Shown: piece after piece, positions 1 to 64,000 of the stretch
Position numbering within the stretch: position 1 is the stretch's first letter
How the letters are laid out: the number at the start of each line of letters is the position of its first letter
NCBI GenBank assembly: GCA_963204905.1
Contig: CAUJJN010000382.1
Coordinates: 25,798-89,797 of the forward strand
Reading direction: 5' to 3'
From: Pseudomonadota bacterium
Lineage (GTDB): Bacteria > Pseudomonadota > Alphaproteobacteria > Rhizobiales > Xanthobacteraceae
Length of the DNA: 64,000 nucleotides
Made by a program: the position numbers and the translations under genes
Notes under the pieces: model-generated
What the model was told of the DNA's origin: nothing
Seen by the model: the letters and a program-made list of their open reading frames with translations, nothing else
Databases searched by the model: none

Positions 1-565
1 CGGCGCGCAGTTCGACATAGTCGCCCGGCTTCGACACGGGCATCTCGGCGACCCAAGAATGACTGCCGCAATCGTGGTGGTAGTTCATGAAGAAATCGAT
101 GGTGTCGGGAATATCTTCCGGAAGGATCCCGTAAGGCGCGACAACCCCGCTGATAATCTCATGACAGCCGTCGATTCCGCTCAAACCAAAACTCTCGTAG
201 AAGCGACGGTTGCACATCCGCTGGTTAACCTTGTGAACCCCTTTGGGTTCGGGTGTCTCTTTGATGATGGTCATCAGCGGCGTGTAGATGGTGGACATCA
301 GCACGTCGCCTTCAGTCAGAAAGTCCTTCGACATTGCAACCGTCGGCTCAGCCCGGCCGGCACGTCGCGCGCTATACTGCATCGCATAACGAGTCGTGGA
401 ATAAGACAGCGACAACCGATCGCGATGGTTATTGGCGTTGAAGATCGCCACGTCCACGACTTGTTGCCCTTCCAGATCGGTGATCCTGAACACCTCCCCC
501 TGCCGGACGATCAACGCCCGGCCGGTTTTCGGCGGCAGAACTTCGTTGAGTAACTCGGTGGTCAT
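1..565 (-). CDS. DUF1989 / urea carboxylase-associated family protein (3' part cut by window edge)
   Basis: This reading frame is not in the ORF track because it runs off the left edge; I translated it by hand. It starts MTTELLNEVLPPKTGRALIV and continues open for 188 codons. Internal motifs such as DLEGQQVVDVAIFN and the Cys/His-rich YHHDCGSHSWV segment fit the DUF1989 (urea carboxylase-associated, aminomethyltransferase-like) family. Family members often lie in urea or amide utilisation operons, but their reaction is unsettled. It begins 13 bp after the stop of the ABC binding protein gene, so it belongs to the same operon as the LigAB-like dioxygenase genes. No urea carboxylase gene is seen in the window. 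Confidence 0.8.
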   Translation of the reverse strand, partial: MTTELLNEVLPPKTGRALIVRQGEVFRITDLEGQQVVDVAIFNANNHRDRLSLSYSTTRYAMQYSARRAGRAEPTVAMSKDFLTEGDVLMSTIYTPLMTIIKETPEPKGVHKVNQRMCNRRFYESFGLSGIDGCHEIISGVVAPYGILPEDIPDTIDFFMNYHHDCGSHSWVAEMPVSKPGDYVELRA

Positions 566-578
566 GTCGACCGCCCGC

Positions 579-1847
579 CTACTTGGCTTGATGAGGGGTT
601 TTTCCCTCATACTTCGTGATCACATCACCGATAGGCAGCCAGCTTCCTTTGCTGTAGCGAACGACCTGCATGGATTCGATATAGAACGGATCACGCTCGC
701 CATCCACGCAGGCTTTGACACCAGGGACGAGGCCGAGCACCGTAACACCGCACAGGTTCCGCGCCGTCTCCATGATCGCCGCACGGGTCGGCATCTTGGT
801 CTTCTCGAGCACCGCGACCATGGTTTGCGCCTGACCGAAGCCAATCATCGTCATCGGGTCATCGAGATTCAGTCCCGATGAAGCAAACTTGGTGCCTATT
901 TCGCGATAGACCTTGATATCTTTGGTGTCGGCATAGTCCTTGGTTGTCGGATCCATCTGGGCAACCGCCGAGTAAACGCCCTCCGAAGCCTCTTCGCCAG
1001 CCGGCTCCATCACCGTTTTCTTGGAGGCGCTGATATTCGTGACGATGACCATCGGCCGCCACGAGGTATCCTGCACCTTGCGCAGCGTCTGAGCGGTGAA
1101 TTTCGGAACCGCGAACACCAGCAGCACATCGGCATTGGTCGCAGCGAGATTGGAGACTTGCGAATCGACCGTCGGCGACGTCACCTCATAGGATTGCGCG
1201 GCAGCGATGCTGATCCCGCTGCCCTCGGCGGCCTGCTTGAATGCGTTGAGCAGCTCCTTACCAAAATCGTCATTCTGGTAAATGATCGCCACCTTCGCAT
1301 CGGCCTTCTTCGTCTTCACGAATTCAGCGAAGATGCTGCCCTCGGTGGTATAGGCAGACTGCCAACCGATGGTCCACGGGAAAGCCTTCGAATCCGTGCT
1401 GAACGCGGAAAGGCCGCTTCCAACGAACAACTGCGGTATGCCGCGTTTGTTGACATAGTCGCGGATCGCAAGACCGGTGGCACTCCCCAGCGGACCGATG
1501 ATCAATGCGACCTGATCGCGCTCGGCAAGCCGGCGCGCCTGCTCGACGGTACGCGGTGGTGAATAGCCGTCATCGTAGTAGACATATGAGATCTTACGGC
1601 GCTTGCCGTCCCCCATCATCACGCCGCCGTCGCGGTCGTTGATGAACTTGAAGTAGGCATCCTGCATCGCGCAGATCGTGACGAAAGATGCGATGGGACC
1701 GGTACTGGGACAAATGCCACCGATCTTGATTTCCGTATCGGTGATCCCCGGCGAGGCCTTTTCTGCCGCCGTGGCACCTGATGACACGAGGAATATAGCG
1801 GAGGTGGCGACAAGAGCACGCTTTATCCAGCTAAAGGCGAAACGCAT
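579..1847 (-). CDS. ABC transporter substrate-binding protein, branched-chain amino acid type (HAAT family)
   Basis: Periplasmic type-1 binding protein, 422 aa from the chosen start. The ORF track starts six codons earlier, but an AAGGGAG ribosome site lies 8 nt before MRFAFSWIKRALVATSA, which opens a clear signal peptide ending near GATAA. The mature part begins PGITDTEIKIGGICPSTGPI, typical of LivJ-like receptors, many of which bind aromatic acids rather than leucine. No permease or ATPase lies next to it, so it must use transport parts encoded elsewhere. It sits between the LigA-like and DUF1989 genes, which suggests an aromatic or amide ligand (inference). Confidence 0.88.
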   Translation of the reverse strand: MRFAFSWIKRALVATSAIFLVSSGATAAEKASPGITDTEIKIGGICPSTGPIASFVTICAMQDAYFKFINDRDGGVMMGDGKRRKISYVYYDDGYSPPRTVEQARRLAERDQVALIIGPLGSATGLAIRDYVNKRGIPQLFVGSGLSAFSTDSKAFPWTIGWQSAYTTEGSIFAEFVKTKKADAKVAIIYQNDDFGKELLNAFKQAAEGSGISIAAAQSYEVTSPTVDSQVSNLAATNADVLLVFAVPKFTAQTLRKVQDTSWRPMVIVTNISASKKTVMEPAGEEASEGVYSAVAQMDPTTKDYADTKDIKVYREIGTKFASSGLNLDDPMTMIGFGQAQTMVAVLEKTKMPTRAAIMETARNLCGVTVLGLVPGVKACVDGERDPFYIESMQVVRYSKGSWLPIGDVITKYEGKTPHQAK

Positions 1848-1986
1848 CTGTAAGCTCCCTTCCATCGGCGGCGCGGCCGCCTCAACTGTTGTTCGAATAT
1901 TTCTGTCTCAAGCCGCACAGCGTCGTTCCGTGCGCACGTCCCGCGCCGGTTGACAATGAATTCTGGACTTCCAAAAATGGGGGCGA

Positions 1987-2295
1987 CTAGGCTACGGATC
2001 CCTTGCCTTGCAACGATTCGACAAGTTTGTTCACCGCGACCGCCGCTCCCTTGCCGGCCTCATTACCGAAGATCAACCGAGCAAACTGTCCGCCAAGATA
2101 GGGGTGAAGGCCGATATCGTAGAGCGCGAGAAAGTTACGCGTCTCGATGGCATGCCGTTCGTCCTTTCGCAGCGGATAACGATCAAGTACCGCAGCTTCG
2201 CTCGTCGCGAACTCCTCACGCAATTCATGCGACCATTTCAGATCTTGAATAAGGTCATGCGTGGCGAGTGACGCCCTGAACTTCTCCAGTCCCAT
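1987..2295 (-). CDS. LigA-like small subunit of class III extradiol dioxygenase
   Basis: A 102-aa protein resembling the alpha chain of protocatechuate 4,5-dioxygenase (LigA family). It is all-alpha by composition, with the family-like tract ALYDIGLHPYLGGQFARLIFG. LigA subunits have no metal site; they cap the active site of the LigB beta subunit. It starts 12 bp after the stop of the LigB-like gene, so the two are co-transcribed and most likely form one enzyme. The substrate cannot be told from sequence. About 140 bp separate it from the downstream ABC binding protein gene. Confidence 0.8.
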   Translation of the reverse strand: MGLEKFRASLATHDLIQDLKWSHELREEFATSEAAVLDRYPLRKDERHAIETRNFLALYDIGLHPYLGGQFARLIFGNEAGKGAAVAVNKLVESLQGKGSVA

Positions 2296-2307
2296 GATCG
2301 TCTCCCT

Positions 2308-3183
2308 TTAAGCCGCGCGGGATTTCGGCATGTTCGGGCTCATGTCCCATAGCACACCACCAACGCCGCACTTGAAGTCCTTGTGAACGGTGTAGCCGAA
2401 GCTCTTGCCCGGCTTTGAACCTATCGCACCCAGCACGACAACCCAGGAGAGAAGCTCGGCGGTGCCGCCAGAGCCGGCAGCTTCCATTTTCTCCAAAGTC
2501 AGTTCGTTGAGCAGCTTCTCATGATCGCCGGAGGCCACAAGTTCGAGAAACCAGCGGTCAAACTCTTCATCAATGAAATAGTACCGCGCTCCGCCCGGCT
2601 CATGACTGAGACCACCTGACCCGAGAAGGGCGACGCGCATGTCCGCCGGAAGATCGTCGCGTATGAATTCGCCGAGAGCTTTACCGACCTCATAGCAACG
2701 ACGTTGATCCGGTATCGGGGGGACGGTGCAGTTTTGCAGCACCGGCACCATCGGAATGCCTGAGCCCGCCACATTCGTGAGCAGAACGGGGACGGAGATA
2801 TTGTCGTCGAACTTCAGATTCTCGGTCTGCGCGAACATTCGAATGCCGCGATTGGTCATACCGTCGAACAGAGCGGCCGCGACTTCGGGCGAACCCTTCA
2901 CTGTGTAGTCTTCACAGCCGATCCACGGCTTGAACCATTCGTAAGGTCCGCGATGTTCCGCGGCCATTCCGATCAGAAAGTCCGGATACGTGCGGATACG
3001 GCTGTTGGCGAGATGGTCGTTTGCAAACACGATCAAGACGTCCGCCTTGGCCGAGGTCATGGCGTCCGCGAGACTGCGATAGGTGTGGATCACCACATCC
3101 TTCACATCGGGGGGCGCCGCTTCCAGCAATCCGATCAGGCCCGGCGCATGAGGCGCGCCGGCGGCGTAAACGATCTCGGCCAT
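2308..3183 (-). CDS. LigB-like catalytic subunit of class III extradiol ring-cleavage dioxygenase
   Basis: 291 aa from MAEIVYAAGAPHAPGL; the longer ORF-track start is rejected because AAGGAG lies 7 nt before this ATG. The early APHAPG carries a His of the type used in the LigB iron site, and FANDHL and LSHEPGGARYYFIDEEFDRWFL match further conserved parts of the fold. Such enzymes open catecholic rings next to the hydroxyl pair using Fe(II) and O2. It is the first gene of an operon with the LigA-like, ABC binding protein and DUF1989 genes, and it is divergent from a GntR-type regulator that probably controls it. Substrate unknown; protocatechuate- or gallate-like compounds are possible. Confidence 0.84.
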   Translation of the reverse strand: MAEIVYAAGAPHAPGLIGLLEAAPPDVKDVVIHTYRSLADAMTSAKADVLIVFANDHLANSRIRTYPDFLIGMAAEHRGPYEWFKPWIGCEDYTVKGSPEVAAALFDGMTNRGIRMFAQTENLKFDDNISVPVLLTNVAGSGIPMVPVLQNCTVPPIPDQRRCYEVGKALGEFIRDDLPADMRVALLGSGGLSHEPGGARYYFIDEEFDRWFLELVASGDHEKLLNELTLEKMEAAGSGGTAELLSWVVVLGAIGSKPGKSFGYTVHKDFKCGVGGVLWDMSPNMPKSRAA

Positions 3184-3264
3184 AGCGTTCTCCTTGTTCA
3201 TCCAAACCTGAACGATGTTTCCAATCATGTCAATATTTTCGATAATCTGTTTCTGCTTGGATTC

Positions 3265-3290
3265 TATGCAGCCGTGGCCCATACTGCATA
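3265..3290. promoter_or_regulatory. Inverted repeat between LigB-like and GntR genes, candidate operator
   Basis: TATGCAG and CTGCATA form perfect 7-bp arms 12 bp apart in the 134-bp divergent intergenic region, 28 bp before the GntR start codon. Position and symmetry suit a binding site for the adjacent GntR/FCD protein, though the spacing is wider than in classic FadR-type sites. Confidence 0.4.
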
Positions 3291-3317
3291 AAGATTCGCG
3301 ACAAATAGGCGCAGCGT

Positions 3318-4073
3318 ATGAGGAACACGCCCAAACAGCTCACGCGCAAGTGGGGGCCAAGTCTGCATCCATCCCGTGACGAAGCGTCGAAGACACTCGC
3401 CGGCCGCGTGGTGCAGCAGCTACGCCTGGATATCATCCGGCACAATCTCGAGCCTGGTGAGCGTCTGCAGTTCGAAAAACTGAGCAAACGCTACGAGGTC
3501 GGCACAAGCCCATTGCGCGAGGCGCTGTTCCAGGTCGCTGCGCAAGGCCTGGTTGTCGCCGAAGACCACAAGGGGTTCGTCGTCGCGCCGATTCAATTCG
3601 ATGAAATGCTGGACGTATCCAATCTCCGCGCCAACCTGGAAGCATACGCCATTCGCGGCTCCATTCAGGAAGGACGGGAGGACTGGGAGGTGGATCTTCT
3701 CTCCGCATTCCACCGCCTCAAGCTCGCCGGCATCGCCGTCTCTGCCGATCAGGACGACGAGGAACTGCGCACCGATTGGGAAGATCGTCATCGCGCATTC
3801 CACTATGCGCTGTGCAAGGGCTGCGGATCACCCTGGCTGCTCCACTTCTTCGATGAACTTTACGACCACATGGAGCGCTATCGTCGCTACTTCTGGAAGT
3901 ATGCGGAGCGCGCCGTCGCCACCGACAACGAACACGAGGCCATCATGAAGGCCGCTCTCGACCGTGATGAGGAGCGCGCGGTCAGCCTGCTGCAGGCGCA
4001 CTTCCAGAAGCAGGCGCGGCTCACCATGAATCTGCGCAAGAAGGTCGAACGCGCCACCGCCGCTGCAAGCTAG
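3318..4073 (+). CDS. GntR family transcriptional regulator, FadR/FCD type
   Basis: 251 aa. Residues ~25-90 are a winged helix: GRVVQQLRLDIIRHNLEPGERLQFEKLSKRYEVG followed by SPLREALFQVAAQGLV, the usual GntR signature. The rest is alpha-helical and ends in the FCD pattern (HRAFHYALCKGC, DNEHEAIMKAALDRDEERAVSLLQAHF), including His residues expected to hold a metal or ligand. FCD proteins sense small carboxylic acids. It is divergent from the LigB-LigA-SBP-DUF1989 operon and is its likely local repressor. The start keeps an N-terminal arm of about 25 residues before the DNA-binding domain; no strong ribosome site marks it. Confidence 0.88.
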   Translation: MRNTPKQLTRKWGPSLHPSRDEASKTLAGRVVQQLRLDIIRHNLEPGERLQFEKLSKRYEVGTSPLREALFQVAAQGLVVAEDHKGFVVAPIQFDEMLDVSNLRANLEAYAIRGSIQEGREDWEVDLLSAFHRLKLAGIAVSADQDDEELRTDWEDRHRAFHYALCKGCGSPWLLHFFDELYDHMERYRRYFWKYAERAVATDNEHEAIMKAALDRDEERAVSLLQAHFQKQARLTMNLRKKVERATAAAS

Positions 4074-4671
4074 ACCCGAGGCCGTTGATCGCGGAGGCAA
4101 CGGAGCGCGTGCGCGGTGTCCTCCGCGACGATGGGTAGTAACCTCGATGAGGGAAGGTTAGCCTTCAATCTGACGATGCGGCAGTGAACCATGCCTTCGA
4201 AAGATCGAACGGCATCTGTCATGTCCGCCGCAAAACCAGGCAGGCCAAACATCTGCACCTGAGATTTCTTGGCTCGGCCGCGCCGGAGTGAACCGTCGAC
4301 ACTCCAACGCTTTCCGCGTGCCCGGCGTTACGTCGTTCATCATCGACGAAACCACGCAATTGAACGGGCGATTTCAATACCTCGCGACACGATCCGCAAG
4401 CAGCGAGAGGAGATTGTCAGGCCCGCCATGTCAGGTCGCATTGACAATTCCTTCGAAATTCTCGGGGTACGCGAGGCGATACGGAAGTCCCGGGGGGACC
4501 GCCCTGGCACTCTATGCAAGCTTCTTGGGGCATTTCGAACGTGCCCTTGAGCAACTTTCCCTGCCTCCGCACCTCGAACAGGAAGGTCGAGGCGTTCATT
4601 GCTTGACAGGCCGTGAGGCTGCTTCTTATATGCGCCGCACTCGCCTCCAGAATTCGTTGGGCGGGTACCGT
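4074..4671. other. Intergenic stretch, no gene recognised
   Basis: About 600 bp between the GntR gene and tRNA-Met. Short ORFs exist on both strands (for example 62 aa minus at 4070-4258, 140 aa plus from 4288), but none has a convincing ribosome site or recognisable sequence, and the longest runs into the tRNA. Confidence 0.5.
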
Positions 4672-4748
4672 GGCGGGGTAGCTCAGCTGGTTAGAGCACG
4701 GGAATCATAATCCTGGGGTCGGGGGTTCGAGTCCCTCTCCCGCTACCA
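4672..4748 (+). tRNA. tRNA-Met (anticodon CAU), CCA encoded
   Basis: Full cloverleaf by eye: acceptor GGCGGGG with TCCCGCT, D arm GCTC/GAGC, anticodon stem CGGGA/TCCTG around loop ATCATAA (anticodon CAT), T arm GGGGG-TTCGAGT-CCCTC, and an encoded CCA. Position 1 forms a G-U-type pair in the acceptor, unlike the C-A mismatch of initiator tRNAs, so an elongator Met is more likely than fMet. A tilS-modified tRNA-Ile2 (CAU) cannot be excluded. Confidence 0.92.
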
Positions 4749-5603
4749 TCAGAAATTATCATTATATATCAATGCCTTATCGCCGCCGAAGGTTCCGGCC
4801 ACTGTGAGACCTCTCACGGTGATGTGCCCATGGGGAGCTATGGAGCGCGTCTCCTGTTTCCCCCCGTCATGAGGGTCGCTACTGCCTTCAGGCTCGCTGC
4901 CGTCACATCGTGGCCGGACTGCTCAATCAACCCCTGTTTCGGATCTTGTCAGGACGACCGACTATCGCCAGGCACGGCGAATGTCTGAGCTGCGTCTATG
5001 GAACGAATGACAGTATCGATTTTGCCGCGTCGTTCGCGAAAAGCACCCGACAACTGCAGACGCATCTCTCTGATCCAGAGCTTGTCTCGGATGACCATCT
5101 GTTCGCTCGGCGTAGCTACGAGAAAATGTTGAAAAACTTGAATCGCCGCGCGCGGGCGCGTGACGTAGATCGAAATGCCCGCGAGCCCAGCCACCGATAG
5201 CTGTTCAAGGCATTCGGTTAGGGTCGACTGCTGAATCCGAAGAATCTAAAGACCGACCAGGTCGAGATCACGCCACTGCCGCCCTATGATATGTTGCTGG
5301 AAGCAAAACGGGATCAGCAGCCACGTTGCTTGGGGTCGCTGGATATCAGCGACAGTCGCATCGTCGGACCGATCTCGATCCGATTGGCGTTCTACCGCTC
5401 GTCCCGCAGATACCCATCGACTGTTGTCAATCTCAACCGGAGGCTCTTGCTTCAACCGAATGACAGGTGCGGATCACAGTATTGCATCTCTGGTCCGTGA
5501 AGAGGTTTCGGAAAAGAAGATACTAGTGAGACAGCACAGCTAACCTTCAAAGGCCCTCGCCGGGCATGGTCACAAGTAATCGAATGACCGTATCAGAAAT
5601 ACT
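4749..5603. other. Gene-poor region downstream of tRNA-Met, possibly decayed coding sequence
   Basis: About 850 bp with only short overlapping ORFs (69-96 aa) and no good ribosome sites. On the minus strand one frame reads RIQQSTLTECLEQL near 5190-5240, faintly like the helix-turn-helix of LysR proteins, with an in-frame stop just before it and unrelated sequence after it. This could be a dead regulator gene or chance. tRNA 3' ends are common insertion points, but I found no repeat of the tRNA end in the window. Confidence 0.35.
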
Positions 5604-7385
5604 TTATCTATCGCAGCCAAAAACGGGGACTGCGTCAGGAACTTGTACTTCGCGCGAGAGGATGTACTCACCCACCGCTTTACCTATCTGATCAACGCGC
5701 AAATTGCTCGATCCACCGTTTCCAAATAGCCCGTGAACGATGAAGTGCACGGCACGCAGATTCGGAAACTCGTGCCTTGTAACTTTGAGATTTCCAGCAT
5801 CCGGGAACAGTTGCCGAAATCGTTCGGTCGAAAGCGACGCCTGCAACCAGGGCCACGCCTTTTGATGAGGCGTCCAGATTCCGACGTTACTGTTTCCCCC
5901 TTTATCGCCGCACCGGGCATAGGCTACCCGTCCAAGTGGCGCTGCTCGCCCCCTCTGAAGAGGAACGGGCTTGGGTTCATCATGAACCGGCTGCTGACTG
6001 ATCATGAATTCGTTCGGCGGATCGATGATCAGTTCATCCCCGTCATTGTGTATCACACGATGTCTAAGCGCCTTCTGGTCTAGCAATGCTGGCCAATATT
6101 CAATGCGAGGCCGGGGAGTGACGACCGGCAACGCCGCTGTATCGGTAAAGAATCCTGGGAAGCTCGACAGATACAAACTGTCGACCTTCAGCGCAAAATT
6201 CTGCGGGCTCAGAGCGTCCTCCGAACGCGCTGTCGCCATGATCCTTAGCGTCACGGTGGAATCCCACTGTGACTTCGGATCGGCTGCGGGTACCCCAAGA
6301 CGCGTCACCGAAAGTTCGTCGATGCCAGCGTCACGCGTCAACTCTTCGATCTGGGATCGCAAGAGGTCTGTCTTGGCCTCTACATCCAGCCCACTGGCGA
6401 ACACCAGCTTGACGATCTGGTATCCGATTTGCGCGAACACCGCGACCTTCGTCGTTGGTGGAGGCGGCGTTCCTTTGACGCCGGAAATCTGGATGCGATC
6501 AGGACCGGTCGCGGTCAGCCGAACGCTATCCACGTGCGCCGTCACGTCCGGATTAAGATACCGAGGACCTTGAATCTCATAAAGGAGCTGCGCTGTTACG
6601 GTATCGATTGTAACTGCACCGCCGTCTCCCGCGTGTTTCGTGATGATGGTCGTTCCATCTTCCGCGATTTCGGCGATAGGAAACCCCGGCTTCGTCATCG
6701 CAGGTATTTGCTGGAATCCAGCAAAATTCCCGCCAGTCGCATGTGCTCCACACTCAATGATGTGACCGGCAATCACCGCGCTCGCCAGTTGGTCCCATTG
6801 ATCGCGCTTCCACTGATGCCACCAGGCTGCCGGCCCCAGCGTAAGAGATGCATCCGTCACTCGTCCGCAAACGACAATGTCGGCACCACCGCTCAACGCA
6901 GCAGCAATCCCCCAACCGCCCAGATATGCATTCGCGACAATAGGGGTATGCCCCCAGGCTGACAACGGCAGCCCGGTATCGAGACTTTCGAACGGATGGC
7001 CGGCCGCCAACAGCGCCGGCAGGTCGCGAAGAATATTGTCACCGTCGACGACCGCGACTCGAAGATCCAACCCCTCACCTGCGATCAGTTCTTTCAGCCG
7101 CTCCGCCAAGCCGGCGGGATTAAAACCGCCGGCATTGGTCACCACTCTACATCCGCGATCCGCCACCGACTTCAGATGCGGCTTGATCTGATCGACAAAA
7201 TATTCGACGTAGCCTTTCTTTGGGTTTCGCAAATATCCCTTGGCAAGCGCCGCAAGCGTGATTTCCGCAAGATAGTCTCCCATCAGAACGTCAACCGGAT
7301 CCCCGGCCATAATCTCGTCGATCGCGGTGTAGCGATCGCCAAAGTATCCTGAAAAATTTGCGATCCTGATGGGAGATTTGCTCAT
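5604..7385 (-). CDS. AtuA family protein (DUF1446), acyclic terpene utilisation-like
   Basis: 593 aa. The N-terminal ~450 residues match the AtuA/DUF1446 core: IANFSGYFGDRYTAIDEI, DVLMGDYLAEITLAALAKG, TNAGGFNPAGLAERL and CGRVTDASLTLGPAAWWHQW. The C-terminal ~110 residues (ARCGDKGGNSNVGIW, LRAVHFIVHGLFGNGG) form the small AtuA-like domain that is a separate protein in some species. AtuA is needed for citronellol/geraniol catabolism in Pseudomonas, but its reaction is not established. Here it is the last gene after the AliA-like ligase, ABC binding protein and BadI-like hydrolase, 30 bp behind the latter, so it probably acts on a CoA-thioester route for an alicyclic or terpenoid acid. Confidence 0.88.
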   Translation of the reverse strand: MSKSPIRIANFSGYFGDRYTAIDEIMAGDPVDVLMGDYLAEITLAALAKGYLRNPKKGYVEYFVDQIKPHLKSVADRGCRVVTNAGGFNPAGLAERLKELIAGEGLDLRVAVVDGDNILRDLPALLAAGHPFESLDTGLPLSAWGHTPIVANAYLGGWGIAAALSGGADIVVCGRVTDASLTLGPAAWWHQWKRDQWDQLASAVIAGHIIECGAHATGGNFAGFQQIPAMTKPGFPIAEIAEDGTTIITKHAGDGGAVTIDTVTAQLLYEIQGPRYLNPDVTAHVDSVRLTATGPDRIQISGVKGTPPPPTTKVAVFAQIGYQIVKLVFASGLDVEAKTDLLRSQIEELTRDAGIDELSVTRLGVPAADPKSQWDSTVTLRIMATARSEDALSPQNFALKVDSLYLSSFPGFFTDTAALPVVTPRPRIEYWPALLDQKALRHRVIHNDGDELIIDPPNEFMISQQPVHDEPKPVPLQRGRAAPLGRVAYARCGDKGGNSNVGIWTPHQKAWPWLQASLSTERFRQLFPDAGNLKVTRHEFPNLRAVHFIVHGLFGNGGSSNLRVDQIGKAVGEYILSREVQVPDAVPVFGCDR

Positions 7386-7415
7386 CTCAGACTTTCTCTT
7401 GCGAGCGCAAGACAG

Positions 7416-8201
7416 CTATTTTCCAAATTTCGAAGCGTCAGGCTTGCGCCTTTCCGCAAACGACTCGGCGAGTTCCTTGCTCTCCGTAGAATCAAGATAG
7501 CTCTTCAGCAACAGATCGTGGGAAACGCGCGCCAGTCCTGCAACTCCGCCGTGGCGTGCACCGAATGCAGACTTGATTGCCGCCAGCGCGAACGGACCAC
7601 GATCCGCGACTTCCAACGCGTACTTTCTGGTTTCTTCCTTCAATTTATCGTCGGGCACGATCTTGTTGATCAACCCGATGTCAAGCGCTTCTTTCGCCGT
7701 CAGCTTCGGATTGCGGAACCACATGTCTTTCGCGCGCTTCTTCCCGATCAAGTCCTCAAGATACCACGTTCCATAACCGGCATCGAACGACCCCATCATG
7801 GGGCCGACTTGGCGGAAAGTCGCGCTTTCCTTGGCAATGGTGAGGTCGCACATCACATGCAAGACGTGACCGCCACCAACGGCGAAGCCGTTGACGCTGG
7901 CGATCACCGGCTTCTGCAGACCGTCGATTGCCGCATACATGTCCATGGCGGGAATGACACCTGCGTAGAGATTGGTATCAGGAAGCCCCGTCTTACGCCC
8001 ACCGATGCAGAAGAACTTGTCGCCCGCACCGGTCAGAACGATGACACGGGTGCGCGTTTCCCTTCGGATCGCGTTGATGCAATCACGGATCTCGTGACAC
8101 ATGGTAGGTGTAAACATGTTGCCGTCGTCGGGACGATTCATGGTGATCGTACCGATCGGACCATCTTCGGCATACTCGATTTCAGAATAGTTCACTTTCA
8201 T
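7416..8201 (-). CDS. badI: BadI/MenB-like crotonase, probable 2-ketocyclohexanecarboxyl-CoA hydrolase
   Basis: 261-aa crotonase fold. It carries the MenB/BadI signature block VGPMMGSFDAGYGTWYLEDLIGKKRAKDMWF, close to what I recall of Rhodopseudomonas BadI (VGPKMGSVDPGYGTAFL), plus the oxyanion-hole segment VNGFAVGGGHVLHVMCDL. BadI opens the ring of 2-ketocyclohexanecarboxyl-CoA to pimelyl-CoA. AliA-, AliB-, BadK- and BadH-like genes in the same locus support that role over menaquinone synthesis. The annotated ATG is only 1 nt after a GAGGA motif; the GTG two codons later (8195) has better spacing and may be the real start. It shares an operon with the ABC binding protein and AtuA genes. Confidence 0.78.
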   Translation of the reverse strand: MKVNYSEIEYAEDGPIGTITMNRPDDGNMFTPTMCHEIRDCINAIRRETRTRVIVLTGAGDKFFCIGGRKTGLPDTNLYAGVIPAMDMYAAIDGLQKPVIASVNGFAVGGGHVLHVMCDLTIAKESATFRQVGPMMGSFDAGYGTWYLEDLIGKKRAKDMWFRNPKLTAKEALDIGLINKIVPDDKLKEETRKYALEVADRGPFALAAIKSAFGARHGGVAGLARVSHDLLLKSYLDSTESKELAESFAERRKPDASKFGK

Positions 8202-8255
8202 TCCTCACAGGGTTGGAGGCCTATCTTCGGTGCCGGGTTGCGTTTCCGGCAGAAG

Positions 8256-9449
8256 CTACTTGATCAGGGGGCACCCACCCTCGGACAACGGACGCCAGGC
8301 CTCCGACGGCGAAATAACCGCGAGTTGTTTCTGAACATCCCACTTGCTCTTGGACTCGGACGGCTTCTTGACCTCGAACAGGTACATGTTTCGCAGCAAA
8401 CGTCCGTCTTCGCGGACTTTCGCGCCGTCCGTCATGAAATCGTTCACAGGAAGTTCCTTGATCTTCTTCATGACAGCCTGTGCTTCGTCGGTCCCCGCAG
8501 CTTTCACGGCCTTGAGGTAGTGCGCCACGCCGCTATAGGTCGCTGCTTGCATCTCGGTCGGGGGAGCACCATGCCGCTTTTCGAAGCGAGCGGAAAACTC
8601 GCGCGTCTTGTCGTTCTGATCCCAATAGAAAGCTTGTGTCAGAACCATTCCCTCGGTGGCCTTTAGCCCAATCGCCGGAATATCGGTGAGAAACACCGTG
8701 GTGCCGATAAGCCGTTGGCCACCTTGCACGATGCCGAAATCGACAGCGGTTTTGACCGATGTGACAAGATCAGCGCCTGCGTTCGCCAGCACGATTACGT
8801 CGGCCTTCGAAGCCTGCGCCTGAAGCATATAAGACGAGAAGTCAGCGGTCCCGAGCGGATGCCGGACGGCGCCCAACACCTTGCCGCCGCCTTTTTCGAT
8901 CAGAGCCGCCGTGTCTTTTTGAATGGCGTGACCCAAACCGTAGTCCGCGACGATGAAAAAGAACGTCTTGGCCCCGCTTCGTAGTGCAGCCTTCACCGCA
9001 CCTGCCGAAAGTGCGTAGGTATCAAACGTCCAGTGGGCGCCATTCGGCGAACAATTTGGTCCGGTCAGGAGCGATGTGCCACCCGACGTCACGATATCGA
9101 TCTTGTTCTTCTCCCGCGCGATTTGCTGGACAGCGAGAGCGACTGCGGAATGCCCCAGTCCAAAGATGGCATCCACGCCATCGACGTCATACCATCGCCG
9201 TGCAATCAGGGCGCCCGTGTCGGCCTTGTTCTGATGGTCGCCGGAGAGCACCTCAATCGGCTTTCCGAGGACGTTGCCGCCGAAATCCTCGACAGCCATT
9301 TGCGCGGCGAGAAAGTCACCGGGTCCCTGAACCGCGGCATACGGCCCGTTCATGTCATCGATGACACCCAACTTGATCTTGTCCGGACCGGCCAGACAAG
9401 TGGTGATCGACATCAACACAGCCACGCTCGCCAACAAACATTTTCTCAT
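8256..9449 (-). CDS. ABC transporter substrate-binding protein, branched-chain amino acid type
   Basis: 397 aa from MRKCLLASVAVLMSITTCLAG, a short signal peptide. An AGGAGG site 5 nt upstream fixes this start over the 28-codon longer ORF-track start. The mature protein begins GPDKIKLGVIDDMNGPYAAVQGPG and contains GDHQNKADTGALIARRWYD and MQAATYSGVAHYLKAVKAAGT, typical for HAAT receptors. It lies 32 bp after the AliA-like ligase gene in the TetR-controlled operon, so its ligand is likely the acid that the ligase activates. As with the other HAAT receptor in the window, no membrane or ATPase genes accompany it. Confidence 0.88.
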   Translation of the reverse strand: MRKCLLASVAVLMSITTCLAGPDKIKLGVIDDMNGPYAAVQGPGDFLAAQMAVEDFGGNVLGKPIEVLSGDHQNKADTGALIARRWYDVDGVDAIFGLGHSAVALAVQQIAREKNKIDIVTSGGTSLLTGPNCSPNGAHWTFDTYALSAGAVKAALRSGAKTFFFIVADYGLGHAIQKDTAALIEKGGGKVLGAVRHPLGTADFSSYMLQAQASKADVIVLANAGADLVTSVKTAVDFGIVQGGQRLIGTTVFLTDIPAIGLKATEGMVLTQAFYWDQNDKTREFSARFEKRHGAPPTEMQAATYSGVAHYLKAVKAAGTDEAQAVMKKIKELPVNDFMTDGAKVREDGRLLRNMYLFEVKKPSESKSKWDVQKQLAVISPSEAWRPLSEGGCPLIK

Positions 9450-9481
9450 GATTTCCTCCTGGATGTCCCTAAACATTTGCT

Positions 9482-11149
9482 TCAGTTCGCAACCGCGCCT
9501 ATCGGGCGAACACCATTGGACGGGTTGGCCCACTCCCGAAGAATGAATTTTTGAATCTTTCCGCTGGGCGTTCGCGGCATCGCTTCAACGATCTCGAGCC
9601 GCTCGGGCAGATAATTTTTGGTGCAATCACGTTCGAGCAGGAAACGAACCACCTCATCCAGCGTGAGGCTCATCCCCTCGCGAAGAACAACAACCGCACA
9701 GCCGCGTTCGCCGAGCCGCTCGTCGGGATACGGGACGATTGCCACTTCAGCGATCGCGGGATGCTCGAACAGAAGCGCTTCTATTTCGACGACAGGAACA
9801 TTCTCACCACCACGGATGATGACGTCCTTGCTGCGCCCCGTGATGCGGACATAGCCTCGCTCATTGATCCTTGCGAGATCGCCCGTATCGAGCCAGCCGT
9901 CGCTGCTGGTCGCCTCGAATTCGCTGCGCTTCAAATACCCGACAAAGTTTCCGGAGCTTCGAACCTGAAGCCTGCCTTCGACATTGCTTGGAAGGGAATT
10001 CCCATCCTCGTCGACGACGCGGATTTCCGCGCCAGGATTTGGCTTGCCGTCGCTCTCGGCACTGGCCCCGACCGGGTCGTCGACATCCGTTGCGGTGGAT
10101 GCGCCGCACTCGGTCATTCCCCAGATCGACACGATCGCGGCATCCAGCTTTTGCGACGCGCGATAAACAAGAGCGGGCGGAATAGGCGCGCCGCCGGCCA
10201 CAAATATGCGGAAATCCGGAAGATCGACTCCGCGTTTTTCAACCGCTTCCGTCAGATCCAGCAAGAATGGAGTCGACGCCATCGTGAACGTCGTTCGCTC
10301 TGCCGCCATGATCTCGAGTGCCTTCTCGGCGTTCCAAGCATCCTGCAGGACAGAGGTGCCCTGAACGAGTATCGGCATCAGTATTCCGACCAGAAAGCCG
10401 GTTTGATGCGCAAGCGGCGACGGCATGAAGATGACGTCGTCCGAGTTCAATCCCAGTCGCTCAACTCTAGGCCGCACGTCCCCCCAAAGGGTGTTGGACG
10501 TATGCATCACTCCTTTTGGCTCACCTGTCGTTCCTGAGGTGAACAGAATTTGGCAGACGTCATCCGCACCCGGCGGCGAAGGAAATCGATCGCGACGCGG
10601 CGCTTCAGCATTTTCAAGCAGCCAATCAAAGCTATCTTCGCCCGTTCCCCCGGCGAAAAACGTATGCGCGAGATTGGGTAGAGCCTGTTGCAGCTCCGAA
10701 ACCATCTTCCGATATTCGAATTTTCTGAATTCGCTCGGTGCAATCAGTATTTTAGATTCGGCCAACTCCAGCATGAACGAAAGCTCTCGCGAGCGAAAAA
10801 TTGGCATCAGCGGATTCGTCACCGCGCCAACCCGCATCGCTGCAAGATGAGCAGCCGTGAATTCCCACCAGTTCGGGAGCTGAATTGAAATGACATCGCC
10901 GGGCTGGATTCCCAGCTTGAGGAAATTGGCGGCGATGCCTGTCACCCGACGATCGAGCATCTCATAGGTCAGAACTTGCCGGCTTCCTTTCGTCGACTTG
11001 TAGTCGACGACCGCAGGATGATCGGGTCGGTTAGCAACGGCTGCATCGAAATAGTCGAGGATCGTCTCCTCGCGCCAGAGGCCCGCCTGCCGCATCGCTC
11101 GCTTGCGATCCGCTGACAAGGAAAAGGCGTGCCGGAATATCAAGGCCAA
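9482..11149 (-). CDS. aliA: Acyl-CoA synthetase, AliA-like (cyclohexanecarboxylate-CoA ligase type)
   Basis: 555-aa ANL-family ligase with the P-loop ILFTSGTTGEPKGVMHT, the A5 motif SIWGMTECGAS, WLDTGDLARINERGYVRITGR, and the C-terminal catalytic Lys in PRTPSGKIQKFIL. It forms acyl-CoA from a carboxylic acid with ATP. The overall pattern (AMRQAGLWREETILDYFDAAV at the N-terminus) and the Bad/Ali-like neighbours support a cyclohexanecarboxylate-type substrate. The first codon is probably TTG; a GGAG site fits the TTG at 11143 (8 nt) better than the one at 11149 (2 nt). It leads an operon under a TTGACA/TATCAT promoter overlapped by a TetR-type palindrome. Confidence 0.8.
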   Translation of the reverse strand: MALIFRHAFSLSADRKRAMRQAGLWREETILDYFDAAVANRPDHPAVVDYKSTKGSRQVLTYEMLDRRVTGIAANFLKLGIQPGDVISIQLPNWWEFTAAHLAAMRVGAVTNPLMPIFRSRELSFMLELAESKILIAPSEFRKFEYRKMVSELQQALPNLAHTFFAGGTGEDSFDWLLENAEAPRRDRFPSPPGADDVCQILFTSGTTGEPKGVMHTSNTLWGDVRPRVERLGLNSDDVIFMPSPLAHQTGFLVGILMPILVQGTSVLQDAWNAEKALEIMAAERTTFTMASTPFLLDLTEAVEKRGVDLPDFRIFVAGGAPIPPALVYRASQKLDAAIVSIWGMTECGASTATDVDDPVGASAESDGKPNPGAEIRVVDEDGNSLPSNVEGRLQVRSSGNFVGYLKRSEFEATSSDGWLDTGDLARINERGYVRITGRSKDVIIRGGENVPVVEIEALLFEHPAIAEVAIVPYPDERLGERGCAVVVLREGMSLTLDEVVRFLLERDCTKNYLPERLEIVEAMPRTPSGKIQKFILREWANPSNGVRPIGAVAN

Positions 11150-11156
11150 CGCTCCA

Positions 11157-11174
11157 TGAATGATTAATCATTCA
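11157..11174. promoter_or_regulatory. 18-bp palindrome, candidate TetR operator at aliA-like promoter
   Basis: TGAATGATTAATCATTCA is a perfect palindrome starting directly after the -10 element of the aliA-like promoter. The same arms (TGAATGA-N4-TCATTCA) recur before the acyl-CoA dehydrogenase gene at 16853-16870. A repressor bound here would cover the transcription start. Confidence 0.72.
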
Positions 11175-11202
11175 ATGATAACTCTCAAAGACCTCCTGTC
11201 AA
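11175..11202 (-). promoter_or_regulatory. Sigma-70 type promoter of the aliA-like operon
   Basis: On the minus strand TTGACA (11197-11202) is followed after 16 bp by TATCAT (11175-11180), close to the vegetative consensus. The palindromic operator begins right after the -10. Confidence 0.6.
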
Positions 11203-11250
11203 TGCTGAATGCAGGGGTTTTGGTATGAAAAACCGCGAAAATCTAGCTTA

Positions 11251-11278
11251 TTGACATCTGTTATTGAACAATGATTCT
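11251..11278 (+). promoter_or_regulatory. Possible promoter of the quinone oxidoreductase gene
   Basis: TTGACA at 11251-11256 is followed after 16 bp by GATTCT. The -35 is perfect and the -10 weak. It lies 27 bp before the ATG at 11305. The TGAATGA palindrome is not repeated on this side, although the divergent operator is within 100 bp. Confidence 0.4.
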
Positions 11279-11304
11279 AGTTTCGAATTCAGATGGAGCG
11301 AAAT

Positions 11305-12297
11305 ATGCGCGCACTCGTCAGCACCCGCCCCGGAGGGCCAGACACACTCTCAATCGTCGACCTGCCCGCTCCCCCGGTAGGCCACAAGCAAGTTCAGATC
11401 GCCGTGCGCGCCTGCGGAATCAACTATCCGGACACGTTGATCATCGAGGATCGCTATCAATTTAAACCGGCGCGTCCGTTTTCGCCGGGAGGAGAAGTCG
11501 CGGGCGTCATCACGACCGTTGGCCGGGATGTCACGAGCGTGAAGGTCGGCGACCACGTCATCGGAACTTCGATCTGGGGCGGCCTCGCCGAAAAGTTCGT
11601 ATGCGACGAGCATCGCTGCGTACCGATCCCAGACGATATGGCATTTGATGACGCCGCAGCTCTGCTCCTGACGTTCGGCACCTCGTATTATGGCTTGAAG
11701 GATCGCGCTCACCTGCAGGCCAACGAAACGGTGATCGTGCTTGGTGCCGCCGGCGGCATCGGGCTTGCTTCGGTCGCACTGGCAAAAGCAATGGGAGCAC
11801 GCGTCATCGCTGCAGTTTCGACAGAGCAAAAGGCAGAGCTTGCCCGAGACGCGGGCGCCAGCGAGGCAGTCATCTACGGGCGCGACCAGTCCGCGGCCAC
11901 GAACAAAGAATTTACGAATGCCTTGAAAAGCATATCCGGCTCCAACGGAGCCGATGTCATCGTCGACGCCGTTGGCGGCAATTACGCAGAAGCAGCCCTA
12001 CGTGCCATCGGATGGAACGGCCGTTATCTCGTCGTCGGATTTCCTGCTGGCATTCCCTCGATCCCCCTTAATCTTCCCCTGTTGAAGTCCTGCCAGATCA
12101 TCGGCGTTTTCTGGGGAGCGTGGATTGATCGCGAACCCTCGGCGTTTCAGCAAAGTGCCGGTGAACTGATCGACCTTTATCGCGGCGGGAAGATCAAACC
12201 TGTGATATCGGCCAGATATTCGCTTGAGGATGCTGCCATTGCATTCAAGCAATTGAGCGGACGGGGCGCCGTGGGTAAACTTGTCGTCACCCTGTGA
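11305..12297 (+). CDS. NADPH:quinone oxidoreductase family protein (zeta-crystallin-like MDR)
   Basis: 330 aa from MRALVSTRPGGPDTLS; GGAG 6 nt upstream supports this ATG over the one four codons earlier. It is a zinc-free MDR: a GroES-like N-terminus (GEVAGVITTVGRDVTSVKVGDHV), then the Rossmann motif VIVLGAAGGIGLASVALAKAMGARVIAAVS. These NADPH-dependent enzymes reduce quinones or enoyl thioesters. It is divergent from the aliA-like operon and convergent with the TetR gene, ending 9 bp from it. A role in the same acid pathway, for example enoyl-CoA reduction, is inference. Confidence 0.85.
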   Translation: MRALVSTRPGGPDTLSIVDLPAPPVGHKQVQIAVRACGINYPDTLIIEDRYQFKPARPFSPGGEVAGVITTVGRDVTSVKVGDHVIGTSIWGGLAEKFVCDEHRCVPIPDDMAFDDAAALLLTFGTSYYGLKDRAHLQANETVIVLGAAGGIGLASVALAKAMGARVIAAVSTEQKAELARDAGASEAVIYGRDQSAATNKEFTNALKSISGSNGADVIVDAVGGNYAEAALRAIGWNGRYLVVGFPAGIPSIPLNLPLLKSCQIIGVFWGAWIDREPSAFQQSAGELIDLYRGGKIKPVISARYSLEDAAIAFKQLSGRGAVGKLVVTL

Positions 12298-12305
12298 CCG
12301 TCCTC

Positions 12306-12980
12306 TTAGGGAATACGGCCCTCTTTCCTTAATTCGGCCAACCGCCGCTCTCCTCGCCCCGTGAGGACGGCCATGAAGAACAGGTTCAAACCACGATTGA
12401 TATACTCGTCGACGGTCATTCGTTTCGCGAAGTGCCAAGCTTTCAGCGCCCAAGCATGGGAAAAGATGACGATCTGATAGACAAACAACTCGACGTCGGT
12501 CTCGGTAAAAAGCCCGGTCGCAATACACTCACGAACGCAATCCGCGATATAACCATTCGTGGTGATTTCCTTCTGCTTGATTATGTCCCTGCGTTCCTTC
12601 CTGAGCGATTTTGTCTCGCGATAGGTTAGAACCGTGACCTCAACGGATGCATTGTTCACCCTGCAAAAGGCCCGGACAGCCGCATAGAACCGCTCAAGCG
12701 GGTCCTCGGTCGTCTTCAGCGCAGCCAGAATATGAGCATCGTACGAGTCCATGATCTCGACGATAGCCAGATAGAGAAGATCTTCCTTGTCGTTGAAATA
12801 TTGGTAGATGGTCCCAATACTGACCTCGGCGCATTCAGCGATGTCGCGAATGGTCGCCGGATGATATCCTCGCTCGCTAAAGACCTTGATGCTGGCAGCT
12901 GTAATCTGCTTTCGACGACGCTCGACCAGGGCAGGATCATCAATCTTGCTCTTTACGCTCGCGCTTTCAGGTTGAACCAT
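12306..12980 (-). CDS. TetR family transcriptional regulator, likely local repressor of the ring-cleavage locus
   Basis: 224 aa. The helix-turn-helix is at residues ~22-68: RRKQITAASIKVFSERGYHPATIRDIAECAEVSIGTIYQYFNDKEDLL. The C-terminal domain (TVLTYRETKSLRKERRDIIKQKE, HAWALKAWHFAKRMTVDEYI) resembles TetR proteins that sense acyl-CoA intermediates. It is the last gene of the acd-ech-sdr-CoA transferase operon, 39 bp after the CoA transferase gene, and is therefore probably self-regulated. The palindromes at both operon promoters are its likely targets; this link is inferred from position. Confidence 0.85.
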   Translation of the reverse strand: MVQPESASVKSKIDDPALVERRRKQITAASIKVFSERGYHPATIRDIAECAEVSIGTIYQYFNDKEDLLYLAIVEIMDSYDAHILAALKTTEDPLERFYAAVRAFCRVNNASVEVTVLTYRETKSLRKERRDIIKQKEITTNGYIADCVRECIATGLFTETDVELFVYQIVIFSHAWALKAWHFAKRMTVDEYINRGLNLFFMAVLTGRGERRLAELRKEGRIP

Positions 12981-13019
12981 AGAGTCGTTCGCCTTCTGGA
13001 TTCGATCGAGCCGGATCGG

Positions 13020-14171
13020 CTACGAGTTAAACATATCCCAACCGCTTGCGTCAGCCGCTTCGTCGAGCAGCGGATAAGGCGCCGCAGTCACTAGCGATCG
13101 AAATCTTCTGTCGAAGGGCATAGGAAGCGCTGTAACGTCTCCGCTGCCGATCGCTACTTTCCTGTCGAATACTTTCCGGGACCGAAAATGCTCTGAATCC
13201 AAAGCTTCGTCAATTGTAGCCACCACGGCCACGCAAACATCATAGTCTCGAAAAATCTCGCTCCACTGTGCGGCTGTCTTTTCCCTGATTTTCGCGGCAA
13301 CCAGAGACTTGGTCTTGACGGGATCGGAGCGATCGTCGCGAGCGTGACCCGGAAGATCGATGCGATCGCAAAAGCTCGCCCAAAATCGATCCTCCACGGG
13401 CGCGACCGACAGGAAGCGATCGTCGACGGTACGATAGATCCCGTATCGCGCTGAGCCACCTGTAGTCATATCCTCGCCCGCTTGGGGTCCAACGCCGGTT
13501 ATCTGTTGCTTGGCAATTGCCGCATACAGAAACGGCAACACGTTCTCGGCCATCGCCACATCGATATAGCATCCCGAGCCACAATGCTGCCGTTGCAGAA
13601 GCGCGAGAAGGATATTCATGATCGCGGGGTAGCTCCCCCCGGCAATATCGGCGATCAATGCGGGTGGCAGGACGGGCGAGCCATCCGCCGACGCAACCAG
13701 AGACAGCATTCCTGTTTCGGCGACATAGTTGAGATCATGAGCGGCGACCCCGCTCAACGGGCCCGTCTGTCCGTATCCGCTTATCGCGCAATAGATCAAT
13801 CGCTTGTTGATCTGAGACAGAACATCGTACGAGAGCCCCAGACGCGCCATCACCCCCGGCCGAAACTGCTCGACCAGAATATCCGCATCGGCAACGAGAT
13901 GTTTGAAATGCTCAATACCCCCGGCCGTTTTCAGATCGAGAACGATGCTTCGCTTCCCGCGATTCAGCAGCGCGAAAATTCCGCTGTCAGGCCCGACTTT
14001 CGGCTCATATTCACGAGCTTCGTCGCCGCCCGGCCGCTCGATCTTCAAGACATGCGCCCCGGCCTCAGCAAGAGCAAGCGTCGCCAATGGACCCGGGACA
14101 AGCGTCGTGAGATCGAGCACCCGTATCCCAGATAACGGTTGAACGACGTTGATTTTCGATCCAGCCAACAT
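13020..14171 (-). CDS. CaiB/BaiF CoA-transferase family protein
   Basis: 383-aa family III CoA transferase. It shows the family opening LSGIRVLDLTTLVPGPLATLALAEAGAHVLKIERPGGDEAR, the expected catalytic Asp region (AHDLNYVAETGML), and SGYGQTGPLSGVAAHDLNY. These enzymes move CoA between acids without ATP. In this operon it could recycle CoA from pathway products to the incoming acid, giving a second activation route beside the AliA-like ligase. Its ATG overlaps the stop of the SDR gene, so they are translationally coupled. Confidence 0.88.
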   Translation of the reverse strand: MLAGSKINVVQPLSGIRVLDLTTLVPGPLATLALAEAGAHVLKIERPGGDEAREYEPKVGPDSGIFALLNRGKRSIVLDLKTAGGIEHFKHLVADADILVEQFRPGVMARLGLSYDVLSQINKRLIYCAISGYGQTGPLSGVAAHDLNYVAETGMLSLVASADGSPVLPPALIADIAGGSYPAIMNILLALLQRQHCGSGCYIDVAMAENVLPFLYAAIAKQQITGVGPQAGEDMTTGGSARYGIYRTVDDRFLSVAPVEDRFWASFCDRIDLPGHARDDRSDPVKTKSLVAAKIREKTAAQWSEIFRDYDVCVAVVATIDEALDSEHFRSRKVFDRKVAIGSGDVTALPMPFDRRFRSLVTAAPYPLLDEAADASGWDMFNS

Positions 14172-14923
14172 CAGTCGACCATCGTCAGACCGCCACTGAC
14201 GCTCAGAACTTGCCCCGTCACGAAATCAGCCTGTGAACTCAGAAAGAACATGACGGCATCGGCGACTTCCTCTGGACGACCCAATCGACGGAAGGGAACG
14301 GCCTTCACAAGCGCTTCCTTGATCCTCTCATTCTGTTGAGCATGGAACATGGGCGTATCCGTCGGGCCGGGACAGACGCAGTTCACGCGAATCTTATATC
14401 GCGCCATCTCGCGTGCGAGAGCTTTGGTAAACGCAATCATTCCGCCTTTTGCGGAGGAGTAGACGACCTCACCCATGCTTCCGACGCGGCCGGCGTCGCT
14501 GGCGATGTTCACAATCGCACCACGCGCTTGCTCCGACATCAATTTCACAACTGCATGCGTGAGCCGCACGGGACCGAGAAGATTGATTTGAACGATGCGA
14601 TCCCAGAGGTCTGCCGGATTTTGAAGAAATGGTTGAATGATCTCCCAACCCGCAGCATTCACAAGCCCATCTACAGCGCCATTCGCCTGCTTGTGGACTG
14701 AGGCCGCAAAGGCTTCGATTGAGGCTGGATTGGCCAGGTCGAGGCGACAAAAATCCACTGAGAGACCCGCAGCGCCTGCTTCCGCCTTGACCCGCGATCC
14801 TCCCTCCTCATTGACATCGCCGATGAGCACGTGGGCTCCACGTTTCGCGGCCAATAGCGCGATCGCCTTCCCGATGCCGGACGCTCCGCCAGTGACGATG
14901 ATGCGCTTGCCGTTGAAATCCAT
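14171..14923 (-). CDS. badH: BadH-like short-chain dehydrogenase (2-hydroxycyclohexanecarboxyl-CoA dehydrogenase type)
   Basis: 250-aa classical SDR: nucleotide site VTGGASGIGKAIAL, NAAGWEIIQPF in place of the usual NNAG, catalytic Ser in IVNIASDAGRVGSMGEV, YSSAKGG with catalytic Tyr and Lys, and the C-terminal GQVLSVSGGLTMVD. The NAAGWEI/SDAGRVGSMGEVVY and VSGGLTM patches match my memory of Rhodopseudomonas BadH. The expected reaction oxidises the 2-hydroxy group of the ring thioester with NAD. A GGAGAGG site precedes the ATG. It sits between the BadK-like and CoA transferase genes. Confidence 0.78.
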   Translation of the reverse strand: MDFNGKRIIVTGGASGIGKAIALLAAKRGAHVLIGDVNEEGGSRVKAEAGAAGLSVDFCRLDLANPASIEAFAASVHKQANGAVDGLVNAAGWEIIQPFLQNPADLWDRIVQINLLGPVRLTHAVVKLMSEQARGAIVNIASDAGRVGSMGEVVYSSAKGGMIAFTKALAREMARYKIRVNCVCPGPTDTPMFHAQQNERIKEALVKAVPFRRLGRPEEVADAVMFFLSSQADFVTGQVLSVSGGLTMVD

Positions 14924-14932
14924 GTCCCTCTC

Positions 14933-15700
14933 CTAACTCATTCGCTTGCGATTCAGGAATTCCATGACTGCTGAGCGCGTCTCTTCGGACTCGAAGAGTT
15001 TGCGGCTTCTTGCCACCTCGATTCCAAAACCAATATCCTGTCTCACCTCGGAGGCGCGTATGCATTCCTTCGCGGCCTTGAGCGCAAGTTGCGGCATGGC
15101 CGCGAGACGCCCAATCAGCTTGGCGGTTTGCGGCGCCAGTTCTTCCGCCGGAAACGACCACTGGGCGATACCCAGACCGACCGCTTCCGCCCCTCGAACA
15201 ACGTCGCCGGTAAAGATGAGGCGCTTTGCAACAGCCTGACCGCAGATTGCGGTCAGACGCTGCGTCCCACCGATTGCGGGTAAAAGTCCAAGACAGACCT
15301 CCGGAAGACCAAGTTTTGCATCATCCGCAACGATGCGGACGTCGCAAGACAACGCCAGCTCGAGTCCCCCGCCAAGCGCGGCGCCAGCGATTTCTGCAAC
15401 GGTCACGCACGATAGACTTTCGATCCTTTGGAATAGGCTTTGATATTGACGCAAGGCCGCGACAAAATCTGATGTCCCCTTGTCTCCGCCCGAGAATCCC
15501 ATCGCGACGGCTTTCAAGTCGGCACCCGCGCTGAAAAACTTCAACGCGCTCTTGATGTGAAGAACGCGCACGCTGCCGCGAGCTTCCACGTCATCGATCA
15601 CCCGGTGGAATCTTGCACACCAATCCAATGCTATTGTGTTGGCCGGAGGCGCGTTGAGCATGGCTAGAGCAACGTCCCCATCGAAGTAAAGATCGATCAT
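14933..15700 (-). CDS. Enoyl-CoA hydratase/isomerase, BadK-like
   Basis: 255-aa crotonase: oxyanion-hole segments FFSAGADLKAV and EIAGAALGGGLELALSCDVRI, and LGLPEVCLGLLPAIGGTQRL with the Glu expected at the catalytic position. It would hydrate cyclohex-1-enecarboxyl-CoA to the 2-hydroxy thioester, the BadK step. The assignment to that substrate rests on its place between AliB-like and BadH-like genes. The ATG overlaps the stop of the acyl-CoA dehydrogenase gene (ATGA). Confidence 0.82.
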   Translation of the reverse strand: MIDLYFDGDVALAMLNAPPANTIALDWCARFHRVIDDVEARGSVRVLHIKSALKFFSAGADLKAVAMGFSGGDKGTSDFVAALRQYQSLFQRIESLSCVTVAEIAGAALGGGLELALSCDVRIVADDAKLGLPEVCLGLLPAIGGTQRLTAICGQAVAKRLIFTGDVVRGAEAVGLGIAQWSFPAEELAPQTAKLIGRLAAMPQLALKAAKECIRASEVRQDIGFGIEVARSRKLFESEETRSAVMEFLNRKRMS

Positions 15701-16839
15701 GAAGACAGTGATCCCGTTAGCTCGCGGGCGATAACCATCCGCTGGATATCGTTTGTCCCTTCATAGATTTTGGCCACGCGAACATCCCTGTAGATCCGCT
15801 CGACGTCATAGTCAGCCATGTAACCATTACCGCCCAGCGTCTGCATCGCATCTGAGCAAACCCTCTCCGCCATTTCAGAGGCGAAGAGCTTTGCCATTGA
15901 AACTTCCGCAAGACAGCTAGCCCGCTCGCTTTTGAGACGTGCGGCATAAAAGACGAGCTGCTCGGCAGCAGTGACCGCTGTCACCATGTCTGCAAGACGG
16001 AACGAAACGCCCTGATAGCTTGAGATTTGCCTCCCAAATGCCTGGCGCTCTCGAGAGTACGCGACTGCCAGTTCAAGCGCCTTCCGAGCCATTCCGACAG
16101 ATTGCGCGGCAATTCCGATCCGGCCGCCTTCAAGATTGCTGAGGGCGATGCGATATCCGTCTCCCTCCGCGCCCAACATGGCGGTCGCTTCGACCTCGAC
16201 ATCTTGAAGAAGCAATTCGCAGGTATCCGAGGCGTGCTGACCCATCTTCCGCTCGACACGCGCAACCGTGTAGCCGGGCGCATCGGTCGGAACGATGAAA
16301 GCGCTGATCCCGCGCTTGCCCGCATCGGGGTTGGTTTGCGCGAAGACCAACGCAATGTCCGACGTCGCACCGCCGGTGATAAATTGCTTCGTCCCGTTCA
16401 GAACCCACCCAGCCTGGGTGCGCCGAGCTTTGGTTCTGATGCTTGATGCGTCGGATCCGCTCTGCGGCTCCGTCAAAGCAAACGCAGACATCACCTCTCC
16501 GGTGATCATCGGCGGAAGGTACCGCGCGATCTGAGCTTGGGATCCATAGGTTAGGATGGGCATGCATCCGACAGAATTCTGGCCGCCCATGATGGTCGAA
16601 ACCGCACCGTTGCCGGCGGCGATTTCCATCATCGCTGCCGCGTAGGCAACGTAATCGACACCGATCCCACCGAATTCGCTCGGCACGGTCATACCGAACA
16701 ACCCGAGCGCGCCCATCTGCCTGAAGACGTCCCTCGGGATACGACCGTTCTCTTCCCAGGCCTTCGACTGCGGCCAAAGCACATCCTGCGAGAACCGCCG
16801 ACAAGTTTCCTTAATATGTTGAAATTCCATGGAAAGCAT
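15697..16839 (-). CDS. Acyl-CoA dehydrogenase, AliB-like
   Basis: About 380-aa FAD-dependent acyl-CoA dehydrogenase. Signatures are AFALTEPQSGSDASSIRTKA (FAD/substrate site), RQAFGRQISSYQGVSFRLADM, and QTLGGNGYMADYDVERIYRDVRVAKIYEGTNDIQRMVIAREL with the catalytic Glu in YEGTND. It would form the ring double bond of cyclohexanecarboxyl-CoA. The ORF track starts at 16863, but that ATG lies inside the operator; the ATG at 16839 (MLSMEF) or 16830 (MEF) is more likely. It is the first gene of the five-gene operon that ends with the TetR gene. Confidence 0.86.
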   Translation of the reverse strand: MLSMEFQHIKETCRRFSQDVLWPQSKAWEENGRIPRDVFRQMGALGLFGMTVPSEFGGIGVDYVAYAAAMMEIAAGNGAVSTIMGGQNSVGCMPILTYGSQAQIARYLPPMITGEVMSAFALTEPQSGSDASSIRTKARRTQAGWVLNGTKQFITGGATSDIALVFAQTNPDAGKRGISAFIVPTDAPGYTVARVERKMGQHASDTCELLLQDVEVEATAMLGAEGDGYRIALSNLEGGRIGIAAQSVGMARKALELAVAYSRERQAFGRQISSYQGVSFRLADMVTAVTAAEQLVFYAARLKSERASCLAEVSMAKLFASEMAERVCSDAMQTLGGNGYMADYDVERIYRDVRVAKIYEGTNDIQRMVIARELTGSLSS

Positions 16840-16852
16840 GAATGGTCGCCAT

Positions 16853-16870
16853 TGAATGAGCATTCATTCA
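16853..16870. promoter_or_regulatory. Candidate TetR operator at the acyl-CoA dehydrogenase promoter
   Basis: TGAATGAGCATTCATTCA has the same 7-bp arms as the palindrome at 11157-11174 (TGAATGA-N4-TCATTCA). A TTGACA (minus strand, 16891-16896) lies 20 bp upstream, matching the layout at the aliA-like promoter (22 bp). Confidence 0.72.
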
Positions 16871-17279
16871 GTAACGATATGCAATTTCTCTGTCAAGCGT
16901 TGAGTCTATCGGTCCGCTGGCATGGTTCTCTCTGCCAAGGCTCACACAGAGCATCGACTTCGTGCTCAACGATAATTTTCCCAATACCGGCGCTCGACCT
17001 TGTGAAGCCGCTGCCCTGCGTATTCACCCGCGTGGTACTGACCGACGACGTGGGCAAGGCATTGAACGTGACCTGCATGGAGTTGGCCGAGGCCGACTCC
17101 TTCGAATGAATCGGAACCGTCACGATCGTCGGTCAGTTCCATAGCTTAACCGGGCAAAAGCGACTGCCGCCTCGAATCGGTGGTCCCCGGCATCGCCCCG
17201 GCGCGCTGCTCTTTGGTCCCGTATGGGGCCAGCGCATTCAGCCTTTTCCGATGCAAGCAAATCGACAGGCTGACTTGCG
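16871..17279. other. Intergenic stretch before the stress island
   Basis: Beyond the acd promoter there are only short ORFs (76-97 aa) on both strands without ribosome sites or known motifs. I see no gene here. The paired boxes of the csbD promoter begin at 17280. Confidence 0.5.
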
Positions 17280-17314
17280 GGACAACTTGGCCGCTGGTTT
17301 TTGACATATTGTCC
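17280..17314. promoter_or_regulatory. Paired 13-bp boxes (putative enhancer site) upstream of csbD
   Basis: GGACAACTTGGCC (17280-17292) and TGACATATTGTCC (17302-17314) match the shared pattern GGACA-N3-TGTCC with one arm mismatch each. Starts are 22 bp apart, two helical turns. The second box starts 66 bp before the -24 GG of the sigma-54 promoter. Confidence 0.75.
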
Positions 17315-17366
17315 GCCCACGCCAAACGACACAGCCTAAATTCTTGATTTATCTAGGTTCGCATAT

Positions 17367-17381
17367 TGGCACGTCTGTTGC
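17367..17381 (+). promoter_or_regulatory. Sigma-54 promoter of csbD
   Basis: TGGCACGTCTGTTGC has the -24 GG and -12 GC separated by exactly 10 bp. It lies 82 bp before the csbD start codon. Confidence 0.85.
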
Positions 17382-17463
17382 GTTTGCTTGATGCGATGCG
17401 CGCCGACGCGTGGCACCCGGCACCGCGTCTGTGACGATCAGGCGAGACAACAAGGAGACGAAA

Positions 17464-17670
17464 ATGAACTGGGATCGCATCGAGGGAAATTGGAAAGCCG
17501 CAAAAGGCGCACTCAAGGCAACATGGGGAAAGCTGACCGACAACGATCTCGACGTCATCAATGGCGACAGGGAGCGGTTGGAAGGCAAGCTTCAAGATCT
17601 CTATGGCATTGACAAGGCTCAGGTCCGCAAGGAAGTCGACAAGTGGGCCAAAGAGGCGAACTGGGACTGA
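17464..17670 (+). CDS. CsbD family stress protein
   Basis: 68 aa from MNWDRIEGNWKAAKGALKATWGKLTDNDLDVINGDRERL, a full CsbD-like domain. AAGGAGACGAAA before the ATG sets the start; the longer ORF-track start is not needed. CsbD proteins are small, abundant, helical proteins induced by general stress, with no known enzyme activity. In other alphaproteobacteria they often depend on ECF sigma factors; here the promoter is sigma-54 with paired upstream boxes, which is unusual. Confidence 0.92.
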   Translation: MNWDRIEGNWKAAKGALKATWGKLTDNDLDVINGDRERLEGKLQDLYGIDKAQVRKEVDKWAKEANWD

Positions 17671-17867
17671 ATTCAAGTTTTCCAAACAGCTCCGGCAGTA
17701 GCGGGGCATTCCGTTTTCAATACACCATAAACTCAACATGGGTTCAGCGCTGGCGCATCACTTGGAACGAACGCGATCACCGCCCACGTGATGAAGTATG
17801 TGGAACAAGTGCTTCGCGCCAAGCTGAACCTGGATTTATTGAATCTGAACAAGATATGAGGATCTAA

Positions 17868-18077
17868 ATGTCGAAAGATCACGACGAAGCTTCGCACGGC
17901 TCACAAGACGCGCGCCGTCATAAACTCGACCATCAAGTACGAAACGAGTGGCTTGACAGAGACACTGGCCTCCAGCAGGCGTGGCAGACATCGGGCATGA
18001 CGCGCGATGATTTTATCCGGCACAACGAAGGCATGATCGACAAGGTTATTTCCGCGAATCTTGACCGGGATCGGTAA
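17868..18077 (+). CDS. Small hypothetical protein (69 aa)
   Basis: MSKDHDEASHGSQDARRHKLDHQVRNEWLDRDTGLQQAWQ...; very polar, with no membrane segment or known domain. GAGGATCTAA directly before the ATG is a fair ribosome site. Codon use looks like neighbouring genes. It lies about 200 bp after csbD and may share its sigma-54 transcript. Function unknown. Confidence 0.6.
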   Translation: MSKDHDEASHGSQDARRHKLDHQVRNEWLDRDTGLQQAWQTSGMTRDDFIRHNEGMIDKVISANLDRDR

Positions 18078-18489
18078 TACCTGTCGCTAATTCCTCTGCT
18101 GCGCGCGGCGTGCCGGGGAGGATCGCCGAAACGATCGACAAGGCCGCTTCGTCTCGCGACGCGCTCCAGCGCTAAAGCTGCTCCGCCCGGTGCGAGTCGC
18201 GCCGGGCGTCGCGGTGCTGATGAAAGACAGTCACGGCTATCGCCTCTGCGGCTGGATGAAAGGCTGCGTGACGTTGTGGGCGGCAAGGTCGCGGTTGCAG
18301 CGTACCACTGACCGGCCCTGGAGCTCCGCCGCGGTCGCGCGTACAAAAGCCGGCGGTCGGGACACTCAGCCACCTCACCACCGCTTTGCGCGAAAATCCG
18401 CCGATACCCAATACAATATGGAATTCTGGAATTGTTCTGCCAGAGTGTCTAAGAATTTCAGATACCTGAGGCGAGAGGTCTCCCGAAAC
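18078..18489. other. Leader region upstream of cardiolipin synthase gene
   Basis: About 410 bp. The cls reading frame stays open to 18190 but this part lacks family similarity. TCTGG-N10-CCAGA at 18425-18444 is an inverted repeat. Its GG-N9-GC spacing is wrong for sigma-54, and no GGACA box is nearby. Confidence 0.4.
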
Positions 18490-19950
18490 ATGCTGGCGTG
18501 GCTCGAACTGCCGCTGTTTTTCGTTCACTTGATGGCAGTAGCGCGAGCAATCACCCGCGCGAACAGGGAGCCCGCTGCCCGCGTCGCATGGGTCGCGGTC
18601 ATCATGTTCCTACCGCTGCTCGGCGTCGTTGCCTATCTGCTGCTGGGAGAGACCAACATCGGACGGGAGCGGCTTCGTCGGCTAAAGGCGGCGGAAGATC
18701 GCGTGACGCGTCCTGACGAGACGAGCCATGCGACGGACGCCATTGCCCCCGAAGCGGCTGCGCAGTTCGACCTCTGCGGTTCTATCAATGGATTGGGTCC
18801 CGTGAGTGGCAACCGCATTGCACTTCTCGGCAATCCGGACGCATCGAACACTCACCCGACGCTGGATTCCGACAGCGCGATCGATGCTCTGGTGCAGGAT
18901 ATCGAACGGGCAACGGAGCACGTCCACATCGGTTTCTACATCTGGCTCGACGATGGCAATGGCGGCAAGGTCGCCGACGCTGTAGCTGCTGCCTCACGAC
19001 GAGGCGTGCACTGCCGGGTAATGGTGGATGCGTTGGGGTCCCGCGGCTTTATCCGCGGAAAGCGCTGGAGACAGCTGCGCGGAGCGGGTGTGTCGCTTGT
19101 CGCAACGTTGAACGACATTCCACGTTTGGGGCACCTCGCCGTTGGGCGCCTCGATCTGCGCAACCATCGCAAACTCGTCATTATCGATAACAGCATCGCC
19201 TATTGCGGCAGCCAGAATTGCGCCGACCCAGAATTCCGGATCAAGGCAAAGTACGCGCCCTGGGTGGACATCTTTTTCCGGTGCGAAGGGCCGGTTGTGC
19301 GGCAGGCGCAGTATTTATTTCTGTGCACCTGGACCGCTGAAACCGGCGATCCGCTGGAAGGGCTGGCCGCCGCCCAACCGGCGCCACAACGCTTCGAGCC
19401 GGGAGCGGTGGCGCAGATGTACGGTACCGGGCCGACGACGCCCGGCAATGCGATGTCCGATTCCTTTGTCGGCGCAGTCTATGCCGCGCGCAAGGAGCTC
19501 GTCATCACGACACCTTATTTCGTGCCGGACGAGGCTGTCTTGCGCGCTCTATGCGCGGCCCCGCGCCGAGGTGTGGCGACCACGATCGTCTTTCCCGAGC
19601 GCAACGATTCATGGCTGGTGGGAAATTCCAGCCGCAGTTGCTACGCGGATCTGCTCGTCAATGGTGTGGACATCTACGAATATTCGTTGGGGTTGCTGCA
19701 CACAAAATCAATTACTATCGACGGCAAGATCGCCCTGGTCGGGTCGGCCAACATGGACCGACGCAGCATGCAGCTCAACTTCGAGAACAACATGCTAGTG
19801 GCGGATGAGGTGGTCGCCGCCGCCGTTCGCGCGCGACAGCAGAGTTATCTTGGCGTGTCACGGCCAATCGCGCTCGCCACCGTCAAGGCTTGGCCATTCC
19901 ATAAACGGCTCGTGCAGAATGCGGTGGGCATGACGGCGCCGGTGCTCTGA
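18490..19950 (+). CDS. cls: Cardiolipin synthase (phospholipase D superfamily)
   Basis: 486 aa from MLAWLELPLFFVHLMAVARAI; the ORF track runs 100 codons longer, but only from here does it match Cls proteins. Two N-terminal membrane helices (FFVHLMAVARAI and VAWVAVIMFLPLLGVVAYLLLG) precede two HKD sites: HRKLVIIDNSIAYCGSQN (~235-250) and HTKSITIDGKIALVGSANMD (~415-435). The enzyme joins phosphatidylglycerol units to cardiolipin in the inner membrane. Cardiolipin increase is a common envelope-stress response, which fits the surrounding genes. A GAGAGG motif lies about 12 nt upstream. Confidence 0.9.
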   Translation: MLAWLELPLFFVHLMAVARAITRANREPAARVAWVAVIMFLPLLGVVAYLLLGETNIGRERLRRLKAAEDRVTRPDETSHATDAIAPEAAAQFDLCGSINGLGPVSGNRIALLGNPDASNTHPTLDSDSAIDALVQDIERATEHVHIGFYIWLDDGNGGKVADAVAAASRRGVHCRVMVDALGSRGFIRGKRWRQLRGAGVSLVATLNDIPRLGHLAVGRLDLRNHRKLVIIDNSIAYCGSQNCADPEFRIKAKYAPWVDIFFRCEGPVVRQAQYLFLCTWTAETGDPLEGLAAAQPAPQRFEPGAVAQMYGTGPTTPGNAMSDSFVGAVYAARKELVITTPYFVPDEAVLRALCAAPRRGVATTIVFPERNDSWLVGNSSRSCYADLLVNGVDIYEYSLGLLHTKSITIDGKIALVGSANMDRRSMQLNFENNMLVADEVVAAAVRARQQSYLGVSRPIALATVKAWPFHKRLVQNAVGMTAPVL

Positions 19951-20015
19951 CCGGAGAGCCTTTGTAGGCATCGGAACAATTTCCACCAGCGGTCTTTCAA
20001 TGGGGAAGCGGTCTT

Positions 20016-20372
20016 ATGAATGATGGGCACACTGGGAACGACAATCGGTTGGGGAGCCAGCGCGACGCGGATTTGAGCAAGCGGCTTCACCACCTCGAGG
20101 AAAAGCTTGCAAAGACGAAAGCCGACCAGGAGCAAGCCCGCTCTGACGACGGCGCAGCGAGCTCGTCAACATCCGGTTCGGCCATGGCGTATGGTTTGCG
20201 CTTGTCGTCGGAGTTCGTCGCCAGTGTCTTGGTTGGCGCCTCCCTCGGCTGGGTGATGGATCATTTCCTCCCGACATCCCCATGGGGTTTGATTGCCTTT
20301 TTCCTTCTCGGCTTCCTCGCCGGACTGCTTAACCTCGTGAGGGAGACCCAGCGTCGATCAACTCGGCCATGA
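20016..20372 (+). CDS. AtpI-like protein (ATP synthase protein I family)
   Basis: 118 aa: a charged, coiled-coil-like N-terminus (~1-55), then two membrane helices (ASVLVGASLGWVMDHFL and WGLIAFFLLGFLAGLLNLV). This is the usual layout of AtpI, proposed to help c-ring assembly or magnesium uptake. AtpI normally sits at the head of the F0 operon; here it is an orphan 65 bp after cls with no ATP synthase genes around. A duplicated stress-linked copy is the likely reading. Confidence 0.8.
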   Translation: MNDGHTGNDNRLGSQRDADLSKRLHHLEEKLAKTKADQEQARSDDGAASSSTSGSAMAYGLRLSSEFVASVLVGASLGWVMDHFLPTSPWGLIAFFLLGFLAGLLNLVRETQRRSTRP

Positions 20373-20493
20373 GGGAATTGTCAGGCTTACACGTTCGAGC
20401 GAGGCGCCGGAGTCGCGGCGCGTCGGCCGATATCAGGCCAAATTCTGAGGAACATAATTTCAAGCACCTAAGGCCCGCCGCCATGCCACGCCC

Positions 20494-20528
20494 GGTCATT
20501 TTGTCCATCTGAGCAGGACAGATTGTCC
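20494..20528. promoter_or_regulatory. Paired boxes upstream of the YdeP-type oxidoreductase gene
   Basis: GGTCATTTTGTCC (20494-20506) and GGACAGATTGTCC (20516-20528) start 22 bp apart; the second is a perfect inverted repeat. Unlike the other sites, no GG-N10-GC sigma-54 element follows at +66. Instead a TATAAT lies at 20543-20548. Confidence 0.7.
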
Positions 20529-20542
20529 ATAGATATCAATGA

Positions 20543-20548
20543 TATAAT
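20543..20548 (+). promoter_or_regulatory. Possible sigma-70 -10 element (TATAAT)
   Basis: Consensus TATAAT in a very AT-rich stretch, 14 bp after the second box. A good -35 at normal spacing is missing, so the box-binding protein may stand in for it (class II-like activation) or block it. Confidence 0.35.
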
Positions 20549-20593
20549 AAATTATCATGGAGGCAGAAGAATTTACAACATGGGAACTTGGCC

Positions 20594-22861
20594 ATGGCGG
20601 ACGGCAAGGCGCGGTTCAAGACTTACAATCACCCCGCCGGGGGCTGGGGCGCGGCGGCGGCCACGACGAAGATCCTTCTCGAGCAGAGTGTTGTGACCAA
20701 GGGGTCGCGGGCCCTCCTCTCGATGAACCAGCCCGGCGGGTTCAAATGTCCGAGTTGCGCCTTTCCCGATGCCGAATGCAAGAAGACACTCGATTTCTGC
20801 GAGAACGGCGCCAAGGCGCTGGCATTCGAGGCGACGAAATTCCGTGTGACGCGCGAATTCTTCGAACAGCACACCGTTTCCGAGCTGATGGAGCAATCGG
20901 ACCATTGGCTCGAGATGCAGGGGCGTCTCACCGAACCGATGCGCTATGATGCTGCCTCGGACCGGTACGTTCCCTGCAGTTGGGACGATGCCTTCGCGCT
21001 GATCAGCGAGCATCTGCGAGCTCTCGAAAGTCCACATCACGCGGAATTCTACACGTCTGGCCGCACGCCGAACGAAGCAGCCTTCCTCTATTCGATTTTC
21101 GTGCGCGAATTCGGGACGAACAATTTCCCTGACTGCTCGAACATGTGCCACGAGCCGACCAGCCGCGGCCTGCCGCCGTCGATCGGCATCGGCAAGGGCA
21201 CCGTGATCCTGGAGGACTTCGACCACGCCGAAGCGATCTTCGTGATCGGCCAGAACACTGGCACGAACTCGCCGCGCATGATGAGCAATCTGGTCGAGGC
21301 GCGCAAACGCGGCGCACCAATCGTCGCCGTCAATCCGATGCCGGAGCGCGCTTTGGTGCGCTTCGCCGACCCGCAGGATGTCATCCAGATGGCAACCTTT
21401 GGTTCAACCAAGATCGCCAGCGAATTCGTCCACATCAAGATCGGCGGCGACCTCGCCCTGGTGAAGGGCATGATGAAGGTGATCTTCGAACGAGAAGCGT
21501 CCGGCGAACAGATCATCGACTGGGACTTCATCCGCGAGCATACAGTTGGCCTGGAGCCGATCCGCGCGGATGCCATCGCGCAGACATGGCGGGAACTGGA
21601 GCAGGCATCGGGGGTCGCGGAAGAACAGATTCGCCGCTGCGCTGAAATCTACATCCGCTCCAACGCGACGATGATCTGCTATGGCATGGGCATCACCCAG
21701 CACCAGGAAGGATCGCGCCTGGTGCAGCAGCTGGTGAATCTGCTCCTGCTCAAGGGAAATTTCGGCAGGCCGGGTGCCGGCATTGCCCCCATTCGCGGGC
21801 ATTCCAACGTGCAGGGTGATCGGACAGTCGGCATCGACGAACAGCCAAGCCAGGCTTATCTCGACCGCATTCGCGACGTATTCGGCTTTGAGCCGCCCCG
21901 AGCTCATGGCCATCACACCGTCGAGACCGTGGCCGCGGCGGTGGCGGGGACGGCCAAGGTGTTCATCGGCCTGGGCGGTAATTTTGTTCGCGCGGTCCCT
22001 GACACCGAGCGCTCCTACGCCGCGATGCGCCAGCTCGCTCTCACTGTTGCGATCACCACCAAGCTCAATCGCGGACATCTGGTCCACGGCCGCGATGCCT
22101 TGATGTTGCCGGTCATCGCTCGCTCGGAGATGATCTCGACTGGCGCCGGCGAACAGTTCGTGACGATCGAGGATTCCATGTCGAATGTCACCGCGTCGCG
22201 TGGCGTGCTGACGCCAGCAAGCCCGCACCTCTTGCCGGAAGTGGAAATCGTGTGCCGGATGGCGCTCGCCACCCTGCCGGGGAGCAAGGTGGACTGGAAG
22301 AGCTATATCGATGATTACGAACTGATCCGTGACAAGATCGCGGAGGTTTATCCGGAGATTTACAGCGACTTCTCAGAGCGCATCAAGAACCCGAGAGGCT
22401 TTCATCTCGATATCCCGCCGCGCCGCCGGGTCTGGCCGACACCAAACGGCAAGGCGAATTTCCAGCCGCTACCTGGCCTCGAAGTGAATGTGCCAGTTGC
22501 CGATCCGGCGATGCTTCGTCTTGCGACGGTGCGCTCGCACGATCAGTTCAACACGACGATCTATAGTAACAACGACCGTTATCGCGGGGTCTACAATGAC
22601 CGCATGATCGTCTTCATGAATGCCGACGACCGCGCCGAGCGCGGGCTTGCGAGCGGCGCCAGCGTGGCGATGGAGACGATCAGCAACGATGGCGTGCAGA
22701 GGCGCGTCGATGGGCTGACAGTGCTCGACTATCCAATGCCGCGCGGCTCGATCGCCGGATATTACCCGGAACTTAATCCGCTCCTGCCACTCGACTACTA
22801 CGACAAGATCAGCGGCACACCAGCCGCGAAGTCGATCCCTGTGCGCGTTATCGCCGCGTAA
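20594..22861 (+). CDS. FdhF/YdeP family molybdopterin oxidoreductase (formate dehydrogenase-like)
   Basis: About 755 aa from MADGKARFKTYNHPAGGWGA; the ORF-track start is a TTG two codons earlier. The opening and PGGFKCPSCAFPD match the YdeP group. Residues ~180-190 (DCSNMCHEPTS) hold a Cys as likely molybdenum ligand; no selenocysteine codon is present. Later blocks VIGQNTGTNSPRMM, AVNPMPERALVRFADP, GRPGAGIAPIRGHSNVQGDRTVGI and the C-terminal NDRYRGVYNDRMIVFMN fit molybdopterin guanine dinucleotide binding. YdeP is linked to acid resistance in E. coli, but its substrate is unknown. The paired GGACA boxes upstream place it in the proposed regulon. Confidence 0.87.
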   Translation: MADGKARFKTYNHPAGGWGAAAATTKILLEQSVVTKGSRALLSMNQPGGFKCPSCAFPDAECKKTLDFCENGAKALAFEATKFRVTREFFEQHTVSELMEQSDHWLEMQGRLTEPMRYDAASDRYVPCSWDDAFALISEHLRALESPHHAEFYTSGRTPNEAAFLYSIFVREFGTNNFPDCSNMCHEPTSRGLPPSIGIGKGTVILEDFDHAEAIFVIGQNTGTNSPRMMSNLVEARKRGAPIVAVNPMPERALVRFADPQDVIQMATFGSTKIASEFVHIKIGGDLALVKGMMKVIFEREASGEQIIDWDFIREHTVGLEPIRADAIAQTWRELEQASGVAEEQIRRCAEIYIRSNATMICYGMGITQHQEGSRLVQQLVNLLLLKGNFGRPGAGIAPIRGHSNVQGDRTVGIDEQPSQAYLDRIRDVFGFEPPRAHGHHTVETVAAAVAGTAKVFIGLGGNFVRAVPDTERSYAAMRQLALTVAITTKLNRGHLVHGRDALMLPVIARSEMISTGAGEQFVTIEDSMSNVTASRGVLTPASPHLLPEVEIVCRMALATLPGSKVDWKSYIDDYELIRDKIAEVYPEIYSDFSERIKNPRGFHLDIPPRRRVWPTPNGKANFQPLPGLEVNVPVADPAMLRLATVRSHDQFNTTIYSNNDRYRGVYNDRMIVFMNADDRAERGLASGASVAMETISNDGVQRRVDGLTVLDYPMPRGSIAGYYPELNPLLPLDYYDKISGTPAAKSIPVRVIAA

Positions 22862-23126
22862 GACGGCGACGCGCCTGGCAGCACGTCGGCATTGCGCGCG
22901 CTTGAGAATTTGTAACCGCAGCTCCGGCTTCATCGGCCGACATGTCGCCGGGATCGCGCCTGCTGGAAAGCGCCGTGGTCTGTTGACTCGATGGCGAGGG
23001 CATTCAATTGTTCGCCGAGATCGACCGCGATTACTTCACGATGATTACTTCACGATCATGGGTCTGCCATGGCTTGTGGTCCTTGGCGAGTTGCCGCGCC
23101 TAAGAGCTGTCCACTGTTGAGTGGGC
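22862..23126. other. Intergenic stretch between YdeP-type gene and grpE promoter region
   Basis: Only short ORFs without support. With the promoter and leader (23127-23390) the gap totals about 530 bp. No terminator with a T-tract was found. Confidence 0.4.
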
Positions 23127-23162
23127 GGTCATTTTGTCCGTCTGATGTTGGACAACTTGACC
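23127..23162. promoter_or_regulatory. Paired boxes upstream of grpE
   Basis: GGTCATTTTGTCC (23127-23139) and GGACAACTTGACC (23150-23162), starts 23 bp apart. The second box starts 66 bp before the -24 GG. Confidence 0.78.
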
Positions 23163-23214
23163 ATGCATTGCCGTTGCCGAGCGGCAGAGCATTGAAATCG
23201 CGCATCTTTCGATC

Positions 23215-23229
23215 TGGCACGCTGATTGC
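23215..23229 (+). promoter_or_regulatory. Sigma-54 promoter of grpE
   Basis: TGGCACGCTGATTGC, with GG and GC separated by 10 bp. It lies about 160 bp before the grpE start. Confidence 0.85.
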
Positions 23230-23390
23230 GTTCGCTTTGAACGGAATACGCAGCGCGCCGGCGCAAAGTGACGGATGAAGTACGAGGCAATGAAGCCGCG
23301 CCTTGCACAAGGCGCTATGGCCATCGTTCTCGATGGCGCACTGAGGGCGTCGCGCAAAATGCCCGGCAATCGTGACAATAGAGGCTCGCC

Positions 23391-24041
23391 ATGACAAACA
23401 ATTCACCGCCGCACCGTGCAGACCGCCGCTCGCAAAATGACCCCGATGGGGACAAGCCGTCTCACGCTACTGACCCTGCCGCAGCCCTGAAGCCCGAAGC
23501 TGACAACGCAGCCGCTGCGTCGGAAGCCAAGGCCGCACCTGCCGGCGCTGAGGCGGGCGGGGCCGCGGAAGATGCACACGAGCTTACCGCGCGCCTCCAG
23601 GCCGAAAACGCGAACCTGAAAGATCGCTTGCTGCGCGCCCTGGCGGAGGCCGAAAACGTCCGGCGTCGCTCCGAGCGCGATTTGAACGACATGCGCCAAT
23701 ACGCGGTGACGAAGCTTGCCGGCGACATGGCGAATGTTGCCAACAATCTGGAGCGTGCCTTGAGCAGTTTGCCGTCGGAGCTTCGCGCCGGTGAAGGTGC
23801 GCTCAAGACTTTCGTGGAAGGTGTCGAACTCACGGAGAAAGAACTTATCCGCTCGCTCGAAGCGCATGGTGTCAAAAAGATCGACCCAACGGGAACGCGC
23901 TTCGATCCGAATCTCCACGAAGCCTTGTTCACCGTTCAGGATCCGTCTGTCCCGAGCGGAACGGTTACGACCGTGGTTCAGCCTGGCTATACGATCGGGT
24001 CGCGCCCGTTGAGGCCAGCCAAGGTTGGTGTCGCGAGCTAA
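23391..24041 (+). CDS. grpE: GrpE nucleotide exchange factor (island copy)
   Basis: 216 aa. A disordered, Ala-rich N-terminus (~1-65) is followed by a coiled-coil segment (LQAENANLKDRLLRALAEAENVRRRSERDL) and the GrpE head with VEGVELTEKELIRSLEAHGVKKIDPTGTRFDPNLHEALF and GYTIGSRPLRPAKVGVA. GrpE releases ADP from DnaK. The gene is next to dnaK but has its own sigma-54 promoter and paired boxes. Housekeeping grpE in this bacterial group is normally elsewhere and heat-shock controlled, so this is probably a second copy. Confidence 0.93.
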   Translation: MTNNSPPHRADRRSQNDPDGDKPSHATDPAAALKPEADNAAAASEAKAAPAGAEAGGAAEDAHELTARLQAENANLKDRLLRALAEAENVRRRSERDLNDMRQYAVTKLAGDMANVANNLERALSSLPSELRAGEGALKTFVEGVELTEKELIRSLEAHGVKKIDPTGTRFDPNLHEALFTVQDPSVPSGTVTTVVQPGYTIGSRPLRPAKVGVAS

Positions 24042-24196
24042 GCACGCGACGTACCGGCCAGGAATCTTACCAGCCACCTGTGGTCAGGCCTGCGGCAGGG
24101 GGCGCCCGAAAGCCGGTAAATCACGATGTATCCAATCGGCCCGAACCGCCCCCCTGTCCCTGATTGTTTCCAATCTTTCTTAAGCCTTCACCCGAA
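24042..24196. other. Intergenic sequence between grpE and the dnaK control region
   Basis: About 155 bp with no ORF of note and no clear terminator. The dnaK control region follows at 24197, with a leader of about 320 nt between its predicted transcription start and dnaK that holds no supported gene. Confidence 0.4.
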
Positions 24197-24232
24197 GGAC
24201 ATTTTGTCTTTGAGGCTTTGGACAACTTGTCT
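24197..24232. promoter_or_regulatory. Paired boxes upstream of dnaK
   Basis: GGACATTTTGTCT (24197-24209) and GGACAACTTGTCT (24220-24232), starts 23 bp apart; each deviates from GGACA-N3-TGTCC only in the last base. The second box starts 66 bp before the -24 GG, exactly as at csbD and grpE. Confidence 0.8.
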
Positions 24233-24284
24233 CGGGTTTGCTGAACTCTCGACTTAACCCTTTGAATTTTCGCCGCTTTGGAAC

Positions 24285-24299
24285 TGGCACATGTGTTGC
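24285..24299 (+). promoter_or_regulatory. Sigma-54 promoter of dnaK
   Basis: TGGCACATGTGTTGC with correct GG-N10-GC spacing. It implies a 5' leader of roughly 320 nt before the GTG start of dnaK. Confidence 0.85.
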
Positions 24300-24632
24300 T
24301 CTTTCTCTTCCGCGCAACAGCACGAGCAACCCGTCAAGAAAAGCAGCAGGCGGCGACAGATGGCGAGATTTCCTACAATCCTTGGGCAAGTTGGCGACAG
24401 CATTCTGCGAAATCACGCGTCGAAGGCACTCTTCCACACGCCCTTCGTCCACGCGCCCTTCGCGTAGAGCGCGTCTGCTTGCATTGGGGTCGGGCGTCAA
24501 TCGGCCGGCCTGTTTTTCGAGCGATCAGCGATCTCCACCAACTCCATCGCCAGTCGCTCTTGTTCGGAGAAGTTCCCGAATTCAACCACAAAGATCCACA
24601 AAGCTAGAGCAGTTTTTTCAGAGGAGCATGGC

Positions 24633-26525
<1,893 letters not shown>

Positions 26526-26547
26526 CGACAAAGCAATGCCGAAACTT

Positions 26548-26601
26548 CCAAACCGAGGAGGCATCCAGTTGTTTCAACAACTCGCAACCTCCCCGGTTTG
26601 G
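26548..26601. terminator. Long stem-loop after dnaK
   Basis: CCAAACCGAGGAGG (26548-26561) pairs with CCTCCCCGGTTTGG (26588-26601) with one mismatch, and AGTTGTT/AACAACT form an inner hairpin. No T-tract follows, so it may act as an mRNA-stabilising or rho-assisted element instead of a classic terminator. Confidence 0.5.
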
Positions 26602-26667
26602 CCACGACCTCGAAAAGCAATTTTCCCTGGAGGCATGGCGCCTTCAGATTACCCGGAGCGTATCCTT

Positions 26668-27171
26668 ATGAAACGATACTACTCGACCGCCGCTATGCTC
26701 GCGCTTGGAACAATGCTGAGTGCACTCGGCTCAACTGCGCATGCGCAGCAATCGGCCCCTCCGCCCGTGCAGAAGGTGCAGGTCGGCGTGCTTGAATGCA
26801 AAGGCGGCCCGACCATTGGATTCATCGTCGGCGCGGTTACCAATCTCGCCTGCGTCTTGCGCATCAACGGGGTACCCGAAGACTACTACATCGCGACGAT
26901 TCAGAAGGTCGGCATCGACATCGGCATTACCGAGAGCACCGCGCTCGCATGGGCAGTGTTTGCCCCCGTCGCCCAGCCCGGCCGCGGTGATATCGCGGGG
27001 ACCTATACCGGCGTCGATGCCATGGCTGCAGCAGTCGTCGGAGTAGGCGGCAATGTGCTTCTGGGTGGTTCGAACAACAGCATTGCGCTACAGCCTGTCA
27101 GCGTGGAAGCTACAACCGGCGTGATCATCGCCGCAGGGCTGGAGAGCATGACCCTTCAGCCAGGTCGTTGA
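26668..27171 (+). CDS. DUF992 domain-containing exported protein
   Basis: 167 aa from MKRYYSTAAMLALGTMLSALGSTAHAQQ, a signal peptide with an AHA-Q cleavage site; GGAG precedes the ATG by 8 nt. The mature part VQVGVLECKGGPTIGFIVGAVTNLACVLRINGVPEDYY and GVGGNVLLGGSNNSIALQPVSVEATTG is the DUF992 fold, with two Cys likely forming a disulfide. Function unknown; these periplasmic proteins are frequent in rhizobiales. It sits inside the chaperone block, between dnaK and cbpA. Confidence 0.85.
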   Translation: MKRYYSTAAMLALGTMLSALGSTAHAQQSAPPPVQKVQVGVLECKGGPTIGFIVGAVTNLACVLRINGVPEDYYIATIQKVGIDIGITESTALAWAVFAPVAQPGRGDIAGTYTGVDAMAAAVVGVGGNVLLGGSNNSIALQPVSVEATTGVIIAAGLESMTLQPGR

Positions 27172-27188
27172 TACCGCGGGGCACCGCA

Positions 27189-27224
27189 GGTCGGGCTGGG
27201 GCGAACGATGTTCCTGGCCCGACC
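27189..27224 (+). terminator. Stem-loop after the DUF992 gene
   Basis: GGTCGGGC and GCCCGACC form a perfect 8-bp stem with a 20-nt loop starting 18 bp after the stop codon. No T-tract follows; a weak or rho-assisted terminator is possible. Confidence 0.4.
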
Positions 27225-27404
27225 GCCGAACAGATACTCGTTCTCGGCGAGGCAACTACGTCTTTTCGATCGCCATAGACCCGCAGGCATGGGAGCAGGA
27301 CACGGAGAAGCCAATTGAACATCCTGATGATCGAACCCACGCGGCGACATGCGGACAAACAATGCCGGCGCGAACATCCCATGCTTTGGTTCGGGGGACA
27401 GTGA

Positions 27405-28313
27405 GTGGCTACGAACCCGTATGACGTATTGGGCGTTTCTGCTTCGGCGTCGGCCGCCGACATTCAGAAGGCCTACCGCAAGCTTGCGAAGAAACTGCAC
27501 CCGGACCTGAACCCTGGCGACAAAGCCGCCGAGGAGAAGTTCAAGGAGGTAGCGGGTGCCTATGACCTGCTCGGCGATGCCGACAAACGCAAGCGCTTCG
27601 ATAGCGGCGAGATCGATTCGACGGGCGCCGAACGTCCCCAGCATTCCTATTACCGGGACTACGCCGATGACGGCGATTCCCATCGGTATTCCAACGGCGC
27701 CGGCTTCGCCGACTTCATGGACTCTGACGACGCGTTCGCCGAGCTGTTCAGGCGCGGTCAGCGCGCCCGGGCGAACCGTCGCGGCGAAGACATGCATTTT
27801 CGGCTGCCCATCGAATTTGTCGAATCCATCACCGGGGCGACCAAGCGGATTACGCTTCCCGACGGCGGCACGCTCGAGGTTAAGATTCCTGCGGGCCTCA
27901 TCGACGGGCAGACCCTGCGCCTGAAGGGCAAAGGCGCTCCGGGCACCGGCACGGGCGGCCCGGGCGATGCCCTGATCGATGTCGAGGTCATGCCGGATCG
28001 CCGTTTCATACGCGACGGTGACGACATCAGGATCGAGGTACCGGTATCGCTTTCCGAGGCTGTTCTGGGCGGCCGGATACGCGTGCCAACGCCGACAGGT
28101 GACGTGACCATGGCCATTCCGAAGGGATCGAACAGCGGAACCACCTTGCGCCTCAAAGGCAAGGGCGCACCGCTCCGCGGAGGTGGCAGTGGCGATGAGT
28201 TCGTGACGCTGAAGGTGGTTCTGCCGAAATCACCCGATCCGGCGCTCGAGGCGTTTGTCGAAGGCTGGGCCAAAGGCAAAGAGTTCAACCCGCGCGAAGG
28301 CAATCCGGCATGA
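27405..28313 (+). CDS. cbpA: CbpA-like DnaJ co-chaperone (type II Hsp40)
   Basis: 302 aa starting GTG. The J domain (~1-68) holds [29 protein letters not shown] with the HPD motif. Then come a Gly/Asp-rich linker and the DnaJ C-terminal domains ([53 protein letters not shown]). The zinc-finger domain of DnaJ is absent, as in CbpA. It would stimulate the nearby DnaK. The ATG of cbpM overlaps its stop codon. Confidence 0.92.
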
Positions 28314-28600
28314 CGTTGAGCAAGCAACAATTTTTGACGACCTCGGGACTGCGGGTGCACACCCTTGAGCTTTGGCTCGAGCAGCAATGGCTCATTCCGG
28401 TGGAGACGACGGACGACGGGGCAACCTTCTCGGATGTCGATGTCGCTCGTGCGCGGTTGATCTTGAATCTCAAGGACGACTTCGGGATCAATGACGAGGG
28501 CATCGACGTCATCCTTCATCTCCTCGATCAACTTCATGGCGCCAGGCAAGCCATGGCGGTGTTGCGCGCAGCTGGCACCGATCGACCTGGAGACGCCTGA
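28310..28600 (+). CDS. cbpM: CbpM-like chaperone modulator
   Basis: 96 aa with a MerR-like helical layout ([70 protein letters not shown]). CbpM binds the J domain of CbpA and inhibits it. The 4-bp overlap with cbpA supports a tight functional pair. Confidence 0.87.
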
Positions 28601-28649
28601 ACATTATTCGGTTCGTCGGCGGGCCGACGGTATAGGAGCAGGTAGATCG

Positions 28650-28886
28650 ATGGCGGGAACAGCCTCATCCAACGGATCAATCGAGACGCTTGTTCTCCAG
28701 GCGCTCGTGCGCAAGCTCGTTCAAACGAAGGTGCTGAGCCGGGACGACGTGACCGCCCTTCTCACCGATGCGGCGACGCGCCTGAACATCGATGGATCTC
28801 CTCAAACGCCGCGCGCGGCGGCCACCATCGTCGGGGAAGATTTGCTACCCACGTATCTGGACGACGCCGGCTTCTCACGCCCCTAG
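28650..28886 (+). CDS. Hypothetical protein (78 aa)
   Basis: Starts MAGTASSNGSIETLVLQALVRKLVQTKVLSRDDVTALLTDAATRL; predicted helical, no signal or membrane part. AGGAGCAGG lies about 10 nt before the ATG. The track ORF begins earlier, but that part overlaps cbpM and is not supported. Its place after cbpM suggests the same transcript. Function unknown. Confidence 0.6.
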   Translation: MAGTASSNGSIETLVLQALVRKLVQTKVLSRDDVTALLTDAATRLNIDGSPQTPRAAATIVGEDLLPTYLDDAGFSRP

Positions 28887-28900
28887 TTGCGGAGCGCCCA

Positions 28901-29149
28901 GTGGACGTGGCGATCACCCAATATCAGGTCCATTGCGACAAGACGCGGCCCACACCGATATTGCGGTTGATCGGGGTGACTGCGTCAATCTCGATGTTGC
29001 GGCAATTGCAGATCGACAACGGTGCGCCATCAAATATTGTCGATGATAGAGCGCTGTACTTGATAACGCACCTGCTATTATGCGGATTTATAAGCGATTT
29101 CTTCGTCAAACAGGTTTCTGCGAAAGACTGGATGACAGTCAGTGACTAG
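28901..29149 (+). CDS. Possible small protein (82 aa), weak support
   Basis: GTG-start frame MDVAITQYQVHCDKTRPTPILRLIG... in a stretch with lower GC than its neighbours. No convincing ribosome site and no known motif. It may be chance or a remnant. Confidence 0.25.
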   Translation: MDVAITQYQVHCDKTRPTPILRLIGVTASISMLRQLQIDNGAPSNIVDDRALYLITHLLLCGFISDFFVKQVSAKDWMTVSD

Positions 29150-29163
29150 CGGATGAGCGCGCA

Positions 29164-29307
29164 TTGAAGCACGGGGATCGTCTTGCGGCCGATGCCAAAG
29201 CCGTCGCGACCGGACGTTTTGGCATCGGCAGATTGCTTGCCTGGTTCGCGGCTTCGTTCGGCATGGGACTATCCATTGCACTGGAGAAGGCGATCGCATT
29301 GTTTTGA
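29164..29307 (+). CDS. Possible small membrane-active peptide (47 aa), weak support
   Basis: TTG-start frame ending GRFGIGRLLAWFAASFGMGLSIALEKAIALF. The last 30 residues form an amphipathic or membrane-like helix. It lies directly before the response regulator gene. There is no clear ribosome site. Too short for the ORF track. Confidence 0.25.
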   Translation: MKHGDRLAADAKAVATGRFGIGRLLAWFAASFGMGLSIALEKAIALF

Positions 29308-29342
29308 GATGAGCGCCTGGCAGGCGCCTGGAGTAAGCATGA

Positions 29343-30731
29343 ATGTCTGGAGAAACCCATCGCGAAGACGCTGAGCCGCCTGTCGCCCCTGAATTCGGGC
29401 CCTGGCTCGCTCAGGCCTCCATACTGATCGTTGATGACGAGCCCGGGATCCGCAATTTCCTGGTCAAGATGCTGCGCCCACGCTGCAAGCTCATCTGCGA
29501 GGCCGCCGACGCCAGGGAAGCATCGAGAAAGCTCGACGAGCAACATTTCGATGTCGTGATCCTGGACAATGTCATGCCGGGCAAAACAGGCCTGGATTGG
29601 CTCGCCGAGCAGCGCGCCATCGGCTTCTTCGCCGATGTGATCCTGATGACCGCCTATGCCGATCTGGATACCGCGATCGGCGCCTTGCGCATCGGCGTCA
29701 TTGATTTTGTCATCAAGCCGTTCCGGTCGAATCAATTGCTCAACGCGATCGCACGCTGTCTCGACCGTGCGCGACTGGAGCGCGAAAACTACGTCCTGCG
29801 CCATGAGAGGCAGTTGCCCTCCCGCCAGCTCTATTTGCGCGACAAATTGCTCGGCACGTCGCCGGCAATCGACCAGGTACGCAAGACGATCGCGAGGGTC
29901 GCGCCGTTGCCGACATCGATCCTGCTGACAGGCGAATCGGGAACGGGCAAGGAGGTCGCGGCCAGATCAATCCACTCGCTGTCGAACCGGGCCGACAAGC
30001 TGTTCGTCCCGGTCAACTGCGCCGCCATTCCAGCCGATATGCTGGAAAGCGAGCTTTTCGGTCATGTGAAAGGCGCCTTTACCGGCGCTGGCAAGGCGCG
30101 TGAAGGCCTTTTCATGTCCGCCGAAGGCGGAACGCTGTTCCTGGACGAGATCGGCGAACTCCCATTCCATATCCAGAGCAAGCTGCTGCGTGCACTCGAG
30201 GAGCGCAAGGTTCGTCCGGTCGGCTCGGAACGGGAAATCCCGGTCGACGCCCGCTTCGTCTTCGCCACGAACGTCGACCTTGAGGCGGGTGCTGCGGCCG
30301 GATCGTTCCGTGCCGATCTCTACTATCGCATCAACATCATGCAGATCCATTTGCCGGCGCTTCGGGAGCGCGAGCAGGACGTACTCGAACTCGCCGAGCT
30401 GTTCATGCGTGAGATTTCGGGCTCGCTGGGCATGCCCGCCATTGCCATCGACGGTGGGATGCGCGCCTTTCTCTCGCGCTATGACTGGCCCGGCAACATC
30501 CGCGAACTGCGCAACCTGATCGAGCGCACTGTCATTCTCGGCGAATTCCGGGAAGACCACTTGAAGCCACGCGCGCACCTGGGGACTGACAGCGTCACGC
30601 TTGCCGATGTCGAGCGGCGGCACATCCTGTTCGTGCTTCACGAAGCCGGCGGCGACCGCGAGGAGGCCGCGCGGCGGCTCGGCATTTCCCGCAAGACGAT
30701 CGATCGAAAATGCGCAAGCTGGCAGTCTTGA
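29343..30731 (+). CDS. NtrC-family sigma-54 dependent response regulator
   Basis: 462 aa. Receiver domain ~25-140 with acidic pocket VDDEP, phospho-Asp at ~75 (VVILDNVMPGKTG) and KPFRS Lys. AAA+ domain ~165-395: Walker A LLTGESGTGKEVAARSIHS, the sigma-54 contact loop GAFTGA at ~244-249 intact, Walker B GGTLFLDEIGEL, and an arginine-finger region (REREQDVLELAELFM). The C-terminal Fis-type helix-turn-helix is DREEAARRLGISRKTIDRK. It should activate RNA polymerase with sigma-54 from distant sites; the paired GGACA boxes before sigma-54 promoters on both sides are the obvious targets. The kinase gene overlaps its end by 22 bp. Confidence 0.94.
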   Translation: MSGETHREDAEPPVAPEFGPWLAQASILIVDDEPGIRNFLVKMLRPRCKLICEAADAREASRKLDEQHFDVVILDNVMPGKTGLDWLAEQRAIGFFADVILMTAYADLDTAIGALRIGVIDFVIKPFRSNQLLNAIARCLDRARLERENYVLRHERQLPSRQLYLRDKLLGTSPAIDQVRKTIARVAPLPTSILLTGESGTGKEVAARSIHSLSNRADKLFVPVNCAAIPADMLESELFGHVKGAFTGAGKAREGLFMSAEGGTLFLDEIGELPFHIQSKLLRALEERKVRPVGSEREIPVDARFVFATNVDLEAGAAAGSFRADLYYRINIMQIHLPALREREQDVLELAELFMREISGSLGMPAIAIDGGMRAFLSRYDWPGNIRELRNLIERTVILGEFREDHLKPRAHLGTDSVTLADVERRHILFVLHEAGGDREEAARRLGISRKTIDRKCASWQS

Positions 30732-32746
30732 CGGCGGCCCTGCTCAACAAGCATTCGGTGCGGTTTCGCCTTTTGGCGATCGCACTCTTGCCGATGCTCG
30801 TCATCCTGCCGCTGCTTCTCGGCATCAGCATCCATCGCTGGAACGCGAAATTCGACGCGGCATTGACGTCCAAGGCCTATGACGACCTGACCATCGCCAG
30901 ACAGTACCTGGCGCGGATCCTTGACAACACCCAAAGCCGTCTCGATGCCTCGGTTCAATCGGCGCGGTTCCAATCGATCCTCGCCACCTCCGCCGCAGCG
31001 CCTGCTCCGCTTGGCAATTTTCTGCAAGAGACAGCGACAGCACACGCGCTGAGTTTTCTCTACATCGTGGACAGTAACGGCAAGGTCGTGGCGAGTAACT
31101 ATCCCATGGCGGCCGCGCCACGCGCGGATTGGCCGGTCATCACCGCGGCGCTCGGGGGAGCCGCTCGCACGGCGATCGACGTGTTTCAACCCATCGAGCT
31201 CGCCAAATTCTCGAACGACCTTGTCCGGCAGGCGTACGTCGACATCGTCGTGACGGAGCGGAGCCTGCCCACGACCAGAACCCAGGAAACCCGGGGCCTG
31301 GTGCTCCAGTCGGCCGTCCCGTTTGATTTGCCTGACGGCGCGCATGCCGCGTTGGTCGGCGGTATCCTCCTCAATCACAATCTGGGCTTCGTCGACAGGA
31401 TCAACGATCTGATCTTCTCCGAGAGGGGTCTGCCGGAAGGAAGCAAGGGGACCGTCACTCTGTTTCTCGACGATGTGCGCATCAGCACGAATGTCCTCAT
31501 GTTCGAGGGGAAGCGCGCTATCGGCACGCGCGTCTCAACCGAAGTCCGAAACGCAGTGCTCGGTCGGGGCCAGATCTGGCTAGACAGCGCCTTCGTCGTC
31601 AATGACTGGTATGTTTCTGCCTATGAGCCGCTGCTCGACAGCCATGATCGCCGCGTCGGCATGCTTTATGCCGGATATCTCGAGATGCCGTTCACGCAGG
31701 CCAAACGCCAGACGGTGATCGAAATCGCGCTCGCCTTCTTGCTTGCGGTGATCGCCACCGTACCCTTGTTCCTGAAATGGGCCGCGGCGATCTTTCAGCC
31801 GCTGGAGCGCATGACGGACACGATCTCCCAGGTTGAAGGCGGCAAACTGGATGCCCGCACCGGGCCGGTGCCTGGAACGGACGAGCTCACGCGTGTTGCT
31901 GTTCAACTCGACCGGATGCTCGATCGGCTCGGCGAGCAGGACCTGGAGCTCAGGGCCGCGAACCAGACGCTCAATCAGCGTGTCGAGGAGCGGACCAGCA
32001 AGCTCGTACAGGCCAATCGACAATTGGAAACGACGACCAAGCAGCTCATCATGTCTGAGAAATTGGCCACGATCGGCGAGATCACCGCGGGTGTGGCGCA
32101 CGAAATAAACAATCCGATCGCGGTGATGCAGGGCAATCTGGAGATCATCAAGGATCTGATGGGCCCGAAAGCGGAGGAGGCAAAGACCGAGTTTCGGCTG
32201 ATCGACGAGCAGATGAGCCGGGTGAGCGAGATCGTGACGCGCTTGCTTCAGTTTGCCAAGCCGCAGGAATATGTCGGCTATACGGACCAGTATGACCCCG
32301 GGACCGTCGTCACGGACACGCTGCCGCTCGTGAAACATCTGCTGAACAAGACGACGATATCGGTCGAAAGGGACTTTCGCGCGACACGATTGGTGACGAT
32401 GAACAGGACCGAGCTGCAGCAGGTTGTCGTCAATCTGCTGGTCAACGCGATCCACGCGATGGCGAAAGGTGGTCGTCTGACGGTGCGGACCTGCGATCGC
32501 GACGACGGTGCGCGTTACGGCATCGCGATCGAGGTCATCGACACCGGAAGCGGCATGTCGCCCGAGGTAAAGCAGCGAATTTTCGATCCGTTCTTCTCGA
32601 CCAAGCAGCGAGAAGGCACGGGTCTTGGGCTTTCTATCAGCCAGATGCTGGTGACCCGCCAAGGGGGCAAGATCACGGTCAAAAGCGAGCGCGGCAAGGG
32701 TACGGCGTTCACGGTCTGGTTGCCGTCGGTCGACTTATCGCGCTGA
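30710..32746 (+). CDS. Sensor histidine kinase with periplasmic cache-type domain
   Basis: 678 aa. TM1 ~18-41 (RFRLLAIALLPMLVILPLLLG), a large periplasmic domain ~42-335 with cache-like features (FLYIVDSNGKVVASNYPMAAA; MLYAGYLEMPFTQAKRQTV), TM2 ~336-356, then HAMP (PLERMTDTISQVEGGKLDARTG), coiled coil, HisKA with phospho-His ~464 (GEITAGVAHEINNPIAVMQGN), and HATPase (VVNLLVNAIHAM, DTGSGM, GTGLGLSISQML). The architecture resembles DctB/NtrB-like kinases that pair with NtrC-type regulators. The ligand is unknown; cache domains often bind small acids or amines. It is translationally coupled to the response regulator. Confidence 0.93.
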   Translation: MRKLAVLTAALLNKHSVRFRLLAIALLPMLVILPLLLGISIHRWNAKFDAALTSKAYDDLTIARQYLARILDNTQSRLDASVQSARFQSILATSAAAPAPLGNFLQETATAHALSFLYIVDSNGKVVASNYPMAAAPRADWPVITAALGGAARTAIDVFQPIELAKFSNDLVRQAYVDIVVTERSLPTTRTQETRGLVLQSAVPFDLPDGAHAALVGGILLNHNLGFVDRINDLIFSERGLPEGSKGTVTLFLDDVRISTNVLMFEGKRAIGTRVSTEVRNAVLGRGQIWLDSAFVVNDWYVSAYEPLLDSHDRRVGMLYAGYLEMPFTQAKRQTVIEIALAFLLAVIATVPLFLKWAAAIFQPLERMTDTISQVEGGKLDARTGPVPGTDELTRVAVQLDRMLDRLGEQDLELRAANQTLNQRVEERTSKLVQANRQLETTTKQLIMSEKLATIGEITAGVAHEINNPIAVMQGNLEIIKDLMGPKAEEAKTEFRLIDEQMSRVSEIVTRLLQFAKPQEYVGYTDQYDPGTVVTDTLPLVKHLLNKTTISVERDFRATRLVTMNRTELQQVVVNLLVNAIHAMAKGGRLTVRTCDRDDGARYGIAIEVIDTGSGMSPEVKQRIFDPFFSTKQREGTGLGLSISQMLVTRQGGKITVKSERGKGTAFTVWLPSVDLSR

Positions 32747-32753
32747 CGGAACG

Positions 32754-32787
32754 GGACATTTCGTCTTTTGTGGACGACACATTGTCC
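32754..32787. promoter_or_regulatory. Paired boxes downstream of the kinase gene, upstream of a small-protein operon
   Basis: GGACATTTCGTCT (32754-32766) and CGACACATTGTCC (32775-32787), starts 21 bp apart, each one or two bases off consensus. The second box starts 67 bp before the -24 GG. Confidence 0.7.
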
Positions 32788-32840
32788 TCCGTCGGACCGA
32801 AGCACGCGGCCACGGCATTGATTTACGGGAACATTCGGTC

Positions 32841-32855
32841 TGGCATGCGGGTTGC
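32841..32855 (+). promoter_or_regulatory. Sigma-54 promoter before the 65-aa protein gene
   Basis: TGGCATGCGGGTTGC, GG-N10-GC spacing correct, with T in place of C at the end of the -24 block. It lies 63 bp before the small gene. Confidence 0.8.
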
Positions 32856-32917
32856 TTTAAGTTAGGTCGATAGACAACACGGATCAGCGTCGCAAATCAT
32901 CGGAAGGAGACCACATA

Positions 32918-33115
32918 ATGTCTCGTCATCACGGCAAGATGCCGCCCGTTCCACCGGCCAATCGCAGTTCGAAAGGCGTGGGTGGCGCCCCCGACGCCAA
33001 GCAGGATACGTCGTCGAAAAAGCGCGAGGACAATGACGCCGAACAGGGCGAGACGGCGAACATTCGCGAGAACACCACCAATGCTGGTTACTTCCGCGGT
33101 CGGCGGGTCAAGTAA
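32918..33115 (+). CDS. Small hydrophilic stress-island protein (65 aa)
   Basis: MSRHHGKMPPVPPANRSSKGVGGAPDAKQDTSSKKREDNDAEQGETANIRENTTNAGYFRGRRVK. It is highly charged, Gly/Pro/Asn-rich and free of large hydrophobic stretches, so it is probably unstructured and recalls hydrophilin-like stress peptides. AAGGAG lies 8 nt before the ATG. It is the first gene after a sigma-54 promoter. Function unknown; no family recognised. Confidence 0.78.
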   Translation: MSRHHGKMPPVPPANRSSKGVGGAPDAKQDTSSKKREDNDAEQGETANIRENTTNAGYFRGRRVK

Positions 33116-33186
33116 GCCGGCCAAGTGAACTGTCGCTGACCGGCATGAGCCATCGGCCATCCGCGTAAATAACAAGGAGTTCCGAG

Positions 33187-33576
33187 ATGACCGTCGTCAC
33201 TATTGCGCAGCTTTCAAAGGATTTGCAGGCATCGGCGCAGTCGGTCATCGATCGGGCGGGGCTTATTCCGCAATCGCCCGATCAGGGTCTGAGCGCCAAC
33301 GATCTGCTGTCCTGTCTCCTTCAGACGTCGATCCCTATGGCGGCCTTTCTGCGCAACAATAGTCTTTACACCGACGACGACGGCTTGCACTTCGATCTGG
33401 CCCGCTTTCCGGCGATACAGGCCGTCGCCAGCCAGATCATTGCCGAATACCAGGCTGGCAATCGCGACGATCTCTGGCAGAAATACGATCTTCAAACGGA
33501 CGAGGATGCCGACACGAATGGCGGGTATATTTTGACGGCGCTTGCCACGCTGGAGATACTTTACGGTCCGCGCTAA
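33187..33576 (+). CDS. Hypothetical protein (129 aa)
   Basis: MTVVTIAQLSKDLQASAQSVIDRAGLIPQSPDQGLSANDLLSCLLQTSIPMAAFLRNNSLYTDDDGLHFDLARFPAIQAV...; soluble, mixed helical, no signal peptide. AAGGAGTTCCGAG before the ATG is a clear ribosome site. It lies 71 bp after the 65-aa gene and is likely on the same transcript. No family recognised. Confidence 0.75.
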   Translation: MTVVTIAQLSKDLQASAQSVIDRAGLIPQSPDQGLSANDLLSCLLQTSIPMAAFLRNNSLYTDDDGLHFDLARFPAIQAVASQIIAEYQAGNRDDLWQKYDLQTDEDADTNGGYILTALATLEILYGPR

Positions 33577-33655
33577 TCCAGGGCCTACGGCGAGCGCAGA
33601 CTTTGTGGAAGTGGATGTGTTGTCCTCGGTCCGCTGGGCCGCAACCGGCGAGGGA

Positions 33656-34285
33656 ATGTTGAGCAAAGACCATGTAACGACGCCGAAGACGGTGATGATC
33701 ATCCGGCACGGTGAGAAGCTTGGCGATCCTGGCGACGACAAGGACGCGGGGTCTAGTCTGTCCGCACACGGCGCGGCGCGCGCGGCCGCGTTGCCGAGCC
33801 TTTTCCTGCCACCCGCCATGAGCCGTGAGTGTGTGCTGGAACACGATTCCCACGTGGGGCTGACGGCCACCTATGTGGCCGGCAAGGTGCCCAAAGGTGC
33901 CGCGCGGTTTCCTGTGCCGGACTTCCTCTTCTCGACTGCGCACTCGCCGAAAAGCAAACGTCCGAGGCAGACCATCACGCCGCTCGCCGCTGCACTCGGA
34001 TTGCCGATCAACCACGATTACAGCGACGACAAGAAGGACATCGACGCGCTCGCCACTCTGCTCCGGACCTCGCACTATGCCGGCAAAACCGTCCTGATCT
34101 GCTGGCATCACGGCACCATATCGAACCTCGCGACTGCGCTCGGCGCCACCGGTGCCACGCCCTGGGCCCCAACAGTGTTCGATCGGGTGTGGGTCATCCA
34201 CTATGATGCGGCACGCGCCATCCGCCAATTCGGCCAGGAACTTCTGTTCGGCGATGAAACAAACGTGCCTACCGCCCCTTGGTGA
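33656..34285 (+). CDS. Histidine phosphatase-like protein (phosphoglycerate mutase superfamily)
   Basis: 209 aa from MLSKDHVTTPKTVMIIRHGEKLGDPGDDKDAGSSLSAHGAARAAAL. The RHGE motif with the later SKRPRQT and CWHHGTI (second catalytic His) match the branch 1 histidine phosphatase fold. The ORF track starts 38 codons earlier, overlapping the previous gene; a GGCGAGGG motif next to this ATG is only fair. The substrate is unknown; members act on sugar phosphates, phosphoproteins or signalling molecules. It closes the small operon that begins at 32918. Confidence 0.72.
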   Translation: MLSKDHVTTPKTVMIIRHGEKLGDPGDDKDAGSSLSAHGAARAAALPSLFLPPAMSRECVLEHDSHVGLTATYVAGKVPKGAARFPVPDFLFSTAHSPKSKRPRQTITPLAAALGLPINHDYSDDKKDIDALATLLRTSHYAGKTVLICWHHGTISNLATALGATGATPWAPTVFDRVWVIHYDAARAIRQFGQELLFGDETNVPTAPW

Positions 34286-34379
34286 TGCGCGTTCGGAATG
34301 AGCGGGCCCGTGGCGACCACGGCCCGCGGCGGATACTTTCGCTGGCCGTCTACCCCGGCAGCTTCTGCACCAAGGTCTT
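34286..34379. other. Intergenic sequence before the DUF2171 control region
   Basis: No gene seen between the phosphatase-like gene and the next paired boxes. The whole gap to the DUF2171 gene (34286-34868) holds the control region plus a 22-codon ORF (34797-34865). Confidence 0.4.
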
Positions 34380-34415
34380 GGACATTTTGTCCGTCAACGA
34401 ACCGACAACATGTCC
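34380..34415. promoter_or_regulatory. Paired boxes upstream of the DUF2171 genes
   Basis: GGACATTTTGTCC (34380-34392) is the best match to the consensus in the window. CGACAACATGTCC (34403-34415) follows 23 bp later, and its start lies 67 bp before the -24 GG. Confidence 0.8.
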
Positions 34416-34468
34416 AAGTGGCAGCGACGTCTTTCGGGTAATTGATTGATATTTCAAGCCATACGATC

Positions 34469-34483
34469 TGGCACAGCTGTTGC
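34469..34483 (+). promoter_or_regulatory. Sigma-54 promoter upstream of the DUF2171 genes
   Basis: TGGCACAGCTGTTGC with GG-N10-GC spacing. It predicts a leader of about 370 nt before the first DUF2171 gene. Confidence 0.84.
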
Positions 34484-34796
34484 TCTGTAGATAAGCTACG
34501 GTAACGCGTCTGCATTGCCGGCCGCTCCTGCAATCCAGCGATCGGCTCCTCTATGCCGAGCACGTGAGTGCCGAAAACGGTAGACCGCCGTTTCGGGCGG
34601 CGTGTCCAGCACGTTTCGTTAGGCGAAAACGATGGTGATGTGTGGCGAAATGTCAGGTCATTCAGGCAATGGCGAACCGCGCGAGAACGCACGTAAGGTC
34701 GAAGGTTCAATATCTCGGCAGGAAAAACGGTCTCACCTTCAACGGGAAGACAACGCCAACGTTGGGCGAGGGGGATGAAATTGTCGCCGTCTGAGG

Positions 34797-34865
34797 ATGG
34801 TATGGGATCTGATTGACGATATCGCGAAGATCGCCGCGCCGAAATGGAATCGCACCAGCCGATGA
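34797..34865 (+). CDS. Possible 22-aa peptide before the DUF2171 gene
   Basis: MVWDLIDDIAKIAAPKWNRTSR, ending 3 bp before the start of the next gene. An upstream leader peptide or a remnant is possible; there is no strong ribosome site. Confidence 0.2.
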   Translation: MVWDLIDDIAKIAAPKWNRTSR

Positions 34866-34868
34866 GGC

Positions 34869-35123
34869 ATGACGATGAAGGATAAGATCAAGGAGAACAT
34901 GGAGGTCGTTGGATTCGAGGGCGGCCATCTTGGTGTCGTCGACTGCGTCGAAGGGGATCGGATCAAGCTCAAGAAGCGGGACGGCGATCACGGGAAGCAA
35001 GACAAGCATCACCACTATATTAGTCTTGATCTTGTGAATGATATCCAAAACCATAAGGTTCGGCTTTGCTGCGACGCTGACATCGACGCGCTCTTCGAGG
35101 GCACAGGTCGGATCGACCGGTGA
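34869..35123 (+). CDS. DUF2171 domain-containing protein (copy 1)
   Basis: 84 aa: MTMKDKIKENMEVVGFEGGHLGVVDCVEGDRIKLKKRDGDHGKQDKHHHYISLDLVNDIQNHKVRLC. This is the small beta-barrel PRC-like fold of DUF2171, with an HHHY patch. The ATG two codons later (34875) is an alternative start. Copy 2 lies 69 bp downstream. DUF2171 proteins are often stress-induced in alphaproteobacteria, but their role is unknown. The promoter is sigma-54 with paired boxes. Confidence 0.87.
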   Translation: MTMKDKIKENMEVVGFEGGHLGVVDCVEGDRIKLKKRDGDHGKQDKHHHYISLDLVNDIQNHKVRLCCDADIDALFEGTGRIDR

Positions 35124-35192
35124 AATATCGCTCGCTCACGGCGGTCGCCTGGACCATCGCTCACAACTTAAGAAGCACGAAAGGAACATGAT

Positions 35193-35450
35193 ATGATGGC
35201 GAACAACATCAAAGAAGGTATGGAGATCATCGGCGCGGACGGCGTTCATGTCGGCACCGTCGATCGGGTCGAAGGCGACCGAATCAAGCTCTCCAAGAAA
35301 GACAGTTTCGGCACCCACGCAGGCCACCACCACTACATCGAGCTCGGTTTCGTTGCCGGTGTCGAGGGCACCAAGGTGCGGCTGTCGGCAAATGCCGATA
35401 TCGCGGTGACGTTGGAAGAAGAACCGTCGGGCCGTCCGGTCAACCTGTAG
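35193..35450 (+). CDS. DUF2171 domain-containing protein (copy 2)
   Basis: 85 aa: MMANNIKEGMEIIGADGVHVGTVDRVEGDRIKLSKKDSFGTHAGHHHYIELGFVAGVEGTKVRLSANADIAV. It clearly matches copy 1 along its length (GVHVGTVDRVEGDRIKL versus GGHLGVVDCVEGDRIKL), so this is a tandem duplication. GAAAGGAACATGAT before the start gives a fair ribosome site; either of the two adjacent ATGs may be used. It lacks the Cys residues found in copy 1. Confidence 0.88.
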   Translation: MMANNIKEGMEIIGADGVHVGTVDRVEGDRIKLSKKDSFGTHAGHHHYIELGFVAGVEGTKVRLSANADIAVTLEEEPSGRPVNL

Positions 35451-35516
35451 CAACAAGTCGATGCCCAGCGGCGCGCGGCCGGGCACCGATGCGGACTCGC
35501 ATCACCCGCGCACTAT

Positions 35517-35552
35517 GGACATGTTGTCATGAGCCCCATGTACAGCATGTCT
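35517..35552. promoter_or_regulatory. Degenerate paired boxes upstream of the 64-aa / formate dehydrogenase genes
   Basis: GGACATGTTGTCA (35517-35529) and GTACAGCATGTCT (35540-35552), starts 23 bp apart. At the expected distance only TGACGC-N5-GTTTC is found (from 35607), which is not a canonical sigma-54 promoter. Confidence 0.5.
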
Positions 35553-35663
35553 GCGCGGGTGCCCGATTATTCAACCTAGCCTATTGATCGCGATAGGAAC
35601 TCAAACTGACGCGTCGGTTTCTCATTCATGAGCAAGACGTGTGATCATTGGAGATAAAGGACG

Positions 35664-35858
35664 ATGCAGGAATACGATCTCTACATCAATGTGAAGAAGC
35701 CGGCGATTGGCCTTTACGTCAAAAAGGGTGCGAGCCTTCCTGATATCGCCGACAAGTCGGACTGGGTGTTCGACGGAACCTCGGCCCAAGATCTTCTGCC
35801 GCCGAGCGTCATCGAAGGGGTCAACGCCTTCGGTCACGCTTTTCGCGACATGGATTGA
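35664..35858 (+). CDS. Small hypothetical protein (64 aa)
   Basis: MQEYDLYINVKKPAIGLYVKKGASLPDIADKSDWVFDGTSAQDLLPPSVIEGVNAFGHAFRDMD. Soluble and acidic. GGAGATAAAGGACG gives two possible ribosome sites before the ATG. It precedes the formate dehydrogenase gene by 51 bp and is probably co-transcribed. No family recognised with certainty. Confidence 0.75.
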   Translation: MQEYDLYINVKKPAIGLYVKKGASLPDIADKSDWVFDGTSAQDLLPPSVIEGVNAFGHAFRDMD

Positions 35859-35909
35859 GCCGGACAGCGCGCGCAAGCGCCTGAAGGAAGGGGAGAGAGG
35901 ATTGACCAC

Positions 35910-37070
35910 ATGGCAACCGTATTGTGCGTGCTCTATCCCGATCCGACCACCGGCTATCCGCCGCATTATGCGCGCGACGAGATTCCCCTGATCGCGGACT
36001 ACGCCGACGGGCAATCCCTGCCAAGACCTCGGGGGCCGCTCGGCTTCCGTCCTGGCGAGCTCATTGGCTGCGTTTCAGGAGAACTCGGTCTCAGGCACGT
36101 CCTGGAGAAGGCTGGTCACAAGCTCATCGTGACCAGCGACAAGGAGGGGCCCGGCTCGGAATTCGAGCGATGGCTTCCAGAGGCCGATGTCGTGATCTCC
36201 CAGCCTTTCTGGCCGGCCTATCTCACCGCCGAGCGCATTGCCAGGGCACCCAGACTGAAGCTTGCAGTGACCGCAGGGATCGGCTCCGATCACGTCGACC
36301 TCGCTGCGGCCGCGGCCGCCGGTATCACGGTCGCGGAGGTGACCGGTTCGAATTGCGTCAGCGTCGCCGAGCACGTTGTCATGATGGTGCTGGCGCTGGT
36401 CCGCAACTACCTGCCCTCACACGCGATATCAGTTACCGGTGGCTGGAACATCGCCGATTGCGTCGCCCGCAGTTACGACCTTGAGGGAATGCACTTCGGC
36501 ACGATCGGCGCCGGCCGGATCGGTCTCGCGGTGTTACGACGGCTGAAGCCGTTCGATGTACCTTTGCACTATACCCAGCGTCACCGGCTCGCGGCCGAGA
36601 CCGAAGCCGAACTCGGCCTGACCTTTCATCCGGATGTCTCGTCGCTGGTGCGCGCCGTCGACATCGTCAATCTCCAACTGCCGCTCTACCCCGCGACCGA
36701 AGGGCTATTCAACGACGCCATGTTCTCGACGATGAAGCGCGGCGCGTATCTCATCAACACGGCACGAGGGCGGCTGGTCGAACGCGACGCGGTCGTGCGA
36801 GCTCTGGAAAGTGGTCATATCGCGGGCTATGCCGGCGACGTCTGGTTCCCTCAACCCGCACCAGTCAATCATCCCTGGCGCACGATGCCCTTCAACGGCA
36901 TGACGCCTCACATTGCCGGCACGTCGCTGTCCGCGCAGGCGCGTTATGCAGCAGGCACCCTAGAAATACTGCAGGACTTCTTTGACGGCACGCCCATCCC
37001 GGACGATTATTTGATCGTCGACGGCGGGCGACTCGCCGGTACCGGTGCGAAATCTTATGGGCTGACCTGA
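35910..37070 (+). CDS. fdh: NAD-dependent formate dehydrogenase
   Basis: 386-aa D-2-hydroxyacid dehydrogenase fold of the NAD-FDH type. Markers are SQPFWPAYLTAERIARAPRLKLAVTAGIGSDHVDL, VAEVTGSNCVSVAEHVVMMVLAL (substrate Asn), the NAD motif GTIGAGRIGLAVLRRL, INTARGRLVERDAV (catalytic Arg), and FNGMTPHIAGTSLSAQARYAAG (catalytic Gln/His). It oxidises formate to CO2 with NADH formation, a cofactor-free enzyme unlike the YdeP-type molybdenum protein upstream. NADH could feed NDH-2 encoded 2.4 kb downstream. The ATG follows a GGGGAGAGAGG-type ribosome site. Confidence 0.92.
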   Translation: MATVLCVLYPDPTTGYPPHYARDEIPLIADYADGQSLPRPRGPLGFRPGELIGCVSGELGLRHVLEKAGHKLIVTSDKEGPGSEFERWLPEADVVISQPFWPAYLTAERIARAPRLKLAVTAGIGSDHVDLAAAAAAGITVAEVTGSNCVSVAEHVVMMVLALVRNYLPSHAISVTGGWNIADCVARSYDLEGMHFGTIGAGRIGLAVLRRLKPFDVPLHYTQRHRLAAETEAELGLTFHPDVSSLVRAVDIVNLQLPLYPATEGLFNDAMFSTMKRGAYLINTARGRLVERDAVVRALESGHIAGYAGDVWFPQPAPVNHPWRTMPFNGMTPHIAGTSLSAQARYAAGTLEILQDFFDGTPIPDDYLIVDGGRLAGTGAKSYGLT

Positions 37071-37159
37071 TGCCGATCGATTGCAGCCGTTTTGGAGAAG
37101 GCCGGCCAGGACTTAAGCCGAGACGAAATATTCCCTAGCGGGAAATCATGGAGTTCTGA

Positions 37160-38236
37160 GTGCCATCAATTGTTTCTCAATCTGTCGTCGCAAAGCTGAC
37201 CCGCGCGGCGATCTTCATTGTCGTCAAGATCAATGCGGGCAAGGAGCCCGAGACGGCTGTTCGCGGTCTTTGCGCCGATCTGTCCTCCCTGGTACGCGGT
37301 GCCGGATTTCGACGCCTGAACGGACAGCTTTCCTGCGTAACCGGGTTTGGAACGGAGGCATGGGACAGGTTGTTCGGCGCTCCGCGGCCGAAGGAATTGC
37401 ACGCCTTTCGCGAGATTCGCGGCGTGCATACCGCCGTATCGACGCCGGGCGACATTCTTTTCCATATTCGCGCCAGCAGCATGGATCAGTGCTTTGAACT
37501 GGCGAGCAACATCATGGGGCGGCTATCCGGCTATGTTTCGGTTGTCGACGAAGTTCATGGCTTCAAGTTCTTCGACGATCGCGATCTGCTCGGCTTTGTA
37601 GACGGAACCGAGAATCCGGTCGACCAAGCCGCAGCGTCGGCAACACTCATCGGCAGCGAAGATCCGGAATTCGCCGGGGGCAGCTATGTCATCGTGCAGA
37701 AATATCTGCATGACCTCGAGCGCTGGAACAAGGTTCCCGTCGAGGAGCAGGAGAATATCATCGGCCGTCACAAGCTGTCCGATATCGAGCAGCGCGACGC
37801 CGACAAGAAGCCTTATGCACATAACGTGCTCACCAACATCGAGGAGAACGGCGAGCAACTGCAAATCCTGCGCGATAACATGCCATTCGGCGAAATCGGT
37901 AAAGGCGAGTTCGGCACCTATTTTATCGGCTTCGCCTGTTCGCCATCACGCATCGAGAAGATCCTGGAGAACATGTTCGTCGGCAATCCGCCTGGCACAT
38001 ACGATCATATTCTCGATTTCAGCCGAGCGGTGACCGGCTGTCTGTTCTTCGTGCCGACGTCGACCTTTCTCGACGCCGTCTCCGATACCGCTCCCGCCGA
38101 TACCTCGCCTGACATCGGCGATGCGGCCCCGGGTCCGGATCTTTCCGATCTGCAGGAAGCACCGGCGAAACACATGAGCGTCATTGACGCCTCACTGGGA
38201 ATTGGCTCGTTGAAGAAGAAGGCTGGCAATGAATAA
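37160..38236 (+). CDS. DyP-type peroxidase with encapsulin-targeting tail
   Basis: 358 aa, GTG start. The heme peroxidase domain (~1-310) has LLGFVDGTENPVD with distal Asp ~148, KPYAHNVLT with likely heme-ligand His ~221, and EQLQILRDNMPFGEIGKGEFGTYFIGFA with distal Arg ~238, fitting class P/B DyPs. A Pro/Asp-rich linker follows, then the extreme C-terminus DASLGIGSLKKKAGNE. SLGIGSLK is the known cargo-loading peptide that docks DyP inside encapsulin shells. The next gene encodes that shell and overlaps by 8 bp. Confidence 0.95.
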   Translation: MPSIVSQSVVAKLTRAAIFIVVKINAGKEPETAVRGLCADLSSLVRGAGFRRLNGQLSCVTGFGTEAWDRLFGAPRPKELHAFREIRGVHTAVSTPGDILFHIRASSMDQCFELASNIMGRLSGYVSVVDEVHGFKFFDDRDLLGFVDGTENPVDQAAASATLIGSEDPEFAGGSYVIVQKYLHDLERWNKVPVEEQENIIGRHKLSDIEQRDADKKPYAHNVLTNIEENGEQLQILRDNMPFGEIGKGEFGTYFIGFACSPSRIEKILENMFVGNPPGTYDHILDFSRAVTGCLFFVPTSTFLDAVSDTAPADTSPDIGDAAPGPDLSDLQEAPAKHMSVIDASLGIGSLKKKAGNE

Positions 38237-39053
38237 TCTCCATCGACATCTTGCACCGATCTCCGACACCGCTTGGGATCAGATCGCGGACGAGGCCTCG
38301 CGCACCCTGAAGCGACATCTTGCCGGCCGGCGCGTCGTCGATGTCCCCAAGCCGAAGGGCGAAACTCTGTCGGCCATCGGCACGGGACATCTTCAGGCGA
38401 TCGCATCGCCGGGCGATGGCATTGAGGCCCAGCAGCGCCAGCTCAAGGCCATCGTCGAACTGCGCCTTCCCTTTCAGCTCTCACGCCAGCAGATCGATGA
38501 CGTCGATCGCGGCGCCCTCGACGCGGATTGGTCTCCCGTCAAGGATGCAGCGCAAAAGATCGCGTTCGCGGAAGATCGCGCGATCTTCGACGGCTTCGCG
38601 GCGGCCGGGATCCAGGGCATTCGCGAGGCCAGCAGCAACACCAGGCTTGTTCTTCCTCCGAGCGTGAAGGCCTATCCGAGCGCTGTGGCGCAGGCGGTCA
38701 GCAGCCTGCGCCTGGCCGGTTGCAACGGACCTTATGCACTTGTTCTGGGCGCGCAGGCCTATACCGCGGCAAGCGGCGGTAGCGACGAGGGCTATCCGGT
38801 GCTGCATCACATCGAGAACATCGTTGATGGCGGCGTGATCTGGGCTCCGGCCATCGAGGGCGCCTTCGTGCTGACGACACGCGGTGGCGATTTTGAGTTG
38901 GATATCGGCCAGGATCTGTCGATCGGTTATCTCAGCCACACGGCGACGACCGTCGACCTGTATTTCCAGGAGACGTTCACGTTCCGTGTCCTGACCACCG
39001 AGGCGTCCGTTGTGCTGCAGCCCAGCCCCGCCGACGCCGCAACGACGAAGTAG
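38229..39053 (+). CDS. Encapsulin shell protein (family 1, HK97 fold)
   Basis: 274 aa. It starts MNNLHRHLAPISDTAWDQIADEASRTLKRHLAGRRVVDVPKPKGETLSAIGTGHL, the conserved N-terminal arm and helix of linocin/CFP29-type encapsulins. Later markers are VELRLPFQLSRQQIDDVDRGALDADW, GIQGIREASSN, and QDLSIGYLSHTATTVDLYFQETFTFRVLTTEASVVL. It self-assembles into a protein nanocompartment that carries the DyP peroxidase through its tail peptide. The gene overlaps the peroxidase gene, so cargo and shell are made together. The size is normal for a 60-mer shell. Confidence 0.96.
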   Translation: MNNLHRHLAPISDTAWDQIADEASRTLKRHLAGRRVVDVPKPKGETLSAIGTGHLQAIASPGDGIEAQQRQLKAIVELRLPFQLSRQQIDDVDRGALDADWSPVKDAAQKIAFAEDRAIFDGFAAAGIQGIREASSNTRLVLPPSVKAYPSAVAQAVSSLRLAGCNGPYALVLGAQAYTAASGGSDEGYPVLHHIENIVDGGVIWAPAIEGAFVLTTRGGDFELDIGQDLSIGYLSHTATTVDLYFQETFTFRVLTTEASVVLQPSPADAATTK

Positions 39054-39132
39054 CCGGTGGCAGGTGCGGTATCGGTCGTGATGGACAACCCCATGCGAGA
39101 ATGACGTCGAGATCAAGAGGAAGAGGTCGAAC

Positions 39133-39354
39133 ATGACGGAGCGTTTCAAAGTCGGCGATCATGTCGCCTGGAACTCTGAAGCTGGCCATGTCTCCGGCAC
39201 CGTCATCGCAATCCACACGGCCGATTTCAACTACAAGGGCTATATCCACCACGCCTCGGAGGAAGATCCGCAATACGAGATCAAGAGCGAAAAGAGCGAC
39301 CATGTCGCGGCCCACAAGGGCGGGGCCTTGCGTCTGTTGCGACGAGGAGCCTGA
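39133..39354 (+). CDS. HVA1/DUF2945 TUDOR-like domain protein
   Basis: 73 aa: FKVGDHVAWNSEAGHVSGTVIAIHTADFNYKGYIHHASEEDPQYEIKSEKSDHVAAHKGGALRLL, the whole hypervirulence-associated TUDOR-like domain. A GAGGAAGAGG site lies 8-10 nt upstream. These small proteins are widespread in soil bacteria, with no proven role; the fold suggests nucleic-acid or protein binding. Its stop codon overlaps the start of the next short ORF (TGATG). Confidence 0.87.
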   Translation: MTERFKVGDHVAWNSEAGHVSGTVIAIHTADFNYKGYIHHASEEDPQYEIKSEKSDHVAAHKGGALRLLRRGA

Positions 39355-39515
39355 TGAGCTTTCCATTCTACACCACAGGCCACTCGCACCGGAGCCTCCA
39401 TATCTTGGAAGGCGGGCGCCGTGAACCGGCGCTGCTTGTCTCAGGCGCTCAACCGCACGCCGACGGCACGATCACCTATCCGCCCCACAAGCGGAAGCAC
39501 GACCGTGACCGATAA
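39354..39515 (+). pseudogene. Truncated DUF488-like fragment (53 aa)
   Basis: MSFPFYTTGHSHRSLHILEGGRREPALLVSGAQPHADG... . The first 15 residues match the conserved start of DUF488 proteins (FYTIGHSxRS), but the rest diverges and the frame ends after 53 codons, whereas DUF488 proteins have about 120-180 residues. It overlaps the TUDOR-like gene by one base and NDH-2 by 11 bp. It looks like a deletion remnant that joined a DUF488 5' end to the NDH-2 region. Confidence 0.45.
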
Positions 39516-40863
39516 TCTGCCCCACCATGTCGTTATTGTCGGCGGTGGTTTCGGCGGCCTTGAGGTGGCGCGGCAGCTGACCTCCGCGAAGATCAGGATC
39601 ACACTGATCGATCGTCGCAATCACCATCTGTTTCAGCCTCTTCTCTATCAGGTGGCAACGGCCTCGCTGGCGACGTCCGAGATCGCCTGGCCGATCCGCT
39701 CGCTGCTGCGTCGGCGCGAGAATGTGACGACACTCCTGGCGACAGTCGTCGACGCGAACGGGAAAACGGCTTCGGTTACGTTGGAGAACGGAGAAGCCAT
39801 CGGGTTCGACACACTGGTCCTCGCCACAGGCGCGCGGCATGCCTATTTTGGCCACGACGAGTGGGAGCCGTTCGCGCCCGGACTGAAAACCATCGAGGAT
39901 GCGACGGGGATCAGGCGACGGCTGCTCGTCGCGTTCGAGCGCGCAGAACGTTGCAACGACCCAAATGAGCGCGCGAAACTTTTGACCTTTGTGGTGATCG
40001 GCGGCGGGCCGACCGGCGTCGAGCTCGCCGGAACGATCGCCGAACTCGCGCATGAGACGTTGCACGGCGATTTTCGCAACATCGACACGCACGACGCTTG
40101 CGTCGTTCTCGTCGAGGCCGGGCCCCGTTTGCTGCCGGGCTTCAAACATTCGCTCTCCGACTACGCCAGTCGCGCATTGACGCGCCTCGGCGTCGAGGTT
40201 CGCCTTGGTCATCCGGTCTCCCAATGCACATCCGAAGGCGTTGTAGTCGATGGCGATCTGTTGCCGGCCAGCACGATTTTATGGGCAGCCGGGGTTGCGG
40301 CGTCGCCAGCGGCCGACTGGCTCGATGCACCAGCAGATCGCGCCGGGCGCATCCTCGTCGAGCCCAACCTGACCGTTCCTGGCCATGCGAACATCTTCGC
40401 GATTGGAGATACGGCCCATGTCGTCCTCCCGGGTGGCCGGATGGTTCCGGGCATCGCGCCGGCGGCCAAGCAGGAAGGCCGCTATGTTGCAAAGGTCATT
40501 GATGCACGGCTGCGTGGTGATGCGGCGCCGGGACCGTTCAGATATCGCGATGCCGGTTCGCTCGCGACCATCGGCAAGCGGGCCGCTGTCGTCGATTTCG
40601 GCTGGGCCACTTTCAGGGGCCGCATCGCCTGGTGGCTTTGGGGATTTGCACACATCTACTTTCTGATCGGGTTGCGCCATCGGCTTGCAGTCGCATTGAG
40701 CTGGTTGTGGATCTATCTGACCGGGCAGCGCAGTGCCCGACTTATCACCCAGGGCCGAGAGCGGCTGGCCGATCCGCCAGCGATCGCACCTTCCGCGCCC
40801 GCCGCAGCCGGGCTTGATGCCGGGCGAGCAGACCTCGAAGGAGCGCGCGATGCGAGACAGTGA
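39505..40863 (+). CDS. ndh: Type II NADH:quinone oxidoreductase (NDH-2)
   Basis: 452 aa from the GTG (MTDNLPHHVVIVGGGFGGLEVARQL) behind GGAAG; the track start 28 codons earlier adds unrelated sequence. Two Rossmann motifs are visible: VIVGGGFGGLEVAR (FAD) and VVIGGGPTGVELAGTIAEL (NADH). NIFAIGDTAHV, PGIAPAAKQEGRYVAK and QPLLYQVATASL are NDH-2 features, and a C-terminal amphipathic part (IAWWLWGFAHIYFLIGLRHRLAVALSWLWIYLTGQRSARLI) anchors it to the membrane. It passes electrons from NADH to quinone without pumping protons, a useful overflow route under stress. Confidence 0.91.
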   Translation: MTDNLPHHVVIVGGGFGGLEVARQLTSAKIRITLIDRRNHHLFQPLLYQVATASLATSEIAWPIRSLLRRRENVTTLLATVVDANGKTASVTLENGEAIGFDTLVLATGARHAYFGHDEWEPFAPGLKTIEDATGIRRRLLVAFERAERCNDPNERAKLLTFVVIGGGPTGVELAGTIAELAHETLHGDFRNIDTHDACVVLVEAGPRLLPGFKHSLSDYASRALTRLGVEVRLGHPVSQCTSEGVVVDGDLLPASTILWAAGVAASPAADWLDAPADRAGRILVEPNLTVPGHANIFAIGDTAHVVLPGGRMVPGIAPAAKQEGRYVAKVIDARLRGDAAPGPFRYRDAGSLATIGKRAAVVDFGWATFRGRIAWWLWGFAHIYFLIGLRHRLAVALSWLWIYLTGQRSARLITQGRERLADPPAIAPSAPAAAGLDAGRADLEGARDARQ

Positions 40864-41119
40864 GAAGAGCCCTCTGGAGATGTCGGAGGATGGCCTGCTG
40901 ATCCGTATTGAACCGGCGGACCAGAAGGAGCGCGAGAAATACGAAGCACTGATCCGCGACGACTATGCTCGCTGTCACCCTGGGGACTCTCTCGATTTTC
41001 TGAAACATCGCGCGCGTTTCCAGAAGGAGGCACAAGGCCTTCTTCGGGACTGGATGGCGGTTGCCGCACGCCTGGCCCGCGAGGAAGAACGGCATCGGTC
41101 CAAACGTCGTGCTGAGTGA
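40850..41119 (+). CDS. Hypothetical protein (89 aa)
   Basis: MRDSEKSPLEMSEDGLLIRIEPADQKEREKYEALIRDDYARCHPGDSLDFLKHRARFQKEAQGLLRDWMAVAARLAREEERHRSKRRAE. It is charged and helical, with no signal peptide. GAAGGAGC lies 6 nt before the ATG, and the gene overlaps ndh by 14 bp, so it is translationally coupled. The track ORF with an earlier start inside ndh is not supported. No family recognised. Confidence 0.72.
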   Translation: MRDSEKSPLEMSEDGLLIRIEPADQKEREKYEALIRDDYARCHPGDSLDFLKHRARFQKEAQGLLRDWMAVAARLAREEERHRSKRRAE

Positions 41120-41242
41120 CGGTACGGCTTGGTCGCGATCAACCGGCGTTCCGCCGCCGCGCCCCAATCAATCCTTTCAGATCAATCTTCGCCAAAGACA
41201 TCATGACAGAGGCGCGATGCGCCACCCCGACAGGGAAGCACA

Positions 41243-41407
41243 ATGATTACCGAACCGCTGTGCAAGGCCGCCCGCGCCCTCGTTGAAATCGAACGAAAGC
41301 AATTGGCCGAAACGGCCAAGGCCCCCATCAGAGCCGAAACCACGCTTCCGATCTCAATCCATTCAGCGCATTTGAGCGGCATGGTCGAAGGCGTCCGTGA
41401 CGATTGA
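41243..41407 (+). pseudogene. Probable truncated small XRE-type regulator (54 aa)
   Basis: MITEPLCKAARALVEIERKQLAETAKAPIRAETTLPISIHSAHLSG. The first ~25 residues follow the usual opening of small Cro/C1-type regulators in rhizobiales (MITxxLCxAARAL...xLAxxA). The second helix and the rest of the HTH domain are missing or changed, and the frame stops early. Likely a decayed gene at the right edge of the stress island. It is too short for the ORF track. Confidence 0.4.
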
Positions 41408-41544
41408 CGTCATGCACGATCCGCTCGCTTCTGACCGGTCACAAGCCACTAGGGTTCGTTCCAGCGCTTGGGGGCACCAACGGTACGGACAATCCCGTCA
41501 TGCTCCCTGACCCATTCGTCAGATCAGAACCGTTGGTTGCTGGA

Positions 41545-43044
41545 CTAACCTGCTTCGGCCATCCTGCGTAGCAAGACGCGGTCGATCTTGTTGGTTGCGG
41601 CCAGTGGCAGTGCATCCATGAAGAAGACGCGCCTCGGATGCTGATAGGCCGGCGCGTTGGCCAGGACGAAGTCCTTGATCGACTGCTCGGACAGATCGGT
41701 GCCGTCTCGCAGCACGACGAACGCAACGGGCTTCTGTCCCTTGATGTCGTCGGCCACGGGCACGACGCAGGCCTGCAACACCTCCGGCATGCGCTCAATC
41801 ACCTTTTCCACTTCTCCGGGATAAATATTCTCGCCGCCGCAATTGAACATGTCATCGACACGACCAACAAAATAATAACAGCCGTCGGCGTCACGCCGGA
41901 AGACGTCGCCTGATTTGTACCATCCATCTTCAGTCAGCACCTGGCTCGTCTTCTCCGGCAGATTCAGATAGCCAAGCATGTTCGCCGGAGTCAGCATCCA
42001 GAGCTCGCCCTCGTCCGCCTCCATGCCGCGGCTATCAACAAGTCGCGCCTCGACATCAGGCATCGGCCAGCCCAGGGCGTCGCCTCCCGGCATTGTCTTG
42101 CCCGGAACTGGCCCAAATACGATCGGCCCAGCCTCCGTGGTACCGTATCCCCCCGCTACTGAAGCGTTGGGAAATGCCATATGCACCGCATCGTAAAGCT
42201 GATGGGTCGCGGGGGCCGAGCCCATGCGCACGTAACGGACCTTCGATGTATCAATCGCCGCGAGCGCCTCTGCCTCGCGCACCACCATCGCCATCATGGT
42301 CGGCACCGACGTCACCCAGGTCACACCGAATGTGCCGATCGCACCAATAAAATTCTTCGCGTCGAACTGCGGCAGCAACACCAGGCTCGCGTGGGCCGCC
42401 AGAGCAAATTTGGCAGAGATGAGAGCATTCATATGAAATAATGGCGCGGCGACAATCAGACACTCATCCGCGAACGAAGCGCGCGCGCTGATCCGTCTCC
42501 TGACGGCCCAAAGCTGGCCCTCATGCGAAAGCTGAACACCCTTCGGAATGCCGGTCGATCCTGATGTGTAGAGAATCATTGCACAAGCCTTCGGCGGCGG
42601 CGTCACGGCCGCGAAGGGACCCGGGTCGAGCAGAGCGTCCCACGCCTTCCCCTCCATCGCGACATGCGGCAGATGTTCCGGCACCAGTTTCATCCGCTCG
42701 ATGTCAGCGATCACCAGTTTTGCGGCGCAATCCTTGAGAACCAGATCGACGGTCTCGACTGAAAGCTTGTAGTTGATCGGCACCGCGACCATGCCGGCAC
42801 GCATAATGGCGAAATAAGCGATGAGATATTCGGCGCGATTGATGCCGATCAGAGCGACCGAATCTCCCGGCTTTAGCCCGCGCTTGACGAGTCCCCGAGC
42901 ACAAGCATCAGACAGAGCATCCATCTGACCGTGGGAATAATAGCGCGGCTGCCGGAAATCCAGACAGTCGATTAGAGCGATCGCGTCGGGATCTTTAGCA
43001 TGATCTACCAGTTTGCCGAGGTTCGTCCACATTCTGAGTCCCAT
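41545..43044 (-). CDS. Acyl-CoA synthetase (AMP-binding, ANL family)
   Basis: About 499 aa from MGLRMWTNLGKLVDHAKDPDAIALIDC; the track start lies 21 codons upstream and MWTNL (43032) is also possible. Motifs are MILYTSGSTGIPKGVQLSHEG, GGYGTTEAGPIVFGP, GWYKSGDVFRRDADGCYYFVGRVDDMFNCGGENIYPGEVE, and AATNKIDRVLLRRM with the terminal catalytic Lys. It activates an unknown carboxylic acid. It is divergent from the DUF2817 gene. The closeness of ABC transporter and thioesterase genes suggests an imported acid as substrate (inference). Confidence 0.88.
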   Translation of the reverse strand: MGLRMWTNLGKLVDHAKDPDAIALIDCLDFRQPRYYSHGQMDALSDACARGLVKRGLKPGDSVALIGINRAEYLIAYFAIMRAGMVAVPINYKLSVETVDLVLKDCAAKLVIADIERMKLVPEHLPHVAMEGKAWDALLDPGPFAAVTPPPKACAMILYTSGSTGIPKGVQLSHEGQLWAVRRRISARASFADECLIVAAPLFHMNALISAKFALAAHASLVLLPQFDAKNFIGAIGTFGVTWVTSVPTMMAMVVREAEALAAIDTSKVRYVRMGSAPATHQLYDAVHMAFPNASVAGGYGTTEAGPIVFGPVPGKTMPGGDALGWPMPDVEARLVDSRGMEADEGELWMLTPANMLGYLNLPEKTSQVLTEDGWYKSGDVFRRDADGCYYFVGRVDDMFNCGGENIYPGEVEKVIERMPEVLQACVVPVADDIKGQKPVAFVVLRDGTDLSEQSIKDFVLANAPAYQHPRRVFFMDALPLAATNKIDRVLLRRMAEAG

Positions 43045-43134
43045 TGTCGTTTCAATCGACGCGGAAAAAGCAAATTCATTCCGCATCCAATTCTTTACAT
43101 AGACCAATACGTTTTCCCGTCAGAGGAGTCGATC

Positions 43135-44229
43135 TTGACCAACCTTACCGAGTTCTCCGAGACCTACCGCGACGCGCGCGGCAAATTTCTTGCTGCCGCG
43201 TCGAAGGCCGGCGCGGAGGTGACCGCCTATGCTCATGCGGCCCAGTCCGGCCCCGACGGTGAAGAGTTGTTCATGGACGTCGCCCGACTTGGCCGACGAG
43301 ACGCCACCAGGGTACTCGTCGTCGGCTCCGGAACCCATGGGATCGAGGGCTACCCCGGGTCCGCGGCACAGACCAACTGGCTGAACCGCTTTGAAGCAGG
43401 CTCGTTGCCCGACGAGGTCGGTGTCTTGTTTTTTCACGGACATAATCCGTGGGGTTTTGCCCACGCCATGCGCTTCACCGAAGAGAACGTCGACCTCAAC
43501 CGCAACTTCGTCGACTTCACCCGGCCGCGCCCGGCCAATCCCGGCTATGCCCGCGTTCATGACATCCTCGCCCGCACAACCTGGAACGAGAGCGACTTGC
43601 CGGGCATCTTTGATGCCCTGACGGCGTTGCGGGAAGATATCGGCGAGCAAGCCTTCTCCGATGCCTTCAACGGCGGCCAGTATTCCCACCCCGATGGCAT
43701 CTTCTATGGCGGCGCGCGCGAACAGTGGTCCAACCTCACCTTTCGTCGCGCCGCCAAAGAACATCTTGCGAATGTGAAATCGGCGGCCTTGATCGACTTG
43801 CATACCGGAATTGGGCCCCGCAACGGCCACATATTTCTTTGTTTCCATCGTCCCGCCAGCGACGCTTTTGAACGGGCGCGCCGATGGTGGGGCGAGCGCG
43901 CCGTCAATCGTGAAGGTGTCACCCACAAAGCCGTCGCAGACTATCAGGGCCTGCTGGTGAATGCCTTCGTCGATCTGCTGCCCGCCAGCAAGACCACCGC
44001 AGTCGTGGTTGAGTTCGGTACGCTGCCGCGTGACCAGATGCAGCGGGCCGCAATGGCCGCGCGCTGGCTGTGGGCAGTTGGCACCGACGATGCGGCGTTG
44101 AAACAACGCCTGACCGCTCTCGTTCGCGAAGCCTATTACCCGAGCGCAGCCGACTGGCGTGCGGCCACGCTGACGCAATCCCGCGAGATCATCGACCAGG
44201 GGCTGAACGGGATCTCCCAACATCCCTGA
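43135..44229 (+). CDS. DUF2817 family M14-like metallopeptidase/deacylase
   Basis: 364 aa starting TTG after a GAGGAG site (7 nt spacing); the ORF track runs 45 codons longer into non-matching sequence. VVGSGTHGIEGYPGSAAQTNWL carries the HxxE metal pair of the M14 fold, FFHGHNPWGFAHAMRFTEENVDLNRNFVDF has the substrate Asn-Arg, and ALIDLHTGIGPRNGHIFLC has the third metal His. VVVEFGTLP holds the likely catalytic Glu. Related enzymes remove acyl groups from amino acids. It ends 9 bp from the convergent ABC permease gene. Confidence 0.83.
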   Translation: MTNLTEFSETYRDARGKFLAAASKAGAEVTAYAHAAQSGPDGEELFMDVARLGRRDATRVLVVGSGTHGIEGYPGSAAQTNWLNRFEAGSLPDEVGVLFFHGHNPWGFAHAMRFTEENVDLNRNFVDFTRPRPANPGYARVHDILARTTWNESDLPGIFDALTALREDIGEQAFSDAFNGGQYSHPDGIFYGGAREQWSNLTFRRAAKEHLANVKSAALIDLHTGIGPRNGHIFLCFHRPASDAFERARRWWGERAVNREGVTHKAVADYQGLLVNAFVDLLPASKTTAVVVEFGTLPRDQMQRAAMAARWLWAVGTDDAALKQRLTALVREAYYPSAADWRAATLTQSREIIDQGLNGISQHP

Positions 44230-44238
44230 ACCCTGCGA

Positions 44239-45018
44239 TCAAGCAGCGGCTTGGTTTTGGTCGCCGCGATCCCAGAACACCAGCTTGCGTTGCAAAAACT
44301 TGATGAACTGGCTACCCGCGATTCCGAGCACCGCAAGGCTGATCAAGGCTGCGAACATCGTGCTCGTGTCGAGCGTGGTGGTCGCGGCGTTGATAAGATA
44401 ACCCAATCCCTGCGACGACGAAACAAACTCCGCGACGACGGCGCCGATCAGGCCAAGCACAACAGAAATCTGCAAGCCCGCGAAAATATGACTGGCGGCC
44501 GAAGGAATCTTGATACGCGTCAGGATATGCCAGCGGCTTGCGGAAAACGCCCGCATCAGGTCGATCAGCGAGGGATCGGTCGCCTTGAGCCCAACCGCGG
44601 TATTGATGAACATCGGGAAGAAGCAGACCAGCGCCACCATCACGACTTTCGATCCGAGCCCGAAGCCGAACCAGACCAGGATCAACGGCGCAAGCGCCAC
44701 CTTCGGCATCGACTGCAGGCCGAGTACGAACGGATATAGCAGGCGCTCAAGCCAGCGAAATTCGGCAAATAGCGTTCCAGTGATGAAAGCAATCGAGCAG
44801 CCACATACATAGCCGATCACCATCGAACTCATGGTGTAGCCGAAATCCTTCCAGAAGGCGCCTTCGATATAGCCGCGACGCAGCGCCGCGAGTACGCTTT
44901 CGAACGGCGGCAGAATATAGTTTGGCACCCCCCAGTGGCGAACCGCGAAGATCCAGAGCGCCAGCAGCGCCACCAACAACAAGAGCGGATAAAAAACCGA
45001 TTTAAGATTCTCGTTCAT
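44239..45018 (-). CDS. ABC transporter permease, NitT/TauT (SsuC) type
   Basis: 259 aa with about six membrane segments (FYPLLLLVALLALWIFAV; MVIGYVCGCSIAFITGTLFA; KVVMVALVCFFPMFINTAVGL; others). The EAA-type loop is AFSASRWHILTRIKIPSAASHIFAGLQISVVLGLIGAVVAEFV. It pairs with the ATPase and binding protein genes directly upstream, in the usual order SBP-ATPase-permease. The family imports sulfonates, taurine, nitrate, bicarbonate, thiamine precursors or aromatic acids; sequence does not decide which. Confidence 0.93.
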   Translation of the reverse strand: MNENLKSVFYPLLLLVALLALWIFAVRHWGVPNYILPPFESVLAALRRGYIEGAFWKDFGYTMSSMVIGYVCGCSIAFITGTLFAEFRWLERLLYPFVLGLQSMPKVALAPLILVWFGFGLGSKVVMVALVCFFPMFINTAVGLKATDPSLIDLMRAFSASRWHILTRIKIPSAASHIFAGLQISVVLGLIGAVVAEFVSSSQGLGYLINAATTTLDTSTMFAALISLAVLGIAGSQFIKFLQRKLVFWDRGDQNQAAA

Positions 45019-45027
45019 GGCCCGCGC

Positions 45028-45822
45028 CTATTTCCTGTCGTGCGAGAACATCGCCCGGAGTTCGCCGCAAATTTCACCGAAGTGCGGGCTCGCCAGCGTC
45101 TCTTGCGTGCGCGGCAGCGGCAGATCGATCGCGACATCTTTGATAATACGCGCCGGACGCGGTGACAGCACCAAGACCCGGGTGGAGAGAAACACTGCTT
45201 CAGGAATCGAATGGGTAATGAAAATGACCGACTTCCGGGCCTCCATCCAAATCCGCTGCAATTCGACCATCATATGCTCGCGCGTCATGGCGTCGAGCGC
45301 CGCGAATGGCTCGTCCATCAGCAGCAGACTCGGATCATGCACCAGGCCCCGGGCGATGCCGACGCGCTGCTGCATGCCGCCGGACAATTCGTGCGGATAA
45401 TGCCTCTCGAAGTTCTCAAGCCCCATCAAGTGAAGCAGAGAACGGGCGCGGATGAGCCCGGCTTTGGCATCCATCCCAAGCGTACGGATCGGCAGCATCA
45501 CGTTGTCGAGCACGGTGCGCCACGGAAGCAGCGTCGCCTGTTGAAATACGATGCCGACGTCACGACGCGGTCCGGTGATCGGATGGCCGTCCAACTCGAC
45601 AACACCGGAAGACGGCAGCAGCAAACCGGCTGCCACCTTGAGCAAGGTCGACTTTCCACACCCGGACGGCCCGAGGATCGAAAGAAACTCGCCTTTGGCC
45701 AAAGTGGTTGAAAAATGCTCCAGCGCCTTGGTCGGACCGCGAGATGACCGATAGGTCACCTCGAGATCGTCTGCCCGAAAAATCGGGTTACTGGGGATCG
45801 TGGAAATGCGTTCGTGCATCAT
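45028..45822 (-). CDS. ABC transporter ATP-binding protein, NitT/TauT (SsuB) type
   Basis: 264 aa with Walker A LGPSGCGKSTLLKVAAG, Q-loop VFQQATLLPWRTVLDNV, signature ELSGGMQQRVGIARGLVHDPSLLLMDEPFAALD including Walker B, and the H-loop ITHSIPEAVFL. It starts 5 bp after the binding protein stop codon. It is the only ABC ATPase in the window. Confidence 0.95.
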   Translation of the reverse strand: MMHERISTIPSNPIFRADDLEVTYRSSRGPTKALEHFSTTLAKGEFLSILGPSGCGKSTLLKVAAGLLLPSSGVVELDGHPITGPRRDVGIVFQQATLLPWRTVLDNVMLPIRTLGMDAKAGLIRARSLLHLMGLENFERHYPHELSGGMQQRVGIARGLVHDPSLLLMDEPFAALDAMTREHMMVELQRIWMEARKSVIFITHSIPEAVFLSTRVLVLSPRPARIIKDVAIDLPLPRTQETLASPHFGEICGELRAMFSHDRK

Positions 45823-45827
45823 CCGGC

Positions 45828-46910
45828 TCAGTCCTTGAAGGATTTTGCCTGTGCGATCACCTTCGCCGCATCAAACTCCGAGAACTTCTGCGTGAAGGCA
45901 TTGGTATAGCAGGCATCGACATCAACATTCTTCGTCGAGAGCTGTCCGCCTTCATAAAGCGCTTCGGCAAAATCCTGCCAGATTTGCTTGTCGTAAGAGC
46001 CCCACTTGCGCGGTTCTTCGCCCTTCGGGAAAGCCAGCATCTTATCGAAGCGAGCCGAGAAAACCTTGACGCCGTCTGCAAGCACCTTGGCTTCGTCGCC
46101 GCTCGGCTTGTCGTTCGGATACTCTTTCCAGAACATCTTGACGCAGGCTTCGCGATTCATTTCGCAGAAGAGTGTCGCCTTGGCGATGGCACGACCAAAT
46201 CCTGCGAGCAGTTGCGGCTTGTCGCGAATCATATCTTCATGAGCGACGAATCCGTTGCTGAACAGCGCCTCATAGCGCGGCAGTTGCTCCAGACGACGGA
46301 TCTTGGTGCCCTGAGTTTCCAGTGTCGCATGCTGCGCATCGAAGAGGTTCAGCGCATCGATGCGTTTCTCAGTCAGCGCCAGAAACGCGGCGGAGCCGAC
46401 ACCCACCGGCACCAGCGTTGCGTTCACCTTCAGTTCCTTGAACTGAGCGCGGGTGATCGGCACGTTCCCGAAACTCATGGCGCCGACGCCAACCGTCTTG
46501 CCATTGAGATCCGCCATGGTCTTGATCGGCGAATCCTCGAGCACGGCGAACTCCCAGCCGGAGGAACGCGTCATGTTGTAGAAAAACTTAAGGGGCAGCT
46601 TTTCCTTCCCCGCATCGCGCGAGATGATGAGTGTATCCGGGTTCGGATAACCGATGTCGATCCGCTTCGCCAGCATCTGTGGGATTAATGTGCCGGTCCC
46701 CTTGAAGCCCATCAACTCGACATCAAGGCCTTCTTCCTTGAAATAGCCGAGCGCCTTGGCGGCCACCATCGGAGCTTGCGACAGCGTCATCGACGTGACG
46801 TTGCCATAGACCAATTTTACAAGGTCCGCCCTTGCCGGCGTGCTCGCATATGCGAGCGCCGCTACCGCAAGCATTGCCCCAGCATAGAGGCTTGATTTCG
46901 AATGCTTCAT
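45828..46910 (-). CDS. ABC transporter substrate-binding protein, NitT/TauT type
   Basis: 360 aa with signal peptide MKHSKSSLYAGAMLAVAALAYASTPARA. The mature part (LVKLVYGNVTSMTLSQAPMVAAKALGYFKEEGLDVELMGFKGTG) is the NMT1/SsuA-like fold. A strong GGAGGGG site precedes the ATG by 6 nt. It follows the thioesterase, dehydrogenase and VOC genes in one long operon, so the ligand may be the precursor of the thioester those enzymes handle. Confidence 0.91.
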   Translation of the reverse strand: MKHSKSSLYAGAMLAVAALAYASTPARADLVKLVYGNVTSMTLSQAPMVAAKALGYFKEEGLDVELMGFKGTGTLIPQMLAKRIDIGYPNPDTLIISRDAGKEKLPLKFFYNMTRSSGWEFAVLEDSPIKTMADLNGKTVGVGAMSFGNVPITRAQFKELKVNATLVPVGVGSAAFLALTEKRIDALNLFDAQHATLETQGTKIRRLEQLPRYEALFSNGFVAHEDMIRDKPQLLAGFGRAIAKATLFCEMNREACVKMFWKEYPNDKPSGDEAKVLADGVKVFSARFDKMLAFPKGEEPRKWGSYDKQIWQDFAEALYEGGQLSTKNVDVDACYTNAFTQKFSEFDAAKVIAQAKSFKD

Positions 46911-46939
46911 CGTATCCCCTCCTCTCGATAATCTAAAAT

Positions 46940-47371
46940 CTATCCGGTAGTAGGTACATAAGTTCCACGACCGACGGCGACGAGCTTGCCGTCCGCAGCA
47001 AAGACGTCGATGTCGATGACTGCCGACGATCGTCCGCTTCTACGCACCACCGCAACGCCGTCGACATAATCGCCGGTGGCGGGCCGCAGATAGTCGACCC
47101 GCAGATTCATGGTCGGCACACCCCCTCCGACCAACATCCCCAGCGCGAAATCGCCGACCACATCTATGAACGCGGCAAGGACGCCACCATGAAACTGACC
47201 GGTGCCGGGGCGACGCTCGAATTCAGGACGGATCGGCAAACGCGCCGCGAAACGCGACCCGGAATGATCGACCTCCCGCACTTCGAGATTCATCATCCGG
47301 ATAAACGGTGAGCGATTGAAAATCGCCTCGATGTCTGCCTTTTCCAGCTTTTTGACCGATGCCTCGCTCAT
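46940..47371 (-). CDS. PaaI-type hotdog thioesterase
   Basis: 143 aa: FNRSPFIRMMNLEVREVDHSGSRFAARLPIRPEFERRPGTGQFHGGVLAAFIDVVGDFALGML, with HGGVLAAFIDVVG as the hotdog active-site helix, and LRVDYLRPATGDYVDGVAVVRRSGRSSAVIDIDVFAADGKLVAVGRGTY. It hydrolyses acyl-CoA thioesters, often aryl-CoA. The start overlaps the stop of the dehydrogenase gene (ATGA). Confidence 0.87.
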   Translation of the reverse strand: MSEASVKKLEKADIEAIFNRSPFIRMMNLEVREVDHSGSRFAARLPIRPEFERRPGTGQFHGGVLAAFIDVVGDFALGMLVGGGVPTMNLRVDYLRPATGDYVDGVAVVRRSGRSSAVIDIDVFAADGKLVAVGRGTYVPTTG

Positions 47372-48381
47372 GGCTTCACCAGAATTTTCCCGAACAGGTG
47401 TCGATCTTCCATATGCTTGAATGCATCATTGATCTCGGACAATGGATAGGTCCGATCGACCACCGGCTTCAACTTACCCTGCTGCACGAGATGGATGAGA
47501 CTCTGCAGATCGTCGCGCTGCCATCCGTTGGAGCCGAGAATCTGCAATTCGTAAGTCCAGATGAAACGGATATCCTCGGCCGGATCATAGCCCGCGGTCG
47601 CACCGCATGTCAGCAAGCGGCCGCCGCGATGCAGGGTCCGCAGCGATTTCACCCAGGTGTCGCCGCCGGTGAAATTCACCACGACGTCCATGCCCTTTTC
47701 AGACAAGCGCCGGTGGGGCTTTCCGAAATTGGCAAAGATCGACTTCATGAAGTCTTCTTTTTTGTAGTCGATCAGATGATCGGCACCAAGATCCTTCAGA
47801 CGCTGAAGTTTCTCCGGTGTGGAAGCGGCAGCAATGACTTCCGCCCCGGCAAGCTTGGCCAGTTGCACGCAGCAGGTGCCAACTCCACCCGATGCACCGA
47901 GGATCAAGACCTTCTCGCCGGCCTTGATCTTGCCGATCGTGACCATCATGCGCCAGGCCGTACCGTAAGCGACCGGCAGACAGGCAGCAGTCTCGAAGCT
48001 CACATCGTCGGGGAGCCGAACCAGATGATGATCGGGAACAGCGCAGTATTCCGCAAGGCCGCCATGGCGCACTTCGCCGAGAACACCGCCGAAATTCTTT
48101 CGGTCGGAAGGATCGATCATAACACGATCGCCCTTCTTCCAGCCGCCTTCGACCCCTTCACCGACTTCGACGATTTCGCCGGCGAAATCGAGGGCCATGA
48201 TCATCGGCATCGGCACCTTGATGCCAGGCATGCCATTGCGAGTAAATACATCGTGATAGTTCAGCGTCGCAGCATGGACCTTGATGACAACCTCACCGTG
48301 ACCAGCAACGGGATCCGGGAAATTCGTCTCGTACTTGATGCTGCCCGGCCCACCGTGCTCGTAAATCACTGCCGCCTTCAT
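47368..48381 (-). CDS. Zinc-type alcohol dehydrogenase / quinone reductase-like MDR protein
   Basis: 337 aa: MKAAVIYEHGGPGSIKYETNFPDPVAGHGEVVIKVHAATLNYHDVFTRNG opens the GroES-like domain, and VLILGASGGVGTCCVQLAKLAGAEVIAAASTPEKLQRLKDLGADHLIDY is the NAD(P) fold. The classic zinc-ligand pattern of alcohol dehydrogenases (GHE) is not obvious, so a reductase role is as likely. AGGGAGCC lies 5 nt before the ATG. Operon with VOC, thioesterase and ABC genes. Confidence 0.86.
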   Translation of the reverse strand: MKAAVIYEHGGPGSIKYETNFPDPVAGHGEVVIKVHAATLNYHDVFTRNGMPGIKVPMPMIMALDFAGEIVEVGEGVEGGWKKGDRVMIDPSDRKNFGGVLGEVRHGGLAEYCAVPDHHLVRLPDDVSFETAACLPVAYGTAWRMMVTIGKIKAGEKVLILGASGGVGTCCVQLAKLAGAEVIAAASTPEKLQRLKDLGADHLIDYKKEDFMKSIFANFGKPHRRLSEKGMDVVVNFTGGDTWVKSLRTLHRGGRLLTCGATAGYDPAEDIRFIWTYELQILGSNGWQRDDLQSLIHLVQQGKLKPVVDRTYPLSEINDAFKHMEDRHLFGKILVKP

Positions 48382-48399
48382 TTTGGCTCCCTTGAAATT

Positions 48400-49287
48400 T
48401 TAAGTTGATTGCGTGAAAACGAGAGCACCGTGGCTCGCCTCGGACGGCCCGACCCAGATGGATCGCGGCGCGTCCATCGACGGTTGCTCGACATAGTCAA
48501 TGCCGCGGCTATTGAAAAGCTCCTGAAGTCGATCCAGCGAAGCAACGCCGATGCCTGCCGCAGCGACGCGATTGAGCGCTCCATCGCGATGGACCGGTGA
48601 GTGCGCGCGCATCGCAGCTTCCGACATGATCCAAAAGCTGCCGCGCGCGAGCTTGAAACCAACCGCGCCATCTACGCGCTCGCCGGGTCCCAGGAAACGG
48701 CCGAAGCGCTCGGCTGTTTCCGCCACATTCGAACTGACGAAATAAATCGACGACAGTTCCTTCGCACCGTTCTCATGCTGAAGCAGATGCGGTTGCCACA
48801 ACACCTCGGGTGTCCGATGCTCGATCACGATGAACCGAGCTTCCGGGTACGCTTCTTCATTGAGGTAGATGTTTTCGAATTTCGCCCGCCGCACCATTTC
48901 ATCGTTGACGCCGAACGCGGCGTCACGCTCCAGCTTGGCAGGCGCGGCGGTGTTTACCCCGGCCTGAACCAAAGCCTCATAAGCCGCCGTGGACGAGGGA
49001 CAATTCATCGCAACGATGTGCAACCCCTCATAGCGGGCGAGCATGCGCTTGACGGTACTCGGCATGGCTTCATCGACAAGACCAAGCAACTCGAAGTAGC
49101 CGCGCTCGAACATCGCACAATGATTGCCGGACCCCCACGGCACAACCGGGCCGCCAGGCTCCAGCGCACCAGCATGCATGCTGCGAGATGTCAGACGAAA
49201 ACCCAATTTCTCGAACGACGCACGCGCGTGATCGAGATTCCTGATGCCGAGCCCGACGTGATCAAGAGCAAACCCGAGAGATGTCAT
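48400..49287 (-). CDS. VOC family (glyoxalase-like domain) protein
   Basis: 295 aa. It starts MTSLGFALDHVGLGIRNLDHARASFEKLGFRLTSRSMH, whose DHVGLGIRNLD is the typical first VOC strand with metal-ligand His. A second module is near TVEHRTPEVLWQPHLLQHENGA and the end resembles glyoxalase-like domain proteins. The precise reaction (ring cleavage, isomerisation or C-S chemistry) is not predictable. It is the first gene of the minus-strand operon that runs to the ABC permease gene. Confidence 0.76.
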   Translation of the reverse strand: MTSLGFALDHVGLGIRNLDHARASFEKLGFRLTSRSMHAGALEPGGPVVPWGSGNHCAMFERGYFELLGLVDEAMPSTVKRMLARYEGLHIVAMNCPSSTAAYEALVQAGVNTAAPAKLERDAAFGVNDEMVRRAKFENIYLNEEAYPEARFIVIEHRTPEVLWQPHLLQHENGAKELSSIYFVSSNVAETAERFGRFLGPGERVDGAVGFKLARGSFWIMSEAAMRAHSPVHRDGALNRVAAAGIGVASLDRLQELFNSRGIDYVEQPSMDAPRSIWVGPSEASHGALVFTQST

Positions 49288-49344
49288 ACGCTACCCGTCA
49301 ATTTTCGCATTTTGCTTTACGGCTGCCATCCCCGTTTCCGTGCG

Positions 49345-50577
49345 TCAGGCCAACGCCGCGCTTCGTATCGCACTGCCATCTGCACCAGCATTGCAGGCCG
49401 CGTCCAGTGCCTGACTGATATCCGCAATCAGATCTTGCACGCTCTCAAGACCGGCGTGGATTCGGAGCAACGGCCCCTCGCCGATCCCGGCGCTCGCACA
49501 CCGCGTCGGCGGCGGATCGACCAGCAGCGCGAGGCTTTCATAGCCACCCCAGGACAATCCGATCCCAAACAGCGTCAAGGTCTTGAAAAAACACGATAGC
49601 TGAACCCTCGTCATCGGCTTCAAGAGTACGCCGAACAATCCACTCGCACCTTCGAAATCACGCCGCCAGATTTCGTACCCGGGGTGATCGGGGAGCGCAG
49701 GGTGCAGGACGCGGTCAACCGCTGGATGAAACGACAGCGCCTGCGCGAGTTTAACGCCATTTTCCCAATGCCGCTGCATGCGAACCGCGAGCGTGCGCAG
49801 GCCGCGCAGCGCCAGGAAGATATCGTCGGGGCCCGCAATCTCTCCAAAGTGGTGCGCACTCGCCTGCAATGCCGGCCATGCTTTCTCATTGGCGGTCGCC
49901 ACGCCAAGCAATGCGTCGGAATGCCCCACTATATACTTGGTCGCCGCATGGATCGAGATATCCACACCGTGGGCGAACGGCTTGAAATACAGCGGTGTGC
50001 CCCACGTGTTGTCGAGCACGACCAAAGCGCCGATCGCATGCGCGGCTGCCGCCAGTGCCGGCACATCCTGCATTTCGAATGTTATCGACCCCGGCGACTC
50101 CAGATAGACGACCCGCGTGCGATCGGTGAGACGCTTCGTGAGATCGGAAACGTCGGTCGGATTGAAGTACTCGATCTGGATTTTCAGCCGTTTCAGCACC
50201 CGCTCCGCGAATATTCGCGTAGGACCGTAGACATTATCGGTGATCAGCAGATGATCCCCGGCCTGTAACAGACCGAGCAGCGTGTGCGTGCAAGCCGACA
50301 ATCCCGATGGAAACAGAATCGAATTGTAGCCCCCTTCCAGCTCGCAAATTGCCTCTTCCAGCGCGCGCGACAGCGGCGAACCGAAGCGCCCGTAATTCGC
50401 CATGGGATTGTCGGCGCTTTTCCCCGACTCCCACTCCTCCAGCGTCGACGACAGAATGGTCGAGCCGCGATAAATGGGAATGTTGACCATGCCGGCGTGT
50501 TTCGAAGGAGCCCGACCCAGCTGCGTCAGTTGCGTATCGCGTTCCAGCGTCGGGTATCCCAGTTCAGATTGCCGCAT
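49345..50577 (-). CDS. metC: Cystathionine beta-lyase / gamma-family PLP enzyme (MetC-like)
   Basis: About 410 aa from MRQSELGYPTLERDTQLTQLGRAPSKHAGMVNIPIYRGSTILSST; the track start lies 7 codons upstream. Motifs are YGRFGSPLSRALEEAICELEGGYNSILFPSGLSA, VVLDNTWGTPLYFKPFAHGVDISIHAATKYIVGHSDALLG with the PLP Lys in ATKYI, and the C-terminal IGLSWGGYESLALL. This matches bacterial MetC, which cleaves cystathionine or cysteine-type C-S bonds. An AT-rich region with a TATAAT (minus, 50610-50615) precedes it, divergent from an Lrp-type regulator that is likely its regulator. Confidence 0.88.
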   Translation of the reverse strand: MRQSELGYPTLERDTQLTQLGRAPSKHAGMVNIPIYRGSTILSSTLEEWESGKSADNPMANYGRFGSPLSRALEEAICELEGGYNSILFPSGLSACTHTLLGLLQAGDHLLITDNVYGPTRIFAERVLKRLKIQIEYFNPTDVSDLTKRLTDRTRVVYLESPGSITFEMQDVPALAAAAHAIGALVVLDNTWGTPLYFKPFAHGVDISIHAATKYIVGHSDALLGVATANEKAWPALQASAHHFGEIAGPDDIFLALRGLRTLAVRMQRHWENGVKLAQALSFHPAVDRVLHPALPDHPGYEIWRRDFEGASGLFGVLLKPMTRVQLSCFFKTLTLFGIGLSWGGYESLALLVDPPPTRCASAGIGEGPLLRIHAGLESVQDLIADISQALDAACNAGADGSAIRSAALA

Positions 50578-50609
50578 GTCGCATTCCCAATCAAGCACAA
50601 TGCGGGAAC

Positions 50610-50615
50610 ATTATA
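50610..50615 (-). promoter_or_regulatory. Possible -10 element of metC
   Basis: TATAAT on the minus strand, 33 bp before the metC start, in the low-GC divergent region shared with the Lrp-type gene. No strong -35 is visible. Confidence 0.4.
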
Positions 50616-50712
50616 CTTCTCATATCGAATTCGAGTTGCTTTTTAATGCTGAATATCGCTATTTATAACATTCTGATGCTAATAAACGATGCCATCATGG
50701 AATAGTATGCTC

Positions 50713-51192
50713 ATGAAAAATGCCGGAGACACGCTGGACCGTTTTGATCGGGCTATCCTCACGCATTTGCAAGAAGACGCGACGATGGCCATCTCCGAAC
50801 TGGCGGAGAAAGTCGGCCTCACGTCCACACCATGCTGGCGCCGAATTCAAAGACTGGAAGAGCGCGGCATGATCCAGAAGCGGGTCACCCTGCTCAATCC
50901 GAAGCAGCTCAACCTCGGCGTCACCGTTTTCATCGCGATACGCACCCGCGAACATCGCTTCGAATGGTTCGAATCCTTCCATAAACTCGTCAGCGCAATC
51001 CCAGAAGTGGTGGATTTTTATCGCGTGGCTGGGAGTACCGACTATCTGCTGAAGGTCGTGGTGTCGGACATCGCCGGCTTCGACACGCTTTACAAGATGC
51101 TCATCAAAGGGGCCGACCTCGCCGATGTGACCTCGATGTTCGTGATCGAAGAGATCAAGCACACGACCGCTCTTCCCTTAAGTCACATTTGA
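50713..51192 (+). CDS. Lrp/AsnC family transcriptional regulator
   Basis: 159 aa from MKNAGDTLDRFDRAILTHLQEDATMAISELAEKVGLTSTPCWRRIQRLEERGMIQKRVTLLNP. The HTH is at ~20-60 and the RAM ligand-binding domain follows (VDFYRVAGSTDYLLKVVVSDIAGFDTLYKMLI). ATGs at 50689 and 50707 are alternatives. It is divergent from metC, and Lrp-type proteins commonly control adjacent amino acid genes; sulfur amino acid sensing is the simplest idea. Confidence 0.9.
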   Translation: MKNAGDTLDRFDRAILTHLQEDATMAISELAEKVGLTSTPCWRRIQRLEERGMIQKRVTLLNPKQLNLGVTVFIAIRTREHRFEWFESFHKLVSAIPEVVDFYRVAGSTDYLLKVVVSDIAGFDTLYKMLIKGADLADVTSMFVIEEIKHTTALPLSHI

Positions 51193-51658
51193 GTTCGGCG
51201 CAGAACGTCCGAAGGCAATGACAACAGGCCGGCGGAGATGACCAGCAACACGCTACGGCGGGGCCAGCGGCATCGCGGAAGAGATAGGTCCCACCGCTAC
51301 GCCAGTTGACCCGCCTAGCTCAAGCGGGGCGATACGGGTGGGGTTGCCGTTCGGTTGCAGGGTCTTATTCCACCTGCCGCGCAAGCGTTTCCAGATCGGC
51401 GAGGCCAATGTCAGGCGCATTCCCTTCAGCCGACCCGCACAAACTCGCGACGCCAACGCGATAATTGGTCGCCATCCCAATCAGCGAACTGCCTTCTGAT
51501 GCTTGGCCGGGAACGGGGATTTCAGCCCCGAAACAGAACCGCCTTTCGTGCGGATCGGCCGTCCCGAGACATGAGCATGAGATGAGGCGGAATTCAAAAA
51601 GCCCGCCATTCGCGGGTGAATTCGGAAATACAGCGTTCGTTGGTTGCTGCAAACGGGG
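51193..51658. other. Intergenic stretch, no gene recognised
   Basis: About 465 bp between the Lrp-type gene and tRNA-Lys with only short unsupported ORFs (75-95 aa). Confidence 0.5.
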
Positions 51659-51734
<76 letters not shown>

Positions 51735-51843
51735 AAGGTCCATCCGGACCCTCTCGGGTGCGCGTCGTTTAGCAAAGCAAAACCCTGATGTCCAGCAAGC
51801 TTCCATCGGTTTTCCGACGGAAATCGGTGGAATATCAATGAAA

Positions 51844-51867
51844 GGGCCGCCCGACAGCGGGCGGCCC
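51844..51867 (-). terminator. Intrinsic terminator of the Spy-like gene
   Basis: GGGCCGCCCG and CGGGCGGCCC form a perfect 10-bp stem with a 4-nt loop, followed on the minus strand by TTTC, about 27 bp after the stop codon. Confidence 0.75.
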
Positions 51868-51893
51868 CGAAATCGCGCTGGAATCAGGCGGCC

Positions 51894-52451
51894 TCAGAGA
51901 CGGCCACCATTCTCCTCGCGATCGATCCCCGGCCGTTCACGCCGCTGATGCTCGAATGCACCATCGTGGTGGCGGCGACGCTGCCACTCCTCACGACCCA
52001 TCCGACGCTCTATTCGCGTCAGAACCGTCAGCCGACGCTTCTGGCCTTCGTCCAACGTCTTGTAGAGTGGGTCAGCGGCATCGGCGATCTTCTTCAGCGC
52101 CGATGCGGTGGCCGCCATGCGGTCCGCCCGCTCGCTCAAGCGGATCAGTGGATCGGGCTTGGCCGCTGCGGCCTCACCGCTCTGCCTCGCCTGCATCCGG
52201 GCATTGGCACGATCAATCCTGAGCTTGACGAAATCGCGCACTGCCGCTTCCACCGGCGGCCACAGTTTTTCCTGATCCGGCGTCAACCTGAGACCGGCCT
52301 TGACGGCCGCGATCCGGGCGTCAGCGAAGGCTGCGCGATCTTCCGGATTGATGCGCGTGTGGTGATGCCCCCATGGACGCTGATGGGCATAAACTGCGGT
52401 AGAACCGGCAACCGTCAACGCCGCCAGACCGGCAAGAACCAACTTCTTCAT
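51894..52451 (-). CDS. Spy/CpxP family (LTXXQ motif) periplasmic protein
   Basis: 185 aa from MKKLVLAGLAALTVAGSTAVYAHQ, a signal peptide with a TAVYA-H site. AAGGAGG before this ATG overrules the 29-codon longer track start. LRLTPDQEKLWPPVEAAVRDFVKLRIDRANAR holds the LTPDQ variant of the LTXXQ motif, and LYKTLDEGQKRRLTVL is the second repeat-like helix. A His/Arg-rich tail (EWQRRRHHDGAFEHQRRERPGIDRE) follows. Spy-like proteins are helical periplasmic chaperones; the basic tail may bind metals. Confidence 0.83.
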   Translation of the reverse strand: MKKLVLAGLAALTVAGSTAVYAHQRPWGHHHTRINPEDRAAFADARIAAVKAGLRLTPDQEKLWPPVEAAVRDFVKLRIDRANARMQARQSGEAAAAKPDPLIRLSERADRMAATASALKKIADAADPLYKTLDEGQKRRLTVLTRIERRMGREEWQRRRHHDGAFEHQRRERPGIDREENGGRL

Positions 52452-52511
52452 CGCAACCTCCTTCATAAGGTCCCGCGAGGATGAATTCAGTCTTGCGTTC
52501 GAACAACTTAA

Positions 52512-52557
52512 AGGTCGGACACGTTGATGAAGGAGCATTCATCAACGTGTCCGACCT
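52512..52557 (-). terminator. 20-bp perfect hairpin after dctM
   Basis: AGGTCGGACACGTTGATGAA pairs perfectly with TTCATCAACGTGTCCGACCT around GGAGCA. On the minus strand it begins 8 bp after the dctM stop and is followed by TTTAAG, so it should terminate the TRAP operon. Its length and perfection are above average. Confidence 0.7.
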
Positions 52558-52564
52558 CATGCCG

Positions 52565-53890
52565 TTACAGCATTCCCAGCATTCGCGGTAACCACAGCGA
52601 TATTTCGGGAATGTAGGTCACCACGCCAAGGAATATGAGCATCGTCAGCAACCACGGCCACACGGCAATGGTAAGTTCGGTAATGCCCATCTTGGCGATG
52701 CCCGAGGCAACGTAGAGATTTAGACCCACAGGAGGATGGCACATGCCGACCTCCATGTTGACCACCATCAGGATGCCGAGATGCACCGGATGGATACCGA
52801 GACTGACTGCAACCGGGAACAGAATCGGCGCCATGATCAGCACGATGGAGGACGCTTCCATGAAGTTGCCGGCCGCCAACAACACGATGTTGACGATCAA
52901 CAGGAACATCACCCAGTTGACGCCGATGGACGTGATCCAGTTGGTGATCTGCTGCGGAATGTTTTCATTCGCCATCAGGAACGAGAACAGCACCGCGTTG
53001 GTGATGATGTAGAGGATCATCGCGCTCATGTTGGCTGAGCCGAGCAGCACTTTCGGCACATCCCTCAACGACATGTCGCGATAGACGAACACTGCGATGA
53101 CGAAGGCATAAACCGCGCTGACGGCGGCGGCTTCCGTCGGCGTGAACAGGCCGGCATAGATCCCGCCGAGCACGATGACGATCAGCAGCAGACCCCATAC
53201 ACACTTGCGGAACGCCTGGAAACGCTCGGCAAAGGTCGCCTTTGGCATACGCGGATAGTCGTTCTTCCATGCGCGGTAGAACGTCGTAACGCCGAGCAGC
53301 GTCGCCAGCATCAGGCCGGGAATAACGCCGGCCATGAACATCTGACCGACCGACGCCGACGAGACACGATGCCCCGAAGGATCGAGCGCAATGCTGCCAC
53401 CGGTCGCCACGCAATAGATCACCATCACGATCGACGGCGGAATCAGGATGCCAAGAGCGCCCGACGTGGTGATGACGCCGGCGCCGAAACGTTTCGGAAA
53501 GCCCTGCGCCACCATCGCCGGCAGCATGATCGAGCCGATCGCGATCACGGTCGCCGGCGACGAGCCGGAAATCGCCGCGAACAATGCGCAGGCCATGACG
53601 CCGGCGAGACCAAGACCGCCGTACCAGTGCCCGACCATCGATGTGGCGAAATTGATCATGCGTCGCGCGACGCCGCCATGCGTGAGGAAATTGCCCGCGA
53701 GGATAAAAAACGGGATCGCCATGATCTCGAAGTTGTCGATGCCGGTGAACAGTTTCAGTGCCACCGATTCGGTCGGCACTTGCGTCATCGTGAAGATGAA
53801 GCTGAGCACCGTAAGGCCGAGCGCGATCGAGATCGGCATGCCCGTCAGCATCAACGCGATCAGCAACCCGAAAATAATGAGACTGCTCAT
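52565..53890 (-). CDS. dctM: TRAP transporter large permease (DctM)
   Basis: 441 aa, about 12 membrane helices. It starts MSSLIIFGLLIALMLTGMPISIALGLTVLSFIFTMTQV. The signatures ALFAAISGSSPATVIAIGSIMLPAM, GILIPPSIVMVIYC and NMEVGMCHPPVGLNLYVASGI are standard for DctM. It uses ion gradients to import acids delivered by the DctP receptor. The start overlaps the dctQ stop by 4 bp. Confidence 0.95.
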   Translation of the reverse strand: MSSLIIFGLLIALMLTGMPISIALGLTVLSFIFTMTQVPTESVALKLFTGIDNFEIMAIPFFILAGNFLTHGGVARRMINFATSMVGHWYGGLGLAGVMACALFAAISGSSPATVIAIGSIMLPAMVAQGFPKRFGAGVITTSGALGILIPPSIVMVIYCVATGGSIALDPSGHRVSSASVGQMFMAGVIPGLMLATLLGVTTFYRAWKNDYPRMPKATFAERFQAFRKCVWGLLLIVIVLGGIYAGLFTPTEAAAVSAVYAFVIAVFVYRDMSLRDVPKVLLGSANMSAMILYIITNAVLFSFLMANENIPQQITNWITSIGVNWVMFLLIVNIVLLAAGNFMEASSIVLIMAPILFPVAVSLGIHPVHLGILMVVNMEVGMCHPPVGLNLYVASGIAKMGITELTIAVWPWLLTMLIFLGVVTYIPEISLWLPRMLGML

Positions 53891-54462
53891 CGGGTGACCT
53901 CCGCTACGCCCGCACCCGGTTCGACGACATCGACGCCCTCGACCTTGGTGTGGTCATGATGCGGCAATTCCCCCGTGCGCCAATAGTTGTAGGCGACTTG
54001 AAGGAAGCGGAAGCACATCAGATACGATCCGAGCGGTATGCAGAGATAGACGAACCAGCTCGGGATTTCGAGATCGGGCGTCACCTGGTCTGTCCCCATC
54101 AGGCCATAAACGAACTTGGCGCCCATGGTGCCGATCACGAACGTGAAAAACGCGCCGGATAACAAACCGAAGGTGACGACGATATTCCGCCACGGCGACT
54201 TGAGCTGATTGACGACAACGTCGACACCGACATGGATGCCGGTCCGCACGCCGTAGGCAGCACCGAACTTCGCAACCCACACGAACATGAAAATACAAAG
54301 CTCCTGCGCCCATGACAGGTTGATCGGGAACAGGATCGGATAGAGCCAGGACACGCCCAGCAGATAGCGATGGGCGACCGCGACGAAGATGATCAAGGTC
54401 GCGAGCGCCATCAGCGTTGCGATCAGGATCTCCTCGAGCCGATCGAGGATTTTAAGAAACAT
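53887..54462 (-). CDS. dctQ: TRAP transporter small permease (DctQ)
   Basis: 191 aa with four membrane segments (IATLMALATLIIFVAVAHRYLLG; INLSWAQELCIFMFVWVAKFGAAYGVRTGIHVGVDVVV; NIVVTFGLLSGAFFTFVIG; WFVYLCIPLGSYLMCFRFLQVAY). SWAQELCIFMFVWVAKFGAA is the typical DctQ core. It is 268 bp behind dctP, and the gap holds three hairpins. Confidence 0.92.
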   Translation of the reverse strand: MFLKILDRLEEILIATLMALATLIIFVAVAHRYLLGVSWLYPILFPINLSWAQELCIFMFVWVAKFGAAYGVRTGIHVGVDVVVNQLKSPWRNIVVTFGLLSGAFFTFVIGTMGAKFVYGLMGTDQVTPDLEIPSWFVYLCIPLGSYLMCFRFLQVAYNYWRTGELPHHDHTKVEGVDVVEPGAGVAEVTR

Positions 54463-54554
54463 GGATGTCCCCCCGTGGCGTCGGACAGCTTCCCGTTACC
54501 GGTTAGCCCACGCGCAACGCAGCCAAAGCGACCGCGCTTTCCCCTTGATAGAAT

Positions 54555-54719
54555 ATCCGGAAGCGCGGATGTCGCTTCCGGATTGGTTCGCATTCGACCG
54601 GGGAGATAAACAACGAGTCGGATTGAGCCTTTTCGATCCGACCCGTGTCTCCGTTCGAAACGATTGTAGACTCCGCACCGGCGTTGCGAGACATGGCACC
54701 TTTCACCATCCGCAACGCC
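54555..54719 (-). promoter_or_regulatory. Three consecutive hairpins between dctP and dctQ
   Basis: Perfect stems: ATCCGGAAGCG/CGCTTCCGGAT (54555-54565 with 54573-54583), GTCGGAT/ATCCGAC (54617-54623 with 54636-54642), and GGCGTTGC/GCAACGCC (54680-54687 with 54712-54719). Such structures after a binding protein gene usually lower read-through and protect the upstream mRNA, giving more receptor than permease. Confidence 0.6.
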
Positions 54720-54730
54720 GAAGACAGACC

Positions 54731-55735
54731 TCAATCGATCGTCGGACGTCCCTCTTCCTTCAGGAACTCATTGATGAGGTCCTTGCCGACGCGCGAGCCG
54801 ACGTCCTTGTAGACCGGCAGCATCGCCTTGCGCATCGCGTCGTCCTGCTCCTTGGTCAGGGTAATCAACTCGGTCTTGCCGGACTTGCGCATTTCTTCCA
54901 GCGCCTCGGTGTTTTCCTTGGCCGACTGACCATTGCCGTACTCGGTGGCTTCCTTCATCGCCTTCTCGAGCTGGCCGCGGACATCGGCCGGCAGACCGTC
55001 CCAGAACTTCTTGTTGGCGATCACCGCATAGCCGATATAGCCGTGGTTGGTGAGCGTCGTATACTTCTGCACCTCGTGCATCTTCTGGGTGTACATGTTC
55101 GAAGGCGTGTTTTCCTGACCGTCAACCACGCCGGTTTGCAGCGCCTGATAAACTTCGGAAAACGCCATCACTTGCGGAATGGCGCCAAGCGAACGGAACT
55201 GCGCTTCCAGTACCTTCGACGATTGAATGCGGAATTTCAGGCCCTTGTAGTCTTCCGGTGCAATGAGCTTCTTGTTGGCGCTCATCTCCTTGAAGCCGTT
55301 GTCCCAATAGGCGAGGCCAGTAATTCCCTTCTTTTCGAGCAGGGAGAAAAGCTTCTTGCCGAGCGGCCCGTCGGTCACCTTCCGCAGCGAGGCAAGGTCC
55401 GGGAGAATGTACGGCAGATCGAAAACCTCGAACTCCTTGACGCCGATGGGCCCGAACTTGGAGAGCGACGGCGCCAACATCTGCACCGCGCCGAGTTGCA
55501 GCGCCTCGAGTTCTTCCTTGTCCTTGTACAGCTGCGAGTTCGGATAGACCTCGACCTTTACCTTCCCGTCGGTATATTTCGCCGCGAGTTCGGCGAATTT
55601 CTGCGAAGCGAGTCCCTTCGGCGTATTCGGCGCCACAACGTGGCTGAACTTGATGATGATCGGCTGCTGCGCGGCAGCCGGCATGATAAAGCCAAGAGCC
55701 GCGATCGCAGCCCCAAGGAACATGATCTTACGCAT
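54731..55735 (-). CDS. dctP: TRAP transporter solute receptor (DctP)
   Basis: 334 aa from MRKIMFLGAAIAALGFIMPAAAQQ, a signal peptide; GGGAGGAAGA before the ATG decides the start. The mature part IIIKFSHVVAPNTPKGLASQKFAELAAKYTDGKVKVEVYPNSQLYKDKEELEALQLGAVQM and KFRIQSSKVLEAQFRSLGAIPQVMAFSEVYQALQTGVVDGQENTPSNMY with the substrate-binding Arg and Asn is typical of C4-dicarboxylate TRAP receptors. Confidence 0.95.
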   Translation of the reverse strand: MRKIMFLGAAIAALGFIMPAAAQQPIIIKFSHVVAPNTPKGLASQKFAELAAKYTDGKVKVEVYPNSQLYKDKEELEALQLGAVQMLAPSLSKFGPIGVKEFEVFDLPYILPDLASLRKVTDGPLGKKLFSLLEKKGITGLAYWDNGFKEMSANKKLIAPEDYKGLKFRIQSSKVLEAQFRSLGAIPQVMAFSEVYQALQTGVVDGQENTPSNMYTQKMHEVQKYTTLTNHGYIGYAVIANKKFWDGLPADVRGQLEKAMKEATEYGNGQSAKENTEALEEMRKSGKTELITLTKEQDDAMRKAMLPVYKDVGSRVGKDLINEFLKEEGRPTID

Positions 55736-55884
55736 TCTTCCTCCCGGATTCGATTTTGGTGGTCGCCCCATCCAACTGAACCGACACCATCCTTGAAAAG
55801 GATAAAGGCCGTCAATACCGGTTTGTCCTGCTCGCGGCTATGCTTCCTTTGGCGGGAGCGAGATAAACCTGTGTTGCAACGCAA

Positions 55885-55911
55885 AACGCGGCGCTGATGA
55901 AGCGCCGCGTT
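55885..55911 (-). terminator. Intrinsic terminator of leuA
   Basis: AACGCGGCGCT/AGCGCCGCGTT with a 5-nt loop; on the minus strand TTTTG follows. It lies 40 bp after the leuA stop. On the plus strand it is followed by TTCTT, so it may work in both directions. Confidence 0.8.
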
Positions 55912-55951
55912 TCTTATGCCGCCGAATAGAGGTTTGAGACGTTGCGCCAGA

Positions 55952-57511
55952 TCAACTCGCCGCAACCGCCGGCACGTCGCGCTGGCGCTTCATGACGATC
56001 TTGTTGAGCGCGCCCAAATAAGCCTTGGCCGACGCGACCAGCGTATCGGGATCGGCGGCGCGCGAGGTCATCGAGCGGCCCTCATGCGCAAGCCGTACCG
56101 AGACCTCAGCCTGCGCATCGGTGCCTTCGGTGACCGCGTGAACCTGATACAATTCCAACTTGGCCTCGTGCGGAACCAACGCCTTGATGCAGTTGAAAAC
56201 CGCATCCACAGGGCCGTTGCCCTCGGCCTCCTCAATCTTCACCTGGCCGTCGATGTCGAGCTTCATGGTGGCGCGCTGCGGACCGTGGGTGCCGGCGATC
56301 ACCGTCAGCGACGTCAGCTTGATGCGATCGTGGCTCGCCGCCAGTTCCTGATCGACCAGCGCCTCGATATCCTCGTCGTAGATATCCTTCTTGCGGTCAG
56401 CCAGGGCCTTCATGCGCGCGAACGCGTCTTCCAACTGGTTGGCGCCGAGCTTGTAGCCCATCTCCTCCAGCTTGTGGACGAAGGCGTGGCGGCCTGAATG
56501 CTTGCCCAACACCAGCGACGACTGCTTCAGGCCGACCATTTCCGGCCGCATGATCTCGTAGGTTGACGCATCCTTCAGCACGCCGTCCTGATGGATGCCA
56601 CTCTCGTGCGCGAAGGCATTCCGGCCAACGATCGCCTTGTTGTACTGTACAGGGAATGATGTTGCGGCCGAAACCACTTTCGAGGCTCGCGTCAGCATTG
56701 TGGTATCGATCTTGTTCCAGAACGGAAACTTGTCGTTACGCACATTGATAGCCATCACGATTTCCTCGAGCGCGGCATTGCCAGCCCGCTCGCCGATACC
56801 GTTGATGGTGCATTCGACCTGACGCGCGCCGCCGGCGATACCGGCCAGCGAATTGGCCACCGCCATGCCGAGATCGTTGTGGCAGTGAACCGAGAACACC
56901 GCCTTGTCGGAGTTCGGCACGCGCTCGATCAGCGTGCGCATGAAGTAGGTGTATTCCTCCGGTACGGTGTATCCGACGGTGTCGGGGATGTTCACCGTGG
57001 TCGCGCCGGCCTTGATCACAGCCTCGACGATGCGGCAGAGGAAGTCCATCTCGCTGCGGGTGCCATCCTCGGCCGACCATTCGACGTCATCGATCTGATT
57101 GCGGGCGCGCTGGACCATGGCCACCGAGGTCTCCATCACCTGCTCGGGGGTCTTGTTCAGTTTCACCCGCATATGCAGCGGCGAAGTGGCGATCACGGTA
57201 TGGACGCGGCCGCGCCTGGCGAACTTCACCGCCTCGGCGCAGCGATCGATGTCGGCCGGATGCGCACGCGACAGGCCGGCGATGACCGCGTTCTTGGAAC
57301 GGCGGGCGATCTCGCTCACCGCCTCGAAGTCACCCTGCGAGGTGATCGGAAAACCGGCCTCGATAATGTCGACGCCCATATCGTCCAGCAGTTCGGCGAC
57401 TTCGAGTTTCTCCTCGAAGGTCATGGTGGCGCCGGGGCACTGCTCGCCGTCGCGCAAGGTGGTGTCGAAAATTACAACGCGGTCCTTGTCGGACTTGTTG
57501 GCGGTCGTCAT
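55952..57511 (-). CDS. leuA: 2-isopropylmalate synthase
   Basis: 519 aa from MTTANKSDKDRVVIFDTTLRDGEQCPGATMTFEEKLEVAELLDDMGVDIIEAGFP; AAAGGAA lies 7 nt upstream, and the longer track start reads through the attenuator. FDTTLRDGEQ and the metal-site HCHNDLGMAVANSLAGIAGGARQVECTINGIGERAGNA mark the HMGL-like catalytic barrel, and the C-terminal ~130 residues form the leucine-sensing LeuA dimer domain. It condenses acetyl-CoA with 2-oxoisovalerate, the first step of leucine synthesis. It is regulated by a leader peptide and hairpins upstream. Confidence 0.97.
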   Translation of the reverse strand: MTTANKSDKDRVVIFDTTLRDGEQCPGATMTFEEKLEVAELLDDMGVDIIEAGFPITSQGDFEAVSEIARRSKNAVIAGLSRAHPADIDRCAEAVKFARRGRVHTVIATSPLHMRVKLNKTPEQVMETSVAMVQRARNQIDDVEWSAEDGTRSEMDFLCRIVEAVIKAGATTVNIPDTVGYTVPEEYTYFMRTLIERVPNSDKAVFSVHCHNDLGMAVANSLAGIAGGARQVECTINGIGERAGNAALEEIVMAINVRNDKFPFWNKIDTTMLTRASKVVSAATSFPVQYNKAIVGRNAFAHESGIHQDGVLKDASTYEIMRPEMVGLKQSSLVLGKHSGRHAFVHKLEEMGYKLGANQLEDAFARMKALADRKKDIYDEDIEALVDQELAASHDRIKLTSLTVIAGTHGPQRATMKLDIDGQVKIEEAEGNGPVDAVFNCIKALVPHEAKLELYQVHAVTEGTDAQAEVSVRLAHEGRSMTSRAADPDTLVASAKAYLGALNKIVMKRQRDVPAVAAS

Positions 57512-57578
57512 CGGAAAATTCCTTTGGTCAGGTGCGCCGCATGAAAAGGGCGCTCGGGTGGCGGATTGGTCTCGCAAA

Positions 57579-57621
57579 CCCCTGAGTGCCCAGGCGCAAT
57601 CGCCCAGACGGCCCTCAGGGG
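57579..57621 (-). promoter_or_regulatory. leuA attenuator hairpin
   Basis: CCCCTGAG (minus strand, around the leader stop codon) pairs with CTCAGGGG 27 nt later, with extra pairing inside; TTTG follows. It overlaps the end of the leader ORF, as needed for ribosome-coupled attenuation. Confidence 0.65.
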
Positions 57622-57749
57622 CCGATAAGAAGCAGTCCGCCAATAAGCAGGGACGACGCCAAAACGGAGGGAATCGCAGCCGGAATCACGACGGGTCGGC
57701 CAGCGGCGGCGCCCCCGTGAATTCCATCGATATTGCTGCGAATCGGCAT
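57615..57749 (-). CDS. leuL: leuA leader peptide (44 aa)
   Basis: MPIRSNIDGIHGGAAAGRPV then a Leu/Ile-rich end LASSLLIGGLLLIGP with six Leu codons within 13 residues. GGGACC lies just before the ATG. The stop codon sits in the attenuator stem. Stalling at the Leu codons under leucine shortage should favour leuA expression. The ORF is too short for the track and lies within a shadow ORF. Confidence 0.8.
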   Translation of the reverse strand: MPIRSNIDGIHGGAAAGRPVVIPAAIPSVLASSLLIGGLLLIGP

Positions 57750-57884
57750 TGCTGGTCCCTTTGGGCGGTAGTCTTGGTTCAAACCCTTGACGGACCGTTG
57801 CCAAGATACCCGCCTGTGGGGATTTTAGACGACAATCCCCCGCCCCCGCAATGCAAAAAAGACCCGATTCCGCGCGCCGAGGCC

Positions 57885-58856
57885 TCAACGCCCCTTCTTG
57901 GCGGGTGCGGCAGCCTTGGCAGGGCCCTTTCCGCCTCCATTCGGCGCGGCGCCAACCTCCTTTTCGAGAGCCGTTCTTGCTTCCGCGAACTGCTCCAGCG
58001 TCGCCTTGTCGACCTTCGGAAAGCGCAGATCGAGCTTTTCCAGCGCGTTGACGATCACCGAACCGATCACCACGCGAGCGAACCATTTGCGATCCGCCGG
58101 CACGACATACCATGGCGCCGCGGCGCTTGCGGTATGATGGATCATGTCCTGATAGGCGGCCTGATAGCGGTCCCAATGTTGACGCTCGGCGACATCATCC
58201 AGCGAAAACTTCCAATTCTTCTCCTGCTCGTCGAGCCGGGCAAGGAACCGCTCGCGCTGCTCCTCCTTCGAGACGTTGAGAAAGAACTTGAGGACCACCG
58301 TGCCATTACGTGAGAGATAGCGTTCGAACGCCGAGATATCTTCGAAACGCTCGCGCCAGATGTTCTTCGTCACCAGCTTGGGCGGGATGCGCTGTTTCGC
58401 GAGTATCTCGGGATGCACTCGCACAATCAGGCACTCTTCGTAATAAGAGCGATTGAATATGCCGATGCGGCCACGCTCCGGAAGGCAAATCGCCGAGCGC
58501 CACATGAAATCGTGATCAAGTTCCTTGGAGGTCGGCGTCTTGAAGGAATAGACCTCGCAACCTTGCGGGTTGACCCCCTCGAACACGCTTTCGATGGCGC
58601 TATCCTTGCCTGCCGCGTCCATGCCCTGAAAAATCAGCAGCAGCGACCAGCAGTTCTGCGCATACAGCTTTTCCTGCAAATCGCTGAGCCGCTTGCGATT
58701 GGCCTCGATGATGGCCTTTCCCTCGTCTTTCTCGAGATCGCCATTCTCGTTCCGCGGAAACAGCTTGAGATGAAACTCCTTCGAGCCGTCAACCCGAAAC
58801 GGACGAACATAAGGTTCGAGGTTCGCAGTAGTCGCTTGCGGAGACTTGTCGGCCAT
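57885..58856 (-). CDS. ppk2: Polyphosphate kinase 2 family protein
   Basis: 323 aa. The PPK2 core has Walker A LLIFQGMDAAGKDSAIESVFEGVNPQGCEVYSFKTPTSKELDHDFMWR, the lid/Walker B region RGRIGIFNRSYYEECLIVRVHP, and KKWFARVVIGSVIVNALEKLDL-type C-terminal part. A Lys/Ala/Gly-rich tail follows (GGGKGPAKAAAPAKKGR). It transfers phosphate between polyphosphate and nucleotides; the subclass (mono- or diphosphate substrates) is not clear from sequence. It follows the Nudix gene by 60 bp. Confidence 0.92.
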   Translation of the reverse strand: MADKSPQATTANLEPYVRPFRVDGSKEFHLKLFPRNENGDLEKDEGKAIIEANRKRLSDLQEKLYAQNCWSLLLIFQGMDAAGKDSAIESVFEGVNPQGCEVYSFKTPTSKELDHDFMWRSAICLPERGRIGIFNRSYYEECLIVRVHPEILAKQRIPPKLVTKNIWRERFEDISAFERYLSRNGTVVLKFFLNVSKEEQRERFLARLDEQEKNWKFSLDDVAERQHWDRYQAAYQDMIHHTASAAAPWYVVPADRKWFARVVIGSVIVNALEKLDLRFPKVDKATLEQFAEARTALEKEVGAAPNGGGKGPAKAAAPAKKGR

Positions 58857-58916
58857 GACGCTAGCATTCCCTCATTCGAGCACGATGTTTCGAGCCTACC
58901 CGAGCAATCCGACCAT

Positions 58917-59624
58917 TCACACCGTATCCGGCAACCGCGCGAGCAGAAACGCGGCCATGTAGGACGGCACCGCTGCTGTGAGATCGCTCCGACGACGCAT
59001 CAAGCGAATGGCCGCGAGTTCCGGTGCCACCTGTTTCGCAAGCTCTCTCTCGATACGCCGCCGCAGGTCTTCGCCGTCAAGTTCGGATTGCAGACCGCGC
59101 ATCATTGCGATCAGCGGTCCTGCAACCACGCAATCCCAATGATCGGCGACGCGATAGTCGGCCTCTGTCAATCCAGTCTCTTCCGCGACCTCACGCGCGA
59201 CACTGCCGGCGACATCCACCATGCCGTCCCTGATGTCATTGAGATCGGGCGTCCCGGCCGGAAAATAAACCTTCCCGGCGTTGGCGGTGTGCGCCGCCAT
59301 TTCACCCAACACATAAGCGCCATCGCGACTACGCAACGCACCCATGCCAAAGCCATTGAACACAGATGCGTCCGGAAATCCCCAGTCGCGCCACGCGATG
59401 AAGCTGGCGAAGTCAGTTTCGAAATACTCCGCGCTGAAAGCGTCCTCAGCAAAGCGCGGATCACGTCCGAGCAAGACACGACCGTTCCAGAGCTGCGGGG
59501 TCTTGCGTTGTAGGTCAGTGAAATGGGCGTCGATTTCGTCACGCCGCGCATCCGCGAACGGCCAGCGCCACGACGTGACGCGCAGGTCGAGCCGCTTCAC
59601 CCGATGAATGGGAAACGATGTCAC
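58917..59624 (-). CDS. Nudix hydrolase
   Basis: 235 aa. The Nudix helix is GSVAREVAEETGL at ~140-152, in PAGTPDLNDIRDGMVDVAGSVAREVAEETGLTEAD; the Gly-X5-Glu start of the classical box is altered or stretched, while REVAEETG is intact. MTSFPIHRVKRLDLRVTSWRWPFADARRDEID at the N-terminus is shared by rhizobial homologues. It removes nucleotide diphosphate groups from an unknown substrate. It begins 3 bp after the ABC binding protein stop, so they share an operon. Confidence 0.83.
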   Translation of the reverse strand: MTSFPIHRVKRLDLRVTSWRWPFADARRDEIDAHFTDLQRKTPQLWNGRVLLGRDPRFAEDAFSAEYFETDFASFIAWRDWGFPDASVFNGFGMGALRSRDGAYVLGEMAAHTANAGKVYFPAGTPDLNDIRDGMVDVAGSVAREVAEETGLTEADYRVADHWDCVVAGPLIAMMRGLQSELDGEDLRRRIERELAKQVAPELAAIRLMRRRSDLTAAVPSYMAAFLLARLPDTV

Positions 59625-59627
59625 GCG

Positions 59628-60656
59628 CTACTTCGCGCTGGTCCCGGCCGCCTTGTTGGCCTGCTCGACGAACCGGTTGGTATAGGTCTTGCTGACGTCG
59701 ATATTCGCCTTGGCGACATCGGGCGAGCCTTCGCTGAACACCGCCAGCACGGCGGCCGCGCCCTTGGGGTCCATCGCGCCGGTCTCCGAATACATCGGGA
59801 TCGTGTTCTTCAGCGCCGCCAGATAAAGCTCCTTGTTCTTGCCGACCAGCTCCGGCGGCATTTTCGCCATCACATCTTCCGGCGTATGCGCATGAATCCA
59901 CTTCAGCGTATTGACGATGGCGTTGGTGAGCGCCTGCGCTTCCTTCTCGTGCGCCTTGACCCACGCTGCCGTGCTGTACAGCGCCCCGCCCGGATATTCG
60001 CCGCCGAAGACTGAAAGCGTATCCTTCTGCGTGCGGGTATCGCTGAGAATGCGCAAATCCTTGTGATTCCCCTGTAGCACCGTGACCGCAGGATCCAGCA
60101 TCACCGCCGCATCGATCTGACCCTGCTCCATCGCCGCGACCGCCGTAGCCCCGAGGCCGACGCCGATCACCGACGCGCTGGTGGGGTCAAGGCCGTTCTT
60201 CTTCAACTGATATTTGAGGAAGAAGTCGGTCGAGGACCCGGGTGCGCTGACACCCACCTTCTTTCCGGCCAGATCCTTGATCGACTTGATTTCGTCGGTG
60301 TGCTTCGGCGACACCACCAGAACGAGGCCCGGATAACGGTCGTAGACCACGAAGGCCTGCATCTCCTGCTTCTTGGCGGCGAGATTGACGCAATGATCGA
60401 AGTAGCCGGAGACGACATCCGCGCTGCCGCCGAGCACCGCCTTCAGCGCATCGGAGCCCCCCTTGAGGTCGACCAATTCGACGTTGACGCCGGCCCTCTC
60501 ATATTCGCCGAGTTGCTTCGCCAGCACTGTCGGCAGGTAACAGAGGCAAGCGCCGCCGCCGATGGCGATCGTCACCTTGCTCTGCGCGAACGTCGCGCCG
60601 GACATCATGAGCAGCGCCAGCAGCGGCGCGATGAGCCTACCGAAAATCGTCCTCAT
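59628..60656 (-). CDS. ABC transporter substrate-binding protein, NitT/TauT type
   Basis: 342 aa from MRTIFGRLIAPLLALLMMSGATFAQ, a signal peptide; GGAGG 5 nt upstream decides the start over the track's 25-codon extension. SKVTIAIGGGACLCYLPTVLAKQLGEYERAGVNVELVDLKGGSDALKAVLGGSADVVSGYFDH is the SsuA/ThiY-like fold; the Cys-rich GGGACLCYLP is unusual at the ligand pocket. A REP-like sequence separates it from the permease gene. Confidence 0.9.
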   Translation of the reverse strand: MRTIFGRLIAPLLALLMMSGATFAQSKVTIAIGGGACLCYLPTVLAKQLGEYERAGVNVELVDLKGGSDALKAVLGGSADVVSGYFDHCVNLAAKKQEMQAFVVYDRYPGLVLVVSPKHTDEIKSIKDLAGKKVGVSAPGSSTDFFLKYQLKKNGLDPTSASVIGVGLGATAVAAMEQGQIDAAVMLDPAVTVLQGNHKDLRILSDTRTQKDTLSVFGGEYPGGALYSTAAWVKAHEKEAQALTNAIVNTLKWIHAHTPEDVMAKMPPELVGKNKELYLAALKNTIPMYSETGAMDPKGAAAVLAVFSEGSPDVAKANIDVSKTYTNRFVEQANKAAGTSAK

Positions 60657-60738
60657 GATGTCCTCCGCGTTCGCTATTGGCAGCAGAATAGATGAGCACA
60701 CGCATCTTGAGAAGCACACCGGTCGCCTCAATACACCC

Positions 60739-60818
60739 GTCGTTGCGAGGAGCGTCAGCGACTAAGACTGCTCAGCTCTTACTTCATTGGCTTCTGGATT
60801 GCTTCGCTCGCAATGGCG
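60739..60818. repeat. REP-like intergenic repeat (copy 1)
   Basis: Contains GGATTGCTTCGCTCGCAATG and, at the other end, CGTTGCGAGGAGCG in inverse orientation. A related element is at 62231-62292. Such CATTGCGAGC-AAGC repeats are common between genes in Bradyrhizobium relatives. Confidence 0.6.
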
Positions 60819-60825
60819 AATCTCC

Positions 60826-61614
60826 CTAGGTTCGGCTCCCCGCCGCCTCCGGCCGCCAGACCAGCAGCCGACGTTCCACCAGCGTTACCGCGAGGTCGAT
60901 AAGGATCACGAACGCCGACAGCACGAACATGCCGGCGAAGACGCCGGCGACGTCGAAGACACCCTCGGCCTGCTGGATCAAATAGCCGAGGCCGGCGGCG
61001 GAGCCGAGATACTCACCGACCACCGCCCCGACCACCGCGAAGCCGACGGAGGTATGCAGCGACGAGAACATCCACGAGAGCGCTGAAGGCCAATAGACAT
61101 GCCGCATCAACTGCCGCTCGTTCATGCCGAGCATCCGGCCGTTGGCGAGCACCGTGCCGCTCACTTCCTTGACGCCCTGATAGACGTTGAAGAAGACAAT
61201 GAAGAACACCAGCGTGACGCCGAGCGCCACCTTCGACCAGATACCGAGCCCGAGCCACAAGGTAAAGATCGGCGCGAGCACGACACGCGGCAGCGCGTTC
61301 GCCATCTTGACGTAAGGATCGAACACGGCCGCGACCGTAGGCCGCCGCGCGAACCAGAATCCGAACAGCACGCCGCCGACCGAACCAATCACGAAAGCGA
61401 GGATCGACTCCCACAACGTGATCGCCAGATGCTTCCAGATCACACCGGTTGCGAACCACGTGACGATCTGGCTGCCGACATCGACAGGATTGGAGAAAAA
61501 GAAAGGCGGCAACAGCATCACGCCGAAGATTGGCACCGTGCTCAGGACATGCCACACGGCAAGCAGCACCACTGCTACCATCACCTGATAGAATAGCAGT
61601 TTTGCCCGCGACAT
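60826..61614 (-). CDS. ABC transporter permease, NitT/TauT type
   Basis: 262 aa from MSRAKLLFYQVMVAVVLLAVWHVLSTVPIFG; the track ORF begins 66 codons earlier within moaB and is rejected. Six membrane segments are seen, with the EAA loop MLGMNERQLMRHVYWPSALSWMFSSLHTSVGFAVVGAVVGEYL. It lies between moaB and the binding protein gene. No ATPase gene is in this operon, which is odd for the family. Confidence 0.9.
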   Translation of the reverse strand: MSRAKLLFYQVMVAVVLLAVWHVLSTVPIFGVMLLPPFFFSNPVDVGSQIVTWFATGVIWKHLAITLWESILAFVIGSVGGVLFGFWFARRPTVAAVFDPYVKMANALPRVVLAPIFTLWLGLGIWSKVALGVTLVFFIVFFNVYQGVKEVSGTVLANGRMLGMNERQLMRHVYWPSALSWMFSSLHTSVGFAVVGAVVGEYLGSAAGLGYLIQQAEGVFDVAGVFAGMFVLSAFVILIDLAVTLVERRLLVWRPEAAGSRT

Positions 61615-61630
61615 CGCTACGCTCTCGCCA

Positions 61631-62203
61631 TCAGGCCGTCGCACCCTTGGCCTTGGGGCGGCGCAAATGCTCGTCGAGCCGCGGCATGATCTCGACGAAA
61701 TTGCACGGCCGCGAACGATAATCGAGCTGATGCGCGAGGATGCCGTCCCAGCCGTCCTTGCAGGCGCCAGGCGACCCCGGCAGACAGAAGATGTAGGTCG
61801 CGCCGGCGACACCCGCGGTGGCGCGGCTCTGGATCGTGGAAGGGCCGATCTTGACGTGGCTCAGCATATGGAACGCGATGGAAAAGCCGTCCATCCGCTT
61901 CTCGAACAACGGTTCGATCGCCTCCGGTGTCACGTCGCGGCCGGTGAAACCGGTGCCACCGGTGGTGATGATGGCGTCGACACCCGGATCAGCGATCCAC
62001 CGACGCATGATGGCGCGGATCGCCTCGACGTCGTCAGTGACGATCTCGCGCGCCGCCAGGCGATGCCCCGCGCCGGTTAGCCGATCCGCCAACGTCGCGC
62101 CGGACTTGTCATCGGCAAGCGAGCGGGTGTCCGACACCGTCAGCACCGCGATGTTGAGCGGAATGAATTGTTTCGATTCATCTATGGAGGGCATGAGCCT
62201 CAA
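61631..62203 (-). CDS. moaB: MoaB/MogA family molybdenum cofactor protein
   Basis: 190 aa, start at MRLMPSIDESKQF or the ATG three codons later. LNIAVLTVSDTRSLADDKSGATLADRL, IITTGGTGFTGRDVTPEAIEPLFEKRMDGFSIAFHMLSHVKIGPSTIQSRATAGVAGATYIFCLPGSPGACKDGWDGIL hold the family TTGGTG and PGSP motifs. It adenylylates molybdopterin or has a related role. Molybdenum cofactor is needed by the YdeP-type protein at 20.6 kb, though moaB here is core genome. Confidence 0.93.
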   Translation of the reverse strand: MRLMPSIDESKQFIPLNIAVLTVSDTRSLADDKSGATLADRLTGAGHRLAAREIVTDDVEAIRAIMRRWIADPGVDAIITTGGTGFTGRDVTPEAIEPLFEKRMDGFSIAFHMLSHVKIGPSTIQSRATAGVAGATYIFCLPGSPGACKDGWDGILAHQLDYRSRPCNFVEIMPRLDEHLRRPKAKGATA

Positions 62204-62230
62204 CCTCTGGCGCGCAACAACGCCGACGCT

Positions 62231-62292
62231 ACGCGGAGCAACGAAGCAATCCAGCTCCTAGGGAAGGCTGGACTGCTTTGCTCGCAATGACG
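62231..62292. repeat. REP-like intergenic repeat (copy 2)
   Basis: AGCAATCCAGC and GCTGGACTGCT can pair across 11 nt, followed by TTGCTCGCAATGACG. Same family as the element at 60739-60818. It lies between moaB and the metallopeptidase gene. Confidence 0.6.
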
Positions 62293-62301
62293 ATCCAAGT
62301 C

Positions 62302-63234
62302 TCACAGATTATCCGTTGCGAACGTGTTGCACGCCTGCACGGTGCCCTGCTGATAGCCGGTCATGAACCAGCGTTTGCGCTGGGCTGCGGAGCCGTGTGT
62401 GAACGAGTCCGGCACCACGCGGCCCGTCGCCTGTCGCTGCAAGGTGTCGTCGCCGATCGCCGATGCCGTCTGGAGCGCCGCGTCGATATCGCCAGCCTCC
62501 AGGAAGCCGGGGCGCTTCTTCTCTTCGCGATTGACCCAGACGCCGGACAGACAATCCGCCTGCAACTCGACCTTGACTTGCAAGGCGTTCGCTTCCGCCT
62601 TGCTGCCGGCCTGCTGCTGCAAGCGCGTCACGCGCGGCAGGATGCCGAGCAGGTTCTGGATGTGATGGCCGGCTTCGTGGGCGATGATGTAGGCGGCCGT
62701 GAATTTGCAGGCATTGCCGGAGCAACCGTGGAAACGCGTCTCGACCTGGCGGAAGAAGCCGGTGTCGAGGAATATCTGCCGGTCCGGCGGGCAATAGAAC
62801 GGCCCCATTGCCGATTGCGCCATGCCGCAGCGGCCGCCGTTGGTGACATTCTTGAACAGCACGATGCGCGGCCCGGTATACTTCTGGCCGCTCGCCGAAA
62901 AGATTTCATCCCAGCGGTCGTCGATCTCGCCGAGCACGCCGGCGATCATGCTGCCCATCTCATCCGAAGGCGCGCCGCTCTTGGCCGGGCCGGAGCGGCG
63001 ATCAGTCTGATAGCTCGGCGCCTGCTGGCCGCCGGTGAGAATTTCCGCACCGCCAATCAGGATGCGCGGATCGATGCCGAACGCGTAGCCGAGCAGGCCG
63101 AGCACGATGACGGTGCCGATACCAAGGCCCCCGCCGCCCATCGGCAGGCCGAAGCCACCACCACCACCCCCACCACCGCCGTCGTCGCGGCGATCATCGA
63201 TATTGTCGCTGCGGCGGAAGTCATCGTAGCGCAT
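62302..63234 (-). CDS. Neutral zinc metallopeptidase, YpfJ family
   Basis: 310 aa from MRYDDFRRSDNIDDRRDDGG. The N-terminus holds a run of nine Gly, then a membrane helix (LGIGTVIVLGLLGYAFGI). The peptidase motif is AAYIIAHEAGHHIQNLLG (HExxH with the third zinc ligand downstream), and the family block GQKYTGPRIVLFKNVTNGGRCGMAQSAMGPFYCPPDRQIFLDTGFF is intact. Substrate unknown. The Gly run is coded by an imperfect CCA/CCC triplet repeat on the plus strand, possibly slippage-prone. Divergent from ccrM. Confidence 0.92.
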   Translation of the reverse strand: MRYDDFRRSDNIDDRRDDGGGGGGGGGFGLPMGGGGLGIGTVIVLGLLGYAFGIDPRILIGGAEILTGGQQAPSYQTDRRSGPAKSGAPSDEMGSMIAGVLGEIDDRWDEIFSASGQKYTGPRIVLFKNVTNGGRCGMAQSAMGPFYCPPDRQIFLDTGFFRQVETRFHGCSGNACKFTAAYIIAHEAGHHIQNLLGILPRVTRLQQQAGSKAEANALQVKVELQADCLSGVWVNREEKKRPGFLEAGDIDAALQTASAIGDDTLQRQATGRVVPDSFTHGSAAQRKRWFMTGYQQGTVQACNTFATDNL

Positions 63235-63435
63235 GGTGCATGTCCTCACAGTTCGGATGGCGATGGCCATCGTTCAACAGCCGCACAGACGTAGATGACT
63301 CCGGCCACCAATCAATAGTCCGCCCGGCAATTATTGCCCAGTTTGAAATATTTTCCAATTAAGCCGATTTTTACTTTGCCACGTCAGTGTAGCGCCAGTC
63401 GGTTGTTTAGTCCCGCGTCGCCGACAGCGTCGCCT

Positions 63436-64000
<565 letters not shown>

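Follow-up and report, generated by a model that had tools for sequence, protein, structure and literature searches.

A DyP-type peroxidase gene and an encapsulin shell gene lie in tandem, followed by two further genes, in the window (the whole stretch of 64,000 nucleotides of DNA that was analysed):

37160..38236, + strand: DyP-type peroxidase (cargo), 358 aa, GTG start
38192..38215, + strand: docking (targeting) peptide SLGIGSLK, C-terminal in the DyP
38229..39053, + strand: family-1 encapsulin shell protein, 274 aa
39133..39354, + strand: DUF2945 (Hva1_TUDOR) protein, retained 3' of the shell gene in relatives
39505..40863, + strand: NDH2-like NAD(P)H:quinone oxidoreductase (Pfam Pyr_redox_2, NDH2_C), start inferred

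DyPs of the encapsulated group are marked by GxxDG, the heme-ligand His and the distal Arg, and we take the residues in the GFVDG, YAHN and ILRDNMPFG motifs of the window DyP to have these generally known roles. The three motifs are retained and align with 9e5e and 8u4z, the encapsulin-associated DyPs (8u4z from Klebsiella) that are the nearest solved structures, and family assignment came from Pfam and NCBIfam (Dyp_perox_N/C; TIGR01413 at 4.6e-81). The protein ends in ...DASLGIGSLKKKAGNE, in which SLGIGSLK is identical in relatives and agrees with the published DyP targeting motif GSLxIGSLK (PMC10960027). An earlier note on this DNA had claimed that the peroxidase ends with this docking peptide and overlaps the shell gene by 8 bp; the peptide was borne out, and the overlap is exact (38229-38236). 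As a special feature the overlap was rejected, since it is the most frequent arrangement (39 of 90 non-redundant pairs), and both tail and overlap are found family-wide.

The shell protein scored 350.7 bits on NF041155 (family-1 encapsulin; cut-off 100) and also matched Linocin_M18, and it aligns without gaps with the Klebsiella shell 8u50 over 266 residues. Among the docking residues studied in PMC10960027, Arg34, Asp38 and Asp229 are identical in the window shell and Ile230 is replaced by Leu. The DyP tail provides the co-encoded cargo with a C-terminal targeting peptide that is expected of family 1. The window shell shares 75-83% identity with shells of Hyphomicrobiales, compared with 60-63% for those of enterobacteria. 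At the level of sequence, the DyP and the shell are thus confirmed as encapsulin nanocompartment genes of a known sort with a canonical docking tail. That encapsulin-DyP pairs are already known was also stated correctly in the earlier note, and the solved pairs closest to the window are enterobacterial.

In Bosea and Shinella relatives the NDH2 gene overlaps the end of the shell gene. In the window, a 53-codon ORF with a DUF488-like start (FYTTGHSHRSL) lies at 39354-39515, and it is probably the truncated leftover of a gene that is intact in L104. This locus, on contig C267 of the same assembly, carries a second DyP-shell pair (approximately 2300-4150, minus strand), has one in-frame TGA in its shell gene, and is 86-88% identical in DNA and syntenic with the loci of G003-G005 of the same genus. 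It may be a contaminant, as the assembly contamination is 5.75%, or a genuine second locus.

Upstream of the pair lies an island of chaperone and regulatory genes, together with sites resembling sigma-54 promoters that were detected by pattern scan:

17367..17382, + strand: sigma-54-like site, before a csbD-like gene
23215..23230, + strand: sigma-54-like site, before grpE
23391..24041, + strand: GrpE (family searches)
24285..24300, + strand: sigma-54-like site, before dnaK
24633..26525, + strand: DnaK (translation; homology to dnaK of relatives)
27405..28313, + strand: CbpA-type DnaJ (family search; J domain annotated in Shinella/Bosea counterparts)
28310..28600, + strand: CbpM-like chaperone modulator, MerR-like (CbpM annotated in Shinella/Bosea counterparts)
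29343..30731, + strand: NtrC-type response regulator, a sigma-54 activator (Pfam Sigma54_activat, Response_reg, HTH_8)
30710..32746, + strand: sensor histidine kinase with cache domain (Pfam)
32841..32856, + strand: sigma-54-like site, before the gene at 33187
34469..34484, + strand: sigma-54-like site closest 5' of the DyP gene, TGGCACAGCTGTTGCT (11/12 consensus)
34869..35123, + strand: DUF2171 protein, copy 1 (Pfam PF09939)
35193..35450, + strand: DUF2171 protein, copy 2 (Pfam PF09939)

All five TGGCAYR-N4-TTGC sites of the 64 kb (17367 to 34469) are on the + strand, and each precedes an island gene. The expectation from a second-order shuffle is 0.125 sites per window, with a maximum of 1 in 40 shuffles, and the sigma-54 island is therefore considered real. 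It additionally holds the csbD-like gene, a cardiolipin synthase gene and an FdhF/YdeP oxidoreductase gene, all 5' of the DyP gene. With GrpE, DnaK, DnaJ, CbpM and the five sites in place, the suggestion that the pair sits by chaperone genes with shared boxes stood.

Two other members of the island recur near DyP-encapsulin pairs. The FdhF/YdeP-type oxidoreductase (20588-22861) has counterparts in alpha- and beta-proteobacteria and Nocardia (L108, L159, L100, L062, L063, L072, L085), and the 129-aa protein at 33187-33576, which has no Pfam or NCBIfam match and follows its own sigma-54-like site, is conserved in L014, L020 and L029.

Two genes lie between the DUF2171 copies and the DyP gene:

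35664..35858, + strand: small64, a conserved 64-aa protein of no known family (alignment, codon pattern, distribution)
35910..37070, + strand: formate dehydrogenase (FDH), predicted NADP+-dependent, without docking tail (NF005750; residue check; tree)

From 34469 through the shell gene there are thus six co-directional genes (two for DUF2171, small64, FDH, DyP and shell). The gaps among them are at most 214 bp and the scan of the window gave no terminator-like site on the + strand from 34469 to the DyP gene, so transcriptional read-through from 34469 to the DyP-shell pair appears possible. The pattern scan gave no sigma-54-like site between 34485 and the DyP gene, the closest being about 2.7 kb upstream. 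In four relatives (L014, L015, L021, L025) a strong sigma-54-like site is found 402-623 bp upstream of the DyP gene, just before small64; four sites scoring 11-12 within 800 bp of DyP compare with 0.05 expected, which supports direct sigma-54 control of these loci. By analogy, co-control of the window pair by sigma-54 is indicated indirectly. Most other relatives are without a sigma-54-like site directly before DyP.

These data can also be read as an ordinary DyP-encapsulin operon that merely happens to lie next to a chaperone island, with FDH and small64 unrelated to it and its own promoter 5' of small64 or FDH. The lack of a sigma-54-like site within 2.6 kb of the window DyP fits such an operon, the 214-bp gap before small64 could hold a promoter, and the DyP-shell pairs of most relatives have neither such a site nor an FDH. 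However, identical neighbours recur across genera, small64 occurs among relatives solely with DyP-encapsulin, and sigma-54 sites precede small64-DyP-shell in the four relatives, and we consider this alternative rather unlikely.

Motifs of other regulators were also searched for 5' of the DyP gene. Among 49 alphaproteobacterial loci, no EcfG, sigma-32 or HrcA motif was of consensus quality, and no FNR boxes were found upstream of DyP. A loosened EcfG pattern matched 5 loci against 1.0 expected and was set aside because it had been selected after the window had been inspected. The loose EcfG-like GGAAC...GGTT is found at 35596-35619 of the window and also 5' of DyP in L034, L035, L036, L040 and L093, and it may reflect only control of DUF2171. 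The literature search gave no paper joining encapsulin with sigma-54.

The small64 gene was missed by the earlier note. In an alignment of 13 sequences it has 23 invariant columns, and the differences at codon positions 1, 2 and 3 (1162, 687 and 2454) show a third-position excess. Searches of Pfam, NCBIfam and PHROGs returned nothing for the protein, and a PDB sequence search gave no match of weight; the predicted structure has a beta-beta-beta-alpha-beta fold (pLDDT 85), for which no fold match fell below E = 0.001. It is present in 3 of 101 relatives, each time beside DyP-encapsulin (p = 0.0005, uncorrected for kinship), and near DyP in the beta-proteobacteria Caballeronia and Paraburkholderia caribensis. 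On the P. caribensis plasmid (L158) small64 lies 2.4 kb from DyP, with no shell gene within the 24 kb stretch. Some relatives carry frame-broken remnants, so small64 seems to be dispensable in places. It is by its position that small64 is given a putative role with the DyP or the shell.

The neighbourhood was compared across 77 loci from genome contigs. In Hyphomicrobiales the pair is flanked by varying subsets of DUF2171, DUF2945, NDH2, CbpA/CbpM and a ClpB-like gene. The chaperone setting recurs in several genera of the order, and the gene neighbourhood of the island counts as conserved in Hyphomicrobiales, with FDH mostly absent. The plasmid of Shinella sp. HZN7 (L161) shares with the window cbpA, cbpM, DUF2171, small64, DyP, shell, NDH2 and DUF2945, in this order on the plasmid, and that of Bosea sp. 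F3-2 (L160) has GrpE, Hsp20, CbpA, CbpM, DUF2171, small64 and DyP; unlike in the window, no FDH lies between small64 and DyP in either. A locus of the same genus in a Xanthobacteraceae MAG (L014; G001/L096) resembles the window in its sigma-54 activator, kinase, 33187-like gene, DUF2171, small64, DyP, shell, DUF2945 and NDH2, and has three sigma-54-like sites. It differs in that ClpB is present, FDH is absent and a sigma-54-like site stands directly before small64.

The FDH gene ends 90 bp before the DyP start. Its product matched NF005750 with 650 bits (cut-off 329), and the motifs QPFWPAY, SN, NTARG, PQPAP and TPH are all retained. That the pair follows an FDH had been noted before, and this holds; the assignment to the NAD type does not. 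Where NAD+ specificity would call for an acidic residue (Asp), the enzyme has Gln223 (codon approximately 36576-36578), in HYTQRHRL as against HYxD in NAD+ enzymes. Gln at this position is shared with the NADP+-dependent FDH of Burkholderia stabilis (PMC5817062, PMC4410396), which comes from another class than the window; there it is the natural NADP+ state, and Q223E shifts the enzyme to NAD+ (PMC5817062). At the matching position of the Pseudomonas FDH, Asp to Ser confers NADP+ use (PMC4410396). Gln is found in each of the encapsulin-linked FDHs from Klebsiella, Burkholderia and the window, which form one tree group (92/77; 96/91 with G356). Based on Gln223 and this grouping, the window FDH is firmly predicted to be NADP+-dependent and should make NADPH. 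The literature search gave no paper joining encapsulin with an NADP-type FDH as understood here.

FDH is rare: 6 of 101 relatives have a true FDH above the cut-off, and with E < 1e-150 as threshold it occurs in 8 of 385 genomes of the class and 5 of 399 of the phylum. Its closeness to the DyP-encapsulin pair is therefore notable. Such closeness (up to about 5 kb) was observed in the window, in Burkholderia, Tsukamurella and G091, and on enterobacterial plasmids (L106 with the complete FDH, L091 and L107 with part of it). Within the 101 relatives alone the co-occurrence of FDH and encapsulin is not significant (p = 0.09), and adjacency is the striking part. With FDH in just 2 of 50 genomes that have DyP-encapsulin, the compartment does not appear to need it, and a conserved membership in the Hyphomicrobiales island was rejected. 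By Gln223, the metabolic link that had been proposed would be to NADPH and not to NADH. A strict linkage of Gln-type FDH and encapsulin was rejected as well, because Gln types occur without encapsulin beside them (Paraburkholderia L143/L144, G913, G356); the encapsulin-linked FDHs of G091 and Tsukamurella have Asp. FDH as a second cargo was rejected since its sequence has no targeting tail. The enterobacterial FDH, called NAD-dependent in Klebsiella, was likewise judged to be no cargo for want of a targeting peptide (PMC10960027).

The FDH-DyP-encapsulin order is on record for enterobacteria (PMC10960027, PMC12140327), and the order as such is therefore no novelty. The Klebsiella pneumoniae FDH-DyP-encapsulin-RpoH operon (PMC10960027; L106) resembles the window in the order FDH-DyP-shell, the 8-bp overlap, the GSLxIGSLK-type tail and the Gln-type FDH without tail, and the shells are 63% identical. 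In contrast, no RpoH gene or mobile flanks were seen around the window pair, the genes 3' of the window shell being DUF2945 and NDH2-like with no RpoH-like gene; the sigma-54/chaperone island, the DUF2171 pair, small64, DUF2945 and NDH2 belong to the window and not to the Klebsiella operon. Large AAA ATPase genes (850-950 aa) adjoin DyP-encapsulin in Klebsiella, Burkholderia, Tsukamurella and Caballeronia (L106, L108, L146, L159), disaggregase-like according to length and annotation.

From this resemblance FDH, DyP and shell could be one mobile cassette as in enterobacteria, with a formate link that is functional everywhere. The gene order equals that of the enterobacterial cassette, and the FDH is closer to those of Klebsiella and Burkholderia (77-80% identity) than to most alphaproteobacterial FDHs (60-73%). 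However, the shell is nearer to Hyphomicrobiales than to enterobacterial shells, so the history of FDH would differ from that of the DyP-shell pair, the identities already pointing to DyP and shell from within Hyphomicrobiales and FDH from outside. In relatives small64 adjoins DyP, and the window FDH stands between the two as though it had entered by itself; the RpoH gene is absent after the shell. A single cassette is thus improbable, and FDH, being closest to beta/gamma enzymes, was probably acquired on its own, at a place between small64 and DyP.

We consider it likely that the locus encodes a stress-induced DyP-encapsulin nanocompartment, with proposed roles for sigma-54, FDH and small64. 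The family-1 shell, the intact docking tail, the conserved docking residues and the placement in the sigma-54/chaperone island are read from the sequence itself. In the proposed course, a stress signal would act through the island kinase and the NtrC-type activator on sigma-54 transcription of the chaperones, and read-through from 34469 would give transcription of DUF2171-small64-FDH-DyP-shell. The tail would draw DyP oligomers into a shell of about 24 nm, in which DyP would reduce peroxide. Having no tail, FDH should remain outside, where its oxidation of formate to CO2 would yield NADPH for reductive repair and not feed DyP directly, and small64 would be a dedicated partner of the DyP or the compartment. 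Against this explanation we count the lack of a sigma-54-like site right before DyP in the window and in most relatives, the absence of FDH from most relatives, the Gln-type FDHs away from encapsulin and the two linked FDHs with Asp.

The sigma-54/chaperone setting, the probable NADP+-type FDH and the unnamed, putative small partner appear to be what is new here. More tentatively, small64 could be a new dedicated component of DyP-encapsulin loci in alpha- and beta-proteobacteria, and the linked FDHs of alpha-, beta- and gamma-proteobacteria could be one NADP+-type lineage coupling formate oxidation to NADPH in stress. NADPH production by the linked FDH, if true, would call for a revision of the published proposal that this enzyme provides respiration with reducing equivalents. 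The conserved putative 64-aa partner offers a handle on the working of the compartment, and the sigma-54/chaperone setting suggests when the compartment is produced.
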